Shown one piece after another: positions 1 through 64,000 of a stretch of 64,000 nucleotides of DNA. The stretch spans positions 1,426,001-1,490,000 of the forward strand of contig CANKZR010000001.1 in assembly GCA_947488625.1 (NCBI GenBank). The letters are read 5' to 3'. The translations under genes and the position numbers were made by a program. This stretch comes from an uncultured Sphingomonadaceae bacterium (lineage in GTDB: Bacteria > Pseudomonadota > Alphaproteobacteria > Sphingomonadales > Sphingomonadaceae). The number at the start of each line of letters is the position of its first letter. The stretch's first letter is position 1. The notes beneath the pieces are model-generated. The model made no database searches. It had not been told where the DNA came from and worked only from the letters and a program-made list of their open reading frames with translations.

Positions 1-343
1 GGGCAACGGCGGTCACATCCACCAGCAAGCCATCGGGTGGATCGATGGCGCTCCACGGGCCCCAGCGCTGCGCCCATACGGCAAGCCGTTCGAGGAAGGC
101 GAGATCGCCCGCGGGATCGCTGGGCCGCACTTCTATTGCAGGGCACAGCGTGCGGGCATCGGCCAGCATCATTCCTCGCGCTGCACCATGCGCGCGTGCG
201 GCCTGGTTCGCAGCATCGATACGTGGGCCGTGGGCGGTTTCGGTAATCAGCACCAGCGGGGCGGCATCGGCGCCCTCCCCGTACTGGCAGCCCTCAGAGT
301 GCCGCCAGCGATCGAGCGCCAGATCCGCGCACCAGATCGCCAT
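1..343 (-). CDS. imuB: ImuB, Y-family DNA polymerase-like protein (N-terminal part)
   Basis: Read on the minus strand from an ATG at 343, an uninterrupted frame runs off the left edge of the window. The translation begins MAIWCADLALDRW and continues with a Y-family N-terminal pattern including ARGMMLADARTLCPAIEV, followed by DLAFLERLAVWAQRWGPWSAID, a region typical of ImuB. ImuB is the catalytically degenerate Y-family relative that works with DnaE2 and ImuA in SOS-induced translesion synthesis. Its start lies 50 bases inside the 3' end of imuA, so the two are probably translationally coupled. Only about 114 residues are visible. dnaE2 would be expected further left, outside the window. Confidence 0.85.
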   Translation of the reverse strand, partial: MAIWCADLALDRWRHSEGCQYGEGADAAPLVLITETAHGPRIDAANQAARAHGAARGMMLADARTLCPAIEVRPSDPAGDLAFLERLAVWAQRWGPWSAIDPPDGLLVDVTAVA

Positions 344-1052
344 GATCCGGCGCGGGGGTCGTTTGCACTCGTTCTGGACGGATCGGCTCTGGGGCGAGGC
401 GTTCTGGCTCATCGCGCAAAATCCATTCTCCGGGAGGGTGGGCACGGGCGCGGAACAGTTCTGCATGCCATGCAGCGCGGCCAGGGGCTGCAATGTTCCA
501 GCGCGGTGGGGATGATGGCGCGCTTGTCAGCCGCCAGCGCATCCGGGCGGAACTGAGATCGGCTTGCGCGTCCAGGCGCACCATCAGCAGCGGTACGCCA
601 TGCTTTTCCGCCGTCAGCGTAAGGCGGCGCGAGGCAGTGAAATCCAGCGCGCGCGGATTGCCCGCCACTTCGCCCACCACCACCGCCAGATCGCGGCAGC
701 GTAGTCCCTCCTCCATTGCGAACAGCGCATCTTCCGGGGTCTTTGCGGCCACATGGATCAGGCGATGGCGCAAGCCTTCGGGAAGGCCGGCGCGATAGGG
801 GCGCCCGCCCAGCTTGATGGCGCGGGCATCCTGCACCCACAACACGCTGCGCTCCTCCAACGAGGCGGCATCATCAGCGGCGCCCCTCAGCGCATCTTGC
901 GCAAAGGCAAGCGCAGCCCCCACCCCGACGCCCTGGTTAGCGCAGGTGAATATCTCGCTATGCAACGGCAACGGCACGCCCGGCTGCCAGCGCGGGTTGC
1001 GGGCAGCACGGACGGCCAGCTCCGCCGCTTTTGGCAGTGTGCTGGTATCCAT
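294..1052 (-). CDS. imuA: ImuA, SOS mutagenesis accessory protein
   Basis: A 252-residue protein transcribed toward imuB, whose start it overlaps. The sequence has the RecA-like outline of alphaproteobacterial ImuA: hydrophobic strands such as SVLWVQD and LAVVVGEV, and the C-terminal SARMRWRLTSAPS(S) motif followed by a tail rich in R, P and E. In characterised systems ImuA interacts with RecA and ImuB and helps the DnaE2 mutasome. The ATG at 1052 has an AGGAG about 10 bases upstream. A GTTC-N7-GTTC box sits 18-32 bases upstream of the ATG, indicating LexA control. The family call rests on recognised sequence and on imuB next door. Confidence 0.85.
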   Translation of the reverse strand: MDTSTLPKAAELAVRAARNPRWQPGVPLPLHSEIFTCANQGVGVGAALAFAQDALRGAADDAASLEERSVLWVQDARAIKLGGRPYRAGLPEGLRHRLIHVAAKTPEDALFAMEEGLRCRDLAVVVGEVAGNPRALDFTASRRLTLTAEKHGVPLLMVRLDAQADLSSARMRWRLTSAPSSPPRWNIAAPGRAAWHAELFRARAHPPGEWILRDEPERLAPEPIRPERVQTTPAPDHGDLVRGSGARSLAAL

Positions 1053-1069
1053 TACGAATCGACTCCTGT

Positions 1070-1084
1070 GTTCCTATTATGTTC
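1070..1084. promoter_or_regulatory. LexA (SOS) box, GTTC-N7-GTTC
   Basis: The plus strand reads GTTC CTATTAT GTTC. This exactly matches the direct-repeat LexA operator GTTC-N7-GTTC known from alphaproteobacteria. It lies in the divergent spacer between imuA (ATG at 1052, minus) and the PPOX-family gene (ATG at 1156, plus). A CATAAT hexamer overlaps it on the imuA strand and could be the imuA -10 element, so LexA bound here would occlude the promoter. Confidence 0.8.
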
Positions 1085-1155
1085 CAGTATGGGCTTTCGG
1101 GCAAGCTTGGAACTTCTCCCGTCCCCACACCGTTGGTGCGTCAAAGGAGAATGCC

Positions 1156-1626
1156 ATGACATCGACCCATGACCTCAAACAGAAATTCTGGAAATCGCTG
1201 GCCGACAGCCCGTTCATCTTTCTTGAACTCGATGCGGACCCCAAGACCGCCGTGCCCATGACCGCGCAGCTGGACAAGGACGCCAACGGTACGATCTGGT
1301 TCTTCACCACGAAGGATCACACCTTTGCCCACGGCGGCCCTGCCACCGCAACCTTCGCCGGCAAGGGCCATGACATGTTCGCCCGTTTCAGCGGCGTGCT
1401 TAGCGAAGAAACCAGCCGCGAACGCTTCGAGAAGCAGTGGAGCAAGCCTGTCGAGGCCTGGTATCCGAAGGGCAAGGAAGATCCCAACATCCTGATGCTG
1501 CGGATGGACCTGGGCAATGCAGAGATCTGGAACAGCGATCTGGGCTTCGTGGATACGGCCAAGATGTTGTTCGGCTTCGACGTGCGTGAAGACGCCGAAG
1601 AAGAGCATACCCAGACAACTCTCTAA
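1156..1626 (+). CDS. Pyridoxamine 5'-phosphate oxidase-family general stress protein
   Basis: A 156-residue cytosolic protein. The start at 1156 is set by an AAAGGAGA ribosome binding site just upstream; the frame stays open further left but without family similarity. The body matches the general-stress-protein-26 / PPOX split-barrel family: KFWKSLADSPFIFLEL, then M(T)AQLDKDANGTIWFFTTKD, TATFAGKGHDMFARFSG, and the closing IWNSDLGF region. Members bind flavin or a related cofactor; no substrate can be read from sequence. It is divergent from imuA and shares its SOS-box spacer. A very strong terminator follows the stop. Confidence 0.8.
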   Translation: MTSTHDLKQKFWKSLADSPFIFLELDADPKTAVPMTAQLDKDANGTIWFFTTKDHTFAHGGPATATFAGKGHDMFARFSGVLSEETSRERFEKQWSKPVEAWYPKGKEDPNILMLRMDLGNAEIWNSDLGFVDTAKMLFGFDVREDAEEEHTQTTL

Positions 1627-1650
1627 TCGGATCATACGAACCGAAAAGAA

Positions 1651-1689
1651 AGGGCCACCGCTCGGATCCGAGCGGTGGCCCTATTTTTT
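1651..1689. terminator. Bidirectional Rho-independent terminator, 32-bp perfect palindrome
   Basis: Bases 1651-1682 are a perfect palindrome (two 16-base arms, AGGGCCACCGCTCGGA and its complement). ATTTTTTT follows on the plus strand and TTTCTTTT on the minus strand. It lies between two convergent genes, the stress protein ending at 1626 and the NSS transporter ending at 1707, and should terminate both. Confidence 0.9.
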
Positions 1690-1706
1690 TGCGGTCCAGC
1701 CGTAAA

Positions 1707-3125
1707 CTAAGCGACGATGCTGGGGAAGATACCGACCAGCAGGATCGCTGCCAGCGCGATGGGGCAAAGCCAGCAGACGAGGAAACGCCAGAAGACATGG
1801 AGCGCACCGCCCAGCCCGTTTTCGGCATCCACCAACCGCTTGTTCGCAATCCAGCCCACGAAGATCGAGGTCAGCAGGGCACCCACGGGCATGGTAATCT
1901 TGCCGGTGAAGGTGTCCAGCGTATCGAGCAGCCCCATCCCTTCGAACATCGGCAGGAACCCGAGAGGGTGCCAATCCGACAGCATTCCGGTGGACAAGGC
2001 ACACAGCACGCCGACAATCGCTGCAAAGAACGTCACCATGATCGAGGCGACGGTGCGTGTGAAACGGAAGCGGTCGATCACCCAGGCCGTAGGCACTTCC
2101 AGCAGCGCGACAGAACTGGTCAGCGCGGCAAAACCGACCATGACGAAGAACGCCAGTCCAAGCAGCGAACCTCCCGGAATTTCCTGGAATGCATGCGGCA
2201 GGGTCTGGAACATCAGCCCCAGCCCGGCATCGGCCGAAAGACCGGCGGCAAAGACGATGGGAAAGATACACAGGCCTGCCAGCAGGGCCACCGTCGTATC
2301 GGCGGTAGCGATGATGCCAGATGTCACGCCCAAATTGACGTTCCGCCCGACATAGGCGCCATAGGTCACCATCCCTGCCACACCCAGGGACAGCGAAAAG
2401 AACGCCTGGCCAACGGCTGCAAGCATTACGGGTCCGGTGAGCTTTTGAGGTTCGAAGGTGAAAAGATAGTCCAGCGTCTGCGCCATGGCCCCGCCGAACA
2501 TGCCGTAAATGGTGATGCCCACCAGCAGCACGAAAAATGCCGGCATCAGGTACACGGCAACCTTCTCGATGCCGCCGGAAACGCCGCGCGCCACGAAAAA
2601 GAGTGTTATGGCCAGGAACACGAGGTTGAGGATCGAAGTCGTCACCCCGTCCGAGATCATGGCAGGGAAAAGCCCTTCGACCTCTTCGACGGTCGATCCC
2701 TCGAATGCACCGCCAACGACGCCGGTGGTGAACAGATCGGCAACGAAGGTGCCGATATAATAGAGCACCCAGCCCCCAAGGACGCAGTAGAAGCTGAGGA
2801 CGACAAAGGCGGAGAACACACCTAGGCTAGCCACGTGCTCCCACGCGGTGGAGCGGCCGGAATTCTGCGCCACCTTGCGGTAACTTTCCGGGGCCGCAGC
2901 CTGACCATGACGCCCGATCAACGTTTCGGACAAAAGCACTGGCAGGCCGATAAGGACGATACACAGGATATAGAAAACGACGAAGGCGCCCCCGCCGTTC
3001 GCCCCTGCTTCTGCAGGAAAGCGCACGAGGTTGCCCAGGCCAACGGCCGAGCCGATCGCCGCAAGAATAAAAGCGGTGCGCGACGACCATCCGTCTCGCG
3101 CGGGGCCCGATTGCGTAAGTGCCAT
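1707..3125 (-). CDS. Sodium-dependent transporter, NSS/SNF family
   Basis: A 472-residue inner-membrane protein with about 11-12 hydrophobic segments. The first membrane segment carries the signature AAIGSAVGLGNLVRFP followed by NGGGAF, the unwound TM1 sodium/substrate site of the neurotransmitter:sodium symporter family. Bacterial members take up amino acids or related compounds with Na+. The substrate cannot be inferred. The length is normal and there are no breaks. It is transcribed alone, divergent from panB, and ends against the 1651-1689 terminator. Confidence 0.9.
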   Translation of the reverse strand: MALTQSGPARDGWSSRTAFILAAIGSAVGLGNLVRFPAEAGANGGGAFVVFYILCIVLIGLPVLLSETLIGRHGQAAAPESYRKVAQNSGRSTAWEHVASLGVFSAFVVLSFYCVLGGWVLYYIGTFVADLFTTGVVGGAFEGSTVEEVEGLFPAMISDGVTTSILNLVFLAITLFFVARGVSGGIEKVAVYLMPAFFVLLVGITIYGMFGGAMAQTLDYLFTFEPQKLTGPVMLAAVGQAFFSLSLGVAGMVTYGAYVGRNVNLGVTSGIIATADTTVALLAGLCIFPIVFAAGLSADAGLGLMFQTLPHAFQEIPGGSLLGLAFFVMVGFAALTSSVALLEVPTAWVIDRFRFTRTVASIMVTFFAAIVGVLCALSTGMLSDWHPLGFLPMFEGMGLLDTLDTFTGKITMPVGALLTSIFVGWIANKRLVDAENGLGGALHVFWRFLVCWLCPIALAAILLVGIFPSIVA

Positions 3126-3294
3126 GAATTATGTCCTCTCGACCCGATTTGGTGGCGTAATGCAATGAAATCACGCTCGCGTCGAGAGGGTCTGTCACTG
3201 CATCCACGGACGATACGTTGCAATCACCCTGCCCGAGCGGCTATCGGGCTGCATGGCCAAGGCCTCCTCTGCTTTGCACAATCCAGGAAATGTG

Positions 3295-4164
3295 ATGTCT
3301 ACCACCTTCAAGCTCGACACTTCCACAAGTCGCGCAAACCCGACGCCGCAACCGATGCGCCGCCTTACCGTGCCCAAGATACGCAATCGCAAGGTCGACG
3401 GCGTAACCGAGGAACCGCTGGTGATGCTGACGGCCTATACCGCGCGGCAGGCCCAGTTGCTGGATCCGCATTGCGACCTGCTGCTGGTAGGCGATTCGCT
3501 GGGGCAGGTGATCTATGGGCTGCCGTCGACCATTCCCGTCACCATGGAAATGATGACCAACCATGCAGCCGCCGTGGTGCGCGGCAGCTATCACTCGGTC
3601 GTGGTGGTGGACATGCCATTCGGCTCCTACGAAACTTCGCCGGAAGATGCTTTCGACAGTGCGGCGCGCCTGCTTAAGGAAAGTGGCGCGGCGGCAGTGA
3701 AGCTGGAAGGTGGAGAGGCAATGGCCGAAACGGTCGAGTTCCTCGTCAAACGCGGTATTCCGGTAATGGGTCACGTCGGCCTCACGCCGCAAGCGGTAAA
3801 CGTACTGGGCGGATATGGCGCACGCGGACGCAGCGATGCCGAGGCCGAGAAGATCCTGGGCGATGCGAAGGCACTGGAACAGGCAGGCGCCTTCGCGATC
3901 GTGGTAGAAGGCGTAATCGAACCCATCGCCATTTCCGTGACCATGGCGGTTGAATGCCCCACCATCGGTATCGGGGCATCGGCCCGGTGCGATGGCCAGG
4001 TGCTGGTGAGTGACGACATGCTGGGCATGTTCGACCGCGTGCCGCGCTTCGTAAAACGGTATGAGGACCTGGCCACCACGATCTCTGAAACCGCAGCGAA
4101 ATATGCGGCAGAGGTTCGTGACCGAAGTTTTCCGGGGCCAGACCAGCTCTACCAACCCAAATAG
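3295..4164 (+). CDS. panB: 3-methyl-2-oxobutanoate hydroxymethyltransferase (PanB)
   Basis: The cytosolic first enzyme of pantothenate synthesis. It transfers a hydroxymethyl group from 5,10-methylene-THF to 2-oxoisovalerate, giving ketopantoate. Seen: [50 protein letters not shown] and [13 protein letters not shown], all PanB landmarks, with (T)IGIGAS near the end. The ATG at 3295 has AGGAAA six bases upstream and gives 289 residues; an upstream ATG at 3253 would add 14 unlikely residues. panC is not adjacent, so it is presumably elsewhere. Confidence 0.95.
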
Positions 4165-4233
4165 ATCGCGGACCCTTCGCGCTACTAGCGCGTTTCCTGC
4201 CTAATCCCCCCTAGCCACGGAATACCCACTCGC

Positions 4234-5310
4234 ATGGCAACCCTGCTGCGTTACTACAAATTCTCGCTTGTTTTCACTGCGGCATGCTTTGCGCTTGGCC
4301 TGTGGTACGGCATATCCAGTTCAGACAGCCTGGGCGGAGTGCTGGAGATCCTGTGGATCATCTTCATTCTCTCCATCCTCGAAATCTCGCTGAGTTTCGA
4401 CAATGCGGTGGTGAATGCTTCCATCTTGAAGGAAATGAGCGAGAAGTGGCAGGAGCGGTTCCTGTTGTGGGGTATCGCCATAGCCGTTTTCGGAACGCGC
4501 ATCGTGTTCCCCCTTGCCATCGTCGCCATCGCCGCAGGCATCGGGCCGATCGAGGCGATCGACCTCTCTTTGAACGATCCCGAGCGGTATGAAGCCATCG
4601 TTTCCGGCGCGCACATCGGGATTGCCGGATTTGGTGGCGCCTTCCTGGCGATGGTGGGTCTGAAATTCTTCTTCGATGCCGACAAGGAAGTGCACTGGAT
4701 CAGCGTGATCGAACGGCAACTGACGAAGGTTGCCGTTTTGCCTGCACTGGAAATCGGCCTCCTGCTGGTAGTGCTCTGGGTTATCTCGCTGCAACTGCCC
4801 GAGGAAGAAGCGCTGACGTTCCTGACAGCGGGCGTGCTGGGCCTGGTGACCTATATCGCCGTCGATGCGCTGGGAGAATATCTCAACATGCGCGAGGAAA
4901 CCCGCAAGAACGCGTCGGGTGAGGTGATGCGTTCGGGCCTTGGCGGGTTCCTCTATCTCGAAGTGCTGGACGCATCCTTCAGTTTCGACGGGGTGATCGG
5001 CGCCTTTGCACTTTCCAACAACATGATCATCATCGCGCTGGGCCTGTCGATCGGTGCGATGTTCGTGCGTTCGATGACCATTCACCTCGTTCGCAAGGGC
5101 ACATTATCGGAATACCGGTTCCTGGAGCACGGCGCGTTCTGGGCCATTATCGTGCTGGGCGCGATCATGCTGACATCCGCAGTCGTACACATCCCCGAAA
5201 CGATCACTGGACTGATCGGCGGCGCGTTGATCGGCCTGTCGTTCTGGTGGTCGCTGCGCCATAACAAGCGGGAAGCCGAGGGCGTCAAGGATGCGCTGAC
5301 GCCCGGTTGA
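4234..5310 (+). CDS. DUF475 / TerC-like integral membrane protein
   Basis: A 358-residue protein with roughly nine membrane helices. It has two copies of the TerC-type acidic motif, SFDNAVVNA near residue 57 and SFDGVIGAFAL near residue 252, in the spacing of the DUF475 family. TerC relatives are tied to tellurite resistance and to metal (Mn2+) handling; the role of DUF475 proteins themselves is not settled, so no substrate is given. It follows panB by about 70 bases and may be co-transcribed. Its stop overlaps the 3' end of the convergent BASS-family gene by 26 bases. Confidence 0.85.
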   Translation: MATLLRYYKFSLVFTAACFALGLWYGISSSDSLGGVLEILWIIFILSILEISLSFDNAVVNASILKEMSEKWQERFLLWGIAIAVFGTRIVFPLAIVAIAAGIGPIEAIDLSLNDPERYEAIVSGAHIGIAGFGGAFLAMVGLKFFFDADKEVHWISVIERQLTKVAVLPALEIGLLLVVLWVISLQLPEEEALTFLTAGVLGLVTYIAVDALGEYLNMREETRKNASGEVMRSGLGGFLYLEVLDASFSFDGVIGAFALSNNMIIIALGLSIGAMFVRSMTIHLVRKGTLSEYRFLEHGAFWAIIVLGAIMLTSAVVHIPETITGLIGGALIGLSFWWSLRHNKREAEGVKDALTPG

Positions 5311-6253
5311 GCCTTGCCGCTATAGGTGCAGAAATGATCATCTGCATCAGGTGATAGGCCAGCACTGGCAACAGCACGAGACCGGCGGTTGCAGGCGGGA
5401 ACAGCACGGCTGCGAGCGGCGCCCCCAGAACGATGCTTTTTTGCGCACCGGCGAACAGGAATGCTATGCGATCCGCGCGCGCCAAGCCCAGTGCGCCGCC
5501 CGTCAGCCAAGATCCGGCAAACCCAAGCAGCAGGAACAACCCGATCAACGCAGCGAGCCAGCCCCATGCTGTCAGGCTGACCAGTTGCCAAAGGCCCTGC
5601 TCTACCGCTGCCGAGAAAGCCACATAGACGGCAATCGCAATTGCGCCCCGATCAGCCCAGGCGATGACCATACGGTTATCGGCGACAAGTGACCCGAGGC
5701 GCGTTTGCAAAATCTGTCCGATGAAGAACGGCAGCAGCAGGATCTGTCCGATGCGCTGCAACCCGTCCAGATCGAGCCCCACGTCTCCGCCGCTGGCAAG
5801 CGAAAGCAGCGGCGCGGTTATGAAAACGCCAAGCAGGTTGATAACCGCGGCGGCCACCACCGAAGCCGCCACGTTACCACCTGCCAGCGAGCAGTAAGCC
5901 GTGGCCGATTGAACGGTGGATGGCAGCAGGCCCAGGAGCAGCAACCCAAGTGCAACTGTAGGTGGGAGCACGTTCTCGCCAATTTGCCAGAGACCCCAGC
6001 CTGCCAGACCCATGACGCCGAAAACCCAGATTATCAGCGGCAACAAAAATCGCGCATTGCGGATACCATCCAGAACTTGCCGCCGCGGCAGGCGCAGGCC
6101 GTTCAGAAGGAACAGGAAGAATATCGCGCCATCCGACACGATGCGGGCAACAGCCTTCCCCTCCCCAGTTACAGGTGCGAAGCTTGCGAGCACGATCGAT
6201 AGCAACAGCAGGCGCACCAGCGGATCGAACAGGATTTTCAAACGCGCAACCAT
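5285..6253 (-). CDS. Bile acid:sodium symporter (BASS)-family transporter, SBF-like
   Basis: A 322-residue membrane protein with about ten hydrophobic segments. It shows the SBF-like pattern LLLLGLLPSTVQSATAY followed by LAGGNVAASV, and a second conserved half with FLFAGAQKSIVLGAPLA. The ATG at 6253 was chosen because the open frame upstream of it is the antisense shadow of the prsR 3' end. Relatives export or import organic anions; the substrate is unknown. The start lies 26 bases downstream of the prsR stop, so it may be a fourth gene of the eps-prsK-prsR operon. Its 3' end overlaps the convergent DUF475 gene. Confidence 0.85.
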   Translation of the reverse strand: MVARLKILFDPLVRLLLLSIVLASFAPVTGEGKAVARIVSDGAIFFLFLLNGLRLPRRQVLDGIRNARFLLPLIIWVFGVMGLAGWGLWQIGENVLPPTVALGLLLLGLLPSTVQSATAYCSLAGGNVAASVVAAAVINLLGVFITAPLLSLASGGDVGLDLDGLQRIGQILLLPFFIGQILQTRLGSLVADNRMVIAWADRGAIAIAVYVAFSAAVEQGLWQLVSLTAWGWLAALIGLFLLLGFAGSWLTGGALGLARADRIAFLFAGAQKSIVLGAPLAAVLFPPATAGLVLLPVLAYHLMQMIISAPIAARLNRASAHP

Positions 6254-6278
6254 GGCCGCGCGCTGTGCCGCTGCGGCG

Positions 6279-7643
6279 TCAGGTCTGCAAGTCGTATTGC
6301 TTGATGAGATCGTACAACGTCGGGCGGCTGATCCCCAGCATCTTGGCGGTGCTGGAAATATTGCCTTCACTACGCGCCAGCGCATGGCGGATCATCTTGC
6401 GGTCCGACTTTTCGCGCGCACTCTTCAGGTTGAGGATTTCGGAACTGTCTTCCTCCTCGTCCTGCAGATCGAGATCGTCCGCGCCGACCAGCTTTCCGTC
6501 AGCCATGATCACGGCACGTTTCACGCGGTTCTCCAGTTCACGCACATTACCCGGCCAACTCCAGCCATCAATGGCAGCCAGCGCATCGGCGGCGAAACCC
6601 GTAACCGAAGGATTCATTTCGCCTGCAAAACGTTTGAGGAAGGCCTTGGCGAGCAGGGTGGCATCTCCGGGACGCTCTGCCAGTGAAGGTATCTTCACGA
6701 CGACTTCCGCCAGACGATAGAACAGGTCTTCTCGGAAGCGCTGCTCGGCGATCATGCTTTCCAGATCCTGATGGGTCGCGCAAACAATGCGGGTGTCGAC
6801 GAGGATCGATTTGCGGCCTCCGATCCTCTCGATGGTGCGTTCCTGCAGGAAACGCAGCAGCTTGACCTGCAGGGGAAGCGGAATGTCCCCCACCTCGTCG
6901 AGGAACAACGTGCCGCCGTTCGCCAGCTCGATCTTGCCCTCGATGGTCTTTACCGCACCTGTAAATGCGCCTTTCTCGTGCCCGAACAGTTCGCTTTCCA
7001 GCAGATTTTCCGGAATGGCAGCACAGTTGATGGCGACGAAGTTGCCCTCCTTGCGATCGCTTGCATCGTGAAGCCCGCGCGCCAGAAGTTCCTTGCCCGT
7101 GCCGCTTGCGCCCAGCAGCATGACAGAGACATTGGTGTTGGCGACGCGCTCAATCGTGCGGGCCACTTTCACCATTTCGGGGGCCGAAGTTATCAGGCCA
7201 CCCAGCACGGTGTTGCCTTCACCCGCTCTGGAAGCAAGGCGCCGGTTCTCCTTCTCGATGGTGTGCAGGTTGAATGCACGGCGCACGATCAATCCGAGTT
7301 GGTCGATGTCCACCGGCTTCTGATAGAAATCATAGGCACCACGCTCGATCGCGTTAAGTGCCGATTCCCGGGCGCCGTGGCCGGAAGCCACGATTACCTT
7401 CGTATCCGGCTTCAACGCCATGATCGCATCAAGGACGGCAAAACCCTCCGTCGTGCCATCCGGATCGGGCGGCAGGCCAAGATCGAGCGTGACCACCGGC
7501 GGCTCCTCGGATCGCAAGGCTGCTATGGCGCTGTCGCGGTCGCCTGCAATCAATACCTCGAAATCTTCATAGGCCCATTTCAGCTGGGCCTGCAGCCCCG
7601 CATCGTCTTCAACGATCAGCAGCTTGGGTTTGCTATCAGCCAT
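6279..7643 (-). CDS. prsR: PrsR, sigma-54-dependent PEP-CTERM-box response regulator
   Basis: A 454-residue transcription activator. In order: receiver domain (about 1-130) with phosphoacceptor Asp54 in VTLDLGLPP; AAA+ domain with Walker A GASGTGKE, the sigma-54 contact loop GAFTGA, and Walker B GGTLFLDEVGD; and a C-terminal Fis-type HTH (STAKMLGISRPTLYDLIK). This is the architecture of PrsR, which pairs with PrsK in exopolysaccharide/exosortase gene clusters. Its ATG shares one base with the prsK stop (TAATG), so the kinase and regulator are translationally coupled. Confidence 0.93.
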   Translation of the reverse strand: MADSKPKLLIVEDDAGLQAQLKWAYEDFEVLIAGDRDSAIAALRSEEPPVVTLDLGLPPDPDGTTEGFAVLDAIMALKPDTKVIVASGHGARESALNAIERGAYDFYQKPVDIDQLGLIVRRAFNLHTIEKENRRLASRAGEGNTVLGGLITSAPEMVKVARTIERVANTNVSVMLLGASGTGKELLARGLHDASDRKEGNFVAINCAAIPENLLESELFGHEKGAFTGAVKTIEGKIELANGGTLFLDEVGDIPLPLQVKLLRFLQERTIERIGGRKSILVDTRIVCATHQDLESMIAEQRFREDLFYRLAEVVVKIPSLAERPGDATLLAKAFLKRFAGEMNPSVTGFAADALAAIDGWSWPGNVRELENRVKRAVIMADGKLVGADDLDLQDEEEDSSEILNLKSAREKSDRKMIRHALARSEGNISSTAKMLGISRPTLYDLIKQYDLQT

Positions 7644-9757
7644 TATGCGACCTCACTGGCTTTCTCATGACCTTGCATGGATTTGATAAATTGGGCGGCA
7701 TCGCTCAACGGCAGGCGAACGACGAATCGAGTTCCCAGGCTTTCGCGCGATTCCACTTCGATCTGGCCACCCATGCCACGAACCAGCTCGCGCGCTTCAT
7801 AGGCTCCGATCCCGAAGCCGCCGGCCTTGGATGAATGGAACGGCTTGAACAACTTGGTTCGGATGAATTCCGGTGTCATCCCTTCCCCATTGTCCAGCAC
7901 TTCGATAACGGCGTGCCCCGAATCGCGGCGAAGATCGAGGAAGATCGGAGATTGGCTATCGCTGGCCTCGATGGCGTTCTGCACCAGATGGACGAGCGCT
8001 TGCTCCAGCCCTTCTGCATCGGCGTGAACCCGGCAATCGTCTCCGCGTGTCAGCACCACTTCATGCTTGCCGTTGTACTGTTCCACGATGCGCCGAAGCA
8101 GACTTTGCAAAGCGATGACCTCGCGACCCTTGGCCCCGTGCGTTCCATATCGGCCAAGCCGCGTGAGCAAAGCCTGCAACTTGTCCGTCGAATTGCGCAG
8201 GGTAAGGATCATATCTGCCCTGAACTCGGGTTTTTCCGCATGCTTTTCCGCGTTTGCGGCCAGCAGGGAGAGCTGGCTCGCCAGGTTCTTGATGTCATGC
8301 ATGACGAAGGCAATACGGCGATTGAACTCGTCGAAGCGCTGCGCTTCGCCAAGCGCATCCTGGCTGTTCCGCTCTGCCAGATAGCTGGCGAGCTGGCGTC
8401 CGACCACGCGCAGCAGGTCAAAATCTTCCCAGTCCAGTCTGCGGGCCGCCGCTGGTCTTGCCAATACGACGACCCCCACCAGTCGCTCGTAATGCAACAG
8501 CGGAATAAGGGCCCACGATTGCTCGCTTTTCACCAGCCAGGTAGGAGTTGCCACTGCGGGAACGCCGTCCGCATCACCGGAGCGTAGATCGTCAAGGTCG
8601 ACGATGAACTGGTTTTCCGCCAAGAATTGTGCGCCCAGGGTGTCGATGGCTTCCGCAGGAACCTCGATATCCGGCCACTGCCAGCGCGCCTCCAGGGCGA
8701 GTCCACCTTCCTCACGCGGCGTCAGCAGAAGGCCCGCCGGACTATCCGTGATATCGGCCACAGCCTGAACGGCCCGTTCCGGAAGCGGAGGAGCTTGTGG
8801 CCCGGCCCTGCCGATCGTTTCTGTGAAACGCAGCCACTCGGCCCGGTAATCGTAGCGATGCTGGAACAGGTTCTTGAACAGCGTGACGCGCAGCCATCCG
8901 CGCAGCTTGCGCGACGGCAGGATCGTCAGCGCCACAACGCTTGCAAGCAGGACGAAGCCTGTCTGCAATATTCGCCCGTAATCGCTACCGATATAGGCGA
9001 GGCCTTGCGCAATCACGACCATGACGACCAGGTAGGCTCCCATCAGCAGGAGCGAGAAGGACTGGAATGCAAAGCCCCGCGACGGGCGAAAGCGCAATTC
9101 GCTTTCAGTTCGCAAGGTTCCCATCGCTAACAACACTACGGCAACGGCAAGCGCCAGGCTGCGCAGATCGATCAGAAGGGTCGGCAACCCGTTGTCGAGA
9201 TAGGCAATGGTGTAGAGATTGAGATCGTATAGCCAGATCACGGCGAGCGCACTGGCAGGCCAGCGCAGCCCCTCGCGAGCCTGGGCAGAAGCGCCCGCAT
9301 ACAGGTTATGCACCAGCACCAAGGCCCCGATGCAAAACAGCAGGCGGAAGGTGAAGGCGAAGCGCATCACCAGCATTTCGGGCTCGATAGTACCGGCGTA
9401 TTGCGCGCGCGCGACAAATAGTGCGATCTGCATCAGCTCGACGAATGCGAGGACGAAGACGACAGGCCGGATCGGACCGAGGCTTATCTCTCGGTCATCG
9501 TGCCCGAATAGCCGGTAGAGCATCCACAGCCATGCAAGATTGCCGACAATCGCCAGCAACTGTGCAGCGCTGCTATCGTGGCCAAAACCGATGATGGAAA
9601 ATGCCCACAAGGCCGAACAGAAAAGCGCGGCGGCGCAAGCGTTGATGGCAGGCCCCTGCGCGCGCTGGCTTGTTGCCAGCCACAAGGCCAGTGCAACCGC
9701 AGCGCAGGCGGTTACGAGAAACGTCAGGTAACTGCCGATATCCCAGAACAACGTCAT
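7643..9757 (-). CDS. prsK: PrsK, membrane histidine kinase
   Basis: A 704-residue sensor kinase. The N-terminal 280 or so residues hold many hydrophobic segments (a multi-pass sensor). A GAF-like region follows, then an unusual H box, AFVMHDIKNLASQLSLLAAN, with the phosphoacceptor His near residue 490, and an HATPase domain with QNAIEA, DNGEGM and GFGIG. The HDIKN form is characteristic of PrsK. The start at 9757 is the ATG that overlaps the stop of the upstream sugar transferase (TAATG); a few upstream in-frame residues were discarded. It should phosphorylate PrsR, encoded immediately downstream. Confidence 0.92.
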   Translation of the reverse strand: MTLFWDIGSYLTFLVTACAAVALALWLATSQRAQGPAINACAAALFCSALWAFSIIGFGHDSSAAQLLAIVGNLAWLWMLYRLFGHDDREISLGPIRPVVFVLAFVELMQIALFVARAQYAGTIEPEMLVMRFAFTFRLLFCIGALVLVHNLYAGASAQAREGLRWPASALAVIWLYDLNLYTIAYLDNGLPTLLIDLRSLALAVAVVLLAMGTLRTESELRFRPSRGFAFQSFSLLLMGAYLVVMVVIAQGLAYIGSDYGRILQTGFVLLASVVALTILPSRKLRGWLRVTLFKNLFQHRYDYRAEWLRFTETIGRAGPQAPPLPERAVQAVADITDSPAGLLLTPREEGGLALEARWQWPDIEVPAEAIDTLGAQFLAENQFIVDLDDLRSGDADGVPAVATPTWLVKSEQSWALIPLLHYERLVGVVVLARPAAARRLDWEDFDLLRVVGRQLASYLAERNSQDALGEAQRFDEFNRRIAFVMHDIKNLASQLSLLAANAEKHAEKPEFRADMILTLRNSTDKLQALLTRLGRYGTHGAKGREVIALQSLLRRIVEQYNGKHEVVLTRGDDCRVHADAEGLEQALVHLVQNAIEASDSQSPIFLDLRRDSGHAVIEVLDNGEGMTPEFIRTKLFKPFHSSKAGGFGIGAYEARELVRGMGGQIEVESRESLGTRFVVRLPLSDAAQFIKSMQGHEKASEVA

Positions 9758-11142
9758 TATCGCGCGCCCTCCGGCCACAGCACGACGCGCAGCGTTTGCA
9801 ACATAATAAGCAGGTCCAGGAAGGGCGTGTAATTCTTGGCGTAATAGAGGTCGAATTCCAGCTTGTGACGGGAATCCTCTATGCTGGCGCCGTAGGGATA
9901 ATTAATCTGCGCCCATCCCGTGATGCCCGGCTTCACCATGTGCCGTTCTGCATAATAGGGAAGCTTGTCTTCCAGATCATCGACAAAGGTCGGTACCTCG
10001 GGGCGCGGACCGACAAAGCTCATGTGGCCCAGCAAGACCGTCCAGACCTGTGGCAGTTCGTCGATACGCACCTTGCGAATGAAAGCGCCGACACGGGTGA
10101 TGCGCGGATCGTTTTCCTGCGCCCATTTCGACCCGTCCTTCTCTGCGTCGGTGCGCATGGAGCGCAGCTTGATCAGCTCGAAAGTCTCCCCATAAAGGCC
10201 AATTCGTTTCTGTCGGAAAAACGCTGGCCCTTTGCTGTCCAGCTTCACGATGATCGCGAACAGCGCGATGACGGGGAATGCGAGCAGAAGCAGAAGTCCG
10301 CTGGCAAGAATGTCGAAGGCGCGTTTCGCTACGGACGAAATGGCACGGCCCGAAGAAAATCCGTCCGAGAAAATAAGCCAGCTGGGATTGAGCGTATCGA
10401 GATCCACCCGCCCGGTTTCCCGTTCGAGAAAGCTGGAAAACTCGTTCACGTAGACACCTGCCGTCTTCACGCGCAGCAGGTCTTTGAGCGGAAGCGCGTT
10501 GCGGCGTTCCTCCAGCGCCAGCACCACTTCGGTTGCGCCGAGCCCTGCGACATAGCCAGAAAGATCGGAGATTTCCGATCGTTGCACGGCTTCGGCAACC
10601 TCTTGGCCCGCACCTGTCATGTTGACAAAGCCCACAATCTTGAAGCCGCTGCCTTCCTTACAGGACAGGTCTTTCAGGCGCTGGGCTCGCATTCCCGCGC
10701 CCAGAACAAGAATACGGCGGCGGAAAGCCGATGTGCCCAGAATGCTTCCCACGATTACGCGATTCAGGACCATCAGGCCGTTGGCCAACACCATCGCGTA
10801 AAGCAGGATGGAACGCCAGTAGGTATGCCCCGGCAGGAGGAAGTCGAGCACCGCGAGCGCTAGAATAGCAAGGCTTGAAGCAACCAGCAGGCGGGCGCAG
10901 GCAAAACGCATGGAACGCAACGCTTCCGGCCCGTAGACGCCCACCGCGATCATCGCTGCCAGAGTGGTTGTTGCAAAGCCGAGTAACGGCAAGGCGCGCT
11001 CGGTCAGTCGACCGGTGTCCGTGCCAATCTGACTTGTGCGTATTGACCACGCCAGGTCCGCCGAGACGATCAGCAATACAAAGTCCAGCGCGCCCAGAAA
11101 AAGCACGGCATGGGGTATATAGTGTTTGAAGAGGCGGACCAT
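9757..11142 (-). CDS. Polyprenyl sugar-phosphate transferase, EpsB type (PEP-CTERM-associated)
   Basis: A 461-residue membrane enzyme. The N-terminus has about four hydrophobic helices and a CoA-binding-like central region ([18 protein letters not shown]). The C-terminal bacterial sugar-transferase domain opens with [10 protein letters not shown] and a long helix, then FFRQKRIG, the EPxIR-like [10 protein letters not shown] and [15 protein letters not shown]. Such enzymes load the first sugar phosphate on undecaprenyl phosphate at the start of exopolysaccharide assembly. This gene heads the operon that continues into prsK and prsR through TAATG overlaps, so regulator and polymer initiation are encoded together. 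Confidence 0.9.
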
Positions 11143-11211
11143 CGCTTCAACCGTTCGTTACCGGAGGAATTTCCAGCGAAGTCTCGGTTAACGACGAGGT
11201 ATGAAATGTCG

Positions 11212-11222
11212 GTAAACTTTAC
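11212..11222. promoter_or_regulatory. Palindrome GTAAA-C-TTTAC upstream of the eps/prs operon
   Basis: A perfect 5+5 palindrome around one central base lies about 70 bases upstream of the sugar-transferase start, in the spacer shared with the divergent 11383 gene. It resembles the AT-rich GTAAA...TTTAC boxes expected for PrsR-type regulation, but I could not identify a sigma-54 -24/-12 pair beside it. Function is inferred from position only. Confidence 0.35.
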
Positions 11223-11382
11223 ACCTCTAAACGCCTTACGCACGATGTGTGGTTGGGCGCGCTGTATTCGCGGCGCACAGGACTTGCGCGCTTCCGTGCG
11301 CTCATTGCAATATCGTCAGGTAATTCCTGGTTAACCCCATGTCGGTTCAGGTGGTTAACCAGATTGCGATAATCTGCACGCA

Positions 11383-11880
11383 ATGGCACAAATTTCGAAG
11401 CCCCCTGTCCCGGCCAAACTGTACAGACATTTCGCGGCCGTTACCGTCGCACTGACAGCGACGATCGCAATGTTCGCCGATGCAGAAGAGCGCGCCGCTG
11501 CCGAACCGGTTGCGCTGAGCGAATCCGATGCTTCGACAAACAGCACGCCGGCCTATGGCGATGCCAAGCTGAAGCGCGCCGAACCCGAAAGCGTCGGCTC
11601 ATTCGGCACGGAAAATACCGACGGCAGTTACGGAGAGCCCATGATGGGCGGTGGGGGCAATCGATCTTCCATCGCCAATCGCGCCGTGAGTACCAACCGT
11701 CAATCGCTGCCCAATATGACGACCGAGGAAGTCGCCGCCCTGTCTCAGGAGGAATACGAACGGCTGCGCGCGCTTTATGCGGCTGCGGGGGCAATAGAGG
11801 ATTTGGATCGCAGCGCGCAGATCAGCGAAATCGAAGCCGCGTCCGCCCGCCGTTCCGGCCATAGCGGGAGCGACCGCTAA
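11383..11880 (+). CDS. Hypothetical protein with N-terminal membrane anchor
   Basis: A 165-residue protein I do not recognise. A short positively charged N-terminus is followed by one hydrophobic stretch (around residues 18-33, LTATIAMFADA), suggesting a signal or membrane anchor with the rest in the periplasm. The middle is low-complexity and rich in G, S and N (GEPMMGGGGNRSS). The C-terminal third is helical and acidic (TTEEVAALSQEEYERL). It is divergent from the eps-prsK-prsR operon and shares its control region, so a link to exopolysaccharide export is possible but unproven. Confidence 0.6.
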   Translation: MAQISKPPVPAKLYRHFAAVTVALTATIAMFADAEERAAAEPVALSESDASTNSTPAYGDAKLKRAEPESVGSFGTENTDGSYGEPMMGGGGNRSSIANRAVSTNRQSLPNMTTEEVAALSQEEYERLRALYAAAGAIEDLDRSAQISEIEAASARRSGHSGSDR

Positions 11881-11887
11881 GTCGTCG

Positions 11888-13684
11888 CTACATCCCGTAA
11901 GTCACGGCCAGCAGATAACTTAGTGTAACCACCATGATCAGCACGAGCGGCACACCTGTGCGCATGTAATCCGGGAAATTGTAACTCCCCTCGGCCATGA
12001 TCAGCATGTTCGTTTGATAGGCGATTGGCGTCGCGTAACACAGGTTGCAGCCGAACAGCACGGCCAGGATCAATGGCTCTTGCGGAAGGCCAAGTTCCGT
12101 CGCGATGCTGAAAGCAATCGGCGTGCCGACAGTGGCGGCCGTGGCATTCGATGCAAAGTTCGTCAGCACGGTCACGAAGATCATGATGGCCGCGACAACC
12201 CCGGCAGGTGGCAGATATTGCAACCCCAGCGCCAGCGATTCGCCCAGCCAGCCGGCTGCGCCGCTATCGAGAACGAAGCGACCGATCGCGATACTTGCAG
12301 CGACCAGCACGATAACCTGGCCGGAAAGCGCCCTACCCACCCGATCGAATTTCACGCAACCGGTGAGGAACATCAGGATCGCTCCGCCAAGAGAGGCGAT
12401 GGCGATCGGCAGGATACCGATGGATGCAAGGCCGACGGATACGCCCATGATCGTGGCGGCAAGCCAGGCTTTCGACCGGCGGGGAACCTCGCGCTCGCCC
12501 TCCAGTTGCAAAAGACTGTCGCTCTGGATGAACTCGGAAAGCGCCTCCCCAAGGCCCATCACCAGCAGCACGTCGCCTTCGGCGAAACGAAGCTCTCCCT
12601 CGCCCTCGCCCTGATCGAACAGCATCGGACGGTCGGGACGGTGGATGCCTAGCACGGCAACGCCGAAGCGATCCGCGATTCCCGATGTTGCCAGCGTACG
12701 ACCGATCAGGCGAGAATCGCTGGTGACGACCATCTCGACCACCTTCATGTCGAGCCGCCTGTCCGAAGATTCGCGCTGTATCTGGTCTACCACCCAACCC
12801 GGCGCGATCTGGCCCTGCAGCACGCGCACGGCATCCTCCAGCGCATCGTGCGTACCCGAGATACGCAATCGCTGACCCGTTGCGAAGGGACCGTCCGGAC
12901 GTTCCTCAAAACGGAAATCGTCGGGCAGCATGTCGACAACCTCGTCGAAATGCTTGCCGATCAGGTTGCTGGTGGGCGGTACGCGCAGCCGGGTATGGAA
13001 CCAGCGATTGCCATGACCGACCTCTGGAGTGTTGTCCCGCAACATGCGCGGCATGACCAGCCAGATATAGGGCAGCGCCACCAGCGATGCCATCAGCACG
13101 ATGGGGGTGAAGTGGAACACGCCCATCCGTGGCATTCCAAGATCGACGGCAATGGCCACCACCAGAATGTTGGTTGATGTGCCGATGGTAGTGGCCAGCC
13201 CGCCCAGCAGTGAAGATGCGTTGAGCGGCATCAGCGTTTTCGAGGCTGGCATCGCGCCGCGCACCGCAAGGGTAACGAAGATCGGTATCAGAAGAACCAG
13301 CACCGGCGTATTGTTCACGCCCATGGAAAGAAAGAAGGCCAGCACCAGCGACAGCAGGAGGCCGGTTTGCAGGTTGAACTTGAACACCCGCTCCAGCATG
13401 CGCGCCGCAGGTTCGAGCGCCCCTGTCACCACAAGGCCGCGGCCCATCACCATAAGCGCGCAAATCGTGATCAGCGCGTAATGGCCAAAGCCGGCGAAAG
13501 CCAATTGCAGTCCGTCTGTCGGCTGCGTGTGCGGCATGGGATAGAAATAGAGGCCGACCGCGATTATCGCGATAGCCAGCAGCGACACGATCTCGATCGA
13601 CATCTTGCCGCGGACGAACAGATAGAAAACTACGACCGTCAGGGCCATTGCCGCAAAGGCATGCAAGGAAGGAGCTTCGATCAC
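11888..13684 (-). CDS. SLC13-family permease with two central TrkA-C domains
   Basis: A membrane permease of about 600 residues. Two blocks of membrane helices flank a soluble insert (about residues 210-390) containing two TrkA-C/RCK-C-like modules (LRISGTHDALEDAVRVLQGQ and LRFAEGDVLLVMGLGEAL). Signature loops are SMGVNNTPVLVLLIP and TTIGTSTNILV in the first half, and NFASNATAATVGTPIAF in the second. The family carries sulfate, phosphate or dicarboxylates with Na+; the substrate is not assignable. Start is uncertain: a TTG at 13705 extends the frame, GTG at 13684 was chosen, and an ATG at 13648 is also possible; none has a clear ribosome binding site. Confidence 0.85.
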   Translation of the reverse strand: MIEAPSLHAFAAMALTVVVFYLFVRGKMSIEIVSLLAIAIIAVGLYFYPMPHTQPTDGLQLAFAGFGHYALITICALMVMGRGLVVTGALEPAARMLERVFKFNLQTGLLLSLVLAFFLSMGVNNTPVLVLLIPIFVTLAVRGAMPASKTLMPLNASSLLGGLATTIGTSTNILVVAIAVDLGMPRMGVFHFTPIVLMASLVALPYIWLVMPRMLRDNTPEVGHGNRWFHTRLRVPPTSNLIGKHFDEVVDMLPDDFRFEERPDGPFATGQRLRISGTHDALEDAVRVLQGQIAPGWVVDQIQRESSDRRLDMKVVEMVVTSDSRLIGRTLATSGIADRFGVAVLGIHRPDRPMLFDQGEGEGELRFAEGDVLLVMGLGEALSEFIQSDSLLQLEGEREVPRRSKAWLAATIMGVSVGLASIGILPIAIASLGGAILMFLTGCVKFDRVGRALSGQVIVLVAASIAIGRFVLDSGAAGWLGESLALGLQYLPPAGVVAAIMIFVTVLTNFASNATAATVGTPIAFSIATELGLPQEPLILAVLFGCNLCYATPIAYQTNMLIMAEGSYNFPDYMRTGVPLVLIMVVTLSYLLAVTYGM

Positions 13685-13768
13685 TGTTACGAAGACAAAT
13701 CCCAAAGCGGCGGAGCAATATCAAGAGAATTCCGCCAAAATCGGCATGCCGGGGCGGAATGTCCTGCC

Positions 13769-13853
13769 TGGTACCTCTGGCCGGACTCGAACCGGCACTT
13801 CCGAAGAAACTCGATTTTGAGTCGAGCGCGTCTACCAATTCCGCCACAGAGGC
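13769..13853 (-). tRNA. tRNA-Leu(CAA)
   Basis: On the minus strand an 85-base class II tRNA folds with acceptor arms GCCTCTG / CAGAGGT. The anticodon stem CTCGA/TCGAG holds the loop CTCAAAA, giving anticodon CAA. There is a long variable arm, a T arm GGTTCGAGTCC, and an encoded CCA. It reads UUG codons. It sits 65 bases downstream of suhB on the same strand. Confidence 0.95.
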
Positions 13854-13918
13854 AGGCAGGACAGCGCGCTTAGCGATACTTGCGCGCGGCTGCAATTGCT
13901 TATCTCAAGATTGCGGCT

Positions 13919-14737
13919 CTACTTCAGCGCAGCGGCAATCTGCTTGTGCAGCCGAGAATGTACCTGGTCATTGCCGGCGATCACCTGGCTGTCGCAGATC
14001 GGCTGCGAGCGTCCACGATAGTCCGAAACGAAGCCGCCCGCTTCGCGCACCAGCAGGCAACCTGCCGCTGTATCCCAAGGCGAAAGATCGCTTTCCCAGA
14101 AACCGTCGAAGCGTCCGGCGGCCACCCAGGCAAGATCCAGCGAGGCTGCGCCAAAGCGGCGGATACCTGCGACATTGGGCCCGACGGCACCGAAGATGCG
14201 GCTCCATTCGGCAAAGTCGCCATGTCCTTGATAGGGCGTACCCGTTGCGATCAATGCCTCGGATAGTTGACGCCGACCCGAAACGCGCAGCCGGCCGTCA
14301 TGCAACCAAGCGCCGCGTGATTTCTCTGCCCAGAAGGTTTCATCGGTGATTGGCTGGTAAACCATTCCCGCGACCACGTCGCCCCAGCCCCCACCACCAA
14401 GCTTCGGCTCCTGCACAGCGATGGAAATGGCGAAGTGGGGTATGCCGTGAAGGAAATTGCTGGTGCCATCCAGTGGATCGATGATCCAGCGGGGTTGGTC
14501 CTCATCGCCCTCGATCTCACCGGCTTCTTCCATTACGAAGCCCCAACCCGGACGCGCCACTTTCAGTTCGTCCCACAAGATACGCTCGGCAACCTGATCC
14601 GCCTTGGAAACAAAATCGCTCGGCCCCTTGTGGCTGACCTGCAGATGTTCGACTTCGCCGAAGTCGCGGCGCAACCGGCCACCCGCCTTGCGGGCAGCCT
14701 TTTCCATTACACGGATAAGACCTGAAATAGCAGCCAT
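13919..14737 (-). CDS. suhB: Inositol monophosphatase family protein (SuhB)
   Basis: A 272-residue cytosolic phosphatase. Both metal-binding signatures are present: WIIDPLDGTSNFLHG (motif 1) and the second Asp motif in SDLSPWDTAAGCLLV, with an acidic patch at EEAGEIEGDED. Family members hydrolyse inositol-1-phosphate with Mg2+; in bacteria SuhB also acts in transcription antitermination. It starts six bases after the efp stop and so is probably co-transcribed with it. Confidence 0.92.
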   Translation of the reverse strand: MAAISGLIRVMEKAARKAGGRLRRDFGEVEHLQVSHKGPSDFVSKADQVAERILWDELKVARPGWGFVMEEAGEIEGDEDQPRWIIDPLDGTSNFLHGIPHFAISIAVQEPKLGGGGWGDVVAGMVYQPITDETFWAEKSRGAWLHDGRLRVSGRRQLSEALIATGTPYQGHGDFAEWSRIFGAVGPNVAGIRRFGAASLDLAWVAAGRFDGFWESDLSPWDTAAGCLLVREAGGFVSDYRGRSQPICDSQVIAGNDQVHSRLHKQIAAALK

Positions 14738-14743
14738 CGGATT

Positions 14744-15307
14744 CTAGCCAGCCTTCCCGACGTAACTCTGTTCATATACGTCCACGATGATACGCGTGCC
14801 GCTTTCAATATGCGGCGGCACCATGATGCGCACGCCGTTGTCGAGCACAGCGGGCTTGTAGCTTGACGATGCCGTCTGCCCCTTGATGACAGCGTCGGCC
14901 TCCACGATCTCGGCCTCGATCTGGTTCGGCAACTGCACACTGATGGGCCGCTCCTCCCACAATTCCAGCTGTACCTGCATACCGTCCTGCAGGAAGGGTC
15001 GCGCATCGCCAAGCAGGTCGCTGGGCAGGCTGATCTGCTCGAACGTGTCGCCATCCATGAATACCAGCATGTCGCCGTCCTCGTACAGGAACTGGTATTC
15101 CTGCGTTTCGAGACGCACCTTTTCCACCGTGTCGGCGCTACGGAAGCGGACATTCGTCTTGCGGCCATCGATGAGGTTCTTCATCTCGACCTGCATATAG
15201 GCACCACCCTTGCCCGGCTGGGTATGCTGGATCTTGGCGACCTTCCAGATACCGCCTTCATATTCGATGATGTTGCCGGGACGGATGTCCACGCCGCTGA
15301 TTTTCAT
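14744..15307 (-). CDS. efp: Elongation factor P
   Basis: A 187-residue three-domain EF-P of normal length. It begins [18 protein letters not shown] and has the modifiable loop [13 protein letters not shown] with Lys33, equivalent to the lysine that is beta-lysylated in enterobacteria. The C-terminus carries [21 protein letters not shown] relieves ribosome stalling at proline runs. Whether Lys33 is modified here is unknown; no EpmA or EarP gene is in the window. It is the first gene of an efp-suhB pair. Confidence 0.95.
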
Positions 15308-15440
15308 TGCTTCTCGCCTCGAGAGTTTTCGGGATTGCGCCGCGCCCTACCCGAGGGCGAGGCTTGCGGCAAGGCAGGAGGGCACCGCGCGCGATAGATA
15401 TTCATGACGCGCTAAGCCTGCGCTGTTATAGGCTCCACCC

Positions 15441-15803
15441 ATGAAACGGATCATCCTCTCCTGCGCACTGGCAACTGCAACGATCGCGTTGCCACCCCAT
15501 TCACCGGTACTTGCACAGGGTCAGCCCGGCACGATCGAGCGCGGCGATTACGTGTGCGAACTGCCCGGTGACGCGGCGAGCGCCGCAGGTATCCCGCAAC
15601 CCGAAGAGAGTTTCTCGATCGAAAGCGCTTCTCGCTATGTCTCATCGCAGGGAAGCGGCACATACCTGCGCCGCGGAGATCGCCTGACCATGACAAGCGG
15701 CCCGCGCAACGGCGACACCTACAAGATCGTCGGCCGTGGATACCTGCGCAAGATCGTGGACGGCACGCCCAGCCGGCTTCGCTGCATCAGGCAGGGCCGC
15801 TGA
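15441..15803 (+). CDS. Exported hypothetical protein
   Basis: A 120-residue protein I do not recognise beyond its export signal. The N-terminus MKRIILSCALATATIAL is a clear Sec signal with likely cleavage after SPVLA(Q). The mature part is small, with two cysteines (Y-V-C-E-L near residue 39 and R-L-R-C-I near the end) that could form a disulfide, and a basic C-terminus. It is divergent from efp, and its stop lies 12 bases from the end of the convergent M23 peptidase gene. Confidence 0.6.
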   Translation: MKRIILSCALATATIALPPHSPVLAQGQPGTIERGDYVCELPGDAASAAGIPQPEESFSIESASRYVSSQGSGTYLRRGDRLTMTSGPRNGDTYKIVGRGYLRKIVDGTPSRLRCIRQGR

Positions 15804-15815
15804 CGCGTCGGGTTT

Positions 15816-16505
15816 CTACCGTTGCTGCACCAGTAGCGGGTAGGGATTTACGGAGTTCGCAGGCTCCCACCATTCAGCCGTAGGGGTGGTCCGCATCACT
15901 TCGAAGTGAAGGTGCGGCGCTTCGGGATCGGCATTGCCGCTGGAGCCTACCGTGCCCAGCCGCTGTCCGCGCCTTACTTGCTGCCCTTCGTTGAGGCCCG
16001 GCGCATATTCGGCCAGATGGGCGTAGTAGTAGATAGTCTCGCGATCTTCGGAACGGACATAGATGGTGTTCCCCCCCGCATCGGAACGGAACAACCGCTC
16101 GATCGTCCCGGGCGCTGCTGCCACGACCGAGGAGCCTTCGGGTGCCATGACATCGAGCCCCTGATGCAGGCGAGAATCGCCGCTACGCTCGTCCGCGAAA
16201 TTGTCCGTAAGATCGGTGGCCGCGATATTCAGTACAGGAATGATCAGCGTCGAGGTCTCGTTCAACGGGGGCATCGAGACGGTTTCGTTGGTTTGCCCGC
16301 TTTCGCTTTCCCCGGCTTCCTCAACATCGTCGCTCGTATCGGTCGGGAGTTCGGGCGAGGACTTCTGCTTCGTGGCGAGTTCCTGCTCGATCTGTGCCGT
16401 CTCGGCGCGATCCAGCACGAATGCGCCGGCGACGATCCAACCCGCCGAAACGAGAGTGGCCGTAACAGCGGCGACCCGCGCTTTTTCTGCAAATGAAGAT
16501 GCCAT
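15816..16505 (-). CDS. M23-family peptidoglycan endopeptidase, membrane anchored
   Basis: A 229-residue periplasmic LytM-type metallopeptidase. After a short cytosolic start there is one transmembrane helix (AAVTATLVSAGWIVAGAFVL), an acidic linker, and the M23 domain. Zinc ligands are visible in LHQGLDV (His and Asp) and HLHFEV (HxH), so it should be catalytically active. The ATG at 16505 shares a base with the stop of the upstream L,D-transpeptidase gene (TGATG), linking two cell-wall enzymes in one operon. Confidence 0.9.
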   Translation of the reverse strand: MASSFAEKARVAAVTATLVSAGWIVAGAFVLDRAETAQIEQELATKQKSSPELPTDTSDDVEEAGESESGQTNETVSMPPLNETSTLIIPVLNIAATDLTDNFADERSGDSRLHQGLDVMAPEGSSVVAAAPGTIERLFRSDAGGNTIYVRSEDRETIYYYAHLAEYAPGLNEGQQVRRGQRLGTVGSSGNADPEAPHLHFEVMRTTPTAEWWEPANSVNPYPLLVQQR

Positions 16506-17827
16506 CAGGCTTGGAATATAACGACTGTATCCGTGCTGACCATACCTGCCAGTCGCGCCGCGTCCCAATTTGTAAGGCGGACACAGCCATGGCTTTGCAC
16601 CCTGCCTATGGTTTCAGGCGCATTCGTGCCGTGAATTCCATAGTGTTCCTTCGTCAGATCGATCCAGACCACGCCAACCGGTCCGTTCGGCCCCGGCGGT
16701 AGCTGCTGCTCCTCCTCATCGTCGGGCACATCCCAGAACAATGTCGGCTGATAGGAAAATGGCGGGTTGCGCCCCACCCCCGTAACGCCCCACTCGCCGA
16801 CCGGCAGGGGATCGTTGCGCGAACCGGTGGTGACTGTGAACATTGCAACGAGCCTGTCTTCGGCATCGTACCCTTTCAGCCAGCCCTCCGATTCATCGAC
16901 CACGATCCGGGCAACATCGGGCTGTTCGGTGCCCACGCCCAATGACGCGAGCGTTTGTTGCCAGCCCTTGTTCTGTATCGCTCCAGGCTCGATCCGGTCC
17001 GCGCCGATGTTAGGCACCCGGAGTTGCTGTCCGGCAGTAAACACGCTCGTCGAAGCGGTGCCTCCGGATGCAGGAGAGGCGCTATTCGTCGATGTGGGCG
17101 TGGGTGTGGCCGTCGAGGGCGCGGATGATTGCGGTGTCGCAGAATTACGGACCGCAGGGCCAGTCGCTCCGGCCGGTCGGCCATCGGGGTTGAGTTCGCG
17201 AAGAACAGCTACCGTGGTGTGGAAGCGTTCTGCGACCTTCTCGTCCAGACTTTCATAGCCCAGACGTTCCATTTCAGCCTGCTGGGCCGGATCATCCGGA
17301 ATGGCGTTATACTCAAGATCACGCCAGCTTGCCGGAATGGTGACCACTCGCGTCGCCGGAATGCGCGACCATTGTGAAAGGGCTTGCTCGGTCTCCTCAT
17401 TCAGCTCTCCGGTCACTTCCAGACCATTCGCTTCCTGAAAGCCTTCCAGAGCGTTGCGGGTCGAAGGCCCCATTCGACCGTCGATCACGCCGGGTCCGAA
17501 ACCCTTACGGTCCAGAACGACCTGCGCCTGCATGATAGGCCGTTCCTGCACATCTGCGATTTGCGTACCCCTTGTCGAAGTGCCGTCCATCGAGCCCTCT
17601 GACGCATTATCGATCGCAGCGCCTTCGCGTGAGTTCGCGATGTACTGCCCGTCGCTGGAAGCCATGGAATCGGCGAAGTTGTCCTCACCCATGGGTTCAT
17701 AACCGAGTTCCGAATTCCAGTCGCGCTGGGCGGTCTGAGTGGCTTCGCTTTCGGGCGCATCGGTTTCGCGCACATCGCAGGCAACCAGTGGAAGCGCGGC
17801 GAGGATAGCAAGATATTTGGAGGACAT
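16505..17827 (-). CDS. L,D-transpeptidase (YkuD) lipoprotein with peptidoglycan-binding domain
   Basis: A 440-residue envelope protein. The ATG at 17827 gives a lipoprotein signal ending in LPLVAC. A peptidoglycan-binding domain follows (about residues 100-160, GPGVIDGRMGPSTRNALEGF), then a P/T/S-rich linker, and a C-terminal YkuD domain with the catalytic motif IHGTN...SHGCVRLTNWDA (His and Cys present). It forms 3-3 cross-links or attaches proteins to peptidoglycan. It is translationally coupled to the downstream M23 endopeptidase. A hairpin lies directly upstream of its ribosome binding site. Confidence 0.92.
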   Translation of the reverse strand: MSSKYLAILAALPLVACDVRETDAPESEATQTAQRDWNSELGYEPMGEDNFADSMASSDGQYIANSREGAAIDNASEGSMDGTSTRGTQIADVQERPIMQAQVVLDRKGFGPGVIDGRMGPSTRNALEGFQEANGLEVTGELNEETEQALSQWSRIPATRVVTIPASWRDLEYNAIPDDPAQQAEMERLGYESLDEKVAERFHTTVAVLRELNPDGRPAGATGPAVRNSATPQSSAPSTATPTPTSTNSASPASGGTASTSVFTAGQQLRVPNIGADRIEPGAIQNKGWQQTLASLGVGTEQPDVARIVVDESEGWLKGYDAEDRLVAMFTVTTGSRNDPLPVGEWGVTGVGRNPPFSYQPTLFWDVPDDEEEQQLPPGPNGPVGVVWIDLTKEHYGIHGTNAPETIGRVQSHGCVRLTNWDAARLAGMVSTDTVVIFQA

Positions 17828-17838
17828 ATCGTAACCTT

Positions 17839-17877
17839 GTTCAGGACAGCGGGGTTTACACCCTCGTCGTCCTGAAC
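17839..17877 (-). promoter_or_regulatory. Stem-loop abutting the L,D-transpeptidase ribosome binding site
   Basis: On the minus strand GTTCAGGAC (17877-17869) pairs perfectly with GTCCTGAAC (17847-17839). An inner GGGT/ACCC pairing lies in the loop. The stem ends immediately before AAGGTTACGATATG, that is, beside the start region of the L,D-transpeptidase gene. It lacks a U-tract, so it looks like an mRNA leader element rather than a terminator. Confidence 0.4.
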
Positions 17878-17910
17878 CCGCGAATGCCACTTTATTTCCG
17901 CAACCGACGT

Positions 17911-18540
17911 CTAATTCTGAATTGCCCTGGCGAATGCTGCGACAGCCTTCGCCTCGTCCCCGCCCCATACCGCGTGGGACACGGCGAGGAAATCGGCCCC
18001 GGCCTTTACCAACGGCTTGCAATTGTCAGGTGTGATTCCGCCTATGGCAACGCACGGAATTTCGAACAGCGCGCTCCACCACTCTAGGATTTCAGGTTCC
18101 GGTCGGTGCTCGCTGTCCTTCGTAGGACTGGGGAAGAAGGAGCCGAAGGCGACGTAGTCCGCGCCTGCTTCGCCTGCCTCCATCGCGAAGTGGCGGCTGG
18201 CGTGGCAGGTGATGCCTATCTGTATCTCGCGGCCCAGCTCCTCTCGTGCATCGGCCACGAGACCATCTGATTGGCCAAGGTGCACCCCGTCAGCCTTGAG
18301 CCGCTTTGCAAGCGGCACGCTGTCGTTGACGATGAAGCCGACGTCGCGCGCAGCGCAGATCTCCTGCAAGGGTGCGGCCAGCCGCGCAGCCTCGTGCTGG
18401 TCCACGTCCTTCACCCGGAACTGGAATGCAGTGGCAAGACCATCGCCCGCTGCAAGGGCGCGGTCCAGCCGGTCAGGGAAAGAGCCACCGGTTTCGAGTG
18501 GTGAGATCAGGTAAAGCTGACAATCTGGTGCGTTCATCAT
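17911..18540 (-). CDS. thiE: Thiamine phosphate synthase
   Basis: A 209-residue TIM-barrel enzyme. It shows QLYLISP at the start, AFQFRVKD (pyrophosphate/HMP site), FIVNDSVPLAKRLKADGVHLGQSD, GITCHASRHFA, ADYVAFGSFFPSPTK, and the phosphate site AIGGITPDN. ThiE couples HMP-pyrophosphate to the thiazole phosphate to give thiamine phosphate. It is a free-standing gene; other thi genes are not in the window. Confidence 0.92.
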   Translation of the reverse strand: MMNAPDCQLYLISPLETGGSFPDRLDRALAAGDGLATAFQFRVKDVDQHEAARLAAPLQEICAARDVGFIVNDSVPLAKRLKADGVHLGQSDGLVADAREELGREIQIGITCHASRHFAMEAGEAGADYVAFGSFFPSPTKDSEHRPEPEILEWWSALFEIPCVAIGGITPDNCKPLVKAGADFLAVSHAVWGGDEAKAVAAFARAIQN

Positions 18541-18572
18541 GGGGCCAATAGCAATCGGTTATCCAAGCTCAA

Positions 18573-18983
18573 ATGTTTATCCGATCTATCCTTGCGGCCA
18601 GCCTGGCCTTCTTCTGCTCCGCCTGCGTCACGTCGAATGGATCAGCGGGCGATTGCGGGGATGCAGATTGTGTCGCCCTGGGCGAGGTATTCGAAACCAA
18701 CGGTGCATTTGTCACGCCTCTCGAAGTAATGGAGGACAGTCGCTGCCCGGCGGGCGCGGAATGCATCTGGGCAGGACAAGTCCGCATTCGCGCGCTTGTG
18801 GAGCGCGACGGTCGTGAGCGCGAAATCGAACTCATCAATGACCGGGTTGCGCCCGTTTTGTCAGGCAATCTCGAACTGACGCGAGTTTGGCCTGACAAGC
18901 CCGCTGCCAGTGGCGAAATCGCGACCGAGGCCTATCGTTTCCACTTCAGCTGGGCGCCGATACTCCTCGACGCCCAGCGATAG
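18573..18983 (+). CDS. Putative lipoprotein, hypothetical
   Basis: A 136-residue protein beginning MFIRSILAASLAFFCSAC, a lipoprotein signal with Cys18 as the lipidation site. The mature part has a Cys pair (DCGDADC), a further pair RCPAGAEC, and a beta-rich remainder. I do not recognise a named family; small lipoproteins with a CPxxxxC motif like this are usually of unknown role. It is divergent from thiE and convergent with the aldolase gene, whose end is only six bases away. Confidence 0.6.
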   Translation: MFIRSILAASLAFFCSACVTSNGSAGDCGDADCVALGEVFETNGAFVTPLEVMEDSRCPAGAECIWAGQVRIRALVERDGREREIELINDRVAPVLSGNLELTRVWPDKPAASGEIATEAYRFHFSWAPILLDAQR

Positions 18984-18989
18984 CGGCAA

Positions 18990-19877
18990 TCAGGCGACAG
19001 AGGCCGCGCAGATGGAATTGATCGCCTTGCCCAGTGTGGCGTCGAATTCATCGTCGCTCTGCTGCGCCCGCAGATCCTGCAACATCGCGCGGCTGAAGCT
19101 GGCGATCATGCCGTCGTTCTTTTCCAGTTCCGCACAGGCTTCCTCGGTCGAATAACCGCCCGACAGAGCGACCACGGCCAGTACCTTGGGATGATCCACC
19201 AGTTCCCTGTAGAGGTTGGCATTTACGGGAATGGATAGCTTCAGCATCACCTGCCGGTCGTCGGCCAGCGTATCCAGATTTTTCAGTATCTCGGCCTTCA
19301 GGATGTTCTCGCCCTCGGCGCGGTCGTCGGCAGTGATATCGTATTCCGGTTCAAGGATCGGCATCAGGCCTGCATCGATCACACGATTTCCGACCTCGAA
19401 CTGCTGGGCAACAATGGCTGCAATACCTTGCACATTGGCTGACTTGATGACCGAACGCTCTTTCGTTCCAAACATGCCCTGCTTGGCCGACTTTTCCAGA
19501 AGAGCATCCAGTTTCGTCAGCGGCTTCATCAGCTGCACGCCGTTCTCTTCATCGGCCAGGCCCTGGTCGATCTTGATGAACGGCACGACGCCGCGTTCCT
19601 TCAACGCTTGTGCGGTAGGCTCTCCCTCGACCTCGCCGTCCATTGTCTTCTCGAAAAGGATCGCCCCGATAACCTTGCCGCTTGCGAAGCTGGGTGAAGT
19701 GATCACACGGCTGCGCATTTCATGGATTTTGGCAAACATCTCGTCGTCGCCAGACCATTCACTGTCGTCCACGCCATATCCGCGCAAAGCCTTGGGCGTG
19801 GAACCGCCCGACTGGTCGAGCGCGGCAATAAAGCCGTTACCTTGGGCGATTTTAGCAGTCATTTCCTTGGTGTTCAT
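18990..19877 (-). CDS. fda: Class I fructose-bisphosphate aldolase
   Basis: A 295-residue Schiff-base aldolase. It opens with GNGFIAALDQSGGSTPKAL, and the imine-forming lysine lies in QVMLKLSIPVN; the EPEYDI and VALSGGYSTEEA regions are also conserved. It cleaves fructose-1,6-bisphosphate to DHAP and GAP. GGAG seven bases upstream of the ATG at 19877 supports the start. It completes the tkt-gap-pgk-aldolase neighbourhood, separated from pgk by a convergent flavoprotein gene. Confidence 0.92.
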   Translation of the reverse strand: MNTKEMTAKIAQGNGFIAALDQSGGSTPKALRGYGVDDSEWSGDDEMFAKIHEMRSRVITSPSFASGKVIGAILFEKTMDGEVEGEPTAQALKERGVVPFIKIDQGLADEENGVQLMKPLTKLDALLEKSAKQGMFGTKERSVIKSANVQGIAAIVAQQFEVGNRVIDAGLMPILEPEYDITADDRAEGENILKAEILKNLDTLADDRQVMLKLSIPVNANLYRELVDHPKVLAVVALSGGYSTEEACAELEKNDGMIASFSRAMLQDLRAQQSDDEFDATLGKAINSICAASVA

Positions 19878-20007
19878 GCGGAAGCTCCTCAGTTCCGGAT
19901 TGGTTTGCCAAGGCTCCTATGCTGGAGGCAACACGAGTGCAACACGGCAATAACCGGAACGCTGGCCCGCCTTAATATTTGCCAAGGTAGACAACGGAGT
20001 TTTGCCA

Positions 20008-20766
20008 ATGACACTCAGCGCGACACAACAGAGCATATGCACCGGCTGCGAGATCGACTTTTCCGACCTCAAGGCGGTGATCTTCAACGCGACCCTGAAA
20101 CATCCGTCGCAGGAATCGCACACCGATACGCTGCTGGATGTCGTCGCGGAAATCTTTTCCAGCCAAGGGGTTGGCGTCACTCGCCATCGGCTTACGGAAT
20201 ATCATCTGCCCCCAGGCGTCTACCCCGACATGACCGAACACGGATGGGAACGCGACGATTGGCCCAAACTGTCGCCCGATGTGTTCGATGCCGATATCAT
20301 CATACTTGGCACGCCGATCTGGCTTGGTGAAAAGTCGTCAGTCGCGGCCAGCTTCATAGAGAAGCTCTACGCCCACTCCGGCGAAACCAACGACAAGGGT
20401 CAATACGTCTTCTACGGCAAGGTGGGCGGATGCGTGGTAACCGGAAACGAGGATGGCATAAAACACGTGTCGTCAGCGGTTCTCTACGCCATGAGCCATG
20501 TGGGGATGACGATACCTCCCCAAGCCGATTGCGGCTGGATTGGCGAAGCAGGTCCCGGCCCGTCGTATGGCGACGAAAGGGACGATGGCAGCCGCGCCGG
20601 TTTCGACAACGAATTCACCCAGCGCAACACCACTTTCATGGCATTCAATCTGTTGCATGCCGCACGCATGTTGAAAGACAACGGCGGCTACCCGGCGGTG
20701 GGCAATGTCAAAACCGAATGGGGTGACGGCAATAAGCCGGGCTGGCCGAACCCGGAACACCGGTAA
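20008..20766 (+). CDS. NAD(P)H-dependent FMN oxidoreductase / flavodoxin-fold protein
   Basis: A 252-residue flavodoxin-like protein. It shows the fold core LKAVIFNATLK (phosphate loop region), ADIIILGTPIWLGEKSS, and YGKVGGCVVTGNEDG. An N-terminal CTGC precedes the fold. The ATG at 20008 has GGAG at good spacing; a TTG two codons earlier is possible. The electron partner and substrate are unknown. It is inserted, on the opposite strand, between the pgk and aldolase genes of the sugar-metabolism block. Confidence 0.8.
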   Translation: MTLSATQQSICTGCEIDFSDLKAVIFNATLKHPSQESHTDTLLDVVAEIFSSQGVGVTRHRLTEYHLPPGVYPDMTEHGWERDDWPKLSPDVFDADIIILGTPIWLGEKSSVAASFIEKLYAHSGETNDKGQYVFYGKVGGCVVTGNEDGIKHVSSAVLYAMSHVGMTIPPQADCGWIGEAGPGPSYGDERDDGSRAGFDNEFTQRNTTFMAFNLLHAARMLKDNGGYPAVGNVKTEWGDGNKPGWPNPEHR

Positions 20767-20777
20767 AGGGTTCGGAC

Positions 20778-20796
20778 AGCGCCTAGGCTTGGCGCT
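20778..20796. terminator. Short hairpin between convergent genes (possible terminator)
   Basis: AGCGCC pairs with GGCGCT across a seven-base loop, in the 68-base gap between the flavoprotein stop (20766) and the pgk stop (20835). There is no U-tract on either strand, so termination is only suggested by position. Confidence 0.3.
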
Positions 20797-20834
20797 CGCT
20801 CGCCGCAGAGAGGTTGCGAACTGCGGCTTTGACC

Positions 20835-22037
20835 TCAGTCCGAGAGCGCTGCAACGCCCGGCAGTTCCTTGCCTTCCATCCATTCGAGGAAGGCTCCGCC
20901 CGCTGTAGAGATGTAGGTGACGTCCTCGGTCACGCCCGCATGTGCCAGCGCCGCTACGGTGTCTCCACCGCCTGCAACCGACACCAGCGAACCATCCTGC
21001 GTCAGCGCGGCAGCCGTTTTGGCAAGGGCAACGGTCGCTTCGTCGAATGGCGGCGTTTCGAAAGCACCCAGCGGGCCGTTCCACACCAGCGTGCCACAGG
21101 TTTTCAGCACATCGCCCAACGCCTCCGTCGCCTGCGGACCGATATCCAGGATCATCTCGTCAGCGCCTACTTCGTGCACGTTGCAGGTACGCAAGGAAGG
21201 GGGGTTGGCGGCGAATTCCTTCGCCACGACAACGTCATAGGGAAGGTGGACGGTGCAGCCGGCTTCGTCTGCGGCGGCAAGAATGTCCTTCACAGTATCC
21301 GTCAGGTCGTGTTCGCACAGGCTCTTGCCGACATCCACACCGTTGGCGGCAAGAAAGGTATTGGCCATGCCGCCGCCGATGATCAGGTGCTGCACCTTGC
21401 GGCTCAGGTTTTCGAGAACGGCCAGCTTGGTGGAGACTTTGGCCCCGCCCACCACGGCCGCTACCGGCGGTGTGGGATTGCCAAGTGCAGCATCCAGCGC
21501 CTTTAGCTCTTTTTCCATCGCCCGGCCTGCATAGGCAGGCAACAGCCTGGCCAGTCCTTCGGTCGTGGCATGTGCACGATGCGCGGCAGAGAAGGCATCG
21601 TTGACATAGAAGTCGCCATTGGCGGCGATGGCCTTGGCAAACTCGGGATCGTTCGCCTCTTCTCCCGGCCAGAAACGGCTGTTCTCCAGCATACCGATGT
21701 CGCCGGGACCAAGAATATCGATCGCCTGTGCGCATACCGGGCCGAAGATCTCGGAGATAAACATGATCTCCTTGTCCAGCACGCCTTCGACCGCGCCCAG
21801 CACTTCGCTGAGCGAAAGGGTGGAATGACGTTCACCCTTCGGCCTGCCGAAATGTGCAAGCAACAGCACCTTTGCGCCGCGTTCGCTGAGTTCGAGGATG
21901 GTTGGCGCAACCGCGCGGGCACGGGTCAGATCCGTTGCCCGGCCGTTGGCCATAGGAAGGTTCAGATCGACCCGCACCATGGCGCGCTTGCCAATTAAAT
22001 TCTCAGGAAGGTCGTCTAGGGTTTTGAAATTGCTCAC
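20835..22037 (-). CDS. pgk: Phosphoglycerate kinase
   Basis: A 400-residue, two-domain glycolytic kinase of usual length. It has KRAMVRVDLNLP, LLLAHFGRPKG (substrate-binding basic patch), AVVGGAKVSTKL, and the nucleotide loop SVAGGGDTVAAL near the C-terminus. It interconverts 1,3-bisphosphoglycerate and 3-phosphoglycerate with ADP/ATP. It follows gap on the same strand across a 120-base spacer that contains a paired palindromic repeat. Confidence 0.96.
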   Translation of the reverse strand: MSNFKTLDDLPENLIGKRAMVRVDLNLPMANGRATDLTRARAVAPTILELSERGAKVLLLAHFGRPKGERHSTLSLSEVLGAVEGVLDKEIMFISEIFGPVCAQAIDILGPGDIGMLENSRFWPGEEANDPEFAKAIAANGDFYVNDAFSAAHRAHATTEGLARLLPAYAGRAMEKELKALDAALGNPTPPVAAVVGGAKVSTKLAVLENLSRKVQHLIIGGGMANTFLAANGVDVGKSLCEHDLTDTVKDILAAADEAGCTVHLPYDVVVAKEFAANPPSLRTCNVHEVGADEMILDIGPQATEALGDVLKTCGTLVWNGPLGAFETPPFDEATVALAKTAAALTQDGSLVSVAGGGDTVAALAHAGVTEDVTYISTAGGAFLEWMEGKELPGVAALSD

Positions 22038-22048
22038 AAATATAAACT

Positions 22049-22139
22049 CCGCTCACCCTGAGCCTGTCGAAGGGTCGTTCTTTTTATTCGCGCAACGCCC
22101 GAAGGATAAGCGGTCCTTCGACAAGCTCGGGACGAGCGG
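22049..22139. repeat. Paired REP-like palindromic element
   Basis: Bases 22049-22073 and 22115-22139 form inverted 25-base arms with four mismatches, built around CTGTCGAAGG and CCTTCGACAAG. The sequence type (gene-spacer copies that translate as SFDKLxTSG) is familiar from many sphingomonad genomes as a dispersed element. Here it occupies the pgk-gap spacer. No second copy was seen in this window. Confidence 0.7.
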
Positions 22140-22157
22140 AGTTCTGTTCGGCAATCC

Positions 22158-23165
22158 CTACAGGAACTTCGCCATCACGCCGGCAGTATCGATCATCCGG
22201 TTGGAGAAGCCCCACTCGTTGTCGTACCAGCTGACGACGCGGGCCAGCTTGCCTTCCAGCACGGCGGTTTCCAGCGAATCCACGGTGGAGCTGGCCGGAT
22301 GGTGGTTGAAGTCCTGCGAAACCAGCGGCTTGTCGGTGTAGTCGAGAACGCCCTTCATGGGGCCGGTGGCAGCAGCCATCAGCGCCTTGTTCAGCTCTTC
22401 CGCGCTAGTATCACGGCCCGGCGTGAACACCAGGTCGATCAGCGAGACATTGGGCGTAGGCACGCGGACGGAGGAGCCATCCAGCTTGCCGGCCAGCTCC
22501 GGCAGCACCAGGCCCACGGCGCGGGCAGCACCGGTGGTGGTGGGGATCATGTTCTGCGCACCGCCACGGGCACGGCGCATGTCGCTGTGCATCTGGTCCA
22601 GCATGCGCTGATCGTTGGTGTAGGAGTGGATCGTGGTCATGAAGCCACGCTCGATACCCACCGCATCGTTCAGCACCTTGGCAACGGGCGACAGGCAGTT
22701 GGTGGTGCAGCTGGCGTTGGAAACGATCAGATCGTCCGCCGTCAGCACTTCGTGGTTCACCCCGTAAACGATGGTGGCGGAAACGTCCTTTGCAGGCGCC
22801 GAGATCAGCACGCGCTTCGCGCCTGCATCAAGATGCGGCTTGGCAGCATCGTGGCTTTGGAAGAAGCCTGTGCATTCCAGCACGATGTCGATGCCCATGT
22901 CCTTGTGCGGCAGATTGCCGGGATCACGCTCGCTGGTGACGGCGATGGTCTTGCCGTTCACGACAAGATTGGTGCCGTCGACTTCCACCGTGCCGGGGAA
23001 ACGACCATGGGTGGAGTCGAATCCAAACAGCAGCGCATTCGCGTCGGTATCGGCCAGGTCGTTAATCGCGACCAGTTCCAGATCGTGGTCGTCGCGCTCC
23101 AGAATTGCGCGTGCAACAAGTCGTCCAATGCGTCCGAAACCGTTGATCGAAACCTTGGTCGCCAT
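22158..23165 (-). CDS. gap: Glyceraldehyde-3-phosphate dehydrogenase, type I
   Basis: A 335-residue enzyme. The NAD fold opens with [16 protein letters not shown]. The catalytic cysteine is in [17 protein letters not shown], and DSTHGRFPG and [12 protein letters not shown] are present. It oxidises GAP to 1,3-bisphosphoglycerate. It lies 15 bases downstream of tkt and upstream of pgk, an operon order common in alphaproteobacteria. Confidence 0.96.
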
Positions 23166-23180
23166 AGTAAAAACTCCTGC

Positions 23181-25175
23181 TTAGTCGTTCAGATTGTTCT
23201 TGATTTCGGGAACGATGGCATCGGCGGTGAGGCCAAATTTCTTGAACAGATCGCCTGCCGGGGCGGATGCGCCGAAGCGGTCGATCCCGAAGTTAAGGCC
23301 GTTTGCCATCGTATATCGTTCCCAGCCAAATGTTGTACCCGCCTCGATGGAGACCCGCATGATTTCGCCAGGAGGGACATTGGGAAGGATGTCTTCCTTG
23401 TAGCTTGCATCCTGCTCGTCGAACAGCTCTGTGCAGACCATGGAGACAACATCGCAACCGATGCCGTCTTTCTCCAGTCGCTCCGCACATTCCAGCGCCA
23501 GATGCACTTCGGAACCGGTGGCGATCAGGATAACGCGGCGCTTGTTGCCTGCGCGCTTCAAGCGATAGGCACCCTTGGAACACATGTCCGTTTCGTCGGG
23601 AGAATTGCGCACCTGCGGCAGACCCTGGCGACTGAGCGCGATGACCGAGGGTCTGTCCTTTTGCGCCAGCGCAACCTGCCAGCACTCTGCGGTTTCCACC
23701 CTGTCTGCGGGGCGCATCACCAGCAAGTTCGGCATGGCGCGAAGGCTTTGCAGATGCTCGATCGGCTGGTGCGTCGGCCCGTCTTCGCCAAGTCCAATGC
23801 TATCGTGCGTCATTACGTAGATTACGCGCACTTGCTGCAATGCCGACAGGCGGATCGCACCGCGAGCATAGTCGGTAAAGATCAGGAACGTGCCGCCGTA
23901 CGGTATGATACCGCCGTGCAGCGCCATGCCGTTCATTGCCGCCGACATGCCGAATTCGCGGATGCCATAATAGACATAGCGGCCCGAATAATCGTCTGCC
24001 GTCAGTGCGCCAATGCCGCCCGCCTTCGTGTTGTTCGAACCGGTAAGGTCGGCGCTACCGCCGATCATTTCGGGATAGAGCGGGTTGAGCACTTCGAGCG
24101 CATTCTCGCTGGCCTTGCGGGTGGCGACTTTCTCTACGCTTTCCAACCATTTGCCGAAGGTTCGTGCAGCCTTGTCACCAGAAGGCAATTCGCCTGCCAT
24201 TCGGCGGCTGAATTCGTTCTTGTGGTCAGATGCGTCGAGACGCTTTGCCCAGTCCGCATGCGCCTGCGTGCCGCGTTCGCTTGTGGCGAGCCAGTCTTCA
24301 CGAATGTCATCGGGGACGACGAACGGGCCGTGCTCCCAGCCCAGTTCCTTGCGGGCTGCAGCAATCTCTTCGTCACCCAGCGGGGCGCCATGTGTGGCGC
24401 TGGTGCCCTGCTTGTTCGGGGCGCCCTTGCCGATCACCGTGGTGCAGCGGACCAGGGTGGGTCGATCCGTTTCCGCAACAGCGGCATCGAGAGCCTGCCG
24501 GATCGAACCGAAGTCATGCCCGTCACACTCTACGACATGCCAGCCAGTTGCCCGGTAGCGCGCAGGAATATCCTCTGAAGATGAAAGCGAAACCGCGCCA
24601 TCGATGGTGATGTTGTTATCGTCCCACAGCACGTTCAGGCGGCCCAGCTTCAGGTGCCCGGCGATGCCGATGGCTTCGTGGTTGATACCTTCCATCAGGC
24701 ACCCGTCGCCTGCGATCACCCAGGTATTGTGATCCACCAGCTCGTCACCGAAAACGCTGTTCAGGTGCCGCTCTGCCATGGCCATGCCTACGGCCATGGC
24801 AAGTCCCTGGCCCAGGGGACCGGTGGTGGCTTCCACGCCATCGAGCAGGAAGTTTTCAGGATGACCGGCACACGGGCTGTTCAACTGGCGGAAGTTCCTG
24901 ATGTCCTCCAGCGTCGGCGCCTCGTAACCAGAAAGGTGGAGAAGCGAATAGATCAGCATGGAGCCGTGGCCCGCGCTCAAGACGAAGCGATCACGATCGG
25001 CCCAATCGGGCGCCTTTGGATCGAACTTGAGATAATCGTTCCACAGCACGGTGGCGACGTCCGCCATGCCCATCGGCATGCCCGGATGGCCGGAATTTGC
25101 GGCCTGCACCGCATCCATCGACAAGGCACGGATGGCGTTGGCCATGTTGGAAAAACGGGCGGTATCGTCGCTCAT
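23181..25175 (-). CDS. tkt: Transketolase
   Basis: A 664-residue thiamine-diphosphate enzyme. In order: SMDAVQAANSGHPGMPMG, the ThDP motif GDGCLMEGINHEAIGIAGHL, the pyrimidine-domain DSIGLGEDGPTHQPIEHL, and a C-terminal domain with ATGSEVHLA. The ATG at 25175 has GAGGAG upstream; the extra 33 upstream residues are not conserved. It shuttles two-carbon units in the non-oxidative pentose phosphate pathway. First gene of tkt-gap-pgk. Confidence 0.95.
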   Translation of the reverse strand: MSDDTARFSNMANAIRALSMDAVQAANSGHPGMPMGMADVATVLWNDYLKFDPKAPDWADRDRFVLSAGHGSMLIYSLLHLSGYEAPTLEDIRNFRQLNSPCAGHPENFLLDGVEATTGPLGQGLAMAVGMAMAERHLNSVFGDELVDHNTWVIAGDGCLMEGINHEAIGIAGHLKLGRLNVLWDDNNITIDGAVSLSSSEDIPARYRATGWHVVECDGHDFGSIRQALDAAVAETDRPTLVRCTTVIGKGAPNKQGTSATHGAPLGDEEIAAARKELGWEHGPFVVPDDIREDWLATSERGTQAHADWAKRLDASDHKNEFSRRMAGELPSGDKAARTFGKWLESVEKVATRKASENALEVLNPLYPEMIGGSADLTGSNNTKAGGIGALTADDYSGRYVYYGIREFGMSAAMNGMALHGGIIPYGGTFLIFTDYARGAIRLSALQQVRVIYVMTHDSIGLGEDGPTHQPIEHLQSLRAMPNLLVMRPADRVETAECWQVALAQKDRPSVIALSRQGLPQVRNSPDETDMCSKGAYRLKRAGNKRRVILIATGSEVHLALECAERLEKDGIGCDVVSMVCTELFDEQDASYKEDILPNVPPGEIMRVSIEAGTTFGWERYTMANGLNFGIDRFGASAPAGDLFKKFGLTADAIVPEIKNNLND

Positions 25176-25387
25176 GCAAGAGCCTCCTCGCGGGTGCCGC
25201 GTGAAATGCAGCGATTCGGTTGGAGGCTGTGTGATGGGGGGAGGCGGGAAGGTCAAGCAAGACGCCCCTAACATGCGTCTATCTCGGACCGATCTCGAAT
25301 TTTCGGTCGGTACGTTCGTCGAGAGTTATTCACAGCTTGCCGATGCAACTCTTTGCCACTGCATGATAAGAGAGTATTTCGCCGAAG

Positions 25388-25573
25388 ATGGAAGGTGATC
25401 GCCTCTCTCGGGCACTAACCCGGATCGAAGTGGCTTCGACAAGGATCGAGGCTGCCGCATCACGGCGTCCGCCTTCCGATCCGGCATTGCAGGCCCGATA
25501 TGACAGGCTGCGTGAAGAAGCGAAGGGCGCGCTGGCCGAAGTCGACGCGCTGATCGAGACGCTATCATCATGA
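25388..25573 (+). CDS. Small coiled-coil protein coupled to zapA
   Basis: A 61-residue, mostly helical protein (MEGDRLSRALTRIEVASTRI..., then RYDRLREEAKGALAEVDALIETL) with heptad-like leucine/isoleucine/valine spacing. Its stop overlaps the zapA start (ATGA), so translation is coupled. I do not recognise a named family. In gammaproteobacteria a small coiled-coil Z-ring protein (ZapB) works with ZapA, so a comparable role is a reasonable hypothesis from position and shape only. Confidence 0.6.
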   Translation: MEGDRLSRALTRIEVASTRIEAAASRRPPSDPALQARYDRLREEAKGALAEVDALIETLSS

Positions 25574-25887
25574 GCACCAGCAATGTCACGCTGACCATTG
25601 CCGGACGTCGGTATACCATTGCCTGCGCGGCGGGCGAGGAAGCGCATGTTGAAGGACTGGGCGCATCCATCAGCGATAAACTGGCGAAACTCGATAACCT
25701 GGGTGGCCAGTCGCCAGAGCGCGTTCTCCTCTACGCCTCGCTGTTGCTGGCAGACGAGTTGCACGAGGCGCAGGCGGCCCGGCAGGGTGAAATTTCCCGC
25801 GATGAACAGGCCGAACTGTTGGAAAAAATGGCCGACCGGCTCGAAGGAGTAGCGAACCTGCTTGAGAGTGGCGACACCAACGCCTAA
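25570..25887 (+). CDS. zapA: Cell division protein ZapA
   Basis: A 105-residue ZapA. The N-terminal beta hairpin is VTLTIAGRRYTIACAAGEE, followed by HVEGLGASISDKLAKL, then the long C-terminal helix ERVLLYASLLLADELHEAQ. ZapA bundles FtsZ filaments at midcell. It is followed directly by the 6S RNA gene and 5-formyl-THF cyclo-ligase, a widespread proteobacterial arrangement. Confidence 0.92.
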   Translation: MSTSNVTLTIAGRRYTIACAAGEEAHVEGLGASISDKLAKLDNLGGQSPERVLLYASLLLADELHEAQAARQGEISRDEQAELLEKMADRLEGVANLLESGDTNA

Positions 25888-25892
25888 ATAGG

Positions 25893-26068
25893 TGTTGGCG
25901 GGACTGCCCGGTACGAGCCGTTCGAACATCCCTGAGGCTATAAGCAATCCAAGGGAGCTGTCCCTGCCCGGTCCACCAGTTCGGCTGTGGGGCCGGTGCA
26001 TACGGCGCCCACCTGACGTTTTCGCGTCAGAGGATTTCCCGGAAAACGACCCATGGTGGTTCCGCCAC
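25893..26068 (+). ncRNA. ssrS: 6S RNA (SsrS)
   Basis: The 200-base spacer between zapA and the 5-formyl-THF cyclo-ligase gene has no ORF and folds end to end: TGTTGGCGGGAC at the 5' side pairs with GTTCCGCCAC at the 3' side. Further arm pairing (for example CTGACG / CGTCAG around 26010-26030) supports a long bulged hairpin. Position between zapA and ygfA is the classical 6S locus. 6S RNA binds sigma-70 RNA polymerase as a promoter mimic. Ends are estimated to within about ten bases. Confidence 0.8.
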
Positions 26069-26088
26069 TTTCCCGCTAGGCGAGCGAA

Positions 26089-26673
26089 ATGTCCAACGTA
26101 ACCGAACAGAAAGCAGCCCTGCGCAAACAGTTGCGCAAGGTTAGACGCGAACATGCCGCCGCTCTGCCCGCAGAGGTAAGCGCACTGGTGTTTCGTCAGC
26201 CGCCCGCGCCTGTTCGCGAACTCGTGCCCGACGGCGCTACCATCGGGCTCTACCGCGCCGATACAGAAGAGGCGCCTGCTGCCAGCTATGCCCGCCATTT
26301 CATGGAAAATGGGCACACCATCGCGCTGCCCCGCATAGATGCGCTAGACAGCGGCATGGCTTTTCACGTCCACACAGACCCTTATGGTGAAAGCGATCTT
26401 GTAGAGGGTCCGATGACGCTGAAGCAGCCAGCGGCGGATGCGCTTGTCGTGGTGCCGGATGTGCTGTTCATGCCCTTGGTCGGCTTCACCGAGAACGGAG
26501 ACCGTCTCGGCCGTGGTGGCGGCTTCTACGACAAGTGGCTGGCCGCTCATCCCAACACGCTGGCCATCGGCCTGGCCTGGGATGTCCAGAAATGCGATGA
26601 ATTGCCGAGGGAGGATCATGACATGCCGCTTTCCGCCGTCATTACCCCAACCCGTATCTACGGGCCCTTCTGA
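26089..26673 (+). CDS. ygfA: 5-formyltetrahydrofolate cyclo-ligase
   Basis: A 194-residue enzyme converting 5-formyl-THF plus ATP to 5,10-methenyl-THF. It shows KAALRKQLRKVRREHAA (nucleotide-binding N-terminus), IGLYRADTEE, and the family signature FTENGDRLGRGGGFYDKWL near residue 135-155. Located just after 6S RNA. Its stop overlaps the DUF2842 start (TGATG). Confidence 0.93.
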   Translation: MSNVTEQKAALRKQLRKVRREHAAALPAEVSALVFRQPPAPVRELVPDGATIGLYRADTEEAPAASYARHFMENGHTIALPRIDALDSGMAFHVHTDPYGESDLVEGPMTLKQPAADALVVVPDVLFMPLVGFTENGDRLGRGGGFYDKWLAAHPNTLAIGLAWDVQKCDELPREDHDMPLSAVITPTRIYGPF

Positions 26674-26888
26674 TGCGCACGGAACCCACCTGGCGCATTC
26701 CGGTTGGCATTCTGGCGCTGGTCGCTGGCCTGACTGTCTATGCGGTTGTAATCGCGCGCTACGCCCCCTCGCTGATCGGCGACTGGCCCGTTTGGGCGCA
26801 GACCTTGGCCTACATCGTTCTGGGCGTGATCTGGATCAGGCCGCTGCGCCGATTCCTGATCTGGATGGAAACAGGCCGCTGGGGCTGA
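26673..26888 (+). CDS. DUF2842 small membrane protein
   Basis: A 71-residue protein with two transmembrane helices (IPVGILALVAGLTVYAVVIA and an IVLGVIWI-type second helix) and the C-terminal WIRPLRRFLIWMETGRWG characteristic of DUF2842. The family is alphaproteobacterial and of unknown function. It starts within the stop of ygfA and is therefore co-translated. Confidence 0.85.
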   Translation: MRTEPTWRIPVGILALVAGLTVYAVVIARYAPSLIGDWPVWAQTLAYIVLGVIWIRPLRRFLIWMETGRWG

Positions 26889-26924
26889 GCGGAACCGCTG
26901 GCAACTGGCCGGTGTTCCATCACC

Positions 26925-27710
26925 ATGCCAGAACTTCCCGAAGCCGAAGCCAACCGTCGCCGTATCGAGGACAAGTGCCTCAATCGCACCATCGAAGAAG
27001 CGGTGCCGGGGGGCGATGTCACCTATATCGAATTGCCCGGCAACAATGAGCGCGGGCGCCTCGTCGGACGACAGTTCACCGAGACATACCGTCACGGCAA
27101 GCTGATCTTTGCAGGGTCCAAGACCGGCCCGTGGATTTGTGTGCACCTTGGAATGACCGGCAGCCTGATCCCCTTTGACGAGGAGAAGGATGAACAGCCT
27201 GGCGCAACCAAGTTCCTGATCCGTTTCGAAGGCCAGCGCGCTTTGGCCTTCCGCTGTCCGCGCAAGCTGGGCTGGCTGCGCGTGGTAGATACGCCGGAAG
27301 CGGAGATCGAGCGCATCGGCTTTGGACCCGATGCCATGGCGATAGGCGAGGACGACTTCATCGATGTGATCGGCAGCACGAACGGTGCGGTAAAGTCGGC
27401 ACTGATCGAGCAGAAGAAGATCGCCGGTGTCGGCAATCTGTGGTCGGACGAGATCCTGTTCGAAATCGGAGTCATGCCAGACCAGAAGGCGAACGACCTG
27501 GACGAAAATATCTTACGCAAGATGTACGCCGTGATGCAGGACAAACTGCAGACGGTGATGGACACAGATGCTGACTACTCGCAGCTACCCGATGACTGGC
27601 TGGTGCGGCACCGGAAGACAGGTGCGAAGTGCCGCAGATGTGACGGCACCATTATGAAGAAAACCGTTGGCGGGCGCAGCGCATACTACTGTGCCGACCA
27701 CCAATCCTGA
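26925..27710 (+). CDS. mutM: Formamidopyrimidine-DNA glycosylase family protein (MutM-like)
   Basis: A 261-residue bifunctional glycosylase/lyase relative. The N-terminal catalytic Pro-Glu is in MPELPEAEA, the conserved lysine in RHGKLIF, and GVGNLWSDEILFEIGV marks the helix-two-turn-helix region. The C-terminal zinc finger reads CRRCD...YYCADH, so the fourth ligand is His rather than the usual Cys. It excises oxidised purines such as 8-oxoG. Because of the unusual N-terminus (PELPEAEANRR) and finger it may be an Fpg paralogue rather than the housekeeping copy. Confidence 0.85.
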   Translation: MPELPEAEANRRRIEDKCLNRTIEEAVPGGDVTYIELPGNNERGRLVGRQFTETYRHGKLIFAGSKTGPWICVHLGMTGSLIPFDEEKDEQPGATKFLIRFEGQRALAFRCPRKLGWLRVVDTPEAEIERIGFGPDAMAIGEDDFIDVIGSTNGAVKSALIEQKKIAGVGNLWSDEILFEIGVMPDQKANDLDENILRKMYAVMQDKLQTVMDTDADYSQLPDDWLVRHRKTGAKCRRCDGTIMKKTVGGRSAYYCADHQS

Positions 27711-27729
27711 CGAAGGAAAAGTTCCCAAG

Positions 27730-27806
27730 TGGCGCGAGTGACGGGACTCGAACCCGCGACCTTCGGCGTGACAGGCCGACACTCTAACCAACTGAGCTAC
27801 ACCCGC
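27730..27806 (-). tRNA. tRNA-Asp(GTC)
   Basis: On the minus strand a 77-base cloverleaf: acceptor arms GCGGGTG / CACTCGC, D arm GCTCAGTTGGTTAGAG, anticodon stem TCGGC/GCCGA with loop CTGTCAC (anticodon GTC), T arm GGGTTCGAGTCCC, discriminator G, encoded CCA. Confidence 0.96.
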
Positions 27807-27841
27807 GCATATTGAGCGGCTAGCGCCTCTTGGGAGCCGCG

Positions 27842-27870
27842 CATCTAGTAGAGGGTTTCAACCCTGTCAA
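27842..27870 (-). promoter_or_regulatory. Sigma-70-type promoter of tRNA-Asp
   Basis: On the minus strand TTGACA (27870-27865), a 17-base spacer, then TAGATG (27847-27842). This places the start of transcription about 30 bases before the mature tRNA end at 27806. Confidence 0.7.
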
Positions 27871-27913
27871 CACACCAGAAGCGGCTTTTTGAACTATCTT
27901 TGATTATGCCGGA

Positions 27914-29221
27914 TCATCCGGCCAGAATGGTAGCTGGCGCTTCCAGTTTTTTCTTCAGTTCCTGCACGAAAGCGGCTGCATCATATCCGTCCACCACACG
28001 ATGATCGCAGCTGATCGAAATGTTCATCAACTTGCGTTTCGCGATGGTTTCCCCGCCCTGTCCGTCAGATACGAACATGGGTCGTTCTATGATACGATTA
28101 GGGCCGATAATGGCGACTTCGGGCCGGTTGATAACCGGCGTCGTGGCGACGCCGCCCAGCGGCCCAAGAGACGTGATCGTCAGCGTGGAACCGGACAGTT
28201 CCTCCGACTTCGCCGTGCCATCGCGCGCAGCCTCTGCCAGGCGCGTGATCTCGCGTGCCAGTTGCCACAGGTTCATGTCCTGAGCGTTGCGAATGACGGG
28301 CACCATCAGTCCGTTATCGGTCATGGTTGCCATGCCCAGGTGAACGCTGCCGTGGCGCGTCACCACGCGCGCTTCGTCATCGAAGCGGGCATTGATCATG
28401 GGGAAGTCGGGCAGCGTCTTGCAGATGGCCGAAATCATCAGCGGAAGCATTGTCAGCTTTGGTCGGTCGCCACGGTTTGCATTCAGTTGCGCGCGGGTTT
28501 CCTCCAGTGCCGTAACGTCCGTTTCCTCGACATAGGTGAAGTGCGGAATGTTGCGCTTTGCAGCCGCCATGTTCTCGGCAATCCGCTTGCGCAGGCCGAT
28601 CACCTTGATCTGTTCATCCGCGCGCGCCGCGCCGGAACCAGAATAACCGCCCGAATAGGATATGAACGCGTCGAGGTCGGCGTGGCGTATGCGGCCGTCC
28701 TCCTGCGGTTTAACCTGCGACAGTTCGATACCCAGATCTTTCGCACGCTTGCGTACGGCAGGTGATGCAAGAACCTTGGAATCGTGCGTCGCAGGTTCCG
28801 GAGCCGGGCTCGGGGTAGGTGCAGGTGCAGACTTATCCTCTGCTGTCGCAGCAGCATCTTCCTGATCGGTGGGATCGGGGTTCTCCACCTCGATCCGCTC
28901 TTCGATCTCTCCGGATTTGGGCGCTGGTGCCGGCTCGACTGCCGCCTCGTTTTCCTCGGCAACATCGTCGGGCACTTCGCCCTCCACCTCGATCACCGCC
29001 AGCATGCCGCCGATGGCAACCACGTCGCCGACTTCGCCAGCCACTTCCACCACCTTGCCGGTGACCGGACTTTCCATCTCTACCGTGGCCTTGTCGGTCA
29101 TCATGTCGGCCAGCTGGCCGTCTTCCTCGATGCGGTCGCCGACCTTTACGTGCCAGGCAACGATCTCGGCTTCGGCAATGCCTTCACCGATGTCGGGCAG
29201 GTTGAATGTAAACTTTGCCAT
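27914..29221 (-). CDS. bkdB: Branched-chain 2-oxo acid dehydrogenase E2 (dihydrolipoyl acyltransferase)
   Basis: A 435-residue core subunit. The lipoyl domain is at 1-80 with modified Lys44 in MTDKATVEM. A linker rich in A, P and E follows, then an E3-binding domain (LASPAVRKRAKDLGIELSQV), and a catalytic domain ending with SCDHRVVDGYDAA. Together with E1alpha/E1beta encoded upstream it oxidatively decarboxylates branched-chain 2-oxo acids from Val, Leu and Ile. The lipoyl dehydrogenase (E3) gene is not in this operon. Confidence 0.92.
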   Translation of the reverse strand: MAKFTFNLPDIGEGIAEAEIVAWHVKVGDRIEEDGQLADMMTDKATVEMESPVTGKVVEVAGEVGDVVAIGGMLAVIEVEGEVPDDVAEENEAAVEPAPAPKSGEIEERIEVENPDPTDQEDAAATAEDKSAPAPTPSPAPEPATHDSKVLASPAVRKRAKDLGIELSQVKPQEDGRIRHADLDAFISYSGGYSGSGAARADEQIKVIGLRKRIAENMAAAKRNIPHFTYVEETDVTALEETRAQLNANRGDRPKLTMLPLMISAICKTLPDFPMINARFDDEARVVTRHGSVHLGMATMTDNGLMVPVIRNAQDMNLWQLAREITRLAEAARDGTAKSEELSGSTLTITSLGPLGGVATTPVINRPEVAIIGPNRIIERPMFVSDGQGGETIAKRKLMNISISCDHRVVDGYDAAAFVQELKKKLEAPATILAG

Positions 29222-29227
29222 GGGGCG

Positions 29228-30304
29228 TTACTCGCTCAGGATCTTGTCGATGGCCTCGCCGATGCGGACGGGGCCGGGGAAATAAGCCCACTCGAGGCTA
29301 TGGGGATAGGGAGTGTCGAACCCGGTCACGCGCTCGATCGGCGCTTCGAGGTGGTAGAAACAGCGCTCCTGCACCATCGCCGAAAGCTCCGCACCGAAGC
29401 CCGAAGTGCGTGTGGCTTCGTGCACGATAAGGCACCGCCCTGTCTTTTCCACTGAAGCCTCGATCGCCTCGATATCCAGCGGAACCAGCGTGCGCAGATC
29501 GAGAATTTCAGCGTCCACGCCCTTGGCGCGGGTAACGCTTTCCACAACGTGTACCATGGTGCCGTAAGCCAGTATCGTCAGCGCGCTGCCTTCGGTGACC
29601 GTGCGCGCCTTGCCCAGCGGGATCTTGTAATAGTCCTCGGGCACCTGCGCTTCGTCAAAGCCTTTCCAACTCTTTGCGGGCTTGTCGTAGAAGCCGTCGA
29701 AAGGGCCATTGTAAATGCGCTTGGGTTCGAAGAAGATGACCGGGTCGTTGTCCTCGATGCAGGAGATCAGCAGGCCCTTCGCATCGTACGGCGTGGAAGG
29801 GATCACGGTCTTCAGGCCTGACACGTGGGTAAAGATCGATTCCGGGCTTTGCGAGTGCGTCTGCCCGCCGAAGATACCGCCACCAAAGGGGCTGCGCACC
29901 GTCATCGGGGCGATAAACTCCGCTGCCGAGCGATATCGCAATCGCGCTGCCTCCGAGATAAGCTGGTCGAGTCCCGGATATATGTAATCGGCAAACTGGA
30001 TTTCCGGTACAGGACGCAGACCGTAGGCCCCCATCCCCACCGCAACCCCGATGATCCCGCATTCCGAGATCGGCGTATCGAATACGCGGGTTTTTCCGTA
30101 CTTCTCCTGAAGGCCAGCGGTGCAGCGGAACACGCCGCCGAAATAGCCGATATCCTCCCCCAGCAGAATGACGTCGTCATCCCGCTCCAGCATGTTGTCG
30201 AGCGCGGAATTGATCGCCTCGATCATGTTCATGTGCTTGACGTTGCCGGTCGCTTCGCCAGCCTCTGGCGTTTTGGCAGCGGTATCTGTGTTCATATCGT
30301 TCAT
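29228..30304 (-). CDS. bkdA2: Branched-chain 2-oxo acid dehydrogenase E1 beta subunit
   Basis: A 358-residue transketolase-type beta subunit. Conserved stretches include NMIEAINSAL, VILLGEDIGYFGGVFR, TPISECGIIGVAVGMG, and MTVRSPFGGGIFGG. The call as BCKDH rather than pyruvate dehydrogenase rests on the E1alpha partner and family resemblance. The ATG overlaps the E1alpha stop by four bases (ATGA). A non-conserved 25-residue N-terminal extension precedes the family core; an in-frame ATG at 30295 is an alternative start. Confidence 0.92.
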   Translation of the reverse strand: MNDMNTDTAAKTPEAGEATGNVKHMNMIEAINSALDNMLERDDDVILLGEDIGYFGGVFRCTAGLQEKYGKTRVFDTPISECGIIGVAVGMGAYGLRPVPEIQFADYIYPGLDQLISEAARLRYRSAAEFIAPMTVRSPFGGGIFGGQTHSQSPESIFTHVSGLKTVIPSTPYDAKGLLISCIEDNDPVIFFEPKRIYNGPFDGFYDKPAKSWKGFDEAQVPEDYYKIPLGKARTVTEGSALTILAYGTMVHVVESVTRAKGVDAEILDLRTLVPLDIEAIEASVEKTGRCLIVHEATRTSGFGAELSAMVQERCFYHLEAPIERVTGFDTPYPHSLEWAYFPGPVRIGEAIDKILSE

Positions 30305-31593
30305 TCCGCCGGATCCTCGGGAAACTTGATCTGTCTCTCGCGGATAGCCTGCGCAGCCTGTTCCTCCAGATGCCAGGGCAATTCCTCGAAGACGTCTTCG
30401 AACATGGTGTGGAACGGATGATGCAGACCGTGGCCGAGGATGCCGTTCTTCTCGGCCAGCTTCATGGCCTTGCGAACGTCAGCGTCGAGTTCGGCGTCCA
30501 TCGCTTCCTGATGATCTTCCGACCATTCGCCAAGCGCTATCAGATGCTTCTTCAGACGGTTGACCGGATCGCCAAGTGGCCATTCCTCGCGCTCCTCGGC
30601 AGAGCGGTAGGCGCTGGGATCATCGGATGTGGAATGGCCTTCTGCACGATAGGTGAAATGCTCGATCAACGTCGGACCGGCATTGGCGCGGGCGCGGTCT
30701 GCAGCCCAGCGCTCGGCAGCGAACACGGCAAGCGGATCGTTGCCGTCCACCCGCAGCCCCGCCATGCCATAACCGATGGCACGCGCGGCGAATGTGGCCC
30801 GCTCTGCCCCGGCAAAGCCGGAGAAGGACGAGATGGCCCACTGGTTGTTGATGACGTTGAAGATGACCGGCGCGTTGTAGACCGTGGCGAATGTCAGTGC
30901 GGAGTGGAAATCACCCTCCGCCGTACTGCCCTCACCCACCCATGTCGCGGCAATGCGAGAATCGCCCTTGCTGGCGCTGGCCATGGCAAACCCGGTAGCC
31001 TGCGGTAGCTGCGTGGCGAGGTTTCCGCTGATGGAGAAGAAGCTGAGGCGCTTCGAACAGTACATGATCGGAAGCTGGCGGCCCTTCAACTTGTCCGCCT
31101 TATTGGAATAGATCTGGTTGATCATTTCCGTAAGCTCGTAACCGCGCGCGATCAGGCAGCCCTGTTGGCGATAGCTGGGGAAGATCATGTCATCGCCGGC
31201 CAGCGCATGGGTGGCGCAGACGCTAGTGGCCTCTTCGCCCGTACACTTCATGTAGAAACTGGTCTTGCCCTGCCTCTGGGCGCGGTACATGCGATTGTCG
31301 AAAGCGCGGACCAAGGCCATTTCGCGCAGCATCGTACGCAGTGTTTCGGCGTCGAGGCGCGGATCCCAAGGACCATGCGCCTTGTCGTCGTCTCCCAGAA
31401 CACGAATCAGATCGTTGCACAGCGGAAAGGTCTCTTTCGCCGGTGCAGCCTCGTCAGGACGCGGCTGCTTGCCGGGTTCGCTGATATCGAGGTCGCCGAA
31501 ATCCACCGTGTCACCTGGGCGATAGCGGGGTTCCGGCACGTGCAATGCCAACTTGGGGCGATTGCTACCCGTTTCGTCGCTGGCCTTAGCCAC
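30301..31593 (-). CDS. bkdA1: Branched-chain 2-oxo acid dehydrogenase E1 alpha subunit
   Basis: A 430-residue thiamine-diphosphate subunit. It shows ALVRAFDNRMYRAQRQGK, SFYMKCTGEEATSV, FPSYRQQG, the ThDP-site TWVGEGSTAEGDFH, and NNQWAISS. Start: GTG at 31593 is preferred because GGGAGAG lies six bases upstream; a TTG five codons earlier is an alternative. First gene of bkdA1-A2-B, behind a near-consensus promoter at 31641-31669. Confidence 0.93.
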   Translation of the reverse strand: MAKASDETGSNRPKLALHVPEPRYRPGDTVDFGDLDISEPGKQPRPDEAAPAKETFPLCNDLIRVLGDDDKAHGPWDPRLDAETLRTMLREMALVRAFDNRMYRAQRQGKTSFYMKCTGEEATSVCATHALAGDDMIFPSYRQQGCLIARGYELTEMINQIYSNKADKLKGRQLPIMYCSKRLSFFSISGNLATQLPQATGFAMASASKGDSRIAATWVGEGSTAEGDFHSALTFATVYNAPVIFNVINNQWAISSFSGFAGAERATFAARAIGYGMAGLRVDGNDPLAVFAAERWAADRARANAGPTLIEHFTYRAEGHSTSDDPSAYRSAEEREEWPLGDPVNRLKKHLIALGEWSEDHQEAMDAELDADVRKAMKLAEKNGILGHGLHHPFHTMFEDVFEELPWHLEEQAAQAIRERQIKFPEDPAE

Positions 31594-31640
31594 TGCCTGC
31601 TCTCCCAAATTCTGGCATTAGATTATTCCAACAGGTCGGA

Positions 31641-31669
31641 ATTATATTAGTTACAGTTGTAACGGTCAA
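31641..31669 (-). promoter_or_regulatory. bkd operon promoter with palindromic operator in the spacer
   Basis: On the minus strand TTGACC (31669-31664), exactly 17 bases, then consensus TATAAT (31646-31641). The spacer contains the inverted repeat GTTACA-N2-TGTAAC (31650-31663), positioned so a bound repressor would block RNA polymerase. A weaker ATTCC-N8-GGAAT repeat at 31625-31642 overlaps the -10 and start region. The regulator is not encoded nearby. Confidence 0.75.
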
Positions 31670-31690
31670 TCCGATCTATCACAGGAAGCC

Positions 31691-32638
31691 TCAAACAGCC
31701 ACCGGTGCGCGCAGGACACCCTGCGGTTCGTAATCAACAACCTCGAAATCGTCGAAACGGTAGTCGAATATTGTTGTCGGCACCCTTTTCAGAACAAGTT
31801 TCGGTTCGCCGTCGGGTTCCCGTTGCAACTGGGCTTCCACCAGTTCGGTGTGGTTGAGGTAGAGGTGTGTGTCACCTCCGCTCCAGACGAGTTCGCCCGG
31901 AGCGAGGCCCGCCTGTGCCGCAATCATGCGAGCCAGGAGTGCCGCGCCAAACAGATTGAAGGGCAGACCAAGCGCGACATCGCAGCTGCGCTGGTAGAGC
32001 AGGCAGTTCAGGCGCGCTTCTGCACCTTCGCCCGTGACATGGAACTGATATGTCTTGTGGCAGGGAGGCAGCGCCATCCGGCCCAGTTCGGCAACGTTCC
32101 ACCCTTCGATAATATGGCGGCGGCTGCCGGGGTTTGTTTTCAGGCTCTCCACCACCTGCGCAACCTGGTTGATGCCGGGACCTTGGCGGTAGTTGCCGTC
32201 GGGCCCGTACTCGTACGTGGGCCAATCCACCCACTGCTTGCCATAGACCGGCCCCAGGTCGCCCCAGTTGGCAGCAAATGCATCGTCAGCAACAATACGC
32301 GCCTCGAATTCCTTCTGGCTGACGTCCTCGCCACTCGCTTTCCGGTATCTTGCCAGAGGCCAGTCGCTCCAGATCGTGACGCCCTGCTCCAGCAAAGAGC
32401 GTATGTTCGTATCGCCCGTCAGGAACCACAGCATTTCCTTTGCCGCGGCCTTCCAGTACACGCGCTTCGTCGTCAGCAACGGAACCCGATCGCCCCCAAG
32501 ATCGAAACGCAGCATGGTGCCGAAGACGGAGCGCGTGCCAACGCCTGTGCGATCCATCCGCTCGTCTCCATGCTCCCAGATGTGACGCATGAGATCGAGG
32601 TACTGGTGCTCGGGATGGCGGTCTGCAGTCGTGGTCAT
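31691..32638 (-). CDS. thyA: Thymidylate synthase
   Basis: A 315-residue enzyme of the longer ThyA form. It has QYLDLMRHI, RTGVGTRSVFG, the dUMP-phosphate motif RRHIIEGWNV, catalytic cysteine in LPPCHKTYQFHV, QRSCDVALGLPFN, and GDTHLYLNH. It methylates dUMP to dTMP using methylene-THF. Monocistronic between the bkd promoter and the epimerase gene. Confidence 0.95.
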   Translation of the reverse strand: MTTTADRHPEHQYLDLMRHIWEHGDERMDRTGVGTRSVFGTMLRFDLGGDRVPLLTTKRVYWKAAAKEMLWFLTGDTNIRSLLEQGVTIWSDWPLARYRKASGEDVSQKEFEARIVADDAFAANWGDLGPVYGKQWVDWPTYEYGPDGNYRQGPGINQVAQVVESLKTNPGSRRHIIEGWNVAELGRMALPPCHKTYQFHVTGEGAEARLNCLLYQRSCDVALGLPFNLFGAALLARMIAAQAGLAPGELVWSGGDTHLYLNHTELVEAQLQREPDGEPKLVLKRVPTTIFDYRFDDFEVVDYEPQGVLRAPVAV

Positions 32639-32677
32639 GGCAGCTTCGCTACCACTGCGGCCGCCCCGACGCCAATA

Positions 32678-33673
32678 TCACAAATTGTGATATTCCCGGT
32701 ACCAGCTCACAAAACTCGGAATACCGTGTTCGATAGTCGTGGTGGGGGCATAGCCCAGGTCGCTGCTGATGGCATCGATATCGGCATAGGTGCGCACCAC
32801 ATCGCCTTTCTGCATCGGCTGCCAGTCGATCTTCACTTCACGCCCGCACGCCTCTCCCAGCAGTTCGATTGCCTTTGTCAGCTTCTCGCTGCGGTGATTG
32901 CCGATATTGTAAATGGCATGCGGCTTGGCCGAGCCACCCGCCTTCACCTTGCCATCATCGACAGGTGGATGGTCCAGCACCGCAACCACGCCCGCGATGA
33001 TATCGTCGATAAAGGTGAAGTCGCGCCACATCTCGCCCTTGTTGAATACAGGGATCGGCTCACCCGCCAGGATCTTGCTGGTAAAGATCCACATGGCCAT
33101 ATCGGGCCGCCCCCACGGCCCGTAAACCGTGAAGAATCGCAAGCCCGTTTGGGGGATACGGTAAAGATGGGCGTAGCTCTCGCTCAGCATCTCGTCTGCT
33201 CGCTTCGTGGCGGCATATAGAGATACAGGATGATCGGCGCGGTCATCCACGCTGAACGGCACCTTGTCGTTGCCGCCATAGACGCTGGAGGAACTGGCAT
33301 AGACCAGATGCTCGACCCCGCGATGGCGTGCAATTTCCAGGATGTTGGCATGGCCGACGAGGTTTGACTGGATATAGGCCGCCGGGTTTTCCAGCGAATA
33401 GCGCACGCCCGCCTGTGCGCCCAGGTGGACGATCCGATCCAGCTTGACGCCGTCAAGGGCAACTTGCAGCGCGGCCATGTCGGCAAAATCGAGCTGGGCA
33501 AAAGTGAAATCGCCGCCAAGCGACTCCAGCCGCGCAAGCCGCGCCCGCTTCAGGGAAGGGTCGTAATAGTCGTTGAGATTATCGATACCCAGCACCGTAT
33601 CGCCGCGCCTTATCAAGCGTTCCGCCAGCGCCGCTCCGATAAATCCTGCTGCGCCTGTCACCAATACTCGCAT
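32678..33673 (-). CDS. NAD-dependent sugar epimerase, UDP-glucuronate 4-epimerase type
   Basis: A 331-residue extended SDR. The NAD motif is VTGAAGFIGAALAERL; catalytic YxxxK is in SLYAATKRADE; the C-terminus has the GDVVRTYADIDAIS stretch typical of UDP-glucuronate epimerases that supply galacturonate for surface polysaccharide. Start: ATG at 33673 is nine bases from GGAAGGA; an ATG at 33682 would sit on top of that site. Last core gene before tRNA-Pro. Confidence 0.88.
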   Translation of the reverse strand: MRVLVTGAAGFIGAALAERLIRRGDTVLGIDNLNDYYDPSLKRARLARLESLGGDFTFAQLDFADMAALQVALDGVKLDRIVHLGAQAGVRYSLENPAAYIQSNLVGHANILEIARHRGVEHLVYASSSSVYGGNDKVPFSVDDRADHPVSLYAATKRADEMLSESYAHLYRIPQTGLRFFTVYGPWGRPDMAMWIFTSKILAGEPIPVFNKGEMWRDFTFIDDIIAGVVAVLDHPPVDDGKVKAGGSAKPHAIYNIGNHRSEKLTKAIELLGEACGREVKIDWQPMQKGDVVRTYADIDAISSDLGYAPTTTIEHGIPSFVSWYREYHNL

Positions 33674-33817
33674 TCGGGCCATTCCTTCCTCACGATGCGC
33701 TGCTCGCGCGGACCAGTGGCAGCGCAGCCCCTGCTTCGCAACGTGTTACCCCTTCATGCCAAGGCCCCCTCCCCATCTGCGCACAAGAAGGCCTCTTTTT
33801 GGCGACGCACGGTAGAC

Positions 33818-33846
33818 TTGCCAGCTTGAAACACTGTCCCTATAGG
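33818..33846 (+). promoter_or_regulatory. Promoter of tRNA-Pro
   Basis: TTGCCA (33818-33823), a 17-base spacer and TATAGG (33841-33846) lie about 45 bases upstream of the mature tRNA-Pro 5' end. Confidence 0.6.
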
Positions 33847-33890
33847 GCCGCCTCTGCCTCGCGGAGGGACAACCCTTCGCACGCACCGGT

Positions 33891-33967
33891 CGGGGAGTAG
33901 CTCAGCCTGGTAGAGCACTGTCTTCGGGAGGCAGGGGCCGGAGGTTCGAATCCTCTCTCCCCGACCA
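33891..33967 (+). tRNA. tRNA-Pro(CGG); integration site of the downstream element
   Basis: A 77-base cloverleaf: acceptor arms CGGGGAG / CTCCCCG, anticodon stem CTGTC/GGCAG with loop TTCGGGA (anticodon CGG), T arm GAGGTTCGAATCCTC, encoded CCA. A tyrosine recombinase starts 160 bases downstream in the same orientation, the usual layout when the 3' half of a tRNA is the attachment site. Confidence 0.95.
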
Positions 33968-34050
33968 ATTTTCGTCGTTTCCGACAATAAGCCGCAGAAT
34001 TCCGCCGTTTTCCTTCAACCGAGGAAATCGGTCGGGAATCTTTTGCGACG

Positions 34051-34093
34051 ATTGTGCCACAAATTGTGCCACAGATTGTGCCCGCATTGTGCC
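34051..34093 (+). repeat. Four direct repeats ATTGTGCC upstream of the integrase
   Basis: ATTGTGCC occurs at 34051, 34063, 34075 and 34086, that is with spacings of 12, 12 and 11 bases, and the first two repeat units extend to ATTGTGCCACA. They sit between tRNA-Pro and the recombinase start (34128). Helically phased short repeats here suggest recombinase or excisionase arm-type binding sites. Confidence 0.6.
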
Positions 34094-34127
34094 CCGCACC
34101 GCTCCTCGCAACCGAGGTTCACTAGGC

Positions 34128-36176
34128 ATGGCTCTCTACCGTCGCGGCCCCGTCTTCTGGTGGAAATCCCGCCTGCGTTTCTCTTCTGTTCCATCCCATA
34201 CTACAATTGTGAGGGTATCGCTGCGCACGGCGAGCCCCCAGCAGGCCCGATCGCGCGCAGCCGAACTTGATCTGGCGAAGGACGCAATGATGGAACAGAT
34301 GCCGTTACTGAGGCGCAGCATGAAGGCGGACGACATGCCCGCGCTCTACAAGCAGGCCTTCGAGCGTGAGCTCGACCGGATCATCATGTCCCAGTTCCAG
34401 GAACCGGGCCGGGTTGATGATCATCTGGCCTTCAATCGCCACTACGCCCGTTACTTCTCGCTGCTGGCTACCGAACCGCAGCTGCTCGATGCGAGCATGG
34501 AAAGTTATCAGGAACTCGTCGCACGCGGTCTTGGCCAGGACGATGCCGACGCGCTTGCCGCCATAGCGAGCCGTCACAAGCACCAGCGCCCGATTTCATC
34601 TGGACAACTCGCCGATGACCTGCGCGTCCAAGGTATAGAGCCCAGCGAGCGAAATCTTGCCGCTTGCGCGCGGATTGCAGCTGCGGCGTATCGAAATGCC
34701 AATATCGAGGCCTGCAAAGAGCTGGGATCGCCGTTACCGGAAGACGATGTCTGGCCGTTGCCGAAGCATTTGGAACAGCTTGCCCATGTTCAAACTGCGC
34801 CAGATGTTCCCGCTCCCGCCCAGTCTGTGAATGAAGCGTTGGAAGAGGCACCCGGAGCTACAAACGAAGATTGTCCGCCAATCGTAGCTCCACCGATCTC
34901 TGTCTACGCTCAGGAGGCTTTGCGGAAGAAGATTGCGGACGGAGCTTGGGACAAAGGACGCAGGCGCGATATCGAAGGTGCGGTCAGGATCTTCATCGCG
35001 GCGAACGGAGACATCCCCGTCAACGCCATTACCCAGAAGCACCTCATCGACATGAAAGACCTCTTTCCCCGTCTTCCAGTCGTTTACGGGCGGGCGCGGA
35101 ACGATGAAAACGGCATGGAAGTCAGGGAAACGATCGAGGAAGCACTCGAACGCGGCGATGCCCTGCGAAGAAAATGGGATGAAGATCCCACCGCCGCCGA
35201 TGCCGAAGGGCTGCCTTACGTAGGCCTGTCACTCGTCACGCAGCGCAAGCACATGACATGGATCAGTGCGCTCATGACGCACCTGGAGGGCCACGACCCG
35301 GATCTTGCTCCAAAGGGTCTGAACTTCACCGCGGTTCGCAAGACCTTGGTCAATCCGAAGAAACAGGGCGAGCGTCAGTCGGTCAAGAACAACCAGAAGC
35401 GGAACGCCGGGCGGCTGCCCTGGCACCCCGATGAATTGCGGAGAATGCTTGAGACTCCTGTCTGGTATGGATGCGCCGGTTTGTGGCAGCGGTTCGAACC
35501 GGGCGATGAAGTAATCCATGACGGCAGTTACTGGGTGCTGCCGCTGGTTATCTCCACGCTCGCGCGGTCCGACGAAATTGCAGGCCTGTCTGTCTCCGAC
35601 GTTGTCCTCGATGATGAGGTTCCTCACCTCCACATCCGGGAAAACAGCCTGCGGCGCATCAAGACCGTCTCATCAACTCGAAGGGTTCCGATCGCGCGGA
35701 AACTGCTCGATCTGGGCTTCGGTGAATACGTGACAGCGATGAAGGAAGCCGGCCATCGCGCTCTCTTTCCCGAATTCGAACACGAGACGATGGACGCCGA
35801 CACGTGCTTCTACAAAGATCTCTTCAGTCCCCTGCGCCAACTGGTGTTCCCGAATGGCACTTCCCGAAAGCGGGGCCGCAAGGATGTCGACGTTCCGTCG
35901 ATCCGCACTCTCGGGTTCAATATCCTGCGTGACAAAGAGGATGAGACCGGGCTCAAGGTATTCAACAAGGCGCACCGGCAAGGCCTTGGCGGGCACGAGC
36001 CGAATGATACAGAAGGCAAACATTACGACGATGACTTCGAGCCTTGGCAGCTCGTCGAACTGGTCGAAGTGCTCTCTGGCTTGTTACCCGATATTCCGAG
36101 GCGATCGCTTAACCTCAGGCCGCGGGAATATCAGAAATTCGGCAAACCCAGAGGCCGACCAAAGAAGCGACGATAG
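34128..36176 (+). CDS. Tyrosine-type site-specific integrase
   Basis: A 682-residue recombinase, long for the family because of an extended N-terminal region. The N-terminus MALYRRGPVFWWKSRLRF is the small integrase N-domain seen in sphingomonad tRNA integrases. In the catalytic domain the first Arg is about residue 480 (STLARSDEIAGL), the second box is NILR (Arg601, with Asn598 where His is usual), then His623 in LGGH and the likely nucleophile Tyr633 in GKHYDDD. The C-terminus is basic (GRPKKRR). It presumably catalyses insertion at the adjacent tRNA-Pro. Confidence 0.85.
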   Translation: MALYRRGPVFWWKSRLRFSSVPSHTTIVRVSLRTASPQQARSRAAELDLAKDAMMEQMPLLRRSMKADDMPALYKQAFERELDRIIMSQFQEPGRVDDHLAFNRHYARYFSLLATEPQLLDASMESYQELVARGLGQDDADALAAIASRHKHQRPISSGQLADDLRVQGIEPSERNLAACARIAAAAYRNANIEACKELGSPLPEDDVWPLPKHLEQLAHVQTAPDVPAPAQSVNEALEEAPGATNEDCPPIVAPPISVYAQEALRKKIADGAWDKGRRRDIEGAVRIFIAANGDIPVNAITQKHLIDMKDLFPRLPVVYGRARNDENGMEVRETIEEALERGDALRRKWDEDPTAADAEGLPYVGLSLVTQRKHMTWISALMTHLEGHDPDLAPKGLNFTAVRKTLVNPKKQGERQSVKNNQKRNAGRLPWHPDELRRMLETPVWYGCAGLWQRFEPGDEVIHDGSYWVLPLVISTLARSDEIAGLSVSDVVLDDEVPHLHIRENSLRRIKTVSSTRRVPIARKLLDLGFGEYVTAMKEAGHRALFPEFEHETMDADTCFYKDLFSPLRQLVFPNGTSRKRGRKDVDVPSIRTLGFNILRDKEDETGLKVFNKAHRQGLGGHEPNDTEGKHYDDDFEPWQLVELVEVLSGLLPDIPRRSLNLRPREYQKFGKPRGRPKKRR

Positions 36177-36376
36177 GTAACGATATGCGCGCCTGCTTTG
36201 CGCCTCAATCCCGGCCGTTCCGAGAGCTTCAATATCGCCCGAAAGCGGCCATCCGCTCAGCCCCGCGTTAAGGCAGCTAGTTCAGTTGATTTTGGTCGCG
36301 TTGCCTGTGAGAGCAGAGCCCAAAAAATGTTTATTTGCGGGATCGAGGGTCGGCCAACAATCGGCGTAGAGTGTAG

Positions 36377-37497
36377 CTATCGGGTTCGTCCAATTCGGCG
36401 TCGACGCAGCCACCAAAGCCTGTAGCCGGAAATGCATAGGTAGGCGGTGACGAGGCCTGCAAGTGTCACAAGAAATCGCTTAACAAACCCGAAAGCATGG
36501 CCTGAATGCAGGGCGTATTGCCAGATGAAGAACGTATCGCCCGCGCTATCTCCAGCATCGTGTCGCTGCGCTGTGATCCTGCCTTTCTTTCCATATCTAC
36601 GTAGGTCCAGAGCCTGCCTTGGTTGTCGACATCGCGCGTATCGAAGGTTCGCACTGCGTAGAGGCCCACCTCAGGATGAGGGCGGACGCTGTGCACTTGC
36701 GCGCGATCAGCTGTCACGCTGGCTATTGCAGCATCGAGGCCGATGGGATTAGTTGGCGGGCCTCGCTCTTCCATCGCGTCATGTAGGCGTTCACTGACCG
36801 GCGAGACGGTTTCTACGACTTCGCGGCTTTCCATGGGAAAGGAAAGGGTGACACCGGTCAAAGCGAGCATTCCGGTGACGGGCCAAAGCCACAAGCCACT
36901 CGCGCGGTTGCGATCCCACAACTGGCGCAAGGATCCGGCATGCCCGCCAACCCTGAAAGCGCTTAGAGCACCTCTCAGACGGGGAAAGGCGAGGGGAAGC
37001 GACAGAAGGTGGTCGATAAGCCAGGCGAGCGACAGAAGGCCGACGAAAATTATCCCGATCTCGCCCACAAGCAGGTCGGTATGAAGGCCGTAGAGCAAGT
37101 CCGGCACGTAGTGGCGATGGAGGCTGATCGCGCCGCTTTCCCGCCAGCCAGCAAACCGCGCCGTGCCCGGTTCGACAAAAGCCTGGACCGAGCGCGCCGT
37201 TCCGTCGGGCATGGTCTGGCGACCGAGCAGCCAATGCGTGCGGCCCCGCTCCTGAGCGAGAAGGATATTGCCGGGTTCGAACCCCGGCAGGGCCTCCTGC
37301 GTGCTCGCCACCACGGCGTCGATCGGTGCCGCCGAGCCTGCAACAGCCGTGGCGTGCCGCAGATCGGGATTCAGCAGGCCGTCCAGCTCGTCATACCAGG
37401 CGATTGCGCAGCCCGTTATCGCCAGCAGGATGAGCCACGCCCCGCCGAGGATCCCGAACCAGCGGTGCCAGAACCGGAAGGCGGGGCGCGTGCGCAT
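36377..37497 (-). pseudogene. PepSY-associated TM protein, frameshifted
   Basis: The reading frame from ATG 37497 (overlapping the TonB-receptor stop as TGATG) encodes a PepSY-type iron-uptake membrane protein: FWHRWFGILGGAWLILLAI, a periplasmic PepSY region, and WLWPVTGMLALTGVTLSF. After LWTYVDM, near 36575-36595 in an A/G-rich run, the family sequence continues in another frame: RHDAGDSAGDTFFIWQYALH, then GHAFGFVKRFLVTL, YRLWWLRRRR and a stop at 36377-36379. In the original frame translation ends early at 36466 with unrelated residues. A one-base deletion (or equivalent) would explain it; sequencing error cannot be excluded. Confidence 0.8.
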
Positions 37498-39572
37498 CAG
37501 AAGCGGACCGACGCGCTGAGGCGGATGTTGCGACCCGGCTCGTTCACGCCGCGCACGATCTCGTAGTCCGGAATTGCGGTGTAATCGCCTACGCTGGCGT
37601 GCGCCAGGTAGGTCTCGTCGAACAGGTTGTAGACGGCCGCCAGCAGTTCGAAGCGATCGGTGCCGAAAGGCTGCCAGCGGGCGAACAGATCGACCGTCGT
37701 GTAGCCAGGCTTGTCGATGAACTGCGTTTCCGGGACATAGCCCAGCTCCACATCGCAGAACAGCACCTCCAGATCCTCGACGCGCTCGAAGCGGGTCAAG
37801 CTCGCCTCGAAGCCCAGCGACGGCGCAGGGTCGAACGTGGCGCTGACGTTCCACTGGTCGCCCAGGGTGTTGCCCAGCGCGAGATGCTCGTAACCGTTCA
37901 CCGGAAGACCGTTCAGTTCCGGGTTATAGTGGTTGTAGAAGCCACTGATCCCGAACGCGCCGGATCGGTAGCCACCGCGCAGCTCGAAGCCTTCCGAACG
38001 GAATTCGCCGACGTTCTCGTAGTAGGTGTTGTTCTGCAATGGGGCAGTCGTTCGATCGCGGTAGAGCTGGTCGAGCACGACGTTCTCGATCTCCATGCGA
38101 TAGTAGGCGGCCGATGCGTAGAAACCGTCCGCATCATAGGCGAGGCCCGCCTCGATATTGTTGACCGTTTCCGGCTGGAGGCCGGGTTGGAGGATCGCCC
38201 ATGCGGCGTTGTGTTCCAGCGTAAAGGCGTCGCCGATCTCCTTGCCGCGGAAAGCCTCGGCATAGCCGACATTCGCCGTCAGGCCGGGCACGATTTCGTA
38301 ATCGGCACCGATGTTGAAAGAGACGCCATCGCTATCCGCGCCGCCGCCATAGGTGACGAGATCGAGGCTGTAATTGTCGTAACGCGCGCCGAAGCTGACC
38401 AGCAGCTCGTCGAAGACCTGCCAGCGATCCTGCACATAGAGCCCGAAGAGCTCACCTTCCTCGGTGAAACGACCGACCGCCGGGTCCCACGCCCAAGGCT
38501 GCCACATCGCCGGATCGCCCAGATAGGCGCTGGACACGTGATCGTTCCGATATTCCATGCCGAGAGTAACATCGTGCATTCCGGCAGCAAGGTTCAGCCT
38601 CGCGTCGCCGCCCCAGTTCTCGATCTCGGCTCCGTAGAGGCCCCAGCGATCAAACCGGTCGAGTTCGAATTCCGCACGGGTCCAATATCCGGTCAGTTCC
38701 ACGCCCCAGATGTCGCCACTATCATAGCGATAATTGCCGATCACCGTTCATCGCTCCGCCTCCGCAGGAAACAGGGGGTCACCTTCCAGCACCGGCCAGT
38801 TCGGGCGGGCACCGAATTCACCTTCTTCGTCGCGCTGCTCGTAGCTGAGCGAGAAGCCGTGTCCCATGCCGACGTCGCCGCCGATCTTGACGAAGCCCAC
38901 GTTCTGCTCGGCACCGCTCCCGGCAACGAGGTTGCCGTCGCCATCTTCGTAGGGATCGCGGTTCTGGTGCACGTAAGAAGCGATGATCCCGACATCGCCG
39001 GCAAGCCGCCCGTATGTCGTGCCCGACAGCTTATAGCCGTCATTGGAGAACCAACCGGCGCGAGCAATCCCGCCGATGTTGCGACCGGGCTCCAGCAGAT
39101 CGACCGCATCGCGGGTGCGGAAGCGGATGGCGCCGCCGATTACGCCGAAGCCCGAAGTCGCCTCGCCGGCCCCGGTCTGCACGTCCACCCGTTCTAGCAA
39201 TTCCGGTTCAACAGAGACGCGCCCGACGTGGTGGAAGAGCGTGCCCTGAATTTGTGCGCCATCGATGGAGATGTTCAGCTGCGCATCTTCCAGTCCGCGA
39301 ACGTAGATCTTCTCGGCGATTCCGATGGCACCGCCGACCGAGACCGAAGGTGTCCGGAGGAACAGATCGCCCAGGTCATTCGCCTGCGTGATCTCGATAT
39401 CGTCACGGTCGAGTGCGGAGTCGGTCAGCTTACCGACCACCACGATAGCCTCTTCCCCAAGTGCGGCCTTGGTGCCATTCTCCGGTTCGATGTCGAGGGC
39501 AGTCTGCGCCAGTGCAATAGAAGGGCAGCAAAGCGTGGCTGCGGCAAGGAGGCTCGCCTTTTAGTATCTCAT
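37497..39572 (-). pseudogene. TonB-dependent receptor with two in-frame stop codons
   Basis: A receptor of about 690 codons in one frame: an ATG at 39572 after AGGGAAA, a signal-like segment ending LALAQ, TonB-box region EAIVVVGK, plug domain (KIYVRGLEDAQLNISIDG, GVIGGAIRF), and a barrel ending with KP-type strands and the terminal SASVRF. A TAA at 39563-39561 interrupts codon 4 and a TGA at 38750-38748 splits plug/early barrel from the rest. Likely substrate class is a siderophore, because of the downstream PepSY protein. With two stops plus the neighbour's frameshift this looks like decay. Confidence 0.82.
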
Positions 39573-39992
39573 GATGGTTTCCCTGAATAATGAGGTGCCC
39601 GCTGATCGCGGTGTGCGATGTCGCTAATGCGAGTTAATTGCAATTTCAAGTCGAGTGAGGTGACAGAATGCGGGAAGCACCCGAGCGTTTCTCGGCCGAT
39701 CCGACATGCACGCCCAACAGTGGAAAAACCGCATTTTGGGTCATTTACGGAAAGTTGGCTTTATGCGCTCATGCGTCAGATACCGAACAGTCCGCTCCCG
39801 GCCCAATGGCTGAAAGACAGCTACCCCTTAGTTCGGTCAGCAAAGGGCCCCAATCTCGGTCAGTCGAATGCCTAAGCTTGGGGCTCGTAGGATGGCCCTG
39901 CCCCCGGCCATTGAATGATCGTTAAGCGCTCGGTGCGTATGCCCAGTTCACGCCGTTCCAATGTCATTCTGCATTCGCTAGAGGCGCAGAAT
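39573..39992. other. Intergenic region between the TonB-receptor remnant and cobT
   Basis: About 420 bases with no gene I can support; short open frames on both strands have no family features. A perfect palindrome AATTGCAATT at 39636-39645, about 65 bases upstream of the receptor ATG, could be a metalloregulator site. No cobalamin-riboswitch box was found here, in contrast to the btuB leader. Confidence 0.4.
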
Positions 39993-40991
39993 ATGACCCG
40001 TGCCGACCTTCAGCGTCTGATTGACGAAAAGACTAAGCCAATTGGATCAATGGGGCGGCTTGAAAGCCTCGCCGTTCAGTCCGCGGCGATCCTAGGCGAC
40101 CCTAACCCCCAGAATGCCTCGGCATCGCTGACCATCTTTGCTGCCGATCATGGCATCGCGGCACAGGGTGTTTCGGCATTCCCTCAGGAAGTTACAGGCC
40201 AAATGGTTGCCAACTTCCTTGCAAGTGGGGCTGCGGCGAATGCCATCGCAGCGCAGTTCAGCATACCGGTCACCGTCGTCGATTGTGGGATCATGCATTT
40301 GCCAGCGCGACGTGATGGGTTGGTCGACATGGCACTCGGACGAGGCACGGCCGACAGCTCCAGTGAGCCTGCAATGCCGAAAGATGTGGCGAACAAAGCA
40401 ATCGCACAAGGACGACATTTCGCAGTTGGTATCGAGAGCAAAATCGCTTGTTTTGGCGAGATGGGTATCGCTAACACTTCCGCAGCGGCCCTGCTAGCGC
40501 ACAAGTTGAGTTCCATTTCGGTCGCCGAGTTGGTCGGACGCGGCACGGGTCTCGACGATGCGGGGCTCTTCAAAAAGAGTGAAATACTTGAACGCGCGGC
40601 GGAGCGAACCGGACTGCTCGCGCCAATCGAGGCACTCGCGGAGGTCGGCGGTTTCGAGATCGGCACCATGGCGGGCGCGATGATCGGTGCCGGGACATCG
40701 GGCAAGCTGGTGGTCGTCGACGGGTTTATCGCAACCGCTGCCGCCGCGCTTGCAAGAGCGATCGAGCCGGACTGCGAAAAGGCTTTTGTCTACGCGCATC
40801 GCTCGGCCGAACAGGGACATCGGGCGTTGCTCGATTGGTTAGACGCCGAGCCCTTGTTCGATCTAGACATGCGTTTAGGCGAGGGCACCGGTGCATTGCT
40901 TGCCGTGCCGATGATCCGCGCTGCGCTATCGCTGTTCGGAATGGCGAGTTTTTCGCAAGCCGGGGTTTCCGGCGCTACTCCGGCTTCATGA
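39993..40991 (+). CDS. cobT: Nicotinate-nucleotide-dimethylbenzimidazole phosphoribosyltransferase (CobT)
   Basis: A 332-residue enzyme that activates the lower ligand, making alpha-ribazole phosphate from DMB and nicotinate mononucleotide. It shows TKPIGSMGRLE, LTIFAADHGIAAQGVSAFP, EMGIANTSAAALL, GRGTGLDDAGL, and a C-terminal LGEGTGALLAVPMIRAAL. The ATG at 39993 matches the family N-terminus and has GAGG upstream; earlier in-frame ATGs add unrelated residues. Its stop overlaps cobS (ATGA). First gene of the cobT-cobS-cobC-cobO operon. Confidence 0.94.
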   Translation: MTRADLQRLIDEKTKPIGSMGRLESLAVQSAAILGDPNPQNASASLTIFAADHGIAAQGVSAFPQEVTGQMVANFLASGAAANAIAAQFSIPVTVVDCGIMHLPARRDGLVDMALGRGTADSSSEPAMPKDVANKAIAQGRHFAVGIESKIACFGEMGIANTSAAALLAHKLSSISVAELVGRGTGLDDAGLFKKSEILERAAERTGLLAPIEALAEVGGFEIGTMAGAMIGAGTSGKLVVVDGFIATAAAALARAIEPDCEKAFVYAHRSAEQGHRALLDWLDAEPLFDLDMRLGEGTGALLAVPMIRAALSLFGMASFSQAGVSGATPAS

Positions 40992-41740
40992 AACGCCCCT
41001 TCCTCGCATTGCTTGCCGCGTGGGTGTTTCTCACGCGGATTCCATTGCCCACAGCGAAGCTGGACGAGCGCGATTTCGAGGCTGCACCCGGTTTTTATCC
41101 GTTTGTCGGGCTTGCAATCGGCGCCATCGGAGCGGCTGGCTTCGCACTTGGCTGGGCAATCGGCGGCGTTTCTATCGCTGCGATTTTCGGAACTGCCGCA
41201 ACGCTGCTGGCGACAGGAGCCTTCCATGAAGATGGGCTGGCCGACCTGTTCGACGGGCTTGGCGCGCCGACACCCGAGCGGATGATGGAGATCATGCGCG
41301 ACAGCCGCCTAGGCACGTTCGGAGCAGCGGCGCTGTTCCTCGTCCTGTTACTCAAGTTTGCCGCGCTATCGCAATTGCCCCTCATGCTCGCCCTTGCCGC
41401 ATTGCCCGTGGCGCACGGAATCTCGCGTCTCTCGGCAGTAATCGTGATTGCGACCAGTCGCTATGCACGCGCCGAGGGGATCGCGAAGCCAGTTGCGAAG
41501 GGGATCGGAGCAGCGCCGCTAATGGTGGCGACGCTCACCGGGATTGCCGCGGTCGCAATCGGCGCGACCGTTCTTGGGCCCGGCGCCGTGCTGTGCGGCT
41601 TGGCCGGGCTCTGTGTTGGTCATGTTACGACGCGGCTGCTCTTCGAGCGCAAGCTGGGTGGTTATACGGGCGATTGCCTTGGCGCTGTGCAGCAGATCAG
41701 CGAAGTCGGCTTCTACCTAGGTTTGATCGCATGGCTCTGA
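40988..41740 (+). CDS. cobS: Adenosylcobinamide-GDP ribazoletransferase (cobalamin synthase, CobS)
   Basis: A 250-residue inner-membrane enzyme with several hydrophobic helices. It has FLTRIPLP near the start, GAFHEDGLADLFDGLG, RMMEIMRDSRLGTFGAAAL, and GGYTGDCLGAVQQISE. It joins adenosylcobinamide-GDP to alpha-ribazole (phosphate). Starts in the cobT stop and overlaps the next gene by ten bases. Confidence 0.94.
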   Translation: MKRPFLALLAAWVFLTRIPLPTAKLDERDFEAAPGFYPFVGLAIGAIGAAGFALGWAIGGVSIAAIFGTAATLLATGAFHEDGLADLFDGLGAPTPERMMEIMRDSRLGTFGAAALFLVLLLKFAALSQLPLMLALAALPVAHGISRLSAVIVIATSRYARAEGIAKPVAKGIGAAPLMVATLTGIAAVAIGATVLGPGAVLCGLAGLCVGHVTTRLLFERKLGGYTGDCLGAVQQISEVGFYLGLIAWL

Positions 41741-42264
41741 TCCTGCTGCGGCACGGCCAGCCCGAGATCGCTGCGGGAATCTGCTACGGCCAGTCGGATG
41801 TTTCTGCTCGAGCCTTTGACGAGGGAAGCCTCCGCGCGCTGGCGGCCGCATTGCCCGACCGCCTGGCACGGATCGACAGCAGCCCGCTGACCCGATGCAT
41901 TGCGCTGGCTGAGCAGTTGTCCGCGCATCTCGATCTCCCGGTTCACGCCGACCCGAGACTGATGGAGATCGATTTCGGAAATTGGGAAATGCAGGCTTGG
42001 GACGCAATTCCGCGTGGTGAAATCGATGCGTGGGCCGAAGATGTCGAAGGTGCGCGACCGCATGGTGGGGAGAATGTGGCGCAGATGACCGAGCGGGTGC
42101 GGGCCTATCTACGCGACGCGGCGAGTTGCGATGCCGACATCCTTGCCGTCACGCATCTCGGCGTCGTTCGGTGTGCCGGTGCTGTTCTGGGCCGTGCTAA
42201 CCCGTTTGAAATCCAGCTTGGCTTCGGCCAGTTCCTGAACGTCGAACCGAAAGAGGCACTATGA
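41731..42264 (+). CDS. cobC: Histidine phosphatase, alpha-ribazole phosphatase type (CobC)
   Basis: A 177-residue phosphoglycerate-mutase-like phosphatase. The catalytic histidine lies in ILLRHGQPE; other landmarks are the phosphate-site arginine in SSPLTRCIALAEQL, DPRLMEIDFGNWE, and the second histidine in AVTHLGVVR. In this setting it should dephosphorylate alpha-ribazole-5'-phosphate or cobalamin phosphate. Overlaps cobS by ten bases and cobO by four. Confidence 0.88.
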   Translation: MALILLRHGQPEIAAGICYGQSDVSARAFDEGSLRALAAALPDRLARIDSSPLTRCIALAEQLSAHLDLPVHADPRLMEIDFGNWEMQAWDAIPRGEIDAWAEDVEGARPHGGENVAQMTERVRAYLRDAASCDADILAVTHLGVVRCAGAVLGRANPFEIQLGFGQFLNVEPKEAL

Positions 42265-42866
42265 GCGATACCAACAGCGAAACGCATGCAGCGAGGATGA
42301 AGGAACTACAGGCTGCGCAAGCCAGGCGGCGACGCGAACTGAAAGATCCGGACCGCGGGCTGGTTCTGGTCCACACCGGCGATGGCAAGGGCAAGTCGAG
42401 CTCCGCCTTCGGCGTCATCGCCCGCGCGCTTGGCTGGGGACAAAAGGTCGCCGTGGTGCAGTTCATCAAGGGGAAGTGGAAGACGGGCGAGAAGCAGTTC
42501 TTCGCGCGCTTCCCGGATTTGGTTGACTGGCACATTATGGGCGATGGTTTCACTTGGGATACACAGGACAAGGAGCGCGATATCGAGGCTGCAGAGAAGG
42601 CGCTCGCAAAGGCGGGCGAACTGATTGCGAGTGGTGACTACGCGCTGATCGTGCTCGACGAGATCAATATTGCGCTGCGCTACGACTACCTCACGCCCCA
42701 AGCCGTTATCGATGCCCTTGAACGCCGGTGTGATACGCGAGTGATATTGACCGGGCGCGATGCGAAGCCCGAATTGATCGACTATGCCGACACCGTCACC
42801 GAGATGACCGAGACCAAGCATGCCTATCACGCTGGGATTCGCGCCCAGCAGGGTATCGACTTCTAG
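42261..42866 (+). CDS. cobO: Cob(I)yrinic acid a,c-diamide adenosyltransferase (CobO/BtuR)
   Basis: A 201-residue corrinoid adenosyltransferase. The P-loop is VHTGDGKGKSSSAFG; VAVVQFIKGKWKTGE, ALIVLDEINIALRYDYL, and VILTGRDAKPELID follow, as usual for CobA/CobO/BtuR. It transfers the adenosyl group from ATP to Co(I) corrinoids. Last gene of the first cob operon; the cobalamin riboswitch begins about 50 bases after its stop. Confidence 0.95.
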   Translation: MSDTNSETHAARMKELQAAQARRRRELKDPDRGLVLVHTGDGKGKSSSAFGVIARALGWGQKVAVVQFIKGKWKTGEKQFFARFPDLVDWHIMGDGFTWDTQDKERDIEAAEKALAKAGELIASGDYALIVLDEINIALRYDYLTPQAVIDALERRCDTRVILTGRDAKPELIDYADTVTEMTETKHAYHAGIRAQQGIDF

Positions 42867-42913
42867 TCTGCAAGGATTGACAGCGACGTTCATGGCGCGC
42901 ATTGGCGCGATCA

Positions 42914-43094
42914 GACGGTGCTGCAGGTGCGAAATCGCCTGGAGCTAAGAGGGAAGCCGGTGAGATACCGGCGCTGTGCCCGCAACTGTGAGCCAGGAGT
43001 CCCGAACCAACATGTCACTGGCTAAGCCCTGCAGTGGGTGGCGCCGGGAAGACGGTTCGAAGGCGCTGATCGGCAAGCCAGGAGACCTGCCGTC
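42914..43094 (+). ncRNA. Cobalamin riboswitch
   Basis: The leader contains the conserved core GGGAAGCCGGTGAGATACCGG, shortened here to its landmarks GGGAAxxCGGTGA and GCTGTGCCCGCAACTGTGA, and the B12 box GCCAGGAGACCTGC (43077-43090). Terminal pairing GACGG (42914-42918) with CCGTC (43090-43094), supported by GCAGGT/ACCTGC, closes P1. It controls btuB, whose ATG is 175 bases further on, so repression by adenosylcobalamin of the uptake operon is expected. Confidence 0.93.
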
Positions 43095-43269
43095 GTGTCG
43101 TTCGTCCGGGGCCGGGTCCAGCCCAGTGGGACAGGAAAGTTCTTTTCCGAAGTAACGACAGCCAGGCCGGTTACCGGTGTCGCGGCTCATTTCGAGCGGC
43201 GGCGGGCCATCTGTCGAGTTGACCATGCGGGCACCGGAGCCTCCGCGTGGACTGGCTTTGGATTCTACA

Positions 43270-45198
43270 ATGAAAACCGCATTCTATTTGTCCGTCGCGG
43301 CATCGGCCGTGGCTTTGTGCTCGACCGGTGCATTCGCTCAGTCGGTCGACCTTCCCGAAGACGAGGAAGTGAACTCCGAAACGATCGTTGTCACTGCCAA
43401 CCGCACCGAACGTGCGATCAGCCAAGTCGGCGAGTCGGTCACGGTGGTTCAGGAAGAGGAAATCGTGAACCGCCAGCCGAGCGAAGTGCTCGATATCTTA
43501 CGCACGGTCCCCGGTGTCACCTTCAACCGCAATGGCGGGATCGGAACCAACACCGGCGTTTCGATCCGCGGTGCGGAGAGCGACCAGACCGTTGTGCTGA
43601 TCGACGGGGTAAAACTCAACGACCCATCCTCGACCGGTGGCGGCTTCAACTTCGGACCTGCCCTCACCGGCAACATCGCGCGGGTCGAAGTGGTGCGTGG
43701 GTCGCAGAGCGTTCTTTACGGCAGCCAAGCGATCGGCGGAGTGGTGAACCTGATCACCCGCGAGCCGACCGAGGAGCTTGGCGTGTTCGCGCGTGCCGAA
43801 TATGGTGAGCGCGACACTGCGGAACTCGTTGGCAACGTCTCTGGCAAGTTCGGCCCTGTCGGGGTGAGTGTCGGCGGTAATTACTATCGCACCGATGGCA
43901 TCTCCGCATTCAGCGAGGCGCGCGGTGGAACCGAGCCGGACGGGTTCGAAAGCCTTGGCGCAAACGCCAAGTTAGATATCGCGCTGGGCGAGAATTTCTC
44001 GATCGATCTGCGCGGTTTTTATGCCGACAGCGAGACCGATATCGATGGCTTCACGGCGACGGGCTTGGGCGATACCAACGAGGTTTCCTACCGCGACGAT
44101 TTGGTCGGCTATGGTGGGATCAATGCCAACTTCCTGGATGGACGTTTCCGCAACCGGCTGGGGATTGCATATACCAGGATCGACCGCCGGAACTTCAGCT
44201 TCGATACCGACTCCGAAACCTTCGACGCTTTCGGTGAGAACCTTCGCTACGAATATCAGGGCGTATTCGATGCAGCCGACATGGCCGAGCTGGTTTTCGG
44301 CGCAGAGCGCGAGGAATCGGAGTATCGCAGCTCGAGTTTCGGTGCGCCCGCGATTGGCGATGATGTGTGGATCAACTCGGTATACGGCCAGCTCAATTTG
44401 ACGCCGTTGGACGGGCTCTCGCTGACTGGCGGCGTTCGCTACGACGATCACGAAACCTACGGTGACAATACAACCTTCGCCGCCAGCGGTGCCTATTCGC
44501 CCAACGGCGGCGATACCGTGCTGCGCGGTAGTTATGGCGAAGGCTTCAAGGCGCCTGCGCTGTTCCAATTGTTCAGCGACTTCGGAAATACCGATCTTGA
44601 GCCCGAGGAATCGGAGAACTGGGATGTCGGTATAACGCACAATTTCCTTGGTGGCCGAGCCGAGGTGGGCGTCACTTATTTCGAACGCGACGCGACTAAT
44701 CTGATCGCGTTTGTCGGTTGCACCGGCAATCCGATCCCGGCGTGTCAGGATCCGGCCAATCCACGCCCGTTCGGCACATACGACAATATCGCACTCGCAA
44801 GTGCCGATGGCTGGGAATTCGGTCTGGCGCTGCGTCCGACCGATGGCTTCGACGTCGCGCTTAACTACACCACCATCGACGCCCGAAACGATGTGAACGG
44901 CAATCGCCTGCCACGACGTGCGCAGGATACGATCAGTCTGGTCGCGGACTACCGCATGGAGAACGGCATCGGCATCGGTGCCACCGTGTTCGTGGCGGGC
45001 GACAGTTTCGACAATGCCACCAACAGCACCCGCCTCGATGGCTATGTGGTGACCGATATCCGGGCGAGCTTTGGCATTACCGAGCAGATCGAAATTTTCG
45101 GTCGGATCGAGAACCTGTTCGACGAGCAGTATGAAACGATCTTCCGCTACGGCCAACCTGGTCGTGCGGTGTTCGGCGGCGTGCGCTACCGGATGTAA
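43270..45198 (+). CDS. btuB: TonB-dependent cobalamin receptor (BtuB)
   Basis: A 642-residue outer-membrane barrel. Signal peptide MKTAFYLSVAASAVALC... is cleaved near AFA-QS. The TonB box is ETIVVTANR; the plug has SIRGAESDQTVVLIDGVKLND and VEVVRGSQSVLYGSQAIGG. The barrel includes GEGFKAPALFQLFS and a last strand ending FGGVRYRM. The BtuB assignment rests on family resemblance, the cobalamin riboswitch upstream and btuFCD downstream. The ATG at 43270 was chosen because it gives the signal peptide. Confidence 0.94.
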   Translation: MKTAFYLSVAASAVALCSTGAFAQSVDLPEDEEVNSETIVVTANRTERAISQVGESVTVVQEEEIVNRQPSEVLDILRTVPGVTFNRNGGIGTNTGVSIRGAESDQTVVLIDGVKLNDPSSTGGGFNFGPALTGNIARVEVVRGSQSVLYGSQAIGGVVNLITREPTEELGVFARAEYGERDTAELVGNVSGKFGPVGVSVGGNYYRTDGISAFSEARGGTEPDGFESLGANAKLDIALGENFSIDLRGFYADSETDIDGFTATGLGDTNEVSYRDDLVGYGGINANFLDGRFRNRLGIAYTRIDRRNFSFDTDSETFDAFGENLRYEYQGVFDAADMAELVFGAEREESEYRSSSFGAPAIGDDVWINSVYGQLNLTPLDGLSLTGGVRYDDHETYGDNTTFAASGAYSPNGGDTVLRGSYGEGFKAPALFQLFSDFGNTDLEPEESENWDVGITHNFLGGRAEVGVTYFERDATNLIAFVGCTGNPIPACQDPANPRPFGTYDNIALASADGWEFGLALRPTDGFDVALNYTTIDARNDVNGNRLPRRAQDTISLVADYRMENGIGIGATVFVAGDSFDNATNSTRLDGYVVTDIRASFGITEQIEIFGRIENLFDEQYETIFRYGQPGRAVFGGVRYRM

Positions 45199-45201
45199 CC
45201 G

Positions 45202-46032
45202 ATGGTTCGGACGATCCTCGCGGCGCTGGCGTGCCTTTTGCTCTCTGCCTGTTCGCAGGTGGCGGAGCGGGGAGCGGACGCGCCGCGACGGATCGTCAGC
45301 CTCGACTACTGCGCCGACCAGTATGTCCTGAAGTTCGCGGATCGTGAGGATATCCTCGCGCTGTCGCCCGATGCGGGAAAGCGCTTTTCCTACATGCGGG
45401 CGGCGGCTGAGGGGATCCCCACGGTCCGTCCGCGCACGGCAGATGTGCTGGCACTGCAGCCCGATCTGGTGGTGCGAACTTATGGCGGCGGGCACGATAT
45501 CGCCGATTTCATGAAGGAGCCGGGGGTCCCGGTCGTGCAGATCGGCTTCCCCCAATCGATTGCCGAAGTGCGGGATGAGGTGCTGCGGGTGGGCACCGAA
45601 CTTGGCAAGCCGGATGAGGCCGAAAAGCTCGTTGCTGATATGGATCGGCGATTGAAGGCACTTGGAGAGAGGTCCGGTCCTCAACGCGAAGTTCTTTACA
45701 TGACCCCGGCAGGCGTAACCGCGGGCGAAGGCACTCTGGTGCATGAACTGTTCGTCGCGGCGGGCCTCGAGAATTTCCAGGATCGTCCCGGCTGGAACCC
45801 GCTGCCACTGGAACGGCTCGCCTACGAACGGCCCGACCTGATCGCGGCAGCCTTTTTCGAAAGCCAGACCAACCACGTCGATAACTGGAGCGCGGCGCGT
45901 CATCCGGTGGCGCGGGCACAACTGCGCGAATTGCCAGTCGTGCCGCTGGAAGGGGCCTGGACCTCATGCGGGGGCTGGTTCCTGATCGATGCGGTAGAGG
46001 CGCTCGCAGTAGGGAAGGAAGGCGCGCAATGA
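45202..46032 (+). CDS. btuF: Corrinoid ABC transporter substrate-binding protein (BtuF-like)
   Basis: A 276-residue lipoprotein-type binding protein (lipobox LLLSAC). It contains the class III binding-protein pattern RRIVSLDYCADQYVLKF, ADVLALQPDLVVRTYG, PVVQIGFPQS, and LERLAYERPDLIAAAFF. It follows btuB by three bases and overlaps btuC by four (ATGA). It hands corrinoids that entered through BtuB to BtuCD. Confidence 0.9.
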   Translation: MVRTILAALACLLLSACSQVAERGADAPRRIVSLDYCADQYVLKFADREDILALSPDAGKRFSYMRAAAEGIPTVRPRTADVLALQPDLVVRTYGGGHDIADFMKEPGVPVVQIGFPQSIAEVRDEVLRVGTELGKPDEAEKLVADMDRRLKALGERSGPQREVLYMTPAGVTAGEGTLVHELFVAAGLENFQDRPGWNPLPLERLAYERPDLIAAAFFESQTNHVDNWSAARHPVARAQLRELPVVPLEGAWTSCGGWFLIDAVEALAVGKEGAQ

Positions 46033-47006
46033 ACCGGGTAGTGGCGATATTGCTGGCAAGCCTTGTGGGCGCACTGGTCCTCTCGGTCGCATTGGGATCG
46101 GTGCCCTTGCCGCTTGACCGGGTGCTGGGCGCTCTCACATTCCAGTCGAGCCAAGGCGATCAACTGGTCGTCTGGCAAATCCGTCTGCCGCGCGCCTTCG
46201 CCGCAGGATTTGTTGGAGCGGCGCTGGGCATGAGCGGCGCGGCCTTGCAGGGCCTCTTGCGAAATCCGTTGGCCGAGCCGGGTATCCTCGGCGTCTCGGC
46301 CACCGCCGCACTATTCGCGACCTTCGTGCTGTATTTCGGTCTGGCAACTGCAGGCCCGTTGGTGCTGCCGCTGGCGGCAGTAGCTGGCGCGCTGATCGCT
46401 ACGCTGCTGGTGGCGCTCGCCGCCATCCGCACGCGCTCCGTCGTTACGTTAATTCTGATCGGCGTCGGCCTTTCGAGCTTCTCGGCAGCAATCATGGCCT
46501 TGCTGATGAACCTTGCCCCCAACCCCTTCAGCCTCGCGGACATGGTCAATTGGATGTTGGGGACGGTGGACAATCGCAGCTTCGACGACCTGCTGTGTGC
46601 TCTGCCCTTCATGGCGATCGGGGTCGCGGTTCTGCTGGCTTCCCGTCGCGGGCTATCCGCCCTCGCCCTTGGCGACGAGGCGGCCGAAGGAATGGGGCTG
46701 GACCTCAAGCGGCAACGGCTGGCGGTAATTATCGGCGCGGGGCTGGCAACGGGCGCCGCAGTCGCGCTGGCCGGAGCAATCGGCTTCGTCGGAATTGTCG
46801 CACCGCATCTTGTGCGGCCCTTCCTCCGCTACGATCCCGCGCGGCTACTGGTGCCCTCCGCTTTGCTCGGGGGACTGATTCTCGTGCTCGCCGATATTGG
46901 CGTTCGCGTGCTGCCGACCGATAGCGAGCTGAAACTAGGCGTGGTCGCCTCGTTGCTGGGCGCCCCAGTATTCATCTGGATCGCCGCGCGCAGGAGGCTG
47001 GCATGA
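46029..47006 (+). CDS. btuC: Corrinoid ABC transporter permease (BtuC, FecCD family)
   Basis: A 325-residue permease with about ten membrane helices. It has the FecCD landmarks IRLPRAFAAGFVGAALGMSG, LQGLLRNPLAEPGILG, MLGTVDNRSFDD and AGAIGFVGIVAPHLVR. It starts in the btuF stop and overlaps btuD by four bases. Confidence 0.92.
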   Translation: MNRVVAILLASLVGALVLSVALGSVPLPLDRVLGALTFQSSQGDQLVVWQIRLPRAFAAGFVGAALGMSGAALQGLLRNPLAEPGILGVSATAALFATFVLYFGLATAGPLVLPLAAVAGALIATLLVALAAIRTRSVVTLILIGVGLSSFSAAIMALLMNLAPNPFSLADMVNWMLGTVDNRSFDDLLCALPFMAIGVAVLLASRRGLSALALGDEAAEGMGLDLKRQRLAVIIGAGLATGAAVALAGAIGFVGIVAPHLVRPFLRYDPARLLVPSALLGGLILVLADIGVRVLPTDSELKLGVVASLLGAPVFIWIAARRRLA

Positions 47007-47776
47007 AGCTGCTAGAGGCAGAAGGCCTCGGCTATTCGGTCGACGGCAGGGTTCTGGTCGCCGACGCCGCGTTTGCTCTCGGCGCGGGCGAGCTGACCGC
47101 GCTCATAGGGCCGAACGGGTCGGGCAAAACGACCCTCCTGCGTCTTGCGCTAGGCGTGTTGGAAAAGGACGCGGGAAGCTCTTCGATCGATGGAACGGCG
47201 GTGGAATCGCTTTCGCCGGTAGAGCGCGCTCGCCGCGTTGCGTATCTGCCGCAAGCGAGTCCGCTCGTTTGGCCTCAGCCGGTTCGCGATGTCGTATCCC
47301 TCGGACGGTTCGCATATGGCGCTGCCCTTGGTCGCTTGTCGCAGGAAGACAGTGAAGCGGTGCAGCGCTCGATCCGGGCATGCCAGTTGGACGGCTTCGA
47401 GGAACGCGCGGCGGACACGCTCTCGGGCGGCGAATTGTCGCGAGTGCATTTGGCCCGGGCGCTTGCAGCAGAAACTCCACTGGTTGTGGCGGACGAGCCC
47501 GTCGCCGCACTCGATCCGCGTTACCAGCATCAGACCATGCAGCTGTTCGTCGACATGACGCGCGCTGGACGCAGCGTCCTGACGGTCATTCATGATCTCG
47601 ACCTCGCGCTGCGTTACGCCTCCAAGGTTCTCTGGATGCACGAAGGCCGAATTGTCGCAAACGGCACGCCGCAGGAGACCTTCACAACAACACGATTGCG
47701 CGATGTCTTTGGCATTGACGCTCAGGTTCTGAGCGACGGCTTGCATACCCGGCTCGAAATCTCCGGCCCTGCATAA
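47003..47776 (+). CDS. btuD: Corrinoid ABC transporter ATP-binding protein (BtuD)
   Basis: A 257-residue ATPase. Walker A is LIGPNGSGKTTLLRLALG, signature LSGGELSRVHLARAL, Walker B VVADEPVAALD, and the switch His in VIHDLDLALRYA. It energises BtuC. Overlaps btuC (ATGA); six bases separate it from cobQ. Confidence 0.93.
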   Translation: MKLLEAEGLGYSVDGRVLVADAAFALGAGELTALIGPNGSGKTTLLRLALGVLEKDAGSSSIDGTAVESLSPVERARRVAYLPQASPLVWPQPVRDVVSLGRFAYGAALGRLSQEDSEAVQRSIRACQLDGFEERAADTLSGGELSRVHLARALAAETPLVVADEPVAALDPRYQHQTMQLFVDMTRAGRSVLTVIHDLDLALRYASKVLWMHEGRIVANGTPQETFTTTRLRDVFGIDAQVLSDGLHTRLEISGPA

Positions 47777-47782
47777 CGTAGC

Positions 47783-49243
47783 ATGACCGGGCGCGCGCTC
47801 ATGCTTCAGGGCACCGGATCGGATGTCGGCAAGTCGCTGCTGGTGGCTGGTTTGTGCCGGATCGCGGCGCGTCGGGGGATTGGGGTCGCTCCGTTCAAGC
47901 CGCAGAATATGTCGAACAATGCCGCAGCCTGCCCCGGTGGCGGCGAGATCGGTCGGGCGCAGGCCCTGCAGGCAAGAGCGGCAGGTCTCAATCCATCGAC
48001 TGATATGAATCCCGTGCTCCTCAAGCCTGAAGGCGATCGGCGTGCGCAAGTCGTGCTCAATGGGAAAGCGCTGCGGAGCGAAGAAGCTGCGGCCTATATG
48101 GCCAATCGGGGGAGCCTGCTTCCCTCGGTGATCGAGGCATTCGAACGCCTGAAATCGGCGCACGGCCTCGTCATAATCGAGGGTGCGGGGAGCCCGGCCG
48201 AGGTGAACCTGCGCAGGGGTGACATCGCCAATATGGGTTTCGCGCGCGCTGCCGACGTTCCCGTAGTGCTTGTCGGCGATATCGATCGTGGTGGAGTCAT
48301 CGCTTCGCTTGTGGGCACCCGAACCGTCATCGAGGCCGATGATTCCGAGATGATCGCAGGCTTCGTCATCAATCGCTTTCGGGGTGACGAGACCCTTTTT
48401 GCGGATGGCGTGCGCTTCATCGAAGACTGTTGTAGCTGGCGCTGCTTCGGCATCGTGCCATGGCTGCAATGTGCCGCGCGGCTGCCCGCAGAAGACGCTG
48501 TGGTGCTGCACCAAGCCAGACTGAAAAGCGGTGCCATGCTCATTGCCGTGCCGATGCTGTCGCGGATTAGCAACTTCGACGATCTCGATCCGCTGCGCGC
48601 CGAGCCGGACGTGGAGGTCCGTTTCATCCCCGCCGGCCAGCCAATTCCGCGAGAGGCGGATGCGATTATCCTCGCGGGCACCAAGTCTACCTTGGCCGAC
48701 CTCGCGATGCTGCGGAACCAAGGGTGGCACCATGACATCCTCGCCGCCTGGCGCACGGGAGCGCACATTGTCGGCTTGTGCGGCGGGTTTCAGATGCTGG
48801 GCAAGCGGATCGAAGACGCCGACGCGGCAGATGGATTGGCAGGATCGGCAGACGGTCTTGGCCTGTTCGATATGACGACGATGATGACCCTCGAGAAAGT
48901 GGTTCGCCCCATAAGCGGAACCACGCTCGCCCATGGCGACCACGTGACAGGATACGAGATCCACACCGGTCGTTCGCATGGCCCTGCGCTGAGTAAACCA
49001 TTTTGTGAGCTCGAGGATGGCAGCTGTGATGGCGCGATCGCGGGAGATGGCCGCCTGATGGGCACTTATCTTCACGGTGTGTTCGCGAGCGATGCGTTTC
49101 GTTCTCGCTGGCTCGAGCGATTGTGCAGCGGTCGGAGCAGCACGCTCGACTATGAAGACAGTGTCGAAAATGCGCTGGACGAGCTTGCCGATGGGCTTGA
49201 GGTGGCCCTCGACGTGGATGCCCTGTTGGCGCTGGCGCGGTGA
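47783..49243 (+). CDS. cobQ: Cobyric acid synthase (CobQ)
   Basis: A 486-residue glutamine amidotransferase. N-terminal ATPase part: MLQGTGSDVGKSLLVAGLC, VAPFKPQNMSNNAA, EGAGSPAEVNLRRGDIANMG. The C-terminal GATase domain has nucleophile Cys333 in VGLCGGFQMLGKRI, with His later in GTYLHGVFASD. It amidates four carboxylates of adenosylcobyrinic a,c-diamide, so the importer can use partly finished corrinoids. Its stop overlaps the cbiB start (TGATG). Confidence 0.95.
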   Translation: MTGRALMLQGTGSDVGKSLLVAGLCRIAARRGIGVAPFKPQNMSNNAAACPGGGEIGRAQALQARAAGLNPSTDMNPVLLKPEGDRRAQVVLNGKALRSEEAAAYMANRGSLLPSVIEAFERLKSAHGLVIIEGAGSPAEVNLRRGDIANMGFARAADVPVVLVGDIDRGGVIASLVGTRTVIEADDSEMIAGFVINRFRGDETLFADGVRFIEDCCSWRCFGIVPWLQCAARLPAEDAVVLHQARLKSGAMLIAVPMLSRISNFDDLDPLRAEPDVEVRFIPAGQPIPREADAIILAGTKSTLADLAMLRNQGWHHDILAAWRTGAHIVGLCGGFQMLGKRIEDADAADGLAGSADGLGLFDMTTMMTLEKVVRPISGTTLAHGDHVTGYEIHTGRSHGPALSKPFCELEDGSCDGAIAGDGRLMGTYLHGVFASDAFRSRWLERLCSGRSSTLDYEDSVENALDELADGLEVALDVDALLALAR

Positions 49244-50187
49244 TGACCGCGTGGATCATGCTCGCAGGGCTGGCGGTAGAAGCCCTGCTCGGCTGGCCGG
49301 ACGCGCTGGACAGGCGGATCGGGCATCCGGTGCGCTGGTTTGGCCGGCTGGTCGAGCGGGCGGAGCATCTAGGCAATCGAGAAGCATGGAGCAAGCCGGC
49401 GCGGGGCGCGATGGGCGGTCTCGTAACACTGTTTCTGGTGGCGCTTGCGGGCTTGATCGGGCTGGCGATCCAGCTGGTCCTGCCTAATGATTGGGTAGGT
49501 TCCGTGCTGATGGCTCTTCTTGCCTCCAGCCTGATTGCCGCACGTTCGCTGCACGATCACGTCGCGGACGTGGCCAGCGCCTTCGAGGGCGCGGGGATCG
49601 ATGCAGCCCGGTGCACGCTCAGCCGCATCGTTGGTCGCGAGACTGCTGAGCTTGACGAGGCCGCCATCGCTCGAGCCGCTATCGAGAGCCTTGCAGAGAA
49701 CACCTTCGATGGCGTCACCGCGCCGTTGTTCTGGGGGACGCTTTTGGGATTGCCGGGTCTGTTTGCCTACAAGGCGATCAACACGCTCGATTCGATGATC
49801 GGCCATCGCAATGTGCGATATGAAGCCTTTGGCAAGGTCGCAGCCAGACTAGATGACTTCGTCAACCTGATCCCCGCACGTCTGACGGGGACCCTATTCA
49901 CGCTCTGTGCTGGTTCGGGTCGGGCCATGAAGGTGATGTTCCGCGACTCCCGCAAGCATCGTTCTCCCAATGCAGGATGGCCGGAATCCGCGATGGCAGG
50001 GGCGCTTGGCATCAGGCTCTCTGGCCCACGAACCTATGGCGCGGTGACGAGCGAAGAGCCATGGCTCAACGCCGACGCAGGAGACCCGGACGCGGTCGAT
50101 ATTCGTCGTGCGCTGGCTCTTTATCAGCGGGTCGTCGTTGCCGCCGCTCTGCTTTTAGCTGCGCTTGGATGGGCTCACTTGCCATGA
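49243..50187 (+). CDS. cbiB: Adenosylcobinamide-phosphate synthase (CbiB/CobD)
   Basis: A 314-residue membrane enzyme: IGHPVRWFGRLVE, a hydrophobic segment, SLAENTFDGVTAPLFWG, YKAINTLDSMIGHRN, and SPNAGWPESAMAGALG. It attaches aminopropanol (phosphate) to cobyric acid. The ATG at 49243 shares one base with the cobQ stop; a GTG one codon earlier is less likely. Ends within the start of the next gene (ATGA). The CobD name is used for this enzyme in Pseudomonas nomenclature. Confidence 0.94.
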   Translation: MTAWIMLAGLAVEALLGWPDALDRRIGHPVRWFGRLVERAEHLGNREAWSKPARGAMGGLVTLFLVALAGLIGLAIQLVLPNDWVGSVLMALLASSLIAARSLHDHVADVASAFEGAGIDAARCTLSRIVGRETAELDEAAIARAAIESLAENTFDGVTAPLFWGTLLGLPGLFAYKAINTLDSMIGHRNVRYEAFGKVAARLDDFVNLIPARLTGTLFTLCAGSGRAMKVMFRDSRKHRSPNAGWPESAMAGALGIRLSGPRTYGAVTSEEPWLNADAGDPDAVDIRRALALYQRVVVAAALLLAALGWAHLP

Positions 50188-51185
50188 GCGATCCCGATCT
50201 CGTTTCCGGCCATGGTGGGCGGATCGATGCGATGGCGCGCGCATTTCCCGATGCGCCCCTGCCATGGATCGACCTTTCCACCGGTATCAATCCAGCTCCC
50301 TATCCTTTGCCCCAAATTCCGACCGATGCATGGACACGGCTGCCAGGCGAGGTAGCCCGCGCTAGCTGCGAGAACGCCATGGCTGGTGCGTTCGGATGCG
50401 ATCCTGCCTACTGCCGCGCGGTTGCGGGAACCGAGGTCGCCATCCGCCAACTGCCGTCGATCCTGCGGGCGAAAACGGTGGCGGTTCGCGCTCCAAGCTA
50501 TGCCGATCACGCGCACAGCTGGCGATCTGACGGCGCAAGCGTCGTAACAGGCCTCGATCCGCTGGAGCTGGTCGAAGAGGCCGATGTCCTGGTCCTCGTG
50601 AATCCCAATAATCCCGACGGGCCTTGCTGGCCTGTCGAGCGGATCGAACACGCGCGGGCCCGACTCGCGAAGCGCGGCGGCTGGCTGATTGTGGACGAGG
50701 CCTATGCCGATCTCGATCCATCGAAAAGCGTCGCTCCGTTTGCCGGGAGGCAGGCGCTGATAGTGCTGCGATCCTTCGGCAAATTCTACGGCCTGGCAGG
50801 GCTCCGGCTGGGTGCGGTGCTAGCTCTACCCGATGTTCTGCGCGAAATTGGGGAAAGGCTCGGCGGCTGGGATGTTTCCGGACCGGCATTGGCTATCGGC
50901 AAATCAGCCTATGCAAATGTTGAATGGCAGGCGGCAACCCGCAAACATTTGGCGCTGCGGATGCACAAGCTGCGGACATTGATCACGTCGGCGGGCCTGA
51001 ATGATCGCGGCGGAACCGATCTTTTCCGGTTCGTCCAGGCATCCGATGCACCTGCTCTGTGGCGACAGCTGGCTCGCCATGGCATCGCCGCTCGTCGATT
51101 TGCAGAAGACGATCATCACCTGCGTGTAGGCCTTCCGGCCGATGCTGCGCAGTTTGATCGACTTGCGGAAACCCTCAACCTTTGA
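50184..51185 (+). CDS. cobD: L-threonine-O-3-phosphate decarboxylase, PLP enzyme (CobD/CobC type)
   Basis: A 333-residue class I aminotransferase-fold protein. It has WIDLSTGINPAPYPLP, LVLVNPNNPDGPCWP, WLIVDEAYADLDPSKS, and the PLP lysine in VLRSFGKFYGLAGLRLG. It makes aminopropanol phosphate for CbiB. Translationally coupled to cbiB. Its 3' end overlaps that of convergent cobU by 11 bases. Salmonella nomenclature is used. Confidence 0.92.
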   Translation: MSDPDLVSGHGGRIDAMARAFPDAPLPWIDLSTGINPAPYPLPQIPTDAWTRLPGEVARASCENAMAGAFGCDPAYCRAVAGTEVAIRQLPSILRAKTVAVRAPSYADHAHSWRSDGASVVTGLDPLELVEEADVLVLVNPNNPDGPCWPVERIEHARARLAKRGGWLIVDEAYADLDPSKSVAPFAGRQALIVLRSFGKFYGLAGLRLGAVLALPDVLREIGERLGGWDVSGPALAIGKSAYANVEWQAATRKHLALRMHKLRTLITSAGLNDRGGTDLFRFVQASDAPALWRQLARHGIAARRFAEDDHHLRVGLPADAAQFDRLAETLNL

Positions 51186-51681
51186 GCCGCGAGGGTATCC
51201 CGGCGACCACGAGCTCGACCGTGTCGGCGATTTCGGCGAGCCGCTGGTTCAGTCTCCCCTGCTCGTCACGGAAGTCTCGGCCCAACTTCGTTTCCGGGAC
51301 GATGCCCGACCCGACCTCGTTGCTGACCAGGACCACATTCGGTGTCGCGGATGCGATGCTATCGATCAGAGCAGCGGTTTCGCTGGAGATGTCCCGCTCC
51401 GCTAGCATCACGTTCGACAGCCACAAAGTGCAGCAGTCGATAAGTATCGTTCCCTCATTCAGCGAAGCGATCGTATGCGCAAGTTCGATTGGTGACTCGA
51501 CCGTCCGCCAATGCCCGTCACGTTCTTCGCGATGTTTTTGAATTCGCTCTTTCATTTCGGAATCATACGCCTGTGCAGTGGCGATGAATCTGTGCGGTCC
51601 CTGCAATCGCTTGCTCGCCGCAAGGGCGTGCCGGCTTTTGCCCGAACGAGCGCCCCCGAGGATGAGGTGAACAGAAGCCAT
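51175..51681 (-). CDS. cobU: Adenosylcobinamide kinase / guanylyltransferase (CobU)
   Basis: A 168-residue bifunctional enzyme. P-loop: ILGGARSGKSRHALAAS; then FIATAQAYDSEMKERIQKHREER (guanylation-site His region), ILIDCCTLWLSNVM, VLVSNEVGSGIVPE, and LNQRLAEIADTVELVVAGIP. It phosphorylates adenosylcobinamide and transfers GMP. The ATG at 51681 shares one base with the DUF1289 stop (TGATG). It is the only cob gene on the minus strand. Confidence 0.95.
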   Translation of the reverse strand: MASVHLILGGARSGKSRHALAASKRLQGPHRFIATAQAYDSEMKERIQKHREERDGHWRTVESPIELAHTIASLNEGTILIDCCTLWLSNVMLAERDISSETAALIDSIASATPNVVLVSNEVGSGIVPETKLGRDFRDEQGRLNQRLAEIADTVELVVAGIPSRLKG

Positions 51682-51872
51682 CAGATAAAGCCTTCGTCTA
51701 GTCGCCGCGCTGCCGCCCGGTTTGCGGAACGTTTCTCGTCGCACGACATGCTGGACCAGCGCGCGATCTCATGCAGTGTTCGACCACAGCCCATGCAGAC
51801 CTCCTCGTCATCCGACAGCTTACAAATACTCCGACACGGTGATTGCGTGTCGTCAAACCTTATACTGGGCAT
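51681..51872 (-). CDS. DUF1289 family small Cys-rich protein
   Basis: A 63-residue protein with the DUF1289 pattern: SPCRSICKLSDDEEVCMGCGRTLHEI, shown as CxxxC...CxxC, followed by a W and basic helix. These proteins are Fe-S/Zn-type in appearance and of unknown function. The ATG at 51872 matches the family start. It is co-translated with cobU, so it may be part of the corrinoid module or only a neighbour. Confidence 0.85.
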   Translation of the reverse strand: MPSIRFDDTQSPCRSICKLSDDEEVCMGCGRTLHEIARWSSMSCDEKRSANRAAARRLDEGFI

Positions 51873-51938
51873 GAAGCCGACTCTAACTGTGATTGGCCTA
51901 GCTGGCAAAGGAACGCGCACGTTTCGGGGGGCGAGACG

Positions 51939-52436
51939 ATGAACCATTTTGTGAGCCAAGAGACCCTTCTTTCGGCTACCACCTGGTGTGAGCGCAATCA
52001 TACCGCCACGTTAGATTTGGAGGCGTTGCTGGCGCGTATTCCTAGTCTCAGGCTGCGCCGGAAGCAGGCGCGCTTGGCGCTACGAAAGCATCTGAGCGGA
52101 CAAGAACGTGTCCGATGGATCAAGAACGCGATCGTGATTTCTTTCGACAACGCGGAGGGCAAGCACGGAATCGCAAGGCGTCTGGAAGAAAGCGCCGACA
52201 TTCTCGACGCAATTGCCACTCGTGCGCTGACACCGAAAGAGATCTGCAAGGCGTTGGAAATTTCCAACCAGGAACGTCTACGCTGGACGAAGGATGGCCG
52301 CTTGAAAACGTCAGGGACGCTGACCTTTGCGGCAGGGCGACGGGTGACCGTTCCGACGTATTCTGCGCGCTGGGTCGCCGATTTGCTGAAGAACAACCGA
52401 ATGATCGATGGCTGGCGAAAGCAAGATGCGGCTTGA
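51939..52436 (+). CDS. Hypothetical protein with HTH-like segment
   Basis: A 165-residue protein I do not recognise. The ATG at 51939 has GGGGCGAG upstream and gives a mostly helical, basic protein. A segment around residues 100-130 (ALTPKEICKALEISNQERLRW) has helix-turn-helix spacing. It is divergent from DUF1289-cobU across about 65 bases. It marks the change from the cobalamin cluster to plasmid-like genes. Confidence 0.6.
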   Translation: MNHFVSQETLLSATTWCERNHTATLDLEALLARIPSLRLRRKQARLALRKHLSGQERVRWIKNAIVISFDNAEGKHGIARRLEESADILDAIATRALTPKEICKALEISNQERLRWTKDGRLKTSGTLTFAAGRRVTVPTYSARWVADLLKNNRMIDGWRKQDAA

Positions 52437-52651
52437 TAGTGCTTACGGGATGGTTGGACTGATTAAATCGCATGCATGCCGACTTGAGCTATCTACGACG
52501 AAATGTCCGCTATGGCCCTCGTTACCTCCAAAATAAGACTTTCCGCTTCCGGCCCAAGTTCTGCCTTCAACGAACGCGCTAGCCGCCCCCGTGCCCCCAC
52601 ACTCAAGAACTACCGATGGAAAGTGCGGCTTTGTGGAATTTACGCGGTGAC

Positions 52652-53173
52652 CTATGGCGTTGCCTCGGTCACTAAATCAGCCCAGCTGATGCGCAGCGTG
52701 TCTCCCTTCGGCTTAGGGAGAGCTTTGCGATCAATCAGCCTGCCTTGGACCTCAAACTCGCTGTCAATTTTGACGATCAACACTTTGCTGAAATTGCGCT
52801 TCAAATTAAGTGTGATGGTGTCGTTGCTCTTGAACGGGGTGATTGTCTTTATCTCGACAAAGTCATTGCCGAGCTTTCCGTCCGACCCCTGCGCATAATT
52901 GCGGTGAAGTTTGATCCCGTGAGTGATCGCGCCATAAAGCTCACCGAGATCGCCGTAGAGCTGCAAGTGACTGCCGGTGAGATTATGGTAATCCTCAGCC
53001 ACTGCGAGCAGGTCTTGGAAGATGGGCACTAAATCCACATCGAGGTGAGGGAAGCGTGCTTCGAACTCCAATCGCTCCAAGTGCGAGTTGATCTCGGACC
53101 AAGTGATCCATTCGCCATCGTCGTAGAAGGCGTTGTCGTCGTTCCACATGTCGACCGGGTCGTGCATCATCAT
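52652..53173 (-). CDS. Putative PD-(D/E)XK nuclease-fold protein
   Basis: A 173-residue protein with an acidic, W-rich N-terminus. The core shows GSHLQLYGDLGELYGAITHG, then GSDGKLGNDFVEIKTI: a helix Glu, an Asp-Gly, and an E-x-K on the next strand, the arrangement of PD-(D/E)XK restriction-endonuclease-like folds (DUF6998-like proteins have the same outline). No methyltransferase partner is adjacent, so it need not be a restriction enzyme. It lies 280 bases downstream of the HUH-like gene on the same strand. Confidence 0.65.
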   Translation of the reverse strand: MMMHDPVDMWNDDNAFYDDGEWITWSEINSHLERLEFEARFPHLDVDLVPIFQDLLAVAEDYHNLTGSHLQLYGDLGELYGAITHGIKLHRNYAQGSDGKLGNDFVEIKTITPFKSNDTITLNLKRNFSKVLIVKIDSEFEVQGRLIDRKALPKPKGDTLRISWADLVTEATP

Positions 53174-53453
53174 TACGCACGATTAGACGTAAACTGGTAA
53201 ATGCCCTCTTTCACACGGAAGAAAATTGCGAAGATCTCGACAGCGACCGTTGATGTCAAAACATGATCCTGAAGGGCTTCTCAGTCACTCTGGTTCGAGT
53301 TCAGAAGATTGAAACTGCCCAACAGCAGAACTGCGCAGCGCTTCGTGCTTGCAAGCGGAGGAGCGAGCCGCACAGGCCGGAGGACGACGATTTGATTTGA
53401 CTCATTACATGAAGCGTCGTGCGCAAGCCCTCAACGTGGCTCGTTCAATGGAT

Positions 53454-54161
53454 CTAAGGGGATGATGACACAACACGACCGTTGCCGCGTTGCCAGAGCG
53501 GCCTTTGAGACTTGTAGCCTGCCCTCTTCCTTGCAGCCCTGCCCAAAGTGCGGCTCACACCAGTTCGACGACCGACGACGACTCCTTGGGGTTCTACCCG
53601 CTTGATTCCAAAGCGAAAGGCGTCTCGAGGACTGATGCCTTTGAGGAGATATTTACGAGCAGCCACGCTGTTGCGAACCCTATCGATTTTGACCGCGCCA
53701 TCTGGCGCCGGATCGTGGTTCTCGGCGCGCTTGCGCGGCCCTGCTCCTTTGTGCTCAAGACTGGTGATCCAGCGCGGCACCAGATCCTTGAACTCTGCCA
53801 CCAGTTGCTCAGGAACGTGGACCAGCCAATGCACATGGTTCTTTTCGCGGGCGTATGCGTGATGCGGCGCGATTGAGATACCCAGCTGCTCGCAACGAGT
53901 CCTCAGCCAACGGCAGAATCGCTGATTTCTGAGTTCAGCGAAGTTGTCCTTGCCGGTTTTCGTAAGGTTCCACTGAATGGTCACCATCAAATTCAGCGCG
54001 ACAGGTGCGCTCACATTGGATGGCGGACACCCATTCCGAGACTGCCCCCCTCCCTGGGGAAGCGCAAATCGGCATGCGTGGTAAAGAGCTCTTGCAGCTG
54101 CAACGCTGATAAAGCTCGTCGTCTTCATTTTCGACTGGGGTCTTGGCTGCATTGTGCTCAT
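53454..54161 (-). CDS. HUH-endonuclease-like (Rep/transposase-type) protein
   Basis: A 235-residue basic protein. The central part reads NLMVTIQWNLT (beta strand 1), then KNHVHWLVHVPEQL with a His-x-His (HUH) metal motif, and later VAARKYLLKGI, a Y-x-x-K that fits the catalytic tyrosine motif of rolling-circle Rep and Y1 transposases. The C-terminal GVVVGRRTGVSRTLGRAARKR is a basic tail seen in related plasmid/phage-type proteins. No named family is certain. No inverted-repeat ends were found, so it is not called an insertion sequence. Confidence 0.65.
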   Translation of the reverse strand: MSTMQPRPQSKMKTTSFISVAAARALYHACRFALPQGGGQSRNGCPPSNVSAPVALNLMVTIQWNLTKTGKDNFAELRNQRFCRWLRTRCEQLGISIAPHHAYAREKNHVHWLVHVPEQLVAEFKDLVPRWITSLEHKGAGPRKRAENHDPAPDGAVKIDRVRNSVAARKYLLKGISPRDAFRFGIKRVEPQGVVVGRRTGVSRTLGRAARKRAGYKSQRPLWQRGNGRVVSSSP

Positions 54162-54487
54162 CTCGTCGAGTTTGTTCCTGCGGGTCTACATACGGCTAGA
54201 AGGATGGTTTTCTTCCAAATCCAAACGCCACGAGAATGGCTGTCCCAGACTAGGACAGTATTACCGTCAGATCGCAGACTTGCCGCAACATAACGGCCCT
54301 TTCTGGCCACCGCTTTCGCGATGTGCAGCCTGAAAATCAGTAGCAGGATTGAGCGCGCCCGCGCCAAAAATACATTTTCTTACAGGCAGATATGAGGGGT
54401 GAATCAGGAAGTTGGAAAGGGAAAAATCTAGCTTCGGGTTCGACATCCCTCAGCGCGGCAAAGCCGCCAGAAATAAGGAAGTTTGAA
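54162..54487. other. Intergenic region, possible operator
   Basis: About 325 bases with no supportable gene between two divergent genes. An inverted repeat CTGTCC-N7-GGACAG lies at 54240-54258, 80-97 bases upstream of the HUH-like gene. GCGGC-AAA-GCCGC at 54454-54466 forms a small hairpin just before the AAGGAAG ribosome binding site of the 54488 gene. Confidence 0.4.
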
Positions 54488-55051
54488 ATGTATAACCTGA
54501 CCTCCACAACAACCTACCTGCACAGTGCAAACGCAATCCTTCGAGCAATCGAGGCAGAATTTGCGGGACGGGCGACAAGGCGCGGAAAGACGCTCGAAGC
54601 CCTAGTCATGGGCGGCCCAAAGCTCACTGACCTCGCGCGATACGACCTCGCCGAATACGCCTTCGAGCAGAACTGGGAACTGATCTATGCGGAGATAAGC
54701 CACGATCAGGCGGACGACCCGCTTTACCTCGAACTCACTTATTTCGAAACCTATGGCTCGATGGATACCATCGTCCACGAACGCGGCTCGATCTGGAAGG
54801 GTAGCGCGCGCTGCCAGCCGCGCCTCGTCTTCCCGGGCGGCAAGCAGATCACTGCAGATGCCAATGGGAGGATGCAGATCCGGGATGGCGAGTCCGCCTA
54901 TCACGATGAAGGCTTCGACCTCGCTTATCGCGATCTGTGCAAAAGGGTCGCGAATTCCGATCGGGGCATGCCGGTCACGAGCTGGATCGACGAAACGCCG
55001 GTGATCTACGACTTCCAGACCCTACCGCGGGCATTCGTCCCTGTAGATTGA
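54488..55051 (+). CDS. Hypothetical protein, element-encoded
   Basis: A 187-residue soluble protein I do not recognise. The ATG at 54488 has AAGGAAG upstream; an earlier ATG gives unrelated residues. The sequence is acidic with aromatic-rich strands (AEYAFEQNWELIYAEISHD, LTYFETYGSMDTIVHE) and ends VIYDFQTLPRAFVPVD. It is followed by a probable terminator and the hairpin block. Confidence 0.6.
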   Translation: MYNLTSTTTYLHSANAILRAIEAEFAGRATRRGKTLEALVMGGPKLTDLARYDLAEYAFEQNWELIYAEISHDQADDPLYLELTYFETYGSMDTIVHERGSIWKGSARCQPRLVFPGGKQITADANGRMQIRDGESAYHDEGFDLAYRDLCKRVANSDRGMPVTSWIDETPVIYDFQTLPRAFVPVD

Positions 55052-55110
55052 AATGGATGAACAGCGTGAGGGACGGCTACTGCCGCTCCTCACGCGCGCT
55101 GCGCGCCTGA

Positions 55111-55135
55111 AAACCCGACGAAGGGAGGGTTTTTT
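55111..55135 (+). terminator. Rho-independent terminator after the 54488 gene
   Basis: AAACCC (55111-55116) pairs with GGGTTT (55127-55132), with a run of six T at 55130-55135. Located 60 bases after the stop at 55051. Confidence 0.65.
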
Positions 55136-55267
55136 GAATTAGGAGGTAGAGGGGAAAAGGCGGAGGCCGGGCCCGGCCCCGCGGCTTCGCCGTAACCTTG
55201 CAAAATTTAAGAAACAGTTAAAGGAAAGGAAAAAAGTTGCCTTTTCGGGCCGATCAGGCCGTCAGCA

Positions 55268-55367
55268 GGGGGACGCAGAAAAAGGCCTGCGTCCCCCACG
55301 GCGCCGGAAGGCGCCCGCGGCGTCCGCCTAGGGCGGACGCGCCCGACGGGTCATCCGTCGGGCTTTT
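55268..55367 (+). repeat. Block of four adjacent hairpins ending in a T-tract
   Basis: Four perfect stem-loops are packed into 100 bases. (1) 55268-55278 with 55287-55297, 11 bp. (2) GGCGCC-GGAA-GGCGCC at 55300-55315. (3) 55320-55328 with 55332-55340, 9 bp, 3-base loop. (4) GCCCGACGG with CCGTCGGGC at 55341-55363, 9 bp, followed by TTTT. The last is a good terminator; the tandem set could be a structured RNA, a replication or transfer single-strand signal, or stacked terminators. Confidence 0.7.
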
Positions 55368-55375
55368 CCTTTCTC

Positions 55376-55726
55376 CACTCTTGAATTCAACCTGTGCTCA
55401 AGCATGCGAAGCGCTCGTGATTTTGTATTTTTCATTTTCAGAATTCCTTTGCGCCGTCGGCGTCTGGAAATTTTTCCTTTCACCCGACGATTATCAAAAT
55501 CGTCGTCTGTCCAAAGGATCTGGAAACGGTCGCTATTGCGCCGTGTTGGGTGCCCGGAGGGTCACCCGGCGAAGGGCCGCCCTGCCGGGCGGCGCCTTCC
55601 CGGGCCGGGTTCGCGAATGCGAAGAGGTCCCTCAAATAGCGCGCCGCTGCCGCGGCTCTTTTTAGGGGATCGAGATTATATTGGTTTCTCTGGCAGGAAC
55701 CACGCGCCGCGCGCGAGTGCGGATCC
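55376..55726. other. Non-coding stretch with further hairpins
   Basis: About 350 bases with no convincing gene. Short open frames here have no family features and overlap structured DNA. A 7-bp perfect hairpin (GCCGCCC-TGCC-GGGCGGC) is at 55576-55593, and the region is unusually rich in GC inverted repeats alternating with T-rich stretches. Confidence 0.4.
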
Positions 55727-55754
55727 AAAAAAAGGGGCGGAGCGCTGCCGCCCC
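55727..55754 (-). terminator. Rho-independent terminator of the minus-strand gene array
   Basis: On the minus strand GGGGCGG (55754-55748) pairs with CCGCCCC (55740-55734), followed by seven T. It lies 8 bases beyond the stop at 55762 and should end transcription of the 55.7-59.9 kb genes. Confidence 0.85.
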
Positions 55755-55761
55755 GCCCGGA

Positions 55762-56343
55762 TCAGCCCATCACGGATCGTCTGGCCTCTTGAAGACATTG
55801 CCAGGCTTCGAAACTGGCGAGCAGCCGGCCACGCTCTGTCGAAGCACGTCGTGAAAACAGATAACAGATCCACGCCGCCTGCGCCTCAACTCCGAGCTGG
55901 CGGATATGTGCGAGCGGCGACGGATTTCGAGAAGGGAGCCGGACGTTCGCCATGCCAGCGGCATTTCGCAGAAGGTGATAGGGCACAGATACTTGGACCT
56001 GGGTCCGAAGGCCAGATCTTGGCACGTGCTCGACCAGCTGGTCGCAATCAGGGTTAAGGTTGCGATCCAGACCGACTACAGGTTGATGCTCACAACTAGG
56101 GTCCAAGATAAGCGTCGTCGTGTCGGGCGTAAACAAGGGCTGCAGCCGCTCGCGCAGGGCATCCGGGCGATATTTCGCACCGAAGCCATGGGCATGAAGT
56201 TCGAACCGCGCTTCACCTCGACGGGTTTGTTCGACAACGAGCGCGCCGAAACCGAACGGGGCTGGCGGCTGTCCGAGCGCAGGTGGAGGCAGAAGGGATA
56301 GCGCGATCATCCGGTCTGGAATGATCAGCGAGTGTTTCATCAT
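55762..56343 (-). CDS. Hypothetical protein, element-encoded
   Basis: A 193-residue protein I do not recognise. The ATG at 56343 has GAGGAG ten bases upstream (a second ATG-like codon five residues earlier is weaker). It contains LLPPPALGQPPAPFGFGALVVE, a region with conserved-looking PSCEHQPVVGLDRN, and a helical C-terminus. Last gene of the minus-strand run; a strong terminator follows and a 10-bp hairpin precedes it. Confidence 0.6.
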   Translation of the reverse strand: MMKHSLIIPDRMIALSLLPPPALGQPPAPFGFGALVVEQTRRGEARFELHAHGFGAKYRPDALRERLQPLFTPDTTTLILDPSCEHQPVVGLDRNLNPDCDQLVEHVPRSGLRTQVQVSVPYHLLRNAAGMANVRLPSRNPSPLAHIRQLGVEAQAAWICYLFSRRASTERGRLLASFEAWQCLQEARRSVMG

Positions 56344-56363
56344 TTTCGTGCTCCTCAATGCAA

Positions 56364-56395
56364 GAGCGGGCGGTCGCCAATGGCGCCGCCCGCTC
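56364..56395 (-). repeat. GC-rich hairpin between array genes
   Basis: GAGCGGGCGG (56364-56373) pairs perfectly with CCGCCCGCTC (56386-56395) around a 12-base loop. It lies between two array genes, just upstream of the ribosome binding site of the 56343 gene. T-tract weak. Confidence 0.6.
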
Positions 56396-56439
56396 GGGAG
56401 AAATCGGTCGTTGTAAATGGTGACGAAAGGGCCGCTCAG

Positions 56440-57234
56440 CTATCCGTCAGGCTGTGACGGCTGGTCAGCGAGAGCAAGCTGCAGGAAGTGTTCGCTCAGG
56501 GCCTGCGCGCCTTCCTCGTTCGCGAGCGAGCACCACGCCTGCCAGCGCTCTACCCGTAGGGCTATCCAGGCGAACAACCGGTCGCGTGCATGGGTGTCGG
56601 GCAATTCGATCACCCACAGCGTCCGCGAGAGTGGCATGTTGCTCCCGATCCTGGCACCAAGCAGCTTGATTGCCGCCCTGCCCTCCAGTGTATCGCGCAC
56701 GAACCGGAAAGGCAGGTCTGTGGTGCGGGCCTCGATCTCCGCAAGCACGCGCTCGCGATCTTCGAGCGTGGCACCCCGATCAAGGCCGCGAGTGAGGCCG
56801 AGAGAGGCAAGGCCGATCGGAAGCCCCGCATAGTCTGTCGAGCGGGTGGAGGCTAACATGAGCAGGACCGCCCTGCCCTCAGGAGTAAGTCCGTAGGCTC
56901 CACGCTCCGTGAGCAACCCGACGGCTTCGAGCCAGTTTTCGTAATGGGCGCGCAGCGTCCACGATCCCTCGCAAAGGTCGAGAACGCGCTCTTCGATGGG
57001 CACGAGGTCCCGACTGTGTGCAGCAAGAACTGCTAGCATGAATTCGAGCTGGGAATCGATGAGCTCAGAATAGCGCCCGGGCATACCGAGGCGCCCGTTC
57101 CACAGGCAATGACGCACGCTTTCCCAGCGGTTGCCGGCTTCATCGATCAGCTCATTCTGCCCCGGCTCCACGTGAAGCCAGTAGCCCCAGGGTAGGCTGG
57201 CATTCCGGCGGTCCTGATAAGCACGGTTGTCCAT
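56440..57234 (-). CDS. Hypothetical protein, element-encoded
   Basis: A 264-residue, mainly helical protein I do not recognise. The start at ATG 57234 has GGAGG seven bases upstream; that site overlaps the stop of the preceding gene, and another ATG at 57246 overlaps it as TGATG. A segment ERVLDLCEGSWTLRAHYENWLEAVGLLTERGAYGLTPEGRAVL resembles winged-helix spacing but no family is certain (quoted only by its landmarks WTLRAHYENWL and GLTPEGRAVL). It is translationally linked to the upstream gene. Confidence 0.6.
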   Translation of the reverse strand: MDNRAYQDRRNASLPWGYWLHVEPGQNELIDEAGNRWESVRHCLWNGRLGMPGRYSELIDSQLEFMLAVLAAHSRDLVPIEERVLDLCEGSWTLRAHYENWLEAVGLLTERGAYGLTPEGRAVLLMLASTRSTDYAGLPIGLASLGLTRGLDRGATLEDRERVLAEIEARTTDLPFRFVRDTLEGRAAIKLLGARIGSNMPLSRTLWVIELPDTHARDRLFAWIALRVERWQAWCSLANEEGAQALSEHFLQLALADQPSQPDG

Positions 57235-57245
57235 TTTCGCCTCCA

Positions 57246-57911
57246 TCACGCCTGATCTTCGTCGATGGCGCGAGAGCCGATCTGCAACGGCTTGCTGCTT
57301 CCCTCGAAAGGTCGATGCGTGAACGCTTTCAGCGCGCGCGCCAGATTGCGGACTTCATGGAACACGAAATGCATATCTCGATACACCTCACCCTCCTCGC
57401 GGTAGCGGTCGGGTTTGATGCCAGTCGGCACGAGGTCGCCCGGATGAGATGTCCGGAACCCGAACCACCACTTGTCATCATGCTCAGCGGCTCCTGGCGC
57501 GTGGCTCGGAGTTCCCGTCGGTCGGATATGGCACACGCGGACTGCCTCGGGTCCGTATCGACGGCATGGTTCGGCGTAGTCGATGCCGCCATGCGAAGCG
57601 TTGCGCACGGCCCGAGGAAGAGCATCATGATTGTAGCCATGAAGTGGGTGATCAGGATCGACTGAGACGTAGCCGGACAGCGTCGAATTCTCCTGCCGCA
57701 AAATGATGCAGTCTAGTCCGCTCTCGGGGTCTTTCCAGGCGATCTTCCCAGGTTCGTCAGACCAAATGCCTCGCTCCGTCGGCTGCCGCTCGGGCAGGCG
57801 ATAAAATTGTTCGGGCCGGATTTCCGTATTCGCAATAACAAAGCGTTGCGGCAGCGTTGGAGCAGTCGATTTTGTTGGCGCAATTGCCTTGGAGGTCTTC
57901 TTCTTGGGCAT
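57246..57911 (-). CDS. Conserved plasmid/phage-type protein (HPLHG ... HGGIDY ... WWFGF motifs)
   Basis: A 221-residue protein. Behind a lysine-rich start (MPKKKTSKAIAP) lies a core with SGYVSVDPDHPLHGYNHD, ASHGGIDYAEPC, and DDKWWFGFRTSHPGDLVP. This motif set is recurrent in plasmid- and phage-borne hypothetical proteins; its function is not known to me. The His-rich conserved positions suggest a metal- or nucleotide-binding enzyme, which is only a guess. The ATG at 57911 has GGAG upstream, directly after a hairpin-terminator. Confidence 0.65.
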   Translation of the reverse strand: MPKKKTSKAIAPTKSTAPTLPQRFVIANTEIRPEQFYRLPERQPTERGIWSDEPGKIAWKDPESGLDCIILRQENSTLSGYVSVDPDHPLHGYNHDALPRAVRNASHGGIDYAEPCRRYGPEAVRVCHIRPTGTPSHAPGAAEHDDKWWFGFRTSHPGDLVPTGIKPDRYREEGEVYRDMHFVFHEVRNLARALKAFTHRPFEGSSKPLQIGSRAIDEDQA

Positions 57912-57926
57912 TGGTATTCTCCATTG

Positions 57927-57958
57927 AAAAAGGGCCGCCACACGATCGTGGACGGCCC
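57927..57958 (-). terminator. Hairpin with T5 between array genes
   Basis: On the minus strand GGGCCG...CGGCCC closes a stem (57958-57932) around GATC, with TTTTT following. The T-run leads directly into the GGAG of the next gene, so the element is both 3' end and 5' leader. Confidence 0.7.
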
Positions 57959-58015
57959 TGCAAGTTTGACGGGGGATCGAAGGTGTCCGCGGGAGGCGGA
58001 CGGGAAGCGCGATGT

Positions 58016-58900
58016 CTACATGACCCTCTCTCCTTCCCGGTCAGATGAGCCATCGACGTGGTAGACCACGCCTTTCAATCGATGGCGCGCATTCCGCGCC
58101 CGCACCCAAGGCTTGAGCGTGCGGGTCACGAACTCGCTGTTCGGCTGCGCTGCATGTGCCGCATTGACGATCGCGAGATCGGTCGCCATCTGGTCGCAGG
58201 TGATCTGGCCGAGAGCGACCCAGTGACGAACCGCAAGGAGCGCGGTCGCCAACGTATCAGCGAGGCACTGTTCTCGAACGGGTGTCCACTCACCTCTCTC
58301 GACAAGTTTGCCGATAGAACTGGCGGCTATAGGCTTGGCTGGAATTGAGAGTGCCGCTGCATACTCACCGAGGTGTGCGTTATCTGCCAAGCCTGCCACG
58401 GCCCGACACAGATCAACGCGTTCGCCTGCGTGCGGCGAGAGGTTGCGCAACTGATCGGGAAGGAGGAGGCAATGCTCTGTTGCACAACGACGCAGGACGG
58501 GCAGATCGCGGAACTCCCCTCCCCATGTCACGAATGCGCCACAAGGATCGGTGCGAAGCGTATCGAACAGGCTCTCGACGATGTCGACCTCGGCTGAGGC
58601 TTCCATCGTCCGAATGAACGGCCCCTCAATCCGCGGACTCCTCTCGCCGGCGACGAAGGTGAGAGTAATCCAGCTAGCCGCGGCGATGCGGTCGTATGGC
58701 CATCGGATGGGCGCTGCATCTTTGCCCTCTTGGGTCTTGTATCCATGATGTCTTGATCGGTCCCAGAGAAACTCGAAATCGGCGACGATGAGAGAGCGAG
58801 TTGGCCTGCCCTCCTCGCTACCATTCCGGGCTGCGAAACTGCGAGCCTGCTGCTCGAGGTCCTGCACGAGCTTGTCCATGCGGTCTGATTGATTGGTCAT
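58016..58900 (-). CDS. Predicted 3'-5' exonuclease, PolB-exonuclease-like (DEDD)
   Basis: A 294-residue protein. Exo I motif is in SLIVADFEFLWDRS (D and E), exo II in FVTWGGEFRDLPVLRRC, and the third region in QCLADTLATALLAVR; LCRAVAGLADNAHLGEYAAAL matches the helix seen in the DNA_pol_B_exo2-type family. It should degrade single-stranded DNA or RNA. The start at 58900 has AAAAGGA. An HTH-free, standalone nuclease, it lies next to a second exonuclease of a different family. Confidence 0.75.
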   Translation of the reverse strand: MTNQSDRMDKLVQDLEQQARSFAARNGSEEGRPTRSLIVADFEFLWDRSRHHGYKTQEGKDAAPIRWPYDRIAAASWITLTFVAGERSPRIEGPFIRTMEASAEVDIVESLFDTLRTDPCGAFVTWGGEFRDLPVLRRCATEHCLLLPDQLRNLSPHAGERVDLCRAVAGLADNAHLGEYAAALSIPAKPIAASSIGKLVERGEWTPVREQCLADTLATALLAVRHWVALGQITCDQMATDLAIVNAAHAAQPNSEFVTRTLKPWVRARNARHRLKGVVYHVDGSSDREGERVM

Positions 58901-58918
58901 GGCGATATTCCTTTTCGG

Positions 58919-58953
58919 AAAAAGCAAAGGCACGCCGGTCGGCGGGCCTTGCT
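58919..58953 (-). terminator. Hairpin with T5 between the two exonuclease genes
   Basis: On the minus strand AGCAAGGC (58953-58946) pairs with GCCTTTGCT (58931-58923, one bulge), with an inner CGCCG/CGGCG stem, followed by TTTTT. The AAAAGGA of the 58900 gene follows at once. Confidence 0.7.
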
Positions 58954-58981
58954 CATGGGGTGTTGGTTGTAGTGAAAGAGA

Positions 58982-59869
58982 TCAGCGGTGCCGCTGGTGT
59001 GCGGTTACGGTCCTGAGCGTCGGCGCCGGCAGGCCCTCGGTGTAGAACCAGGCCTCCTCGTGCGAGACAAGGCTTTCCTCCAACTCCTTCTCCCAGACCC
59101 GCCGCGTCGCATTCCAGCGATACTGCCGAGCTTTGAGGGCATCCTTCTTGGCGATCGGCGCACGGATCGCCTGCACCAGCACGGTGGTGCGATCAGCACC
59201 TTCGAGCAGGCGTTCGAGATGACTGCGTTCGGGGTCTCTGCCCCAGCCCCGCCGGCGCTGCTGGAGAAGCCAGAACAGCGACCAGACATCGTCGCCCGCG
59301 CGATGCGCATTGCTGTGCCATCCTTCTTGCGCGAGCAGCCACTGCTGGGCGCGTCCGTCCATCCCGGCGCGCAGCCAGTCGATGTCCTTCATCGAGCACG
59401 CCCATGCGGCCCCTTTGATCTGCGGATACCGGCGCTCCAGCCAGCTCACTTCAAAGCAAGCGTTGTGAGCCACCAACAGGTCCGCGCGGTCCAGCATTGC
59501 GAGCACCTCTTCGTCGGGGATCTTCCGACCAACGAGGTGGTGGTTCGCAAGAGACGTGATCCAAGTGATCCGGGGGTCGATCTCGACCTGCGGATCTTCC
59601 TGCCAGACCCGGGGCGCGATGTGGTTGAGAACCTCACCATTCTCGCCGACCCATACGAGCATGATCGCGAGTTCCATGATGCGATCGTTCGCGGGATCAA
59701 GGCCAGTCGTTTCAAGGTCAATCAGCGCCACGCAGCGTGCGTCGGGTGGTGCACCTTTCGGCACATTCGAATAGGGCCGGGAAACAGCCCGCAGCACGCG
59801 ATAATTCGGGTCCGTTTCGAGGCGCCGTGCGACGTCCTCGTATTCGGGACTCAGATGTTCGATATTCAT
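58982..59869 (-). CDS. DnaQ-like 3'-5' exonuclease
   Basis: A 295-residue DEDDh-type nuclease. Exo I is CVALIDLETTGLDPANDRIMEL, given by its key DxE residues; exo II ADLLVAHNACFEVSWL; exo III HRAGDDVWSLFWLL with HxxxxD. A C-terminal extension (about 225-295) with RQYRWNATRRVWEKEL is a separate small domain seen on some plasmid exonucleases. The start at 59869 has AAAGG. It is the first gene of the minus-strand array after the relaxase. Confidence 0.88.
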   Translation of the reverse strand: MNIEHLSPEYEDVARRLETDPNYRVLRAVSRPYSNVPKGAPPDARCVALIDLETTGLDPANDRIMELAIMLVWVGENGEVLNHIAPRVWQEDPQVEIDPRITWITSLANHHLVGRKIPDEEVLAMLDRADLLVAHNACFEVSWLERRYPQIKGAAWACSMKDIDWLRAGMDGRAQQWLLAQEGWHSNAHRAGDDVWSLFWLLQQRRRGWGRDPERSHLERLLEGADRTTVLVQAIRAPIAKKDALKARQYRWNATRRVWEKELEESLVSHEEAWFYTEGLPAPTLRTVTAHQRHR

Positions 59870-59942
59870 ATGATTTTGCCTTTCGGTTTGTGTCCGAACC
59901 GACGAGGCGAATGCCGAGTGTTTCACACTCTTTTCCATTCAC

Positions 59943-59963
59943 CCTGCCGGTTCACCCGGCAGG
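59943..59963. repeat. GC-rich inverted repeat downstream of the relaxase
   Basis: CCTGCCGG and CCGGCAGG pair perfectly around TTCAC. A second palindrome GAGTG-TTTCA-CACTC is at 59916-59930. Both lie between the relaxase stop and the DnaQ-like gene start and are candidate operators or leader hairpins. Confidence 0.5.
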
Positions 59964-60103
59964 TCAAACTGCAGATTTTTAAGCTACTAAATTTGCCACG
60001 CGGAAGTGGTCGGCTTTTCCAGCTGCGCTGGCAAAAAAAGAGCTGTCGCGTAGACGCACGGTCTTGATCAGGTGCGAGGGAAGCACCCGAAAAGCCAAGA
60101 TAG

Positions 60104-62728
60104 CTATCGGCCCTGCTGTCTGTTGCTGCGCTCCGCAATCCGTTGGCGACGTGCGAATTCCTGATCGCTCTCGCCATCCTTCTGGTAAAATGCTCCCCTG
60201 TATTCTTCGGCGGCGAGGCCGGTGGTGCGGCGGAGCTGTTCCGCCTCTGTGTATTTCATGGTCCGGAATATCGCGTGGCGATCCGCATGCCCGCTCGTGC
60301 GCATCCATTCGTCTACGATGTAGGGGGCCAAGGGCTTCTCTTGATCGGACCCCTCGCGGGCTTCTCGCCAGACCGCGATCTCGGGACGGACGGTGAGATC
60401 GACAATCTTGCCCGAATAATCTCCCTCGGCCGCTTCCCGCAGCTGAGCAACGAATGCGGGATCGCCACGCTGCCCCTCGATAAATTCGGCGGGCCAGCTG
60501 CCGTGGCTATCCGGTATGACCAGCTTGTCTTCTCGGAGCTTAAACTCACCCATGGCAAGACCCGTGAAGATCCACAGCCTCTTGGCTTCCTGGACCCGCC
60601 TGATCGCTTCCAAGCGCTGCTGGACTTCAGGACGCACCAAAGCATGCGGTAAAGTGGCAAACTTCTTCAACAGTTCCTCGTCGTCGAGGAAGCGGACACC
60701 TTCTACCGAGAATTGCGATACGCACAGCAGCATCCGGTCGCAATTCATCTCGGTCAGGAAGCGATTAGCGATGGGAATTTTTGCAGAGTTCGGTTTGCCT
60801 TCTCGGCGATCTTTGTCATCACGCGCGTTGCGCCGGCGGAAGTCCTGCAATACCAACGGAGTGAAACGGGCGCCTCGCTGTTCGCGCCCCTGTTGCTTTT
60901 GAAGCTCTTCCGAGGGCTGGGTATCCGCCTTTTTGCGTTTGGATCTTTCGAACCAAGCAGTGTCGAAGATTACCTCGCTGACCGGCCCCTTCTTCACCCT
61001 CGATTTGACCAGCAGCTTCTCTGCTTCCGTGGCCTGCTTTGCGTCGAGCGGAATTTGCATTTGTGCGGCCAGCAATAGCATTTCGCGGCGGTAGCTTGCA
61101 GGCCCGACAACTTTGACCGTGCCGAACTTCTCCTGCGCACGGCGCAAAGCATCGATCTTTGCCTGACGGTCGTCCGAATACACCGCGATGAAGCTTGCAG
61201 TTTCTATGAACCCGATCTCGTGGTTCAGCCGGTAGATCCGGCTGAGGTCAGATAGCTCAATCGAATAGCGCTTCGTCCACATGCCCGGTTCTTCATCATG
61301 ATCGAGGAAGAGCGTTTCGTATTCACCCCACAATACCGTCGAAGCAGGTTCGGTTTTCGGCCGCGGCCCTTTGCGTTTACGTCCAGCCTCTCGGTCGAAG
61401 GACAAATGCAATTCGCGCAGGATTCTCTCAGCCTCCTGTCGGCTCGCTTTCTCGCGCTTCTGCTGGAGGTTGTGTTGGCGCCGTTTTTCATCGCGCGACT
61501 TCAATTTCTCCCGCGCCTTTTTTGCATCCACACGCTGGTGTTTGATGGCCTCGCGCCGTTCTTGCAGCGCCTGTTCGAAACCCTCTAGTTCACTGTCGAT
61601 CTGCGCTTGCCGCTCAGCTTGCTCAGTAAGGTCGATATCACGTGACAGATCGCGCCCGCCTGCGTGCCCCTTCTTTCGATAGGCAGGAGCGACGAACGAA
61701 CGAACGCGGATGTCGCTTGCCGGCGCTTCGTAGGGACACTTACCCAGCTTGTTGCAAAGCCGCTTATAGCCCGCATTAACATCGCTGGCGGGGATGCGGT
61801 CGTCACTCTTGTCGAAGACCCCGTTGGCGACCAAATGACCGCCCGCAATCTCGCCTTTAACCCGGTAAGGTTCGTAGCGAAGACCAACACGGGCAAGACC
61901 CCGGTGCCATTCGTCCCAGCTCTTCGCCTGCCGGCTTACGGCGCGCGCAAGCAGCTTGATGGCTTTTGGGTTGGGAAGCGCTTGGCCGACATGGGCGTCG
62001 GTGGGGGCAAGAACTTCGGCATCGAACTCGGCCTGTTCTGCTTCGACCGCTTTAAACGCGCCGCGGTTAATGATGTCGCCGTTCGGCTCTGCCATCCGGA
62101 ATCCGCTCCAGGTATGGTAGACGCCTGTTTCGTCGGCTACGTATCGGCGGTTGGGTTCGGGCTGCAGATTATCTTGTGCCTCGCAGATGGCCAGGGCGAT
62201 ATGCAGCGCCTCGATTTCCTTCCCCTGCCCCCATTCGCCGACCTTGCCCGACCTGCTGTCGGCAGTGCAGACGGCAAGGTGAAAATGGCCAAAGCTCGTG
62301 TCACCATGGTTCGAGTAAATCATGGGCTTGTTTTCGGCCCGTAGCACGCGACGAAAAATGTCCCTGTGGCTGGCGGCCATCTCGTGGGTTACGGGCTCGT
62401 CTCCGTAAGCTACGACGATCTGCCGCAATGAATTCTTTCCCGACGCTGCAACTAGATAGGCAAATTCAAGCGCCCGGTCCTGTTCAGTGCCCTCTTCAAG
62501 ATTGAAAATCGCCACATCGAGAACACGCGTATCGTCGTCCCGGTCATCGGGACCATATGAACCGATATTGCTGGCCTCGCGCACAAGCGTGGATTCATCC
62601 TGGCCCAGTTCCAAATCGAGCACATATTTGGCGACCGCCCATCCCGCGAAGAGCGCCTTGCGGTCGGCGCTTGAGATAGTTGCGATATCCCTAAAGAGAT
62701 GCGCGTAGGAAATACTCTTTGCGATCAT
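60104..62728 (-). CDS. Relaxase (MOBP-like) of a mobilisable element
   Basis: An 874-residue conjugative relaxase. It starts MIAKSISYAHLF. Relaxase metal motif is SNHGDTSFGHFHLAV (His141, Asp143, His148, His150), which is the HxD...HxH of MOB enzymes. A highly charged coiled coil spans about residues 370-470. A C-terminal domain follows with no helicase motifs visible. It nicks oriT DNA and leads the strand to a recipient. Its ATG overlaps the mobC stop (ATGA). The matching oriT is at 63306-63330. Confidence 0.87.
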   Translation of the reverse strand: MIAKSISYAHLFRDIATISSADRKALFAGWAVAKYVLDLELGQDESTLVREASNIGSYGPDDRDDDTRVLDVAIFNLEEGTEQDRALEFAYLVAASGKNSLRQIVVAYGDEPVTHEMAASHRDIFRRVLRAENKPMIYSNHGDTSFGHFHLAVCTADSRSGKVGEWGQGKEIEALHIALAICEAQDNLQPEPNRRYVADETGVYHTWSGFRMAEPNGDIINRGAFKAVEAEQAEFDAEVLAPTDAHVGQALPNPKAIKLLARAVSRQAKSWDEWHRGLARVGLRYEPYRVKGEIAGGHLVANGVFDKSDDRIPASDVNAGYKRLCNKLGKCPYEAPASDIRVRSFVAPAYRKKGHAGGRDLSRDIDLTEQAERQAQIDSELEGFEQALQERREAIKHQRVDAKKAREKLKSRDEKRRQHNLQQKREKASRQEAERILRELHLSFDREAGRKRKGPRPKTEPASTVLWGEYETLFLDHDEEPGMWTKRYSIELSDLSRIYRLNHEIGFIETASFIAVYSDDRQAKIDALRRAQEKFGTVKVVGPASYRREMLLLAAQMQIPLDAKQATEAEKLLVKSRVKKGPVSEVIFDTAWFERSKRKKADTQPSEELQKQQGREQRGARFTPLVLQDFRRRNARDDKDRREGKPNSAKIPIANRFLTEMNCDRMLLCVSQFSVEGVRFLDDEELLKKFATLPHALVRPEVQQRLEAIRRVQEAKRLWIFTGLAMGEFKLREDKLVIPDSHGSWPAEFIEGQRGDPAFVAQLREAAEGDYSGKIVDLTVRPEIAVWREAREGSDQEKPLAPYIVDEWMRTSGHADRHAIFRTMKYTEAEQLRRTTGLAAEEYRGAFYQKDGESDQEFARRQRIAERSNRQQGR

Positions 62729-63249
62729 CGGCCTTTCCTCGGCACGATCTCCTTTGCCGGGTATCGCTCAAGCATTTCGTTCATATGCTTTTGACCCAGT
62801 TCGCGGGCTTGTCCGGCAAGCGACTTTGCCTGAGACTCCATCCGCTCAGCAACGGCGTGAAGCTGCATCGCAAATTCGCACAAATTCTCGATACCCTCCC
62901 GGCTGTTTTCGGCGCCGAAATTTTGGCCCGCCGAGCTAACGGAGACTGTCGCAGAATCCTGAAGGGCGATACTCGCCTGGCCTAGCAACTCAGCGCTGTC
63001 ACGCAGATTACGGGCAGACTGGTAAACGCCGCCGATGGCCGCGTAAGTGGGATCGTAGACATCGCCCCGGGTCAACCCGCGATCTCGCAGGAAAGCGGAA
63101 AAGCTCAGCCGACCCTTTTGTTTTTCAAGCTCTGCCTTCTCTGTCTCGTTTACGAAGACCTTGATGATGCGATCGCGTCGATCCTTCGGAGAGGGATCAT
63201 CCTGCTCTGCCTCTACATCCGACGGAGATTTGAAAGAACGTTCGGTCAT
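62725..63249 (-). CDS. MobC/TraJ-like relaxosome accessory protein
   Basis: A 174-residue protein. After a charged N-terminus there is a ribbon-helix-helix-like stretch, IIKVFVNETEKAELEKQKGR, followed by SFSAFLRDRGL, as in MobC-type mobilisation proteins. The C-terminal half is a long amphipathic helix region. It is expected to bind the oriT inverted repeat and recruit the relaxase. It is translationally coupled to the relaxase and starts about 57 bases from the oriT repeat. Confidence 0.8.
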   Translation of the reverse strand: MTERSFKSPSDVEAEQDDPSPKDRRDRIIKVFVNETEKAELEKQKGRLSFSAFLRDRGLTRGDVYDPTYAAIGGVYQSARNLRDSAELLGQASIALQDSATVSVSSAGQNFGAENSREGIENLCEFAMQLHAVAERMESQAKSLAGQARELGQKHMNEMLERYPAKEIVPRKGR

Positions 63250-63305
63250 CTTCCTTCCCTCCCTTCTTCAAGGGCGGCACGAAGCGCAGCGACACGACGC
63301 CTAAA

Positions 63306-63330
63306 GGAACGGGACCCGTTCCCATCCTGC
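63306..63330. other. Origin of transfer (oriT) with nic site
   Basis: GGAACGGG-A-CCCGTTCC (63306-63322) is an 8-bp perfect inverted repeat. One base later on the plus strand comes ATCCTG|C, the nic core of MOBP-type oriTs (RP4/R64: YATCCTG|Y). The predicted cleavage is between 63329 and 63330. It sits in the 120-base gap between mobC and the next gene, the expected place. Confidence 0.85.
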
Positions 63331-63372
63331 TTATTGCTATACCCTTCAAATGGTGTGCCGTATGGTGCTGAA

Positions 63373-64000
63373 TCACGCATCGGCGTCGAGACCCAATTTG
63401 GCGAAGGCTTCCCGGATGTCTTGGCTTGCCGAGTCCCGGCGGGACAAGGCACCGGATAGCTGAGCTCTGTCCGCTGCGAGCGCGCGGGCACGCCGTTCGA
63501 TCTCTTCGCGCGGCTTCTTGTAATAGATTGCGAAAAGGAAGCTTTGAACCTCGTCGCCTTCGATGGATTTAATGTGGCCTGTTCGAAGGGAGATCAGGTA
63601 ATCGTCCATCTCATTCGCACCACCTTCGCCTGCCGCTCTGCCGTAATCGTCAAACGACGGAATATCTTCGCTATCGGAAATGCCTCTAAGAGAGGCGAGA
63701 GCAGCGTCGAACCTGTCCACCGAGCCTTCCTCTTGAGACTCTTCGGCGGCCCGCTGGGGTCTAGCCGACGAGCCGTCATTCGTGTCCACATGGCCGTTAT
63801 CTTCGCCGCTCCGCGCAGCCAAAATCGACGACTTGCTCCTCTCTGCTTCCGCCGGCTGGGCCTCTTTCGGGTCCACACCAGTTCGAGAAGAAGTGTCTTG
63901 AAAACGGTCCCCGCAGGATACTGCTTCAGCCTCCGGCTCTGGTCCTTTCAAGGCCTCGGCGATAACCTCTGGCGGCGGCTTCAGACCGACTTTTTCTTTC
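63373..64000 (-). CDS. Hypothetical protein, incomplete at the window edge
   Basis: An open frame on the minus strand reaches the right edge without an ATG; at least 209 codons are present (reading ...KVGLKPPPEVIAEALK before a TTG at 63951). The N-terminal part seen is low-complexity and acidic. The C-terminus is helical (SFLFAIYYKKPREEIERRARAL). Its position upstream of oriT-mobC-relaxase suggests a transfer-related protein, but no family was recognised. The true start is outside the window. Confidence 0.6.
   Translation of the reverse strand, partial: KEKVGLKPPPEVIAEALKGPEPEAEAVSCGDRFQDTSSRTGVDPKEAQPAEAERSKSSILAARSGEDNGHVDTNDGSSARPQRAAEESQEEGSVDRFDAALASLRGISDSEDIPSFDDYGRAAGEGGANEMDDYLISLRTGHIKSIEGDEVQSFLFAIYYKKPREEIERRARALAADRAQLSGALSRRDSASQDIREAFAKLGLDADA

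Follow-up and report, generated by a model that had tools for sequence, protein, structure and literature searches.

Does the short intergenic segment upstream of a relaxase-like gene in an uncultured Sphingomonadaceae bacterium act as an origin of transfer (oriT), and what DNA would it move? The segment lies near the end of the window, which is the whole stretch of 64,000 nucleotides analysed here. We conclude with high confidence that the segment serves as oriT for an integrative mobilisable element (IME, or iMOB), which spans about 50 kb and has a tRNA-Pro 3' end as its insertion site. The features of this element are collected in Table 1.

Table 1. Features of the putative mobilisable island and its oriT (window positions; a slash within the motif marks the predicted nick).
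Feature	Position	Strand	Basis or remark
Left att repeat	33948..33967	+	3' end of tRNA-Pro(cgg) 33891-33967
Right att copy, identical 20 bp	84056-84075 (C1:1510056-1510075), outside the window		repeat match
Diverged tyrosine integrase-like gene, 695 aa	34089..36176	+	beside tRNA-Pro; phrog_1 integrase, 27.5 bits
Conserved gene, no family match	56440..57249	-	12/14 relatives
Conserved gene (phrog_2164)	57246..57941	-	12/14 relatives
PolB-type 3'-5' exonuclease-like gene (PF10108)	58016..58933	-	13/14 relatives
DnaQ-like exonuclease gene (PF00929)	58982..59938	-	downstream of relaxase in 13/14 relatives
MOBP-like relaxase gene, 874 aa, with LPD7 domain	60104..62728	-	profile matches and invariant residues
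NikA-like (ribbon-helix-helix) accessory gene, 174 aa	62725..63249	-	PF21983, 17.9 bits, cut-off 27
Outer stem of oriT	63272..63302	+	arms 63272-63278 and 63296-63302 round core 63279-63295
Inner inverted repeat GGAACGGG-A-CCCGTTCC	63306..63322	+	adjoins nic; exact reading and 8/8 pairs with two-sided changes
nic motif CATCCTG/C	63323..63330	+	CATCCTG invariant in 13/13 aligned rows; same motif in R64
orfU, other side of oriT	63373..64000, on to 64395 outside the window	-	6/14 relatives

The nic Motif and Its Inverted Repeat

Read letter by letter on the + strand, the motif has C at 63323, ATCCTG at 63324-63329 and C at 63330. The inverted repeat before it has arms at 63306-63313 (GGAACGGG) and 63315-63322 (CCCGTTCC), separated by a 1-nt spacer (A). 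The preliminary description of this DNA had placed an 8-bp inverted repeat one base before ATCCTG/C, and that reading was correct to the base; the range that it gave, 62725-63372, consists of the NikA-like gene and the intergenic gap. The gap measures 123 bp upstream of the NikA-like start and contains both stems of the site. The motif is antisense to the NikA-like gene and the relaxase gene and lies just upstream of both. The nick in R64 and RP4 falls directly after ATCCTG, and a cut between 63329 and 63330 is a good prediction from these systems.

Both strands of the window together hold 56 ATCCTG sites. The site at 63324 is the single one with a perfect repeat (arms of at least 7 bp, loop of 1-6 nt) that ends within 4 nt before the motif. 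When the allowed gap was raised to 14 nt, one extra site appeared at 8357 (8-bp arms, gap 8).

Conservation of the Site Among Relatives

A relaxase search over 298 genomes of the family gave matches in 16 of them, the window's own included, at 18 places. Antisense ATCCTG, in each case a site chosen by eye, is found upstream of the relaxase at all 18 (window included). A perfect 7-8 bp repeat ends 1-2 nt before the motif at 13 of the 18, against none of the 98 other ATCCTG sites of the same loci, 55 of which are the window's own. Among the remaining five, the repeat is imperfect by eye in four (L007, L008, L016, and L019) and weak in L021. The genome's other relaxase match (L001, a 3.2 kb locus on contig C6) has two ATCCTG sites, neither with such a repeat by eye.

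A second set was made up of 14 loci in named genomes, several of which are common to both sets with the same or nearly the same sequences. It includes an Erythrobacteraceae metagenome-assembled genome (86% relaxase identity), Erythrobacter tepidarius (71%), Qipengyuania (two), Parasphingorhabdus, Sphingorhabdus, Novosphingopyxis, Allopontixanthobacter, Porphyrobacter, Citromicrobium (two), Aurantiacibacter, and two uncultured Sphingomonadaceae. C followed by ATCCTG is antisense and upstream of the relaxase in 14/14 of these loci, 11 of them caught by the filter and three (L072-L074, identical at the site and with TC before the motif) by reading. Twelve of the 14 have a perfect repeat of 7-9 bp, as opposed to 0/144 other ATCCTG sites. 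A chance match of repeat and motif is ruled out by the window-wide counts and those of the related loci. Plasmid records yielded no relative of the whole oriT covering 80% of the query, and the best 20 of 39 were short partial matches with E values of at least 0.05. The string YATCCTG was absent among the matches listed in a literature search.

The Relaxase and NikA-Like Genes

The relaxase matches the LPD7 profile above its cut-off (34.5 bits), PF03432 below it (13.8 bits, cut-off 24.6), and NF041893 far below it (45.7 bits, cut-off 250); a whole-genome PF03432 search did not report it. Of 11 aligned family members, nine match PF03432 and five TraI_middle in their N-terminal regions (E of 0.1 or less), the best PF03432 match among them being 2.1e-13. 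Residues Y35, H141, H148, and H150 are invariant in all 11, and the D of HxDxxxxHxH is lost in L011 and L022. We take Y35 and the HxDxxxxHxH metal site to be MOBP relaxase motifs I and III. Judged by its sequence, the window protein is a MOBP-like relaxase that has diverged. A search of the class with its profile matched 4 of 385 genomes, its own included and the three others very weakly. A search of solved structures returned one match at chance level, and a literature search found no paper that pairs a relaxase with LPD7.

The preliminary description spoke of a MOBP-type oriT beside mobC and a relaxase. The oriT and relaxase part of this held up, given the conserved site, the compensatory changes, the R64-like order, and the catalytic residues that are kept. 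The label mobC did not, and NikA-like is preferred, itself a weak assignment with its score below the cut-off (Table 1). The NikA-family profile matches 3/8 members at E of 0.1 or less, and tblastn found the NikA-like protein in 3/14 relatives.

A Probable Helper-Dependent Island at tRNA-Pro

Seven same-genus stretches upstream of purF were compared with the window. Synteny stops at 33973, where tRNA-Pro(cgg) reaches its 3' end, and resumes at about 84204. The tRNA-Pro/purF junction is empty in G300, near-empty in G014, and occupied by other DNA in G306 (about 0.85 kb) and G309 (about 8 kb); G323, G308, and G312 have no far-side match within the stretch compared. The junction looks like an insertion hotspot from these comparisons. 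The island is flanked by att repeats at a site known to be empty from relatives, which is the arrangement by which an IME is recognised. Island ends had also been sought as short direct repeats shared by 51.1-54.5 kb and 83.5-86 kb. Nothing beyond 11-12 nt was found there, because the left end lies at the tRNA and not near cobU.

The integrase candidate was located by reading the ORFs beside the tRNA. It matches PF00589 weakly (14.5 bits, below the cut-off of 27.1), and none of the 14 matches of a whole-genome PF00589 search lies within the island. The cargo includes a cobalamin-type phosphoribosyltransferase (DBI_PRT), together with other cobalamin genes and TonB-receptor genes, these last two groups identified by eye alone. 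Beyond the oriT are a type III restriction-modification pair, a DrmD-like helicase, WYL, McrB/McrC-like proteins, and a NOV_C protein. A literature search found no paper that joins Erythrobacter, genomic island, and relaxase.

The island was scanned for the coupling protein (PF02534) and VirB4 (PF03135) in its ORFs outside about 41-51 kb, and neither gave a match. A helper would therefore be needed for transfer, and the earlier wording of a transfer-competent module goes too far. Elsewhere in the genome PF02534 is matched on contigs C3, C5, and C6 and PF03135 on C1 (155 kb) and C4, and these proteins could be the helpers. On its gene content, the element is best classed as an IME that encodes a relaxase of its own and would depend on a helper.

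The weak integrase match and the lack of a coupling-protein or VirB4 match in the island would also suit a relict oriT, on an island that is past excising or being moved. Set against this are a relaxase ORF that is open over its length with its conserved residues in place, an oriT that is preserved and is kept at the same site by the close relative with the 86% identical relaxase, and att repeats identical over 20 bp. We consider a relict unlikely.

Two Stems and Their Compensatory Changes

The outer stem is a new observation of this analysis and is absent from the preliminary description. The core between its arms reads ACGAAGCGCAGCGACAC in the window and is near-invariant in relatives. Most of its columns are invariant and two nearly so, with one extra base in L010 and L077.

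Both stems were followed in an alignment of 13 non-identical related sequences. Two-sided changes occur in 13/15 pairs and 94.9% of cells pair, figures that are favoured by the choice of the pairs from the same alignment; slid controls paired 39.5-50.3% of cells. The inner stem has two-sided changes in 8/8 pairs and 96.2% of cells paired, and the outer stem in 5/7 pairs with 93.4% paired. The covariation score of 0.660 exceeds both the 0.250 of shuffles and the highest value among slid controls, 0.178. For four of the five pairing measures, none of 500 shuffles reached the observed value; the fifth, which counts further pair types, showed no excess (148/500 shuffles reach it).

The outer stem is imperfect in the window, with a G-A mismatch at one pair and G.T at another; the pair of columns 12-33 is lost in four sequences, the window among them. 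Taken alone, the window strand shows no clear folding advantage over shuffled DNA (z -1.23, and -0.79 for the opposite strand), and in its minimum-energy fold the inner stem is retained and the outer is not. The z values elsewhere are -1.83 for L011, -2.40 for L007, -4.22 for L010, and -7.74 for R64. The odd pairs of the outer stem comprise 8 cells with G.T on the nicked strand, most of them probably one event, and 1 cell with A.C. Those in the inner stem (G.T 1, A.C 2) do not favour the nicked strand. Taken across the alignment, the odd pairs lean towards folding of the nicked strand, for the outer stem alone and from few independent events.

It is very improbable that the two stems are solely a regulatory mRNA leader (an attenuator or operator) of the nikA-nikB operon with an incidental ATCCTG: CATCCTG is invariant and beside the stem in 13/13 rows, the same layout is a known oriT in R64, and the outer stem has 8 G.T on the nicked strand against 1 A.C (which is G.U in mRNA), although this last count reflects few independent events. 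A leader would fit the position of the stems in the gap directly upstream of the NikA-like start, the inner-stem odd pairs (1 G.T against 2 A.C), and the RA3 system, whose accessory protein MobC is reported to autoregulate its own operon. The leader and oriT roles can coexist.

The two stems also allowed a search for the oriT itself. A two-part pattern, written from the known sites, consisted of the core, 18-40 nt, and CATCCTG. Of 397 family genomes, 7 contain it, at 8 places in all, and none contains the reversed control pattern. All 8 places adjoin a relaxase of the same family; seven had already been found by the relaxase search, and the eighth (in G722) matches the relaxase-bearing locus L070 without a difference over 8000 bases. 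The pattern misses G194, a genome that has the relaxase.

Comparison With Known Systems

The consensus of MOBP (RP4/R64) origins is YATCCTG/Y directly after an inverted repeat. The oriT of RP4/RK2 (IncP) has, like the window, the nic sequence ATCCTG/C with a repeat before it. Unlike the window, RP4 has a repeat of 19 bp and is self-transmissible, with TraJ/TraK. The window has YATCCTG/Y after a repeat, placed antisense and upstream of a small DNA-binding gene and a relaxase gene.

R64 (IncI1, MOBP) has a hairpin, a long repeat, and CATCCTG/T in the order seen in the window, antisense and directly upstream of nikA and then nikB; this likeness is one of the layout of parts, as distinct from an alignment of the two relaxases. 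The R64 repeat ends about 3 nt before ATCCTG and is longer than that of the window (in R64, 14-nt arms with one mismatch as measured in this analysis, 17 bp by a published title). The loop of the outer hairpin is 3 nt in R64 and 17-18 nt in the window and its relatives.

The Acinetobacter plasmid p80-1-2-tetX3, typed as MOBP, has a 9-bp perfect repeat 1 nt before an antisense ATCCTG/T, upstream of a small gene and a relaxase gene as in the window. It is a plasmid and not an island, and its relaxase is 28% identical over 19% of the query. In all three of pTC-F14, pMVF16-5, and p11K1 (TraI/MobA(P)), a small gene and traI are preceded by antisense ATCCTG(T/C), the likely one of several ATCCTG sites nearby being chosen by eye. 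Their relaxases align with that of the window at 24-29%. Unlike in the window, the nearest 6-9 bp repeat ends 12-15 nt before the motif, and in PLSDB two of these plasmids are classed as non-mobilizable.

Because the site is conserved, its pairing changes are two-sided, and its parts follow an R64-like order, it is very probably an oriT of the known MOBP (RP4/R64) type, as a new example. As for the element, canonical IMEs or iMOBs resemble it in having their own relaxase and oriT, no mating channel, and a chromosomal location, according to reviews (PMC5704250, PMC11389934). The 2017 review among these states that no Proteobacteria IME then described fell into such a category, and it mentions putative IncP-type islands with their own MobP relaxase and some T4SS proteins.

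Proposed Mechanism of Transfer

The island integrase would excise the island as a circle. By analogy with R64 NikA, the NikA-like protein would bind the oriT, and the inner stem would present nic to the relaxase. The motif and the conserved residues suggest that the relaxase would cut the + strand between 63329 and 63330 and stay on the 5' end of C63330 via Tyr35. Transfer would then set out from nic in the direction of 64000, with the relaxase gene the last part to enter. The inverted repeat of R64 also serves transfer termination, and the inner stem here may likewise end transfer when the strand returns.

Genes Around the oriT

A block of four genes lies downstream of the relaxase in most relatives, as counted by tblastn against 14 relatives of which some are related to each other. 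The contig of L069 ends just past the relaxase match, and in L057 the final two genes of the block may fall outside the compared stretch. The gene orfU, which flanks the oriT on its opposite side, has no Pfam match. Block identities are 37-54% outside L057 (26-33%), apart from DnaQ at 76-78% in L061, L080, and L081, and relaxase identities are 23-39% outside L068 and L069. The closest relative, L068, has an 86% identical relaxase and block identities of 42-54%, so block and relaxase have undergone separate exchange. The same follows for DnaQ and the relaxase from L061, L080, and L081, where DnaQ is 76-78% identical and the relaxase 23-24%.

It is tempting, if doubtful, to see here a Sphingomonadales iMOB lineage with its own relaxase clade, a two-stem oriT with a near-invariant 17-nt core, and the four-gene block working with the relaxase. 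The block, with two exonuclease-like products and two of no assigned role, might, for instance, shorten or replicate the strand being transferred, on either the donor or the recipient side.

Implications

These results provide a predicted nick site that can be tested and a pattern with which Sphingomonadales genomes can be searched for mobilisable islands. The presence of the exonuclease-like block in most relatives gives a concrete lead on DNA processing during mobilisation. They also suggest that an island that carries cobalamin genes and several defence genes moves by conjugation through a borrowed channel.

Genes Flanking the Relaxase and Transfer Origin

The four genes downstream of the relaxase gene form a recurrent block, and each of them is present past the relaxase in 12-13 of the 14 relatives compared by tblastn. 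The block is swapped separately from the relaxase. In one relative, L012, the relaxase open reading frame is apparently divided over two frames (873-3360); its oriT repeat is perfect despite the seemingly split frame. On the other side of the oriT lies orfU, which matched no Pfam family and has matches in 6/14 relatives.

Features of the island and its insertion site (C1, contig CANKZR010000001.1; window-scale positions above 64000 lie beyond the window end)
Feature	Position	Strand	Remark
tRNA-Pro(cgg)/purF junction	33891-33973 and C1:1510056-1510204
Cobalamin and TonB-receptor-like genes	37497-51744		Island cargo; mostly recognised by eye
REP-associated/Y1 HUH transposase-like gene	53454-54161	-	By eye
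DnaQ-like, PolB-exo-like and two unknown genes	56440-59938	-	Downstream of relaxase
orfU	63373-64395	-	Other side of oriT
Defence cluster	C1:1490485-1509784 (window-scale 64485-83784)		Leading side of oriT

Cargo and Insertion Site

The defence cluster contains type III R-M, DrmD-like helicase, WYL, McrBC, RNaseH_2-helicase, and NOV_C genes. The CobU-like protein of the island had no match in 8 same-genus genomes, in a search run without a positive control. The transposase-like gene product, so named from its appearance by eye, matched nothing in Pfam and has distant matches at three of the 14 relatives (L055, L056, and L071). Among same-genus genomes, the tRNA-Pro(cgg)/purF junction is empty, near-empty, or occupied by differing DNA, and from these sequences it looks like an insertion hotspot.
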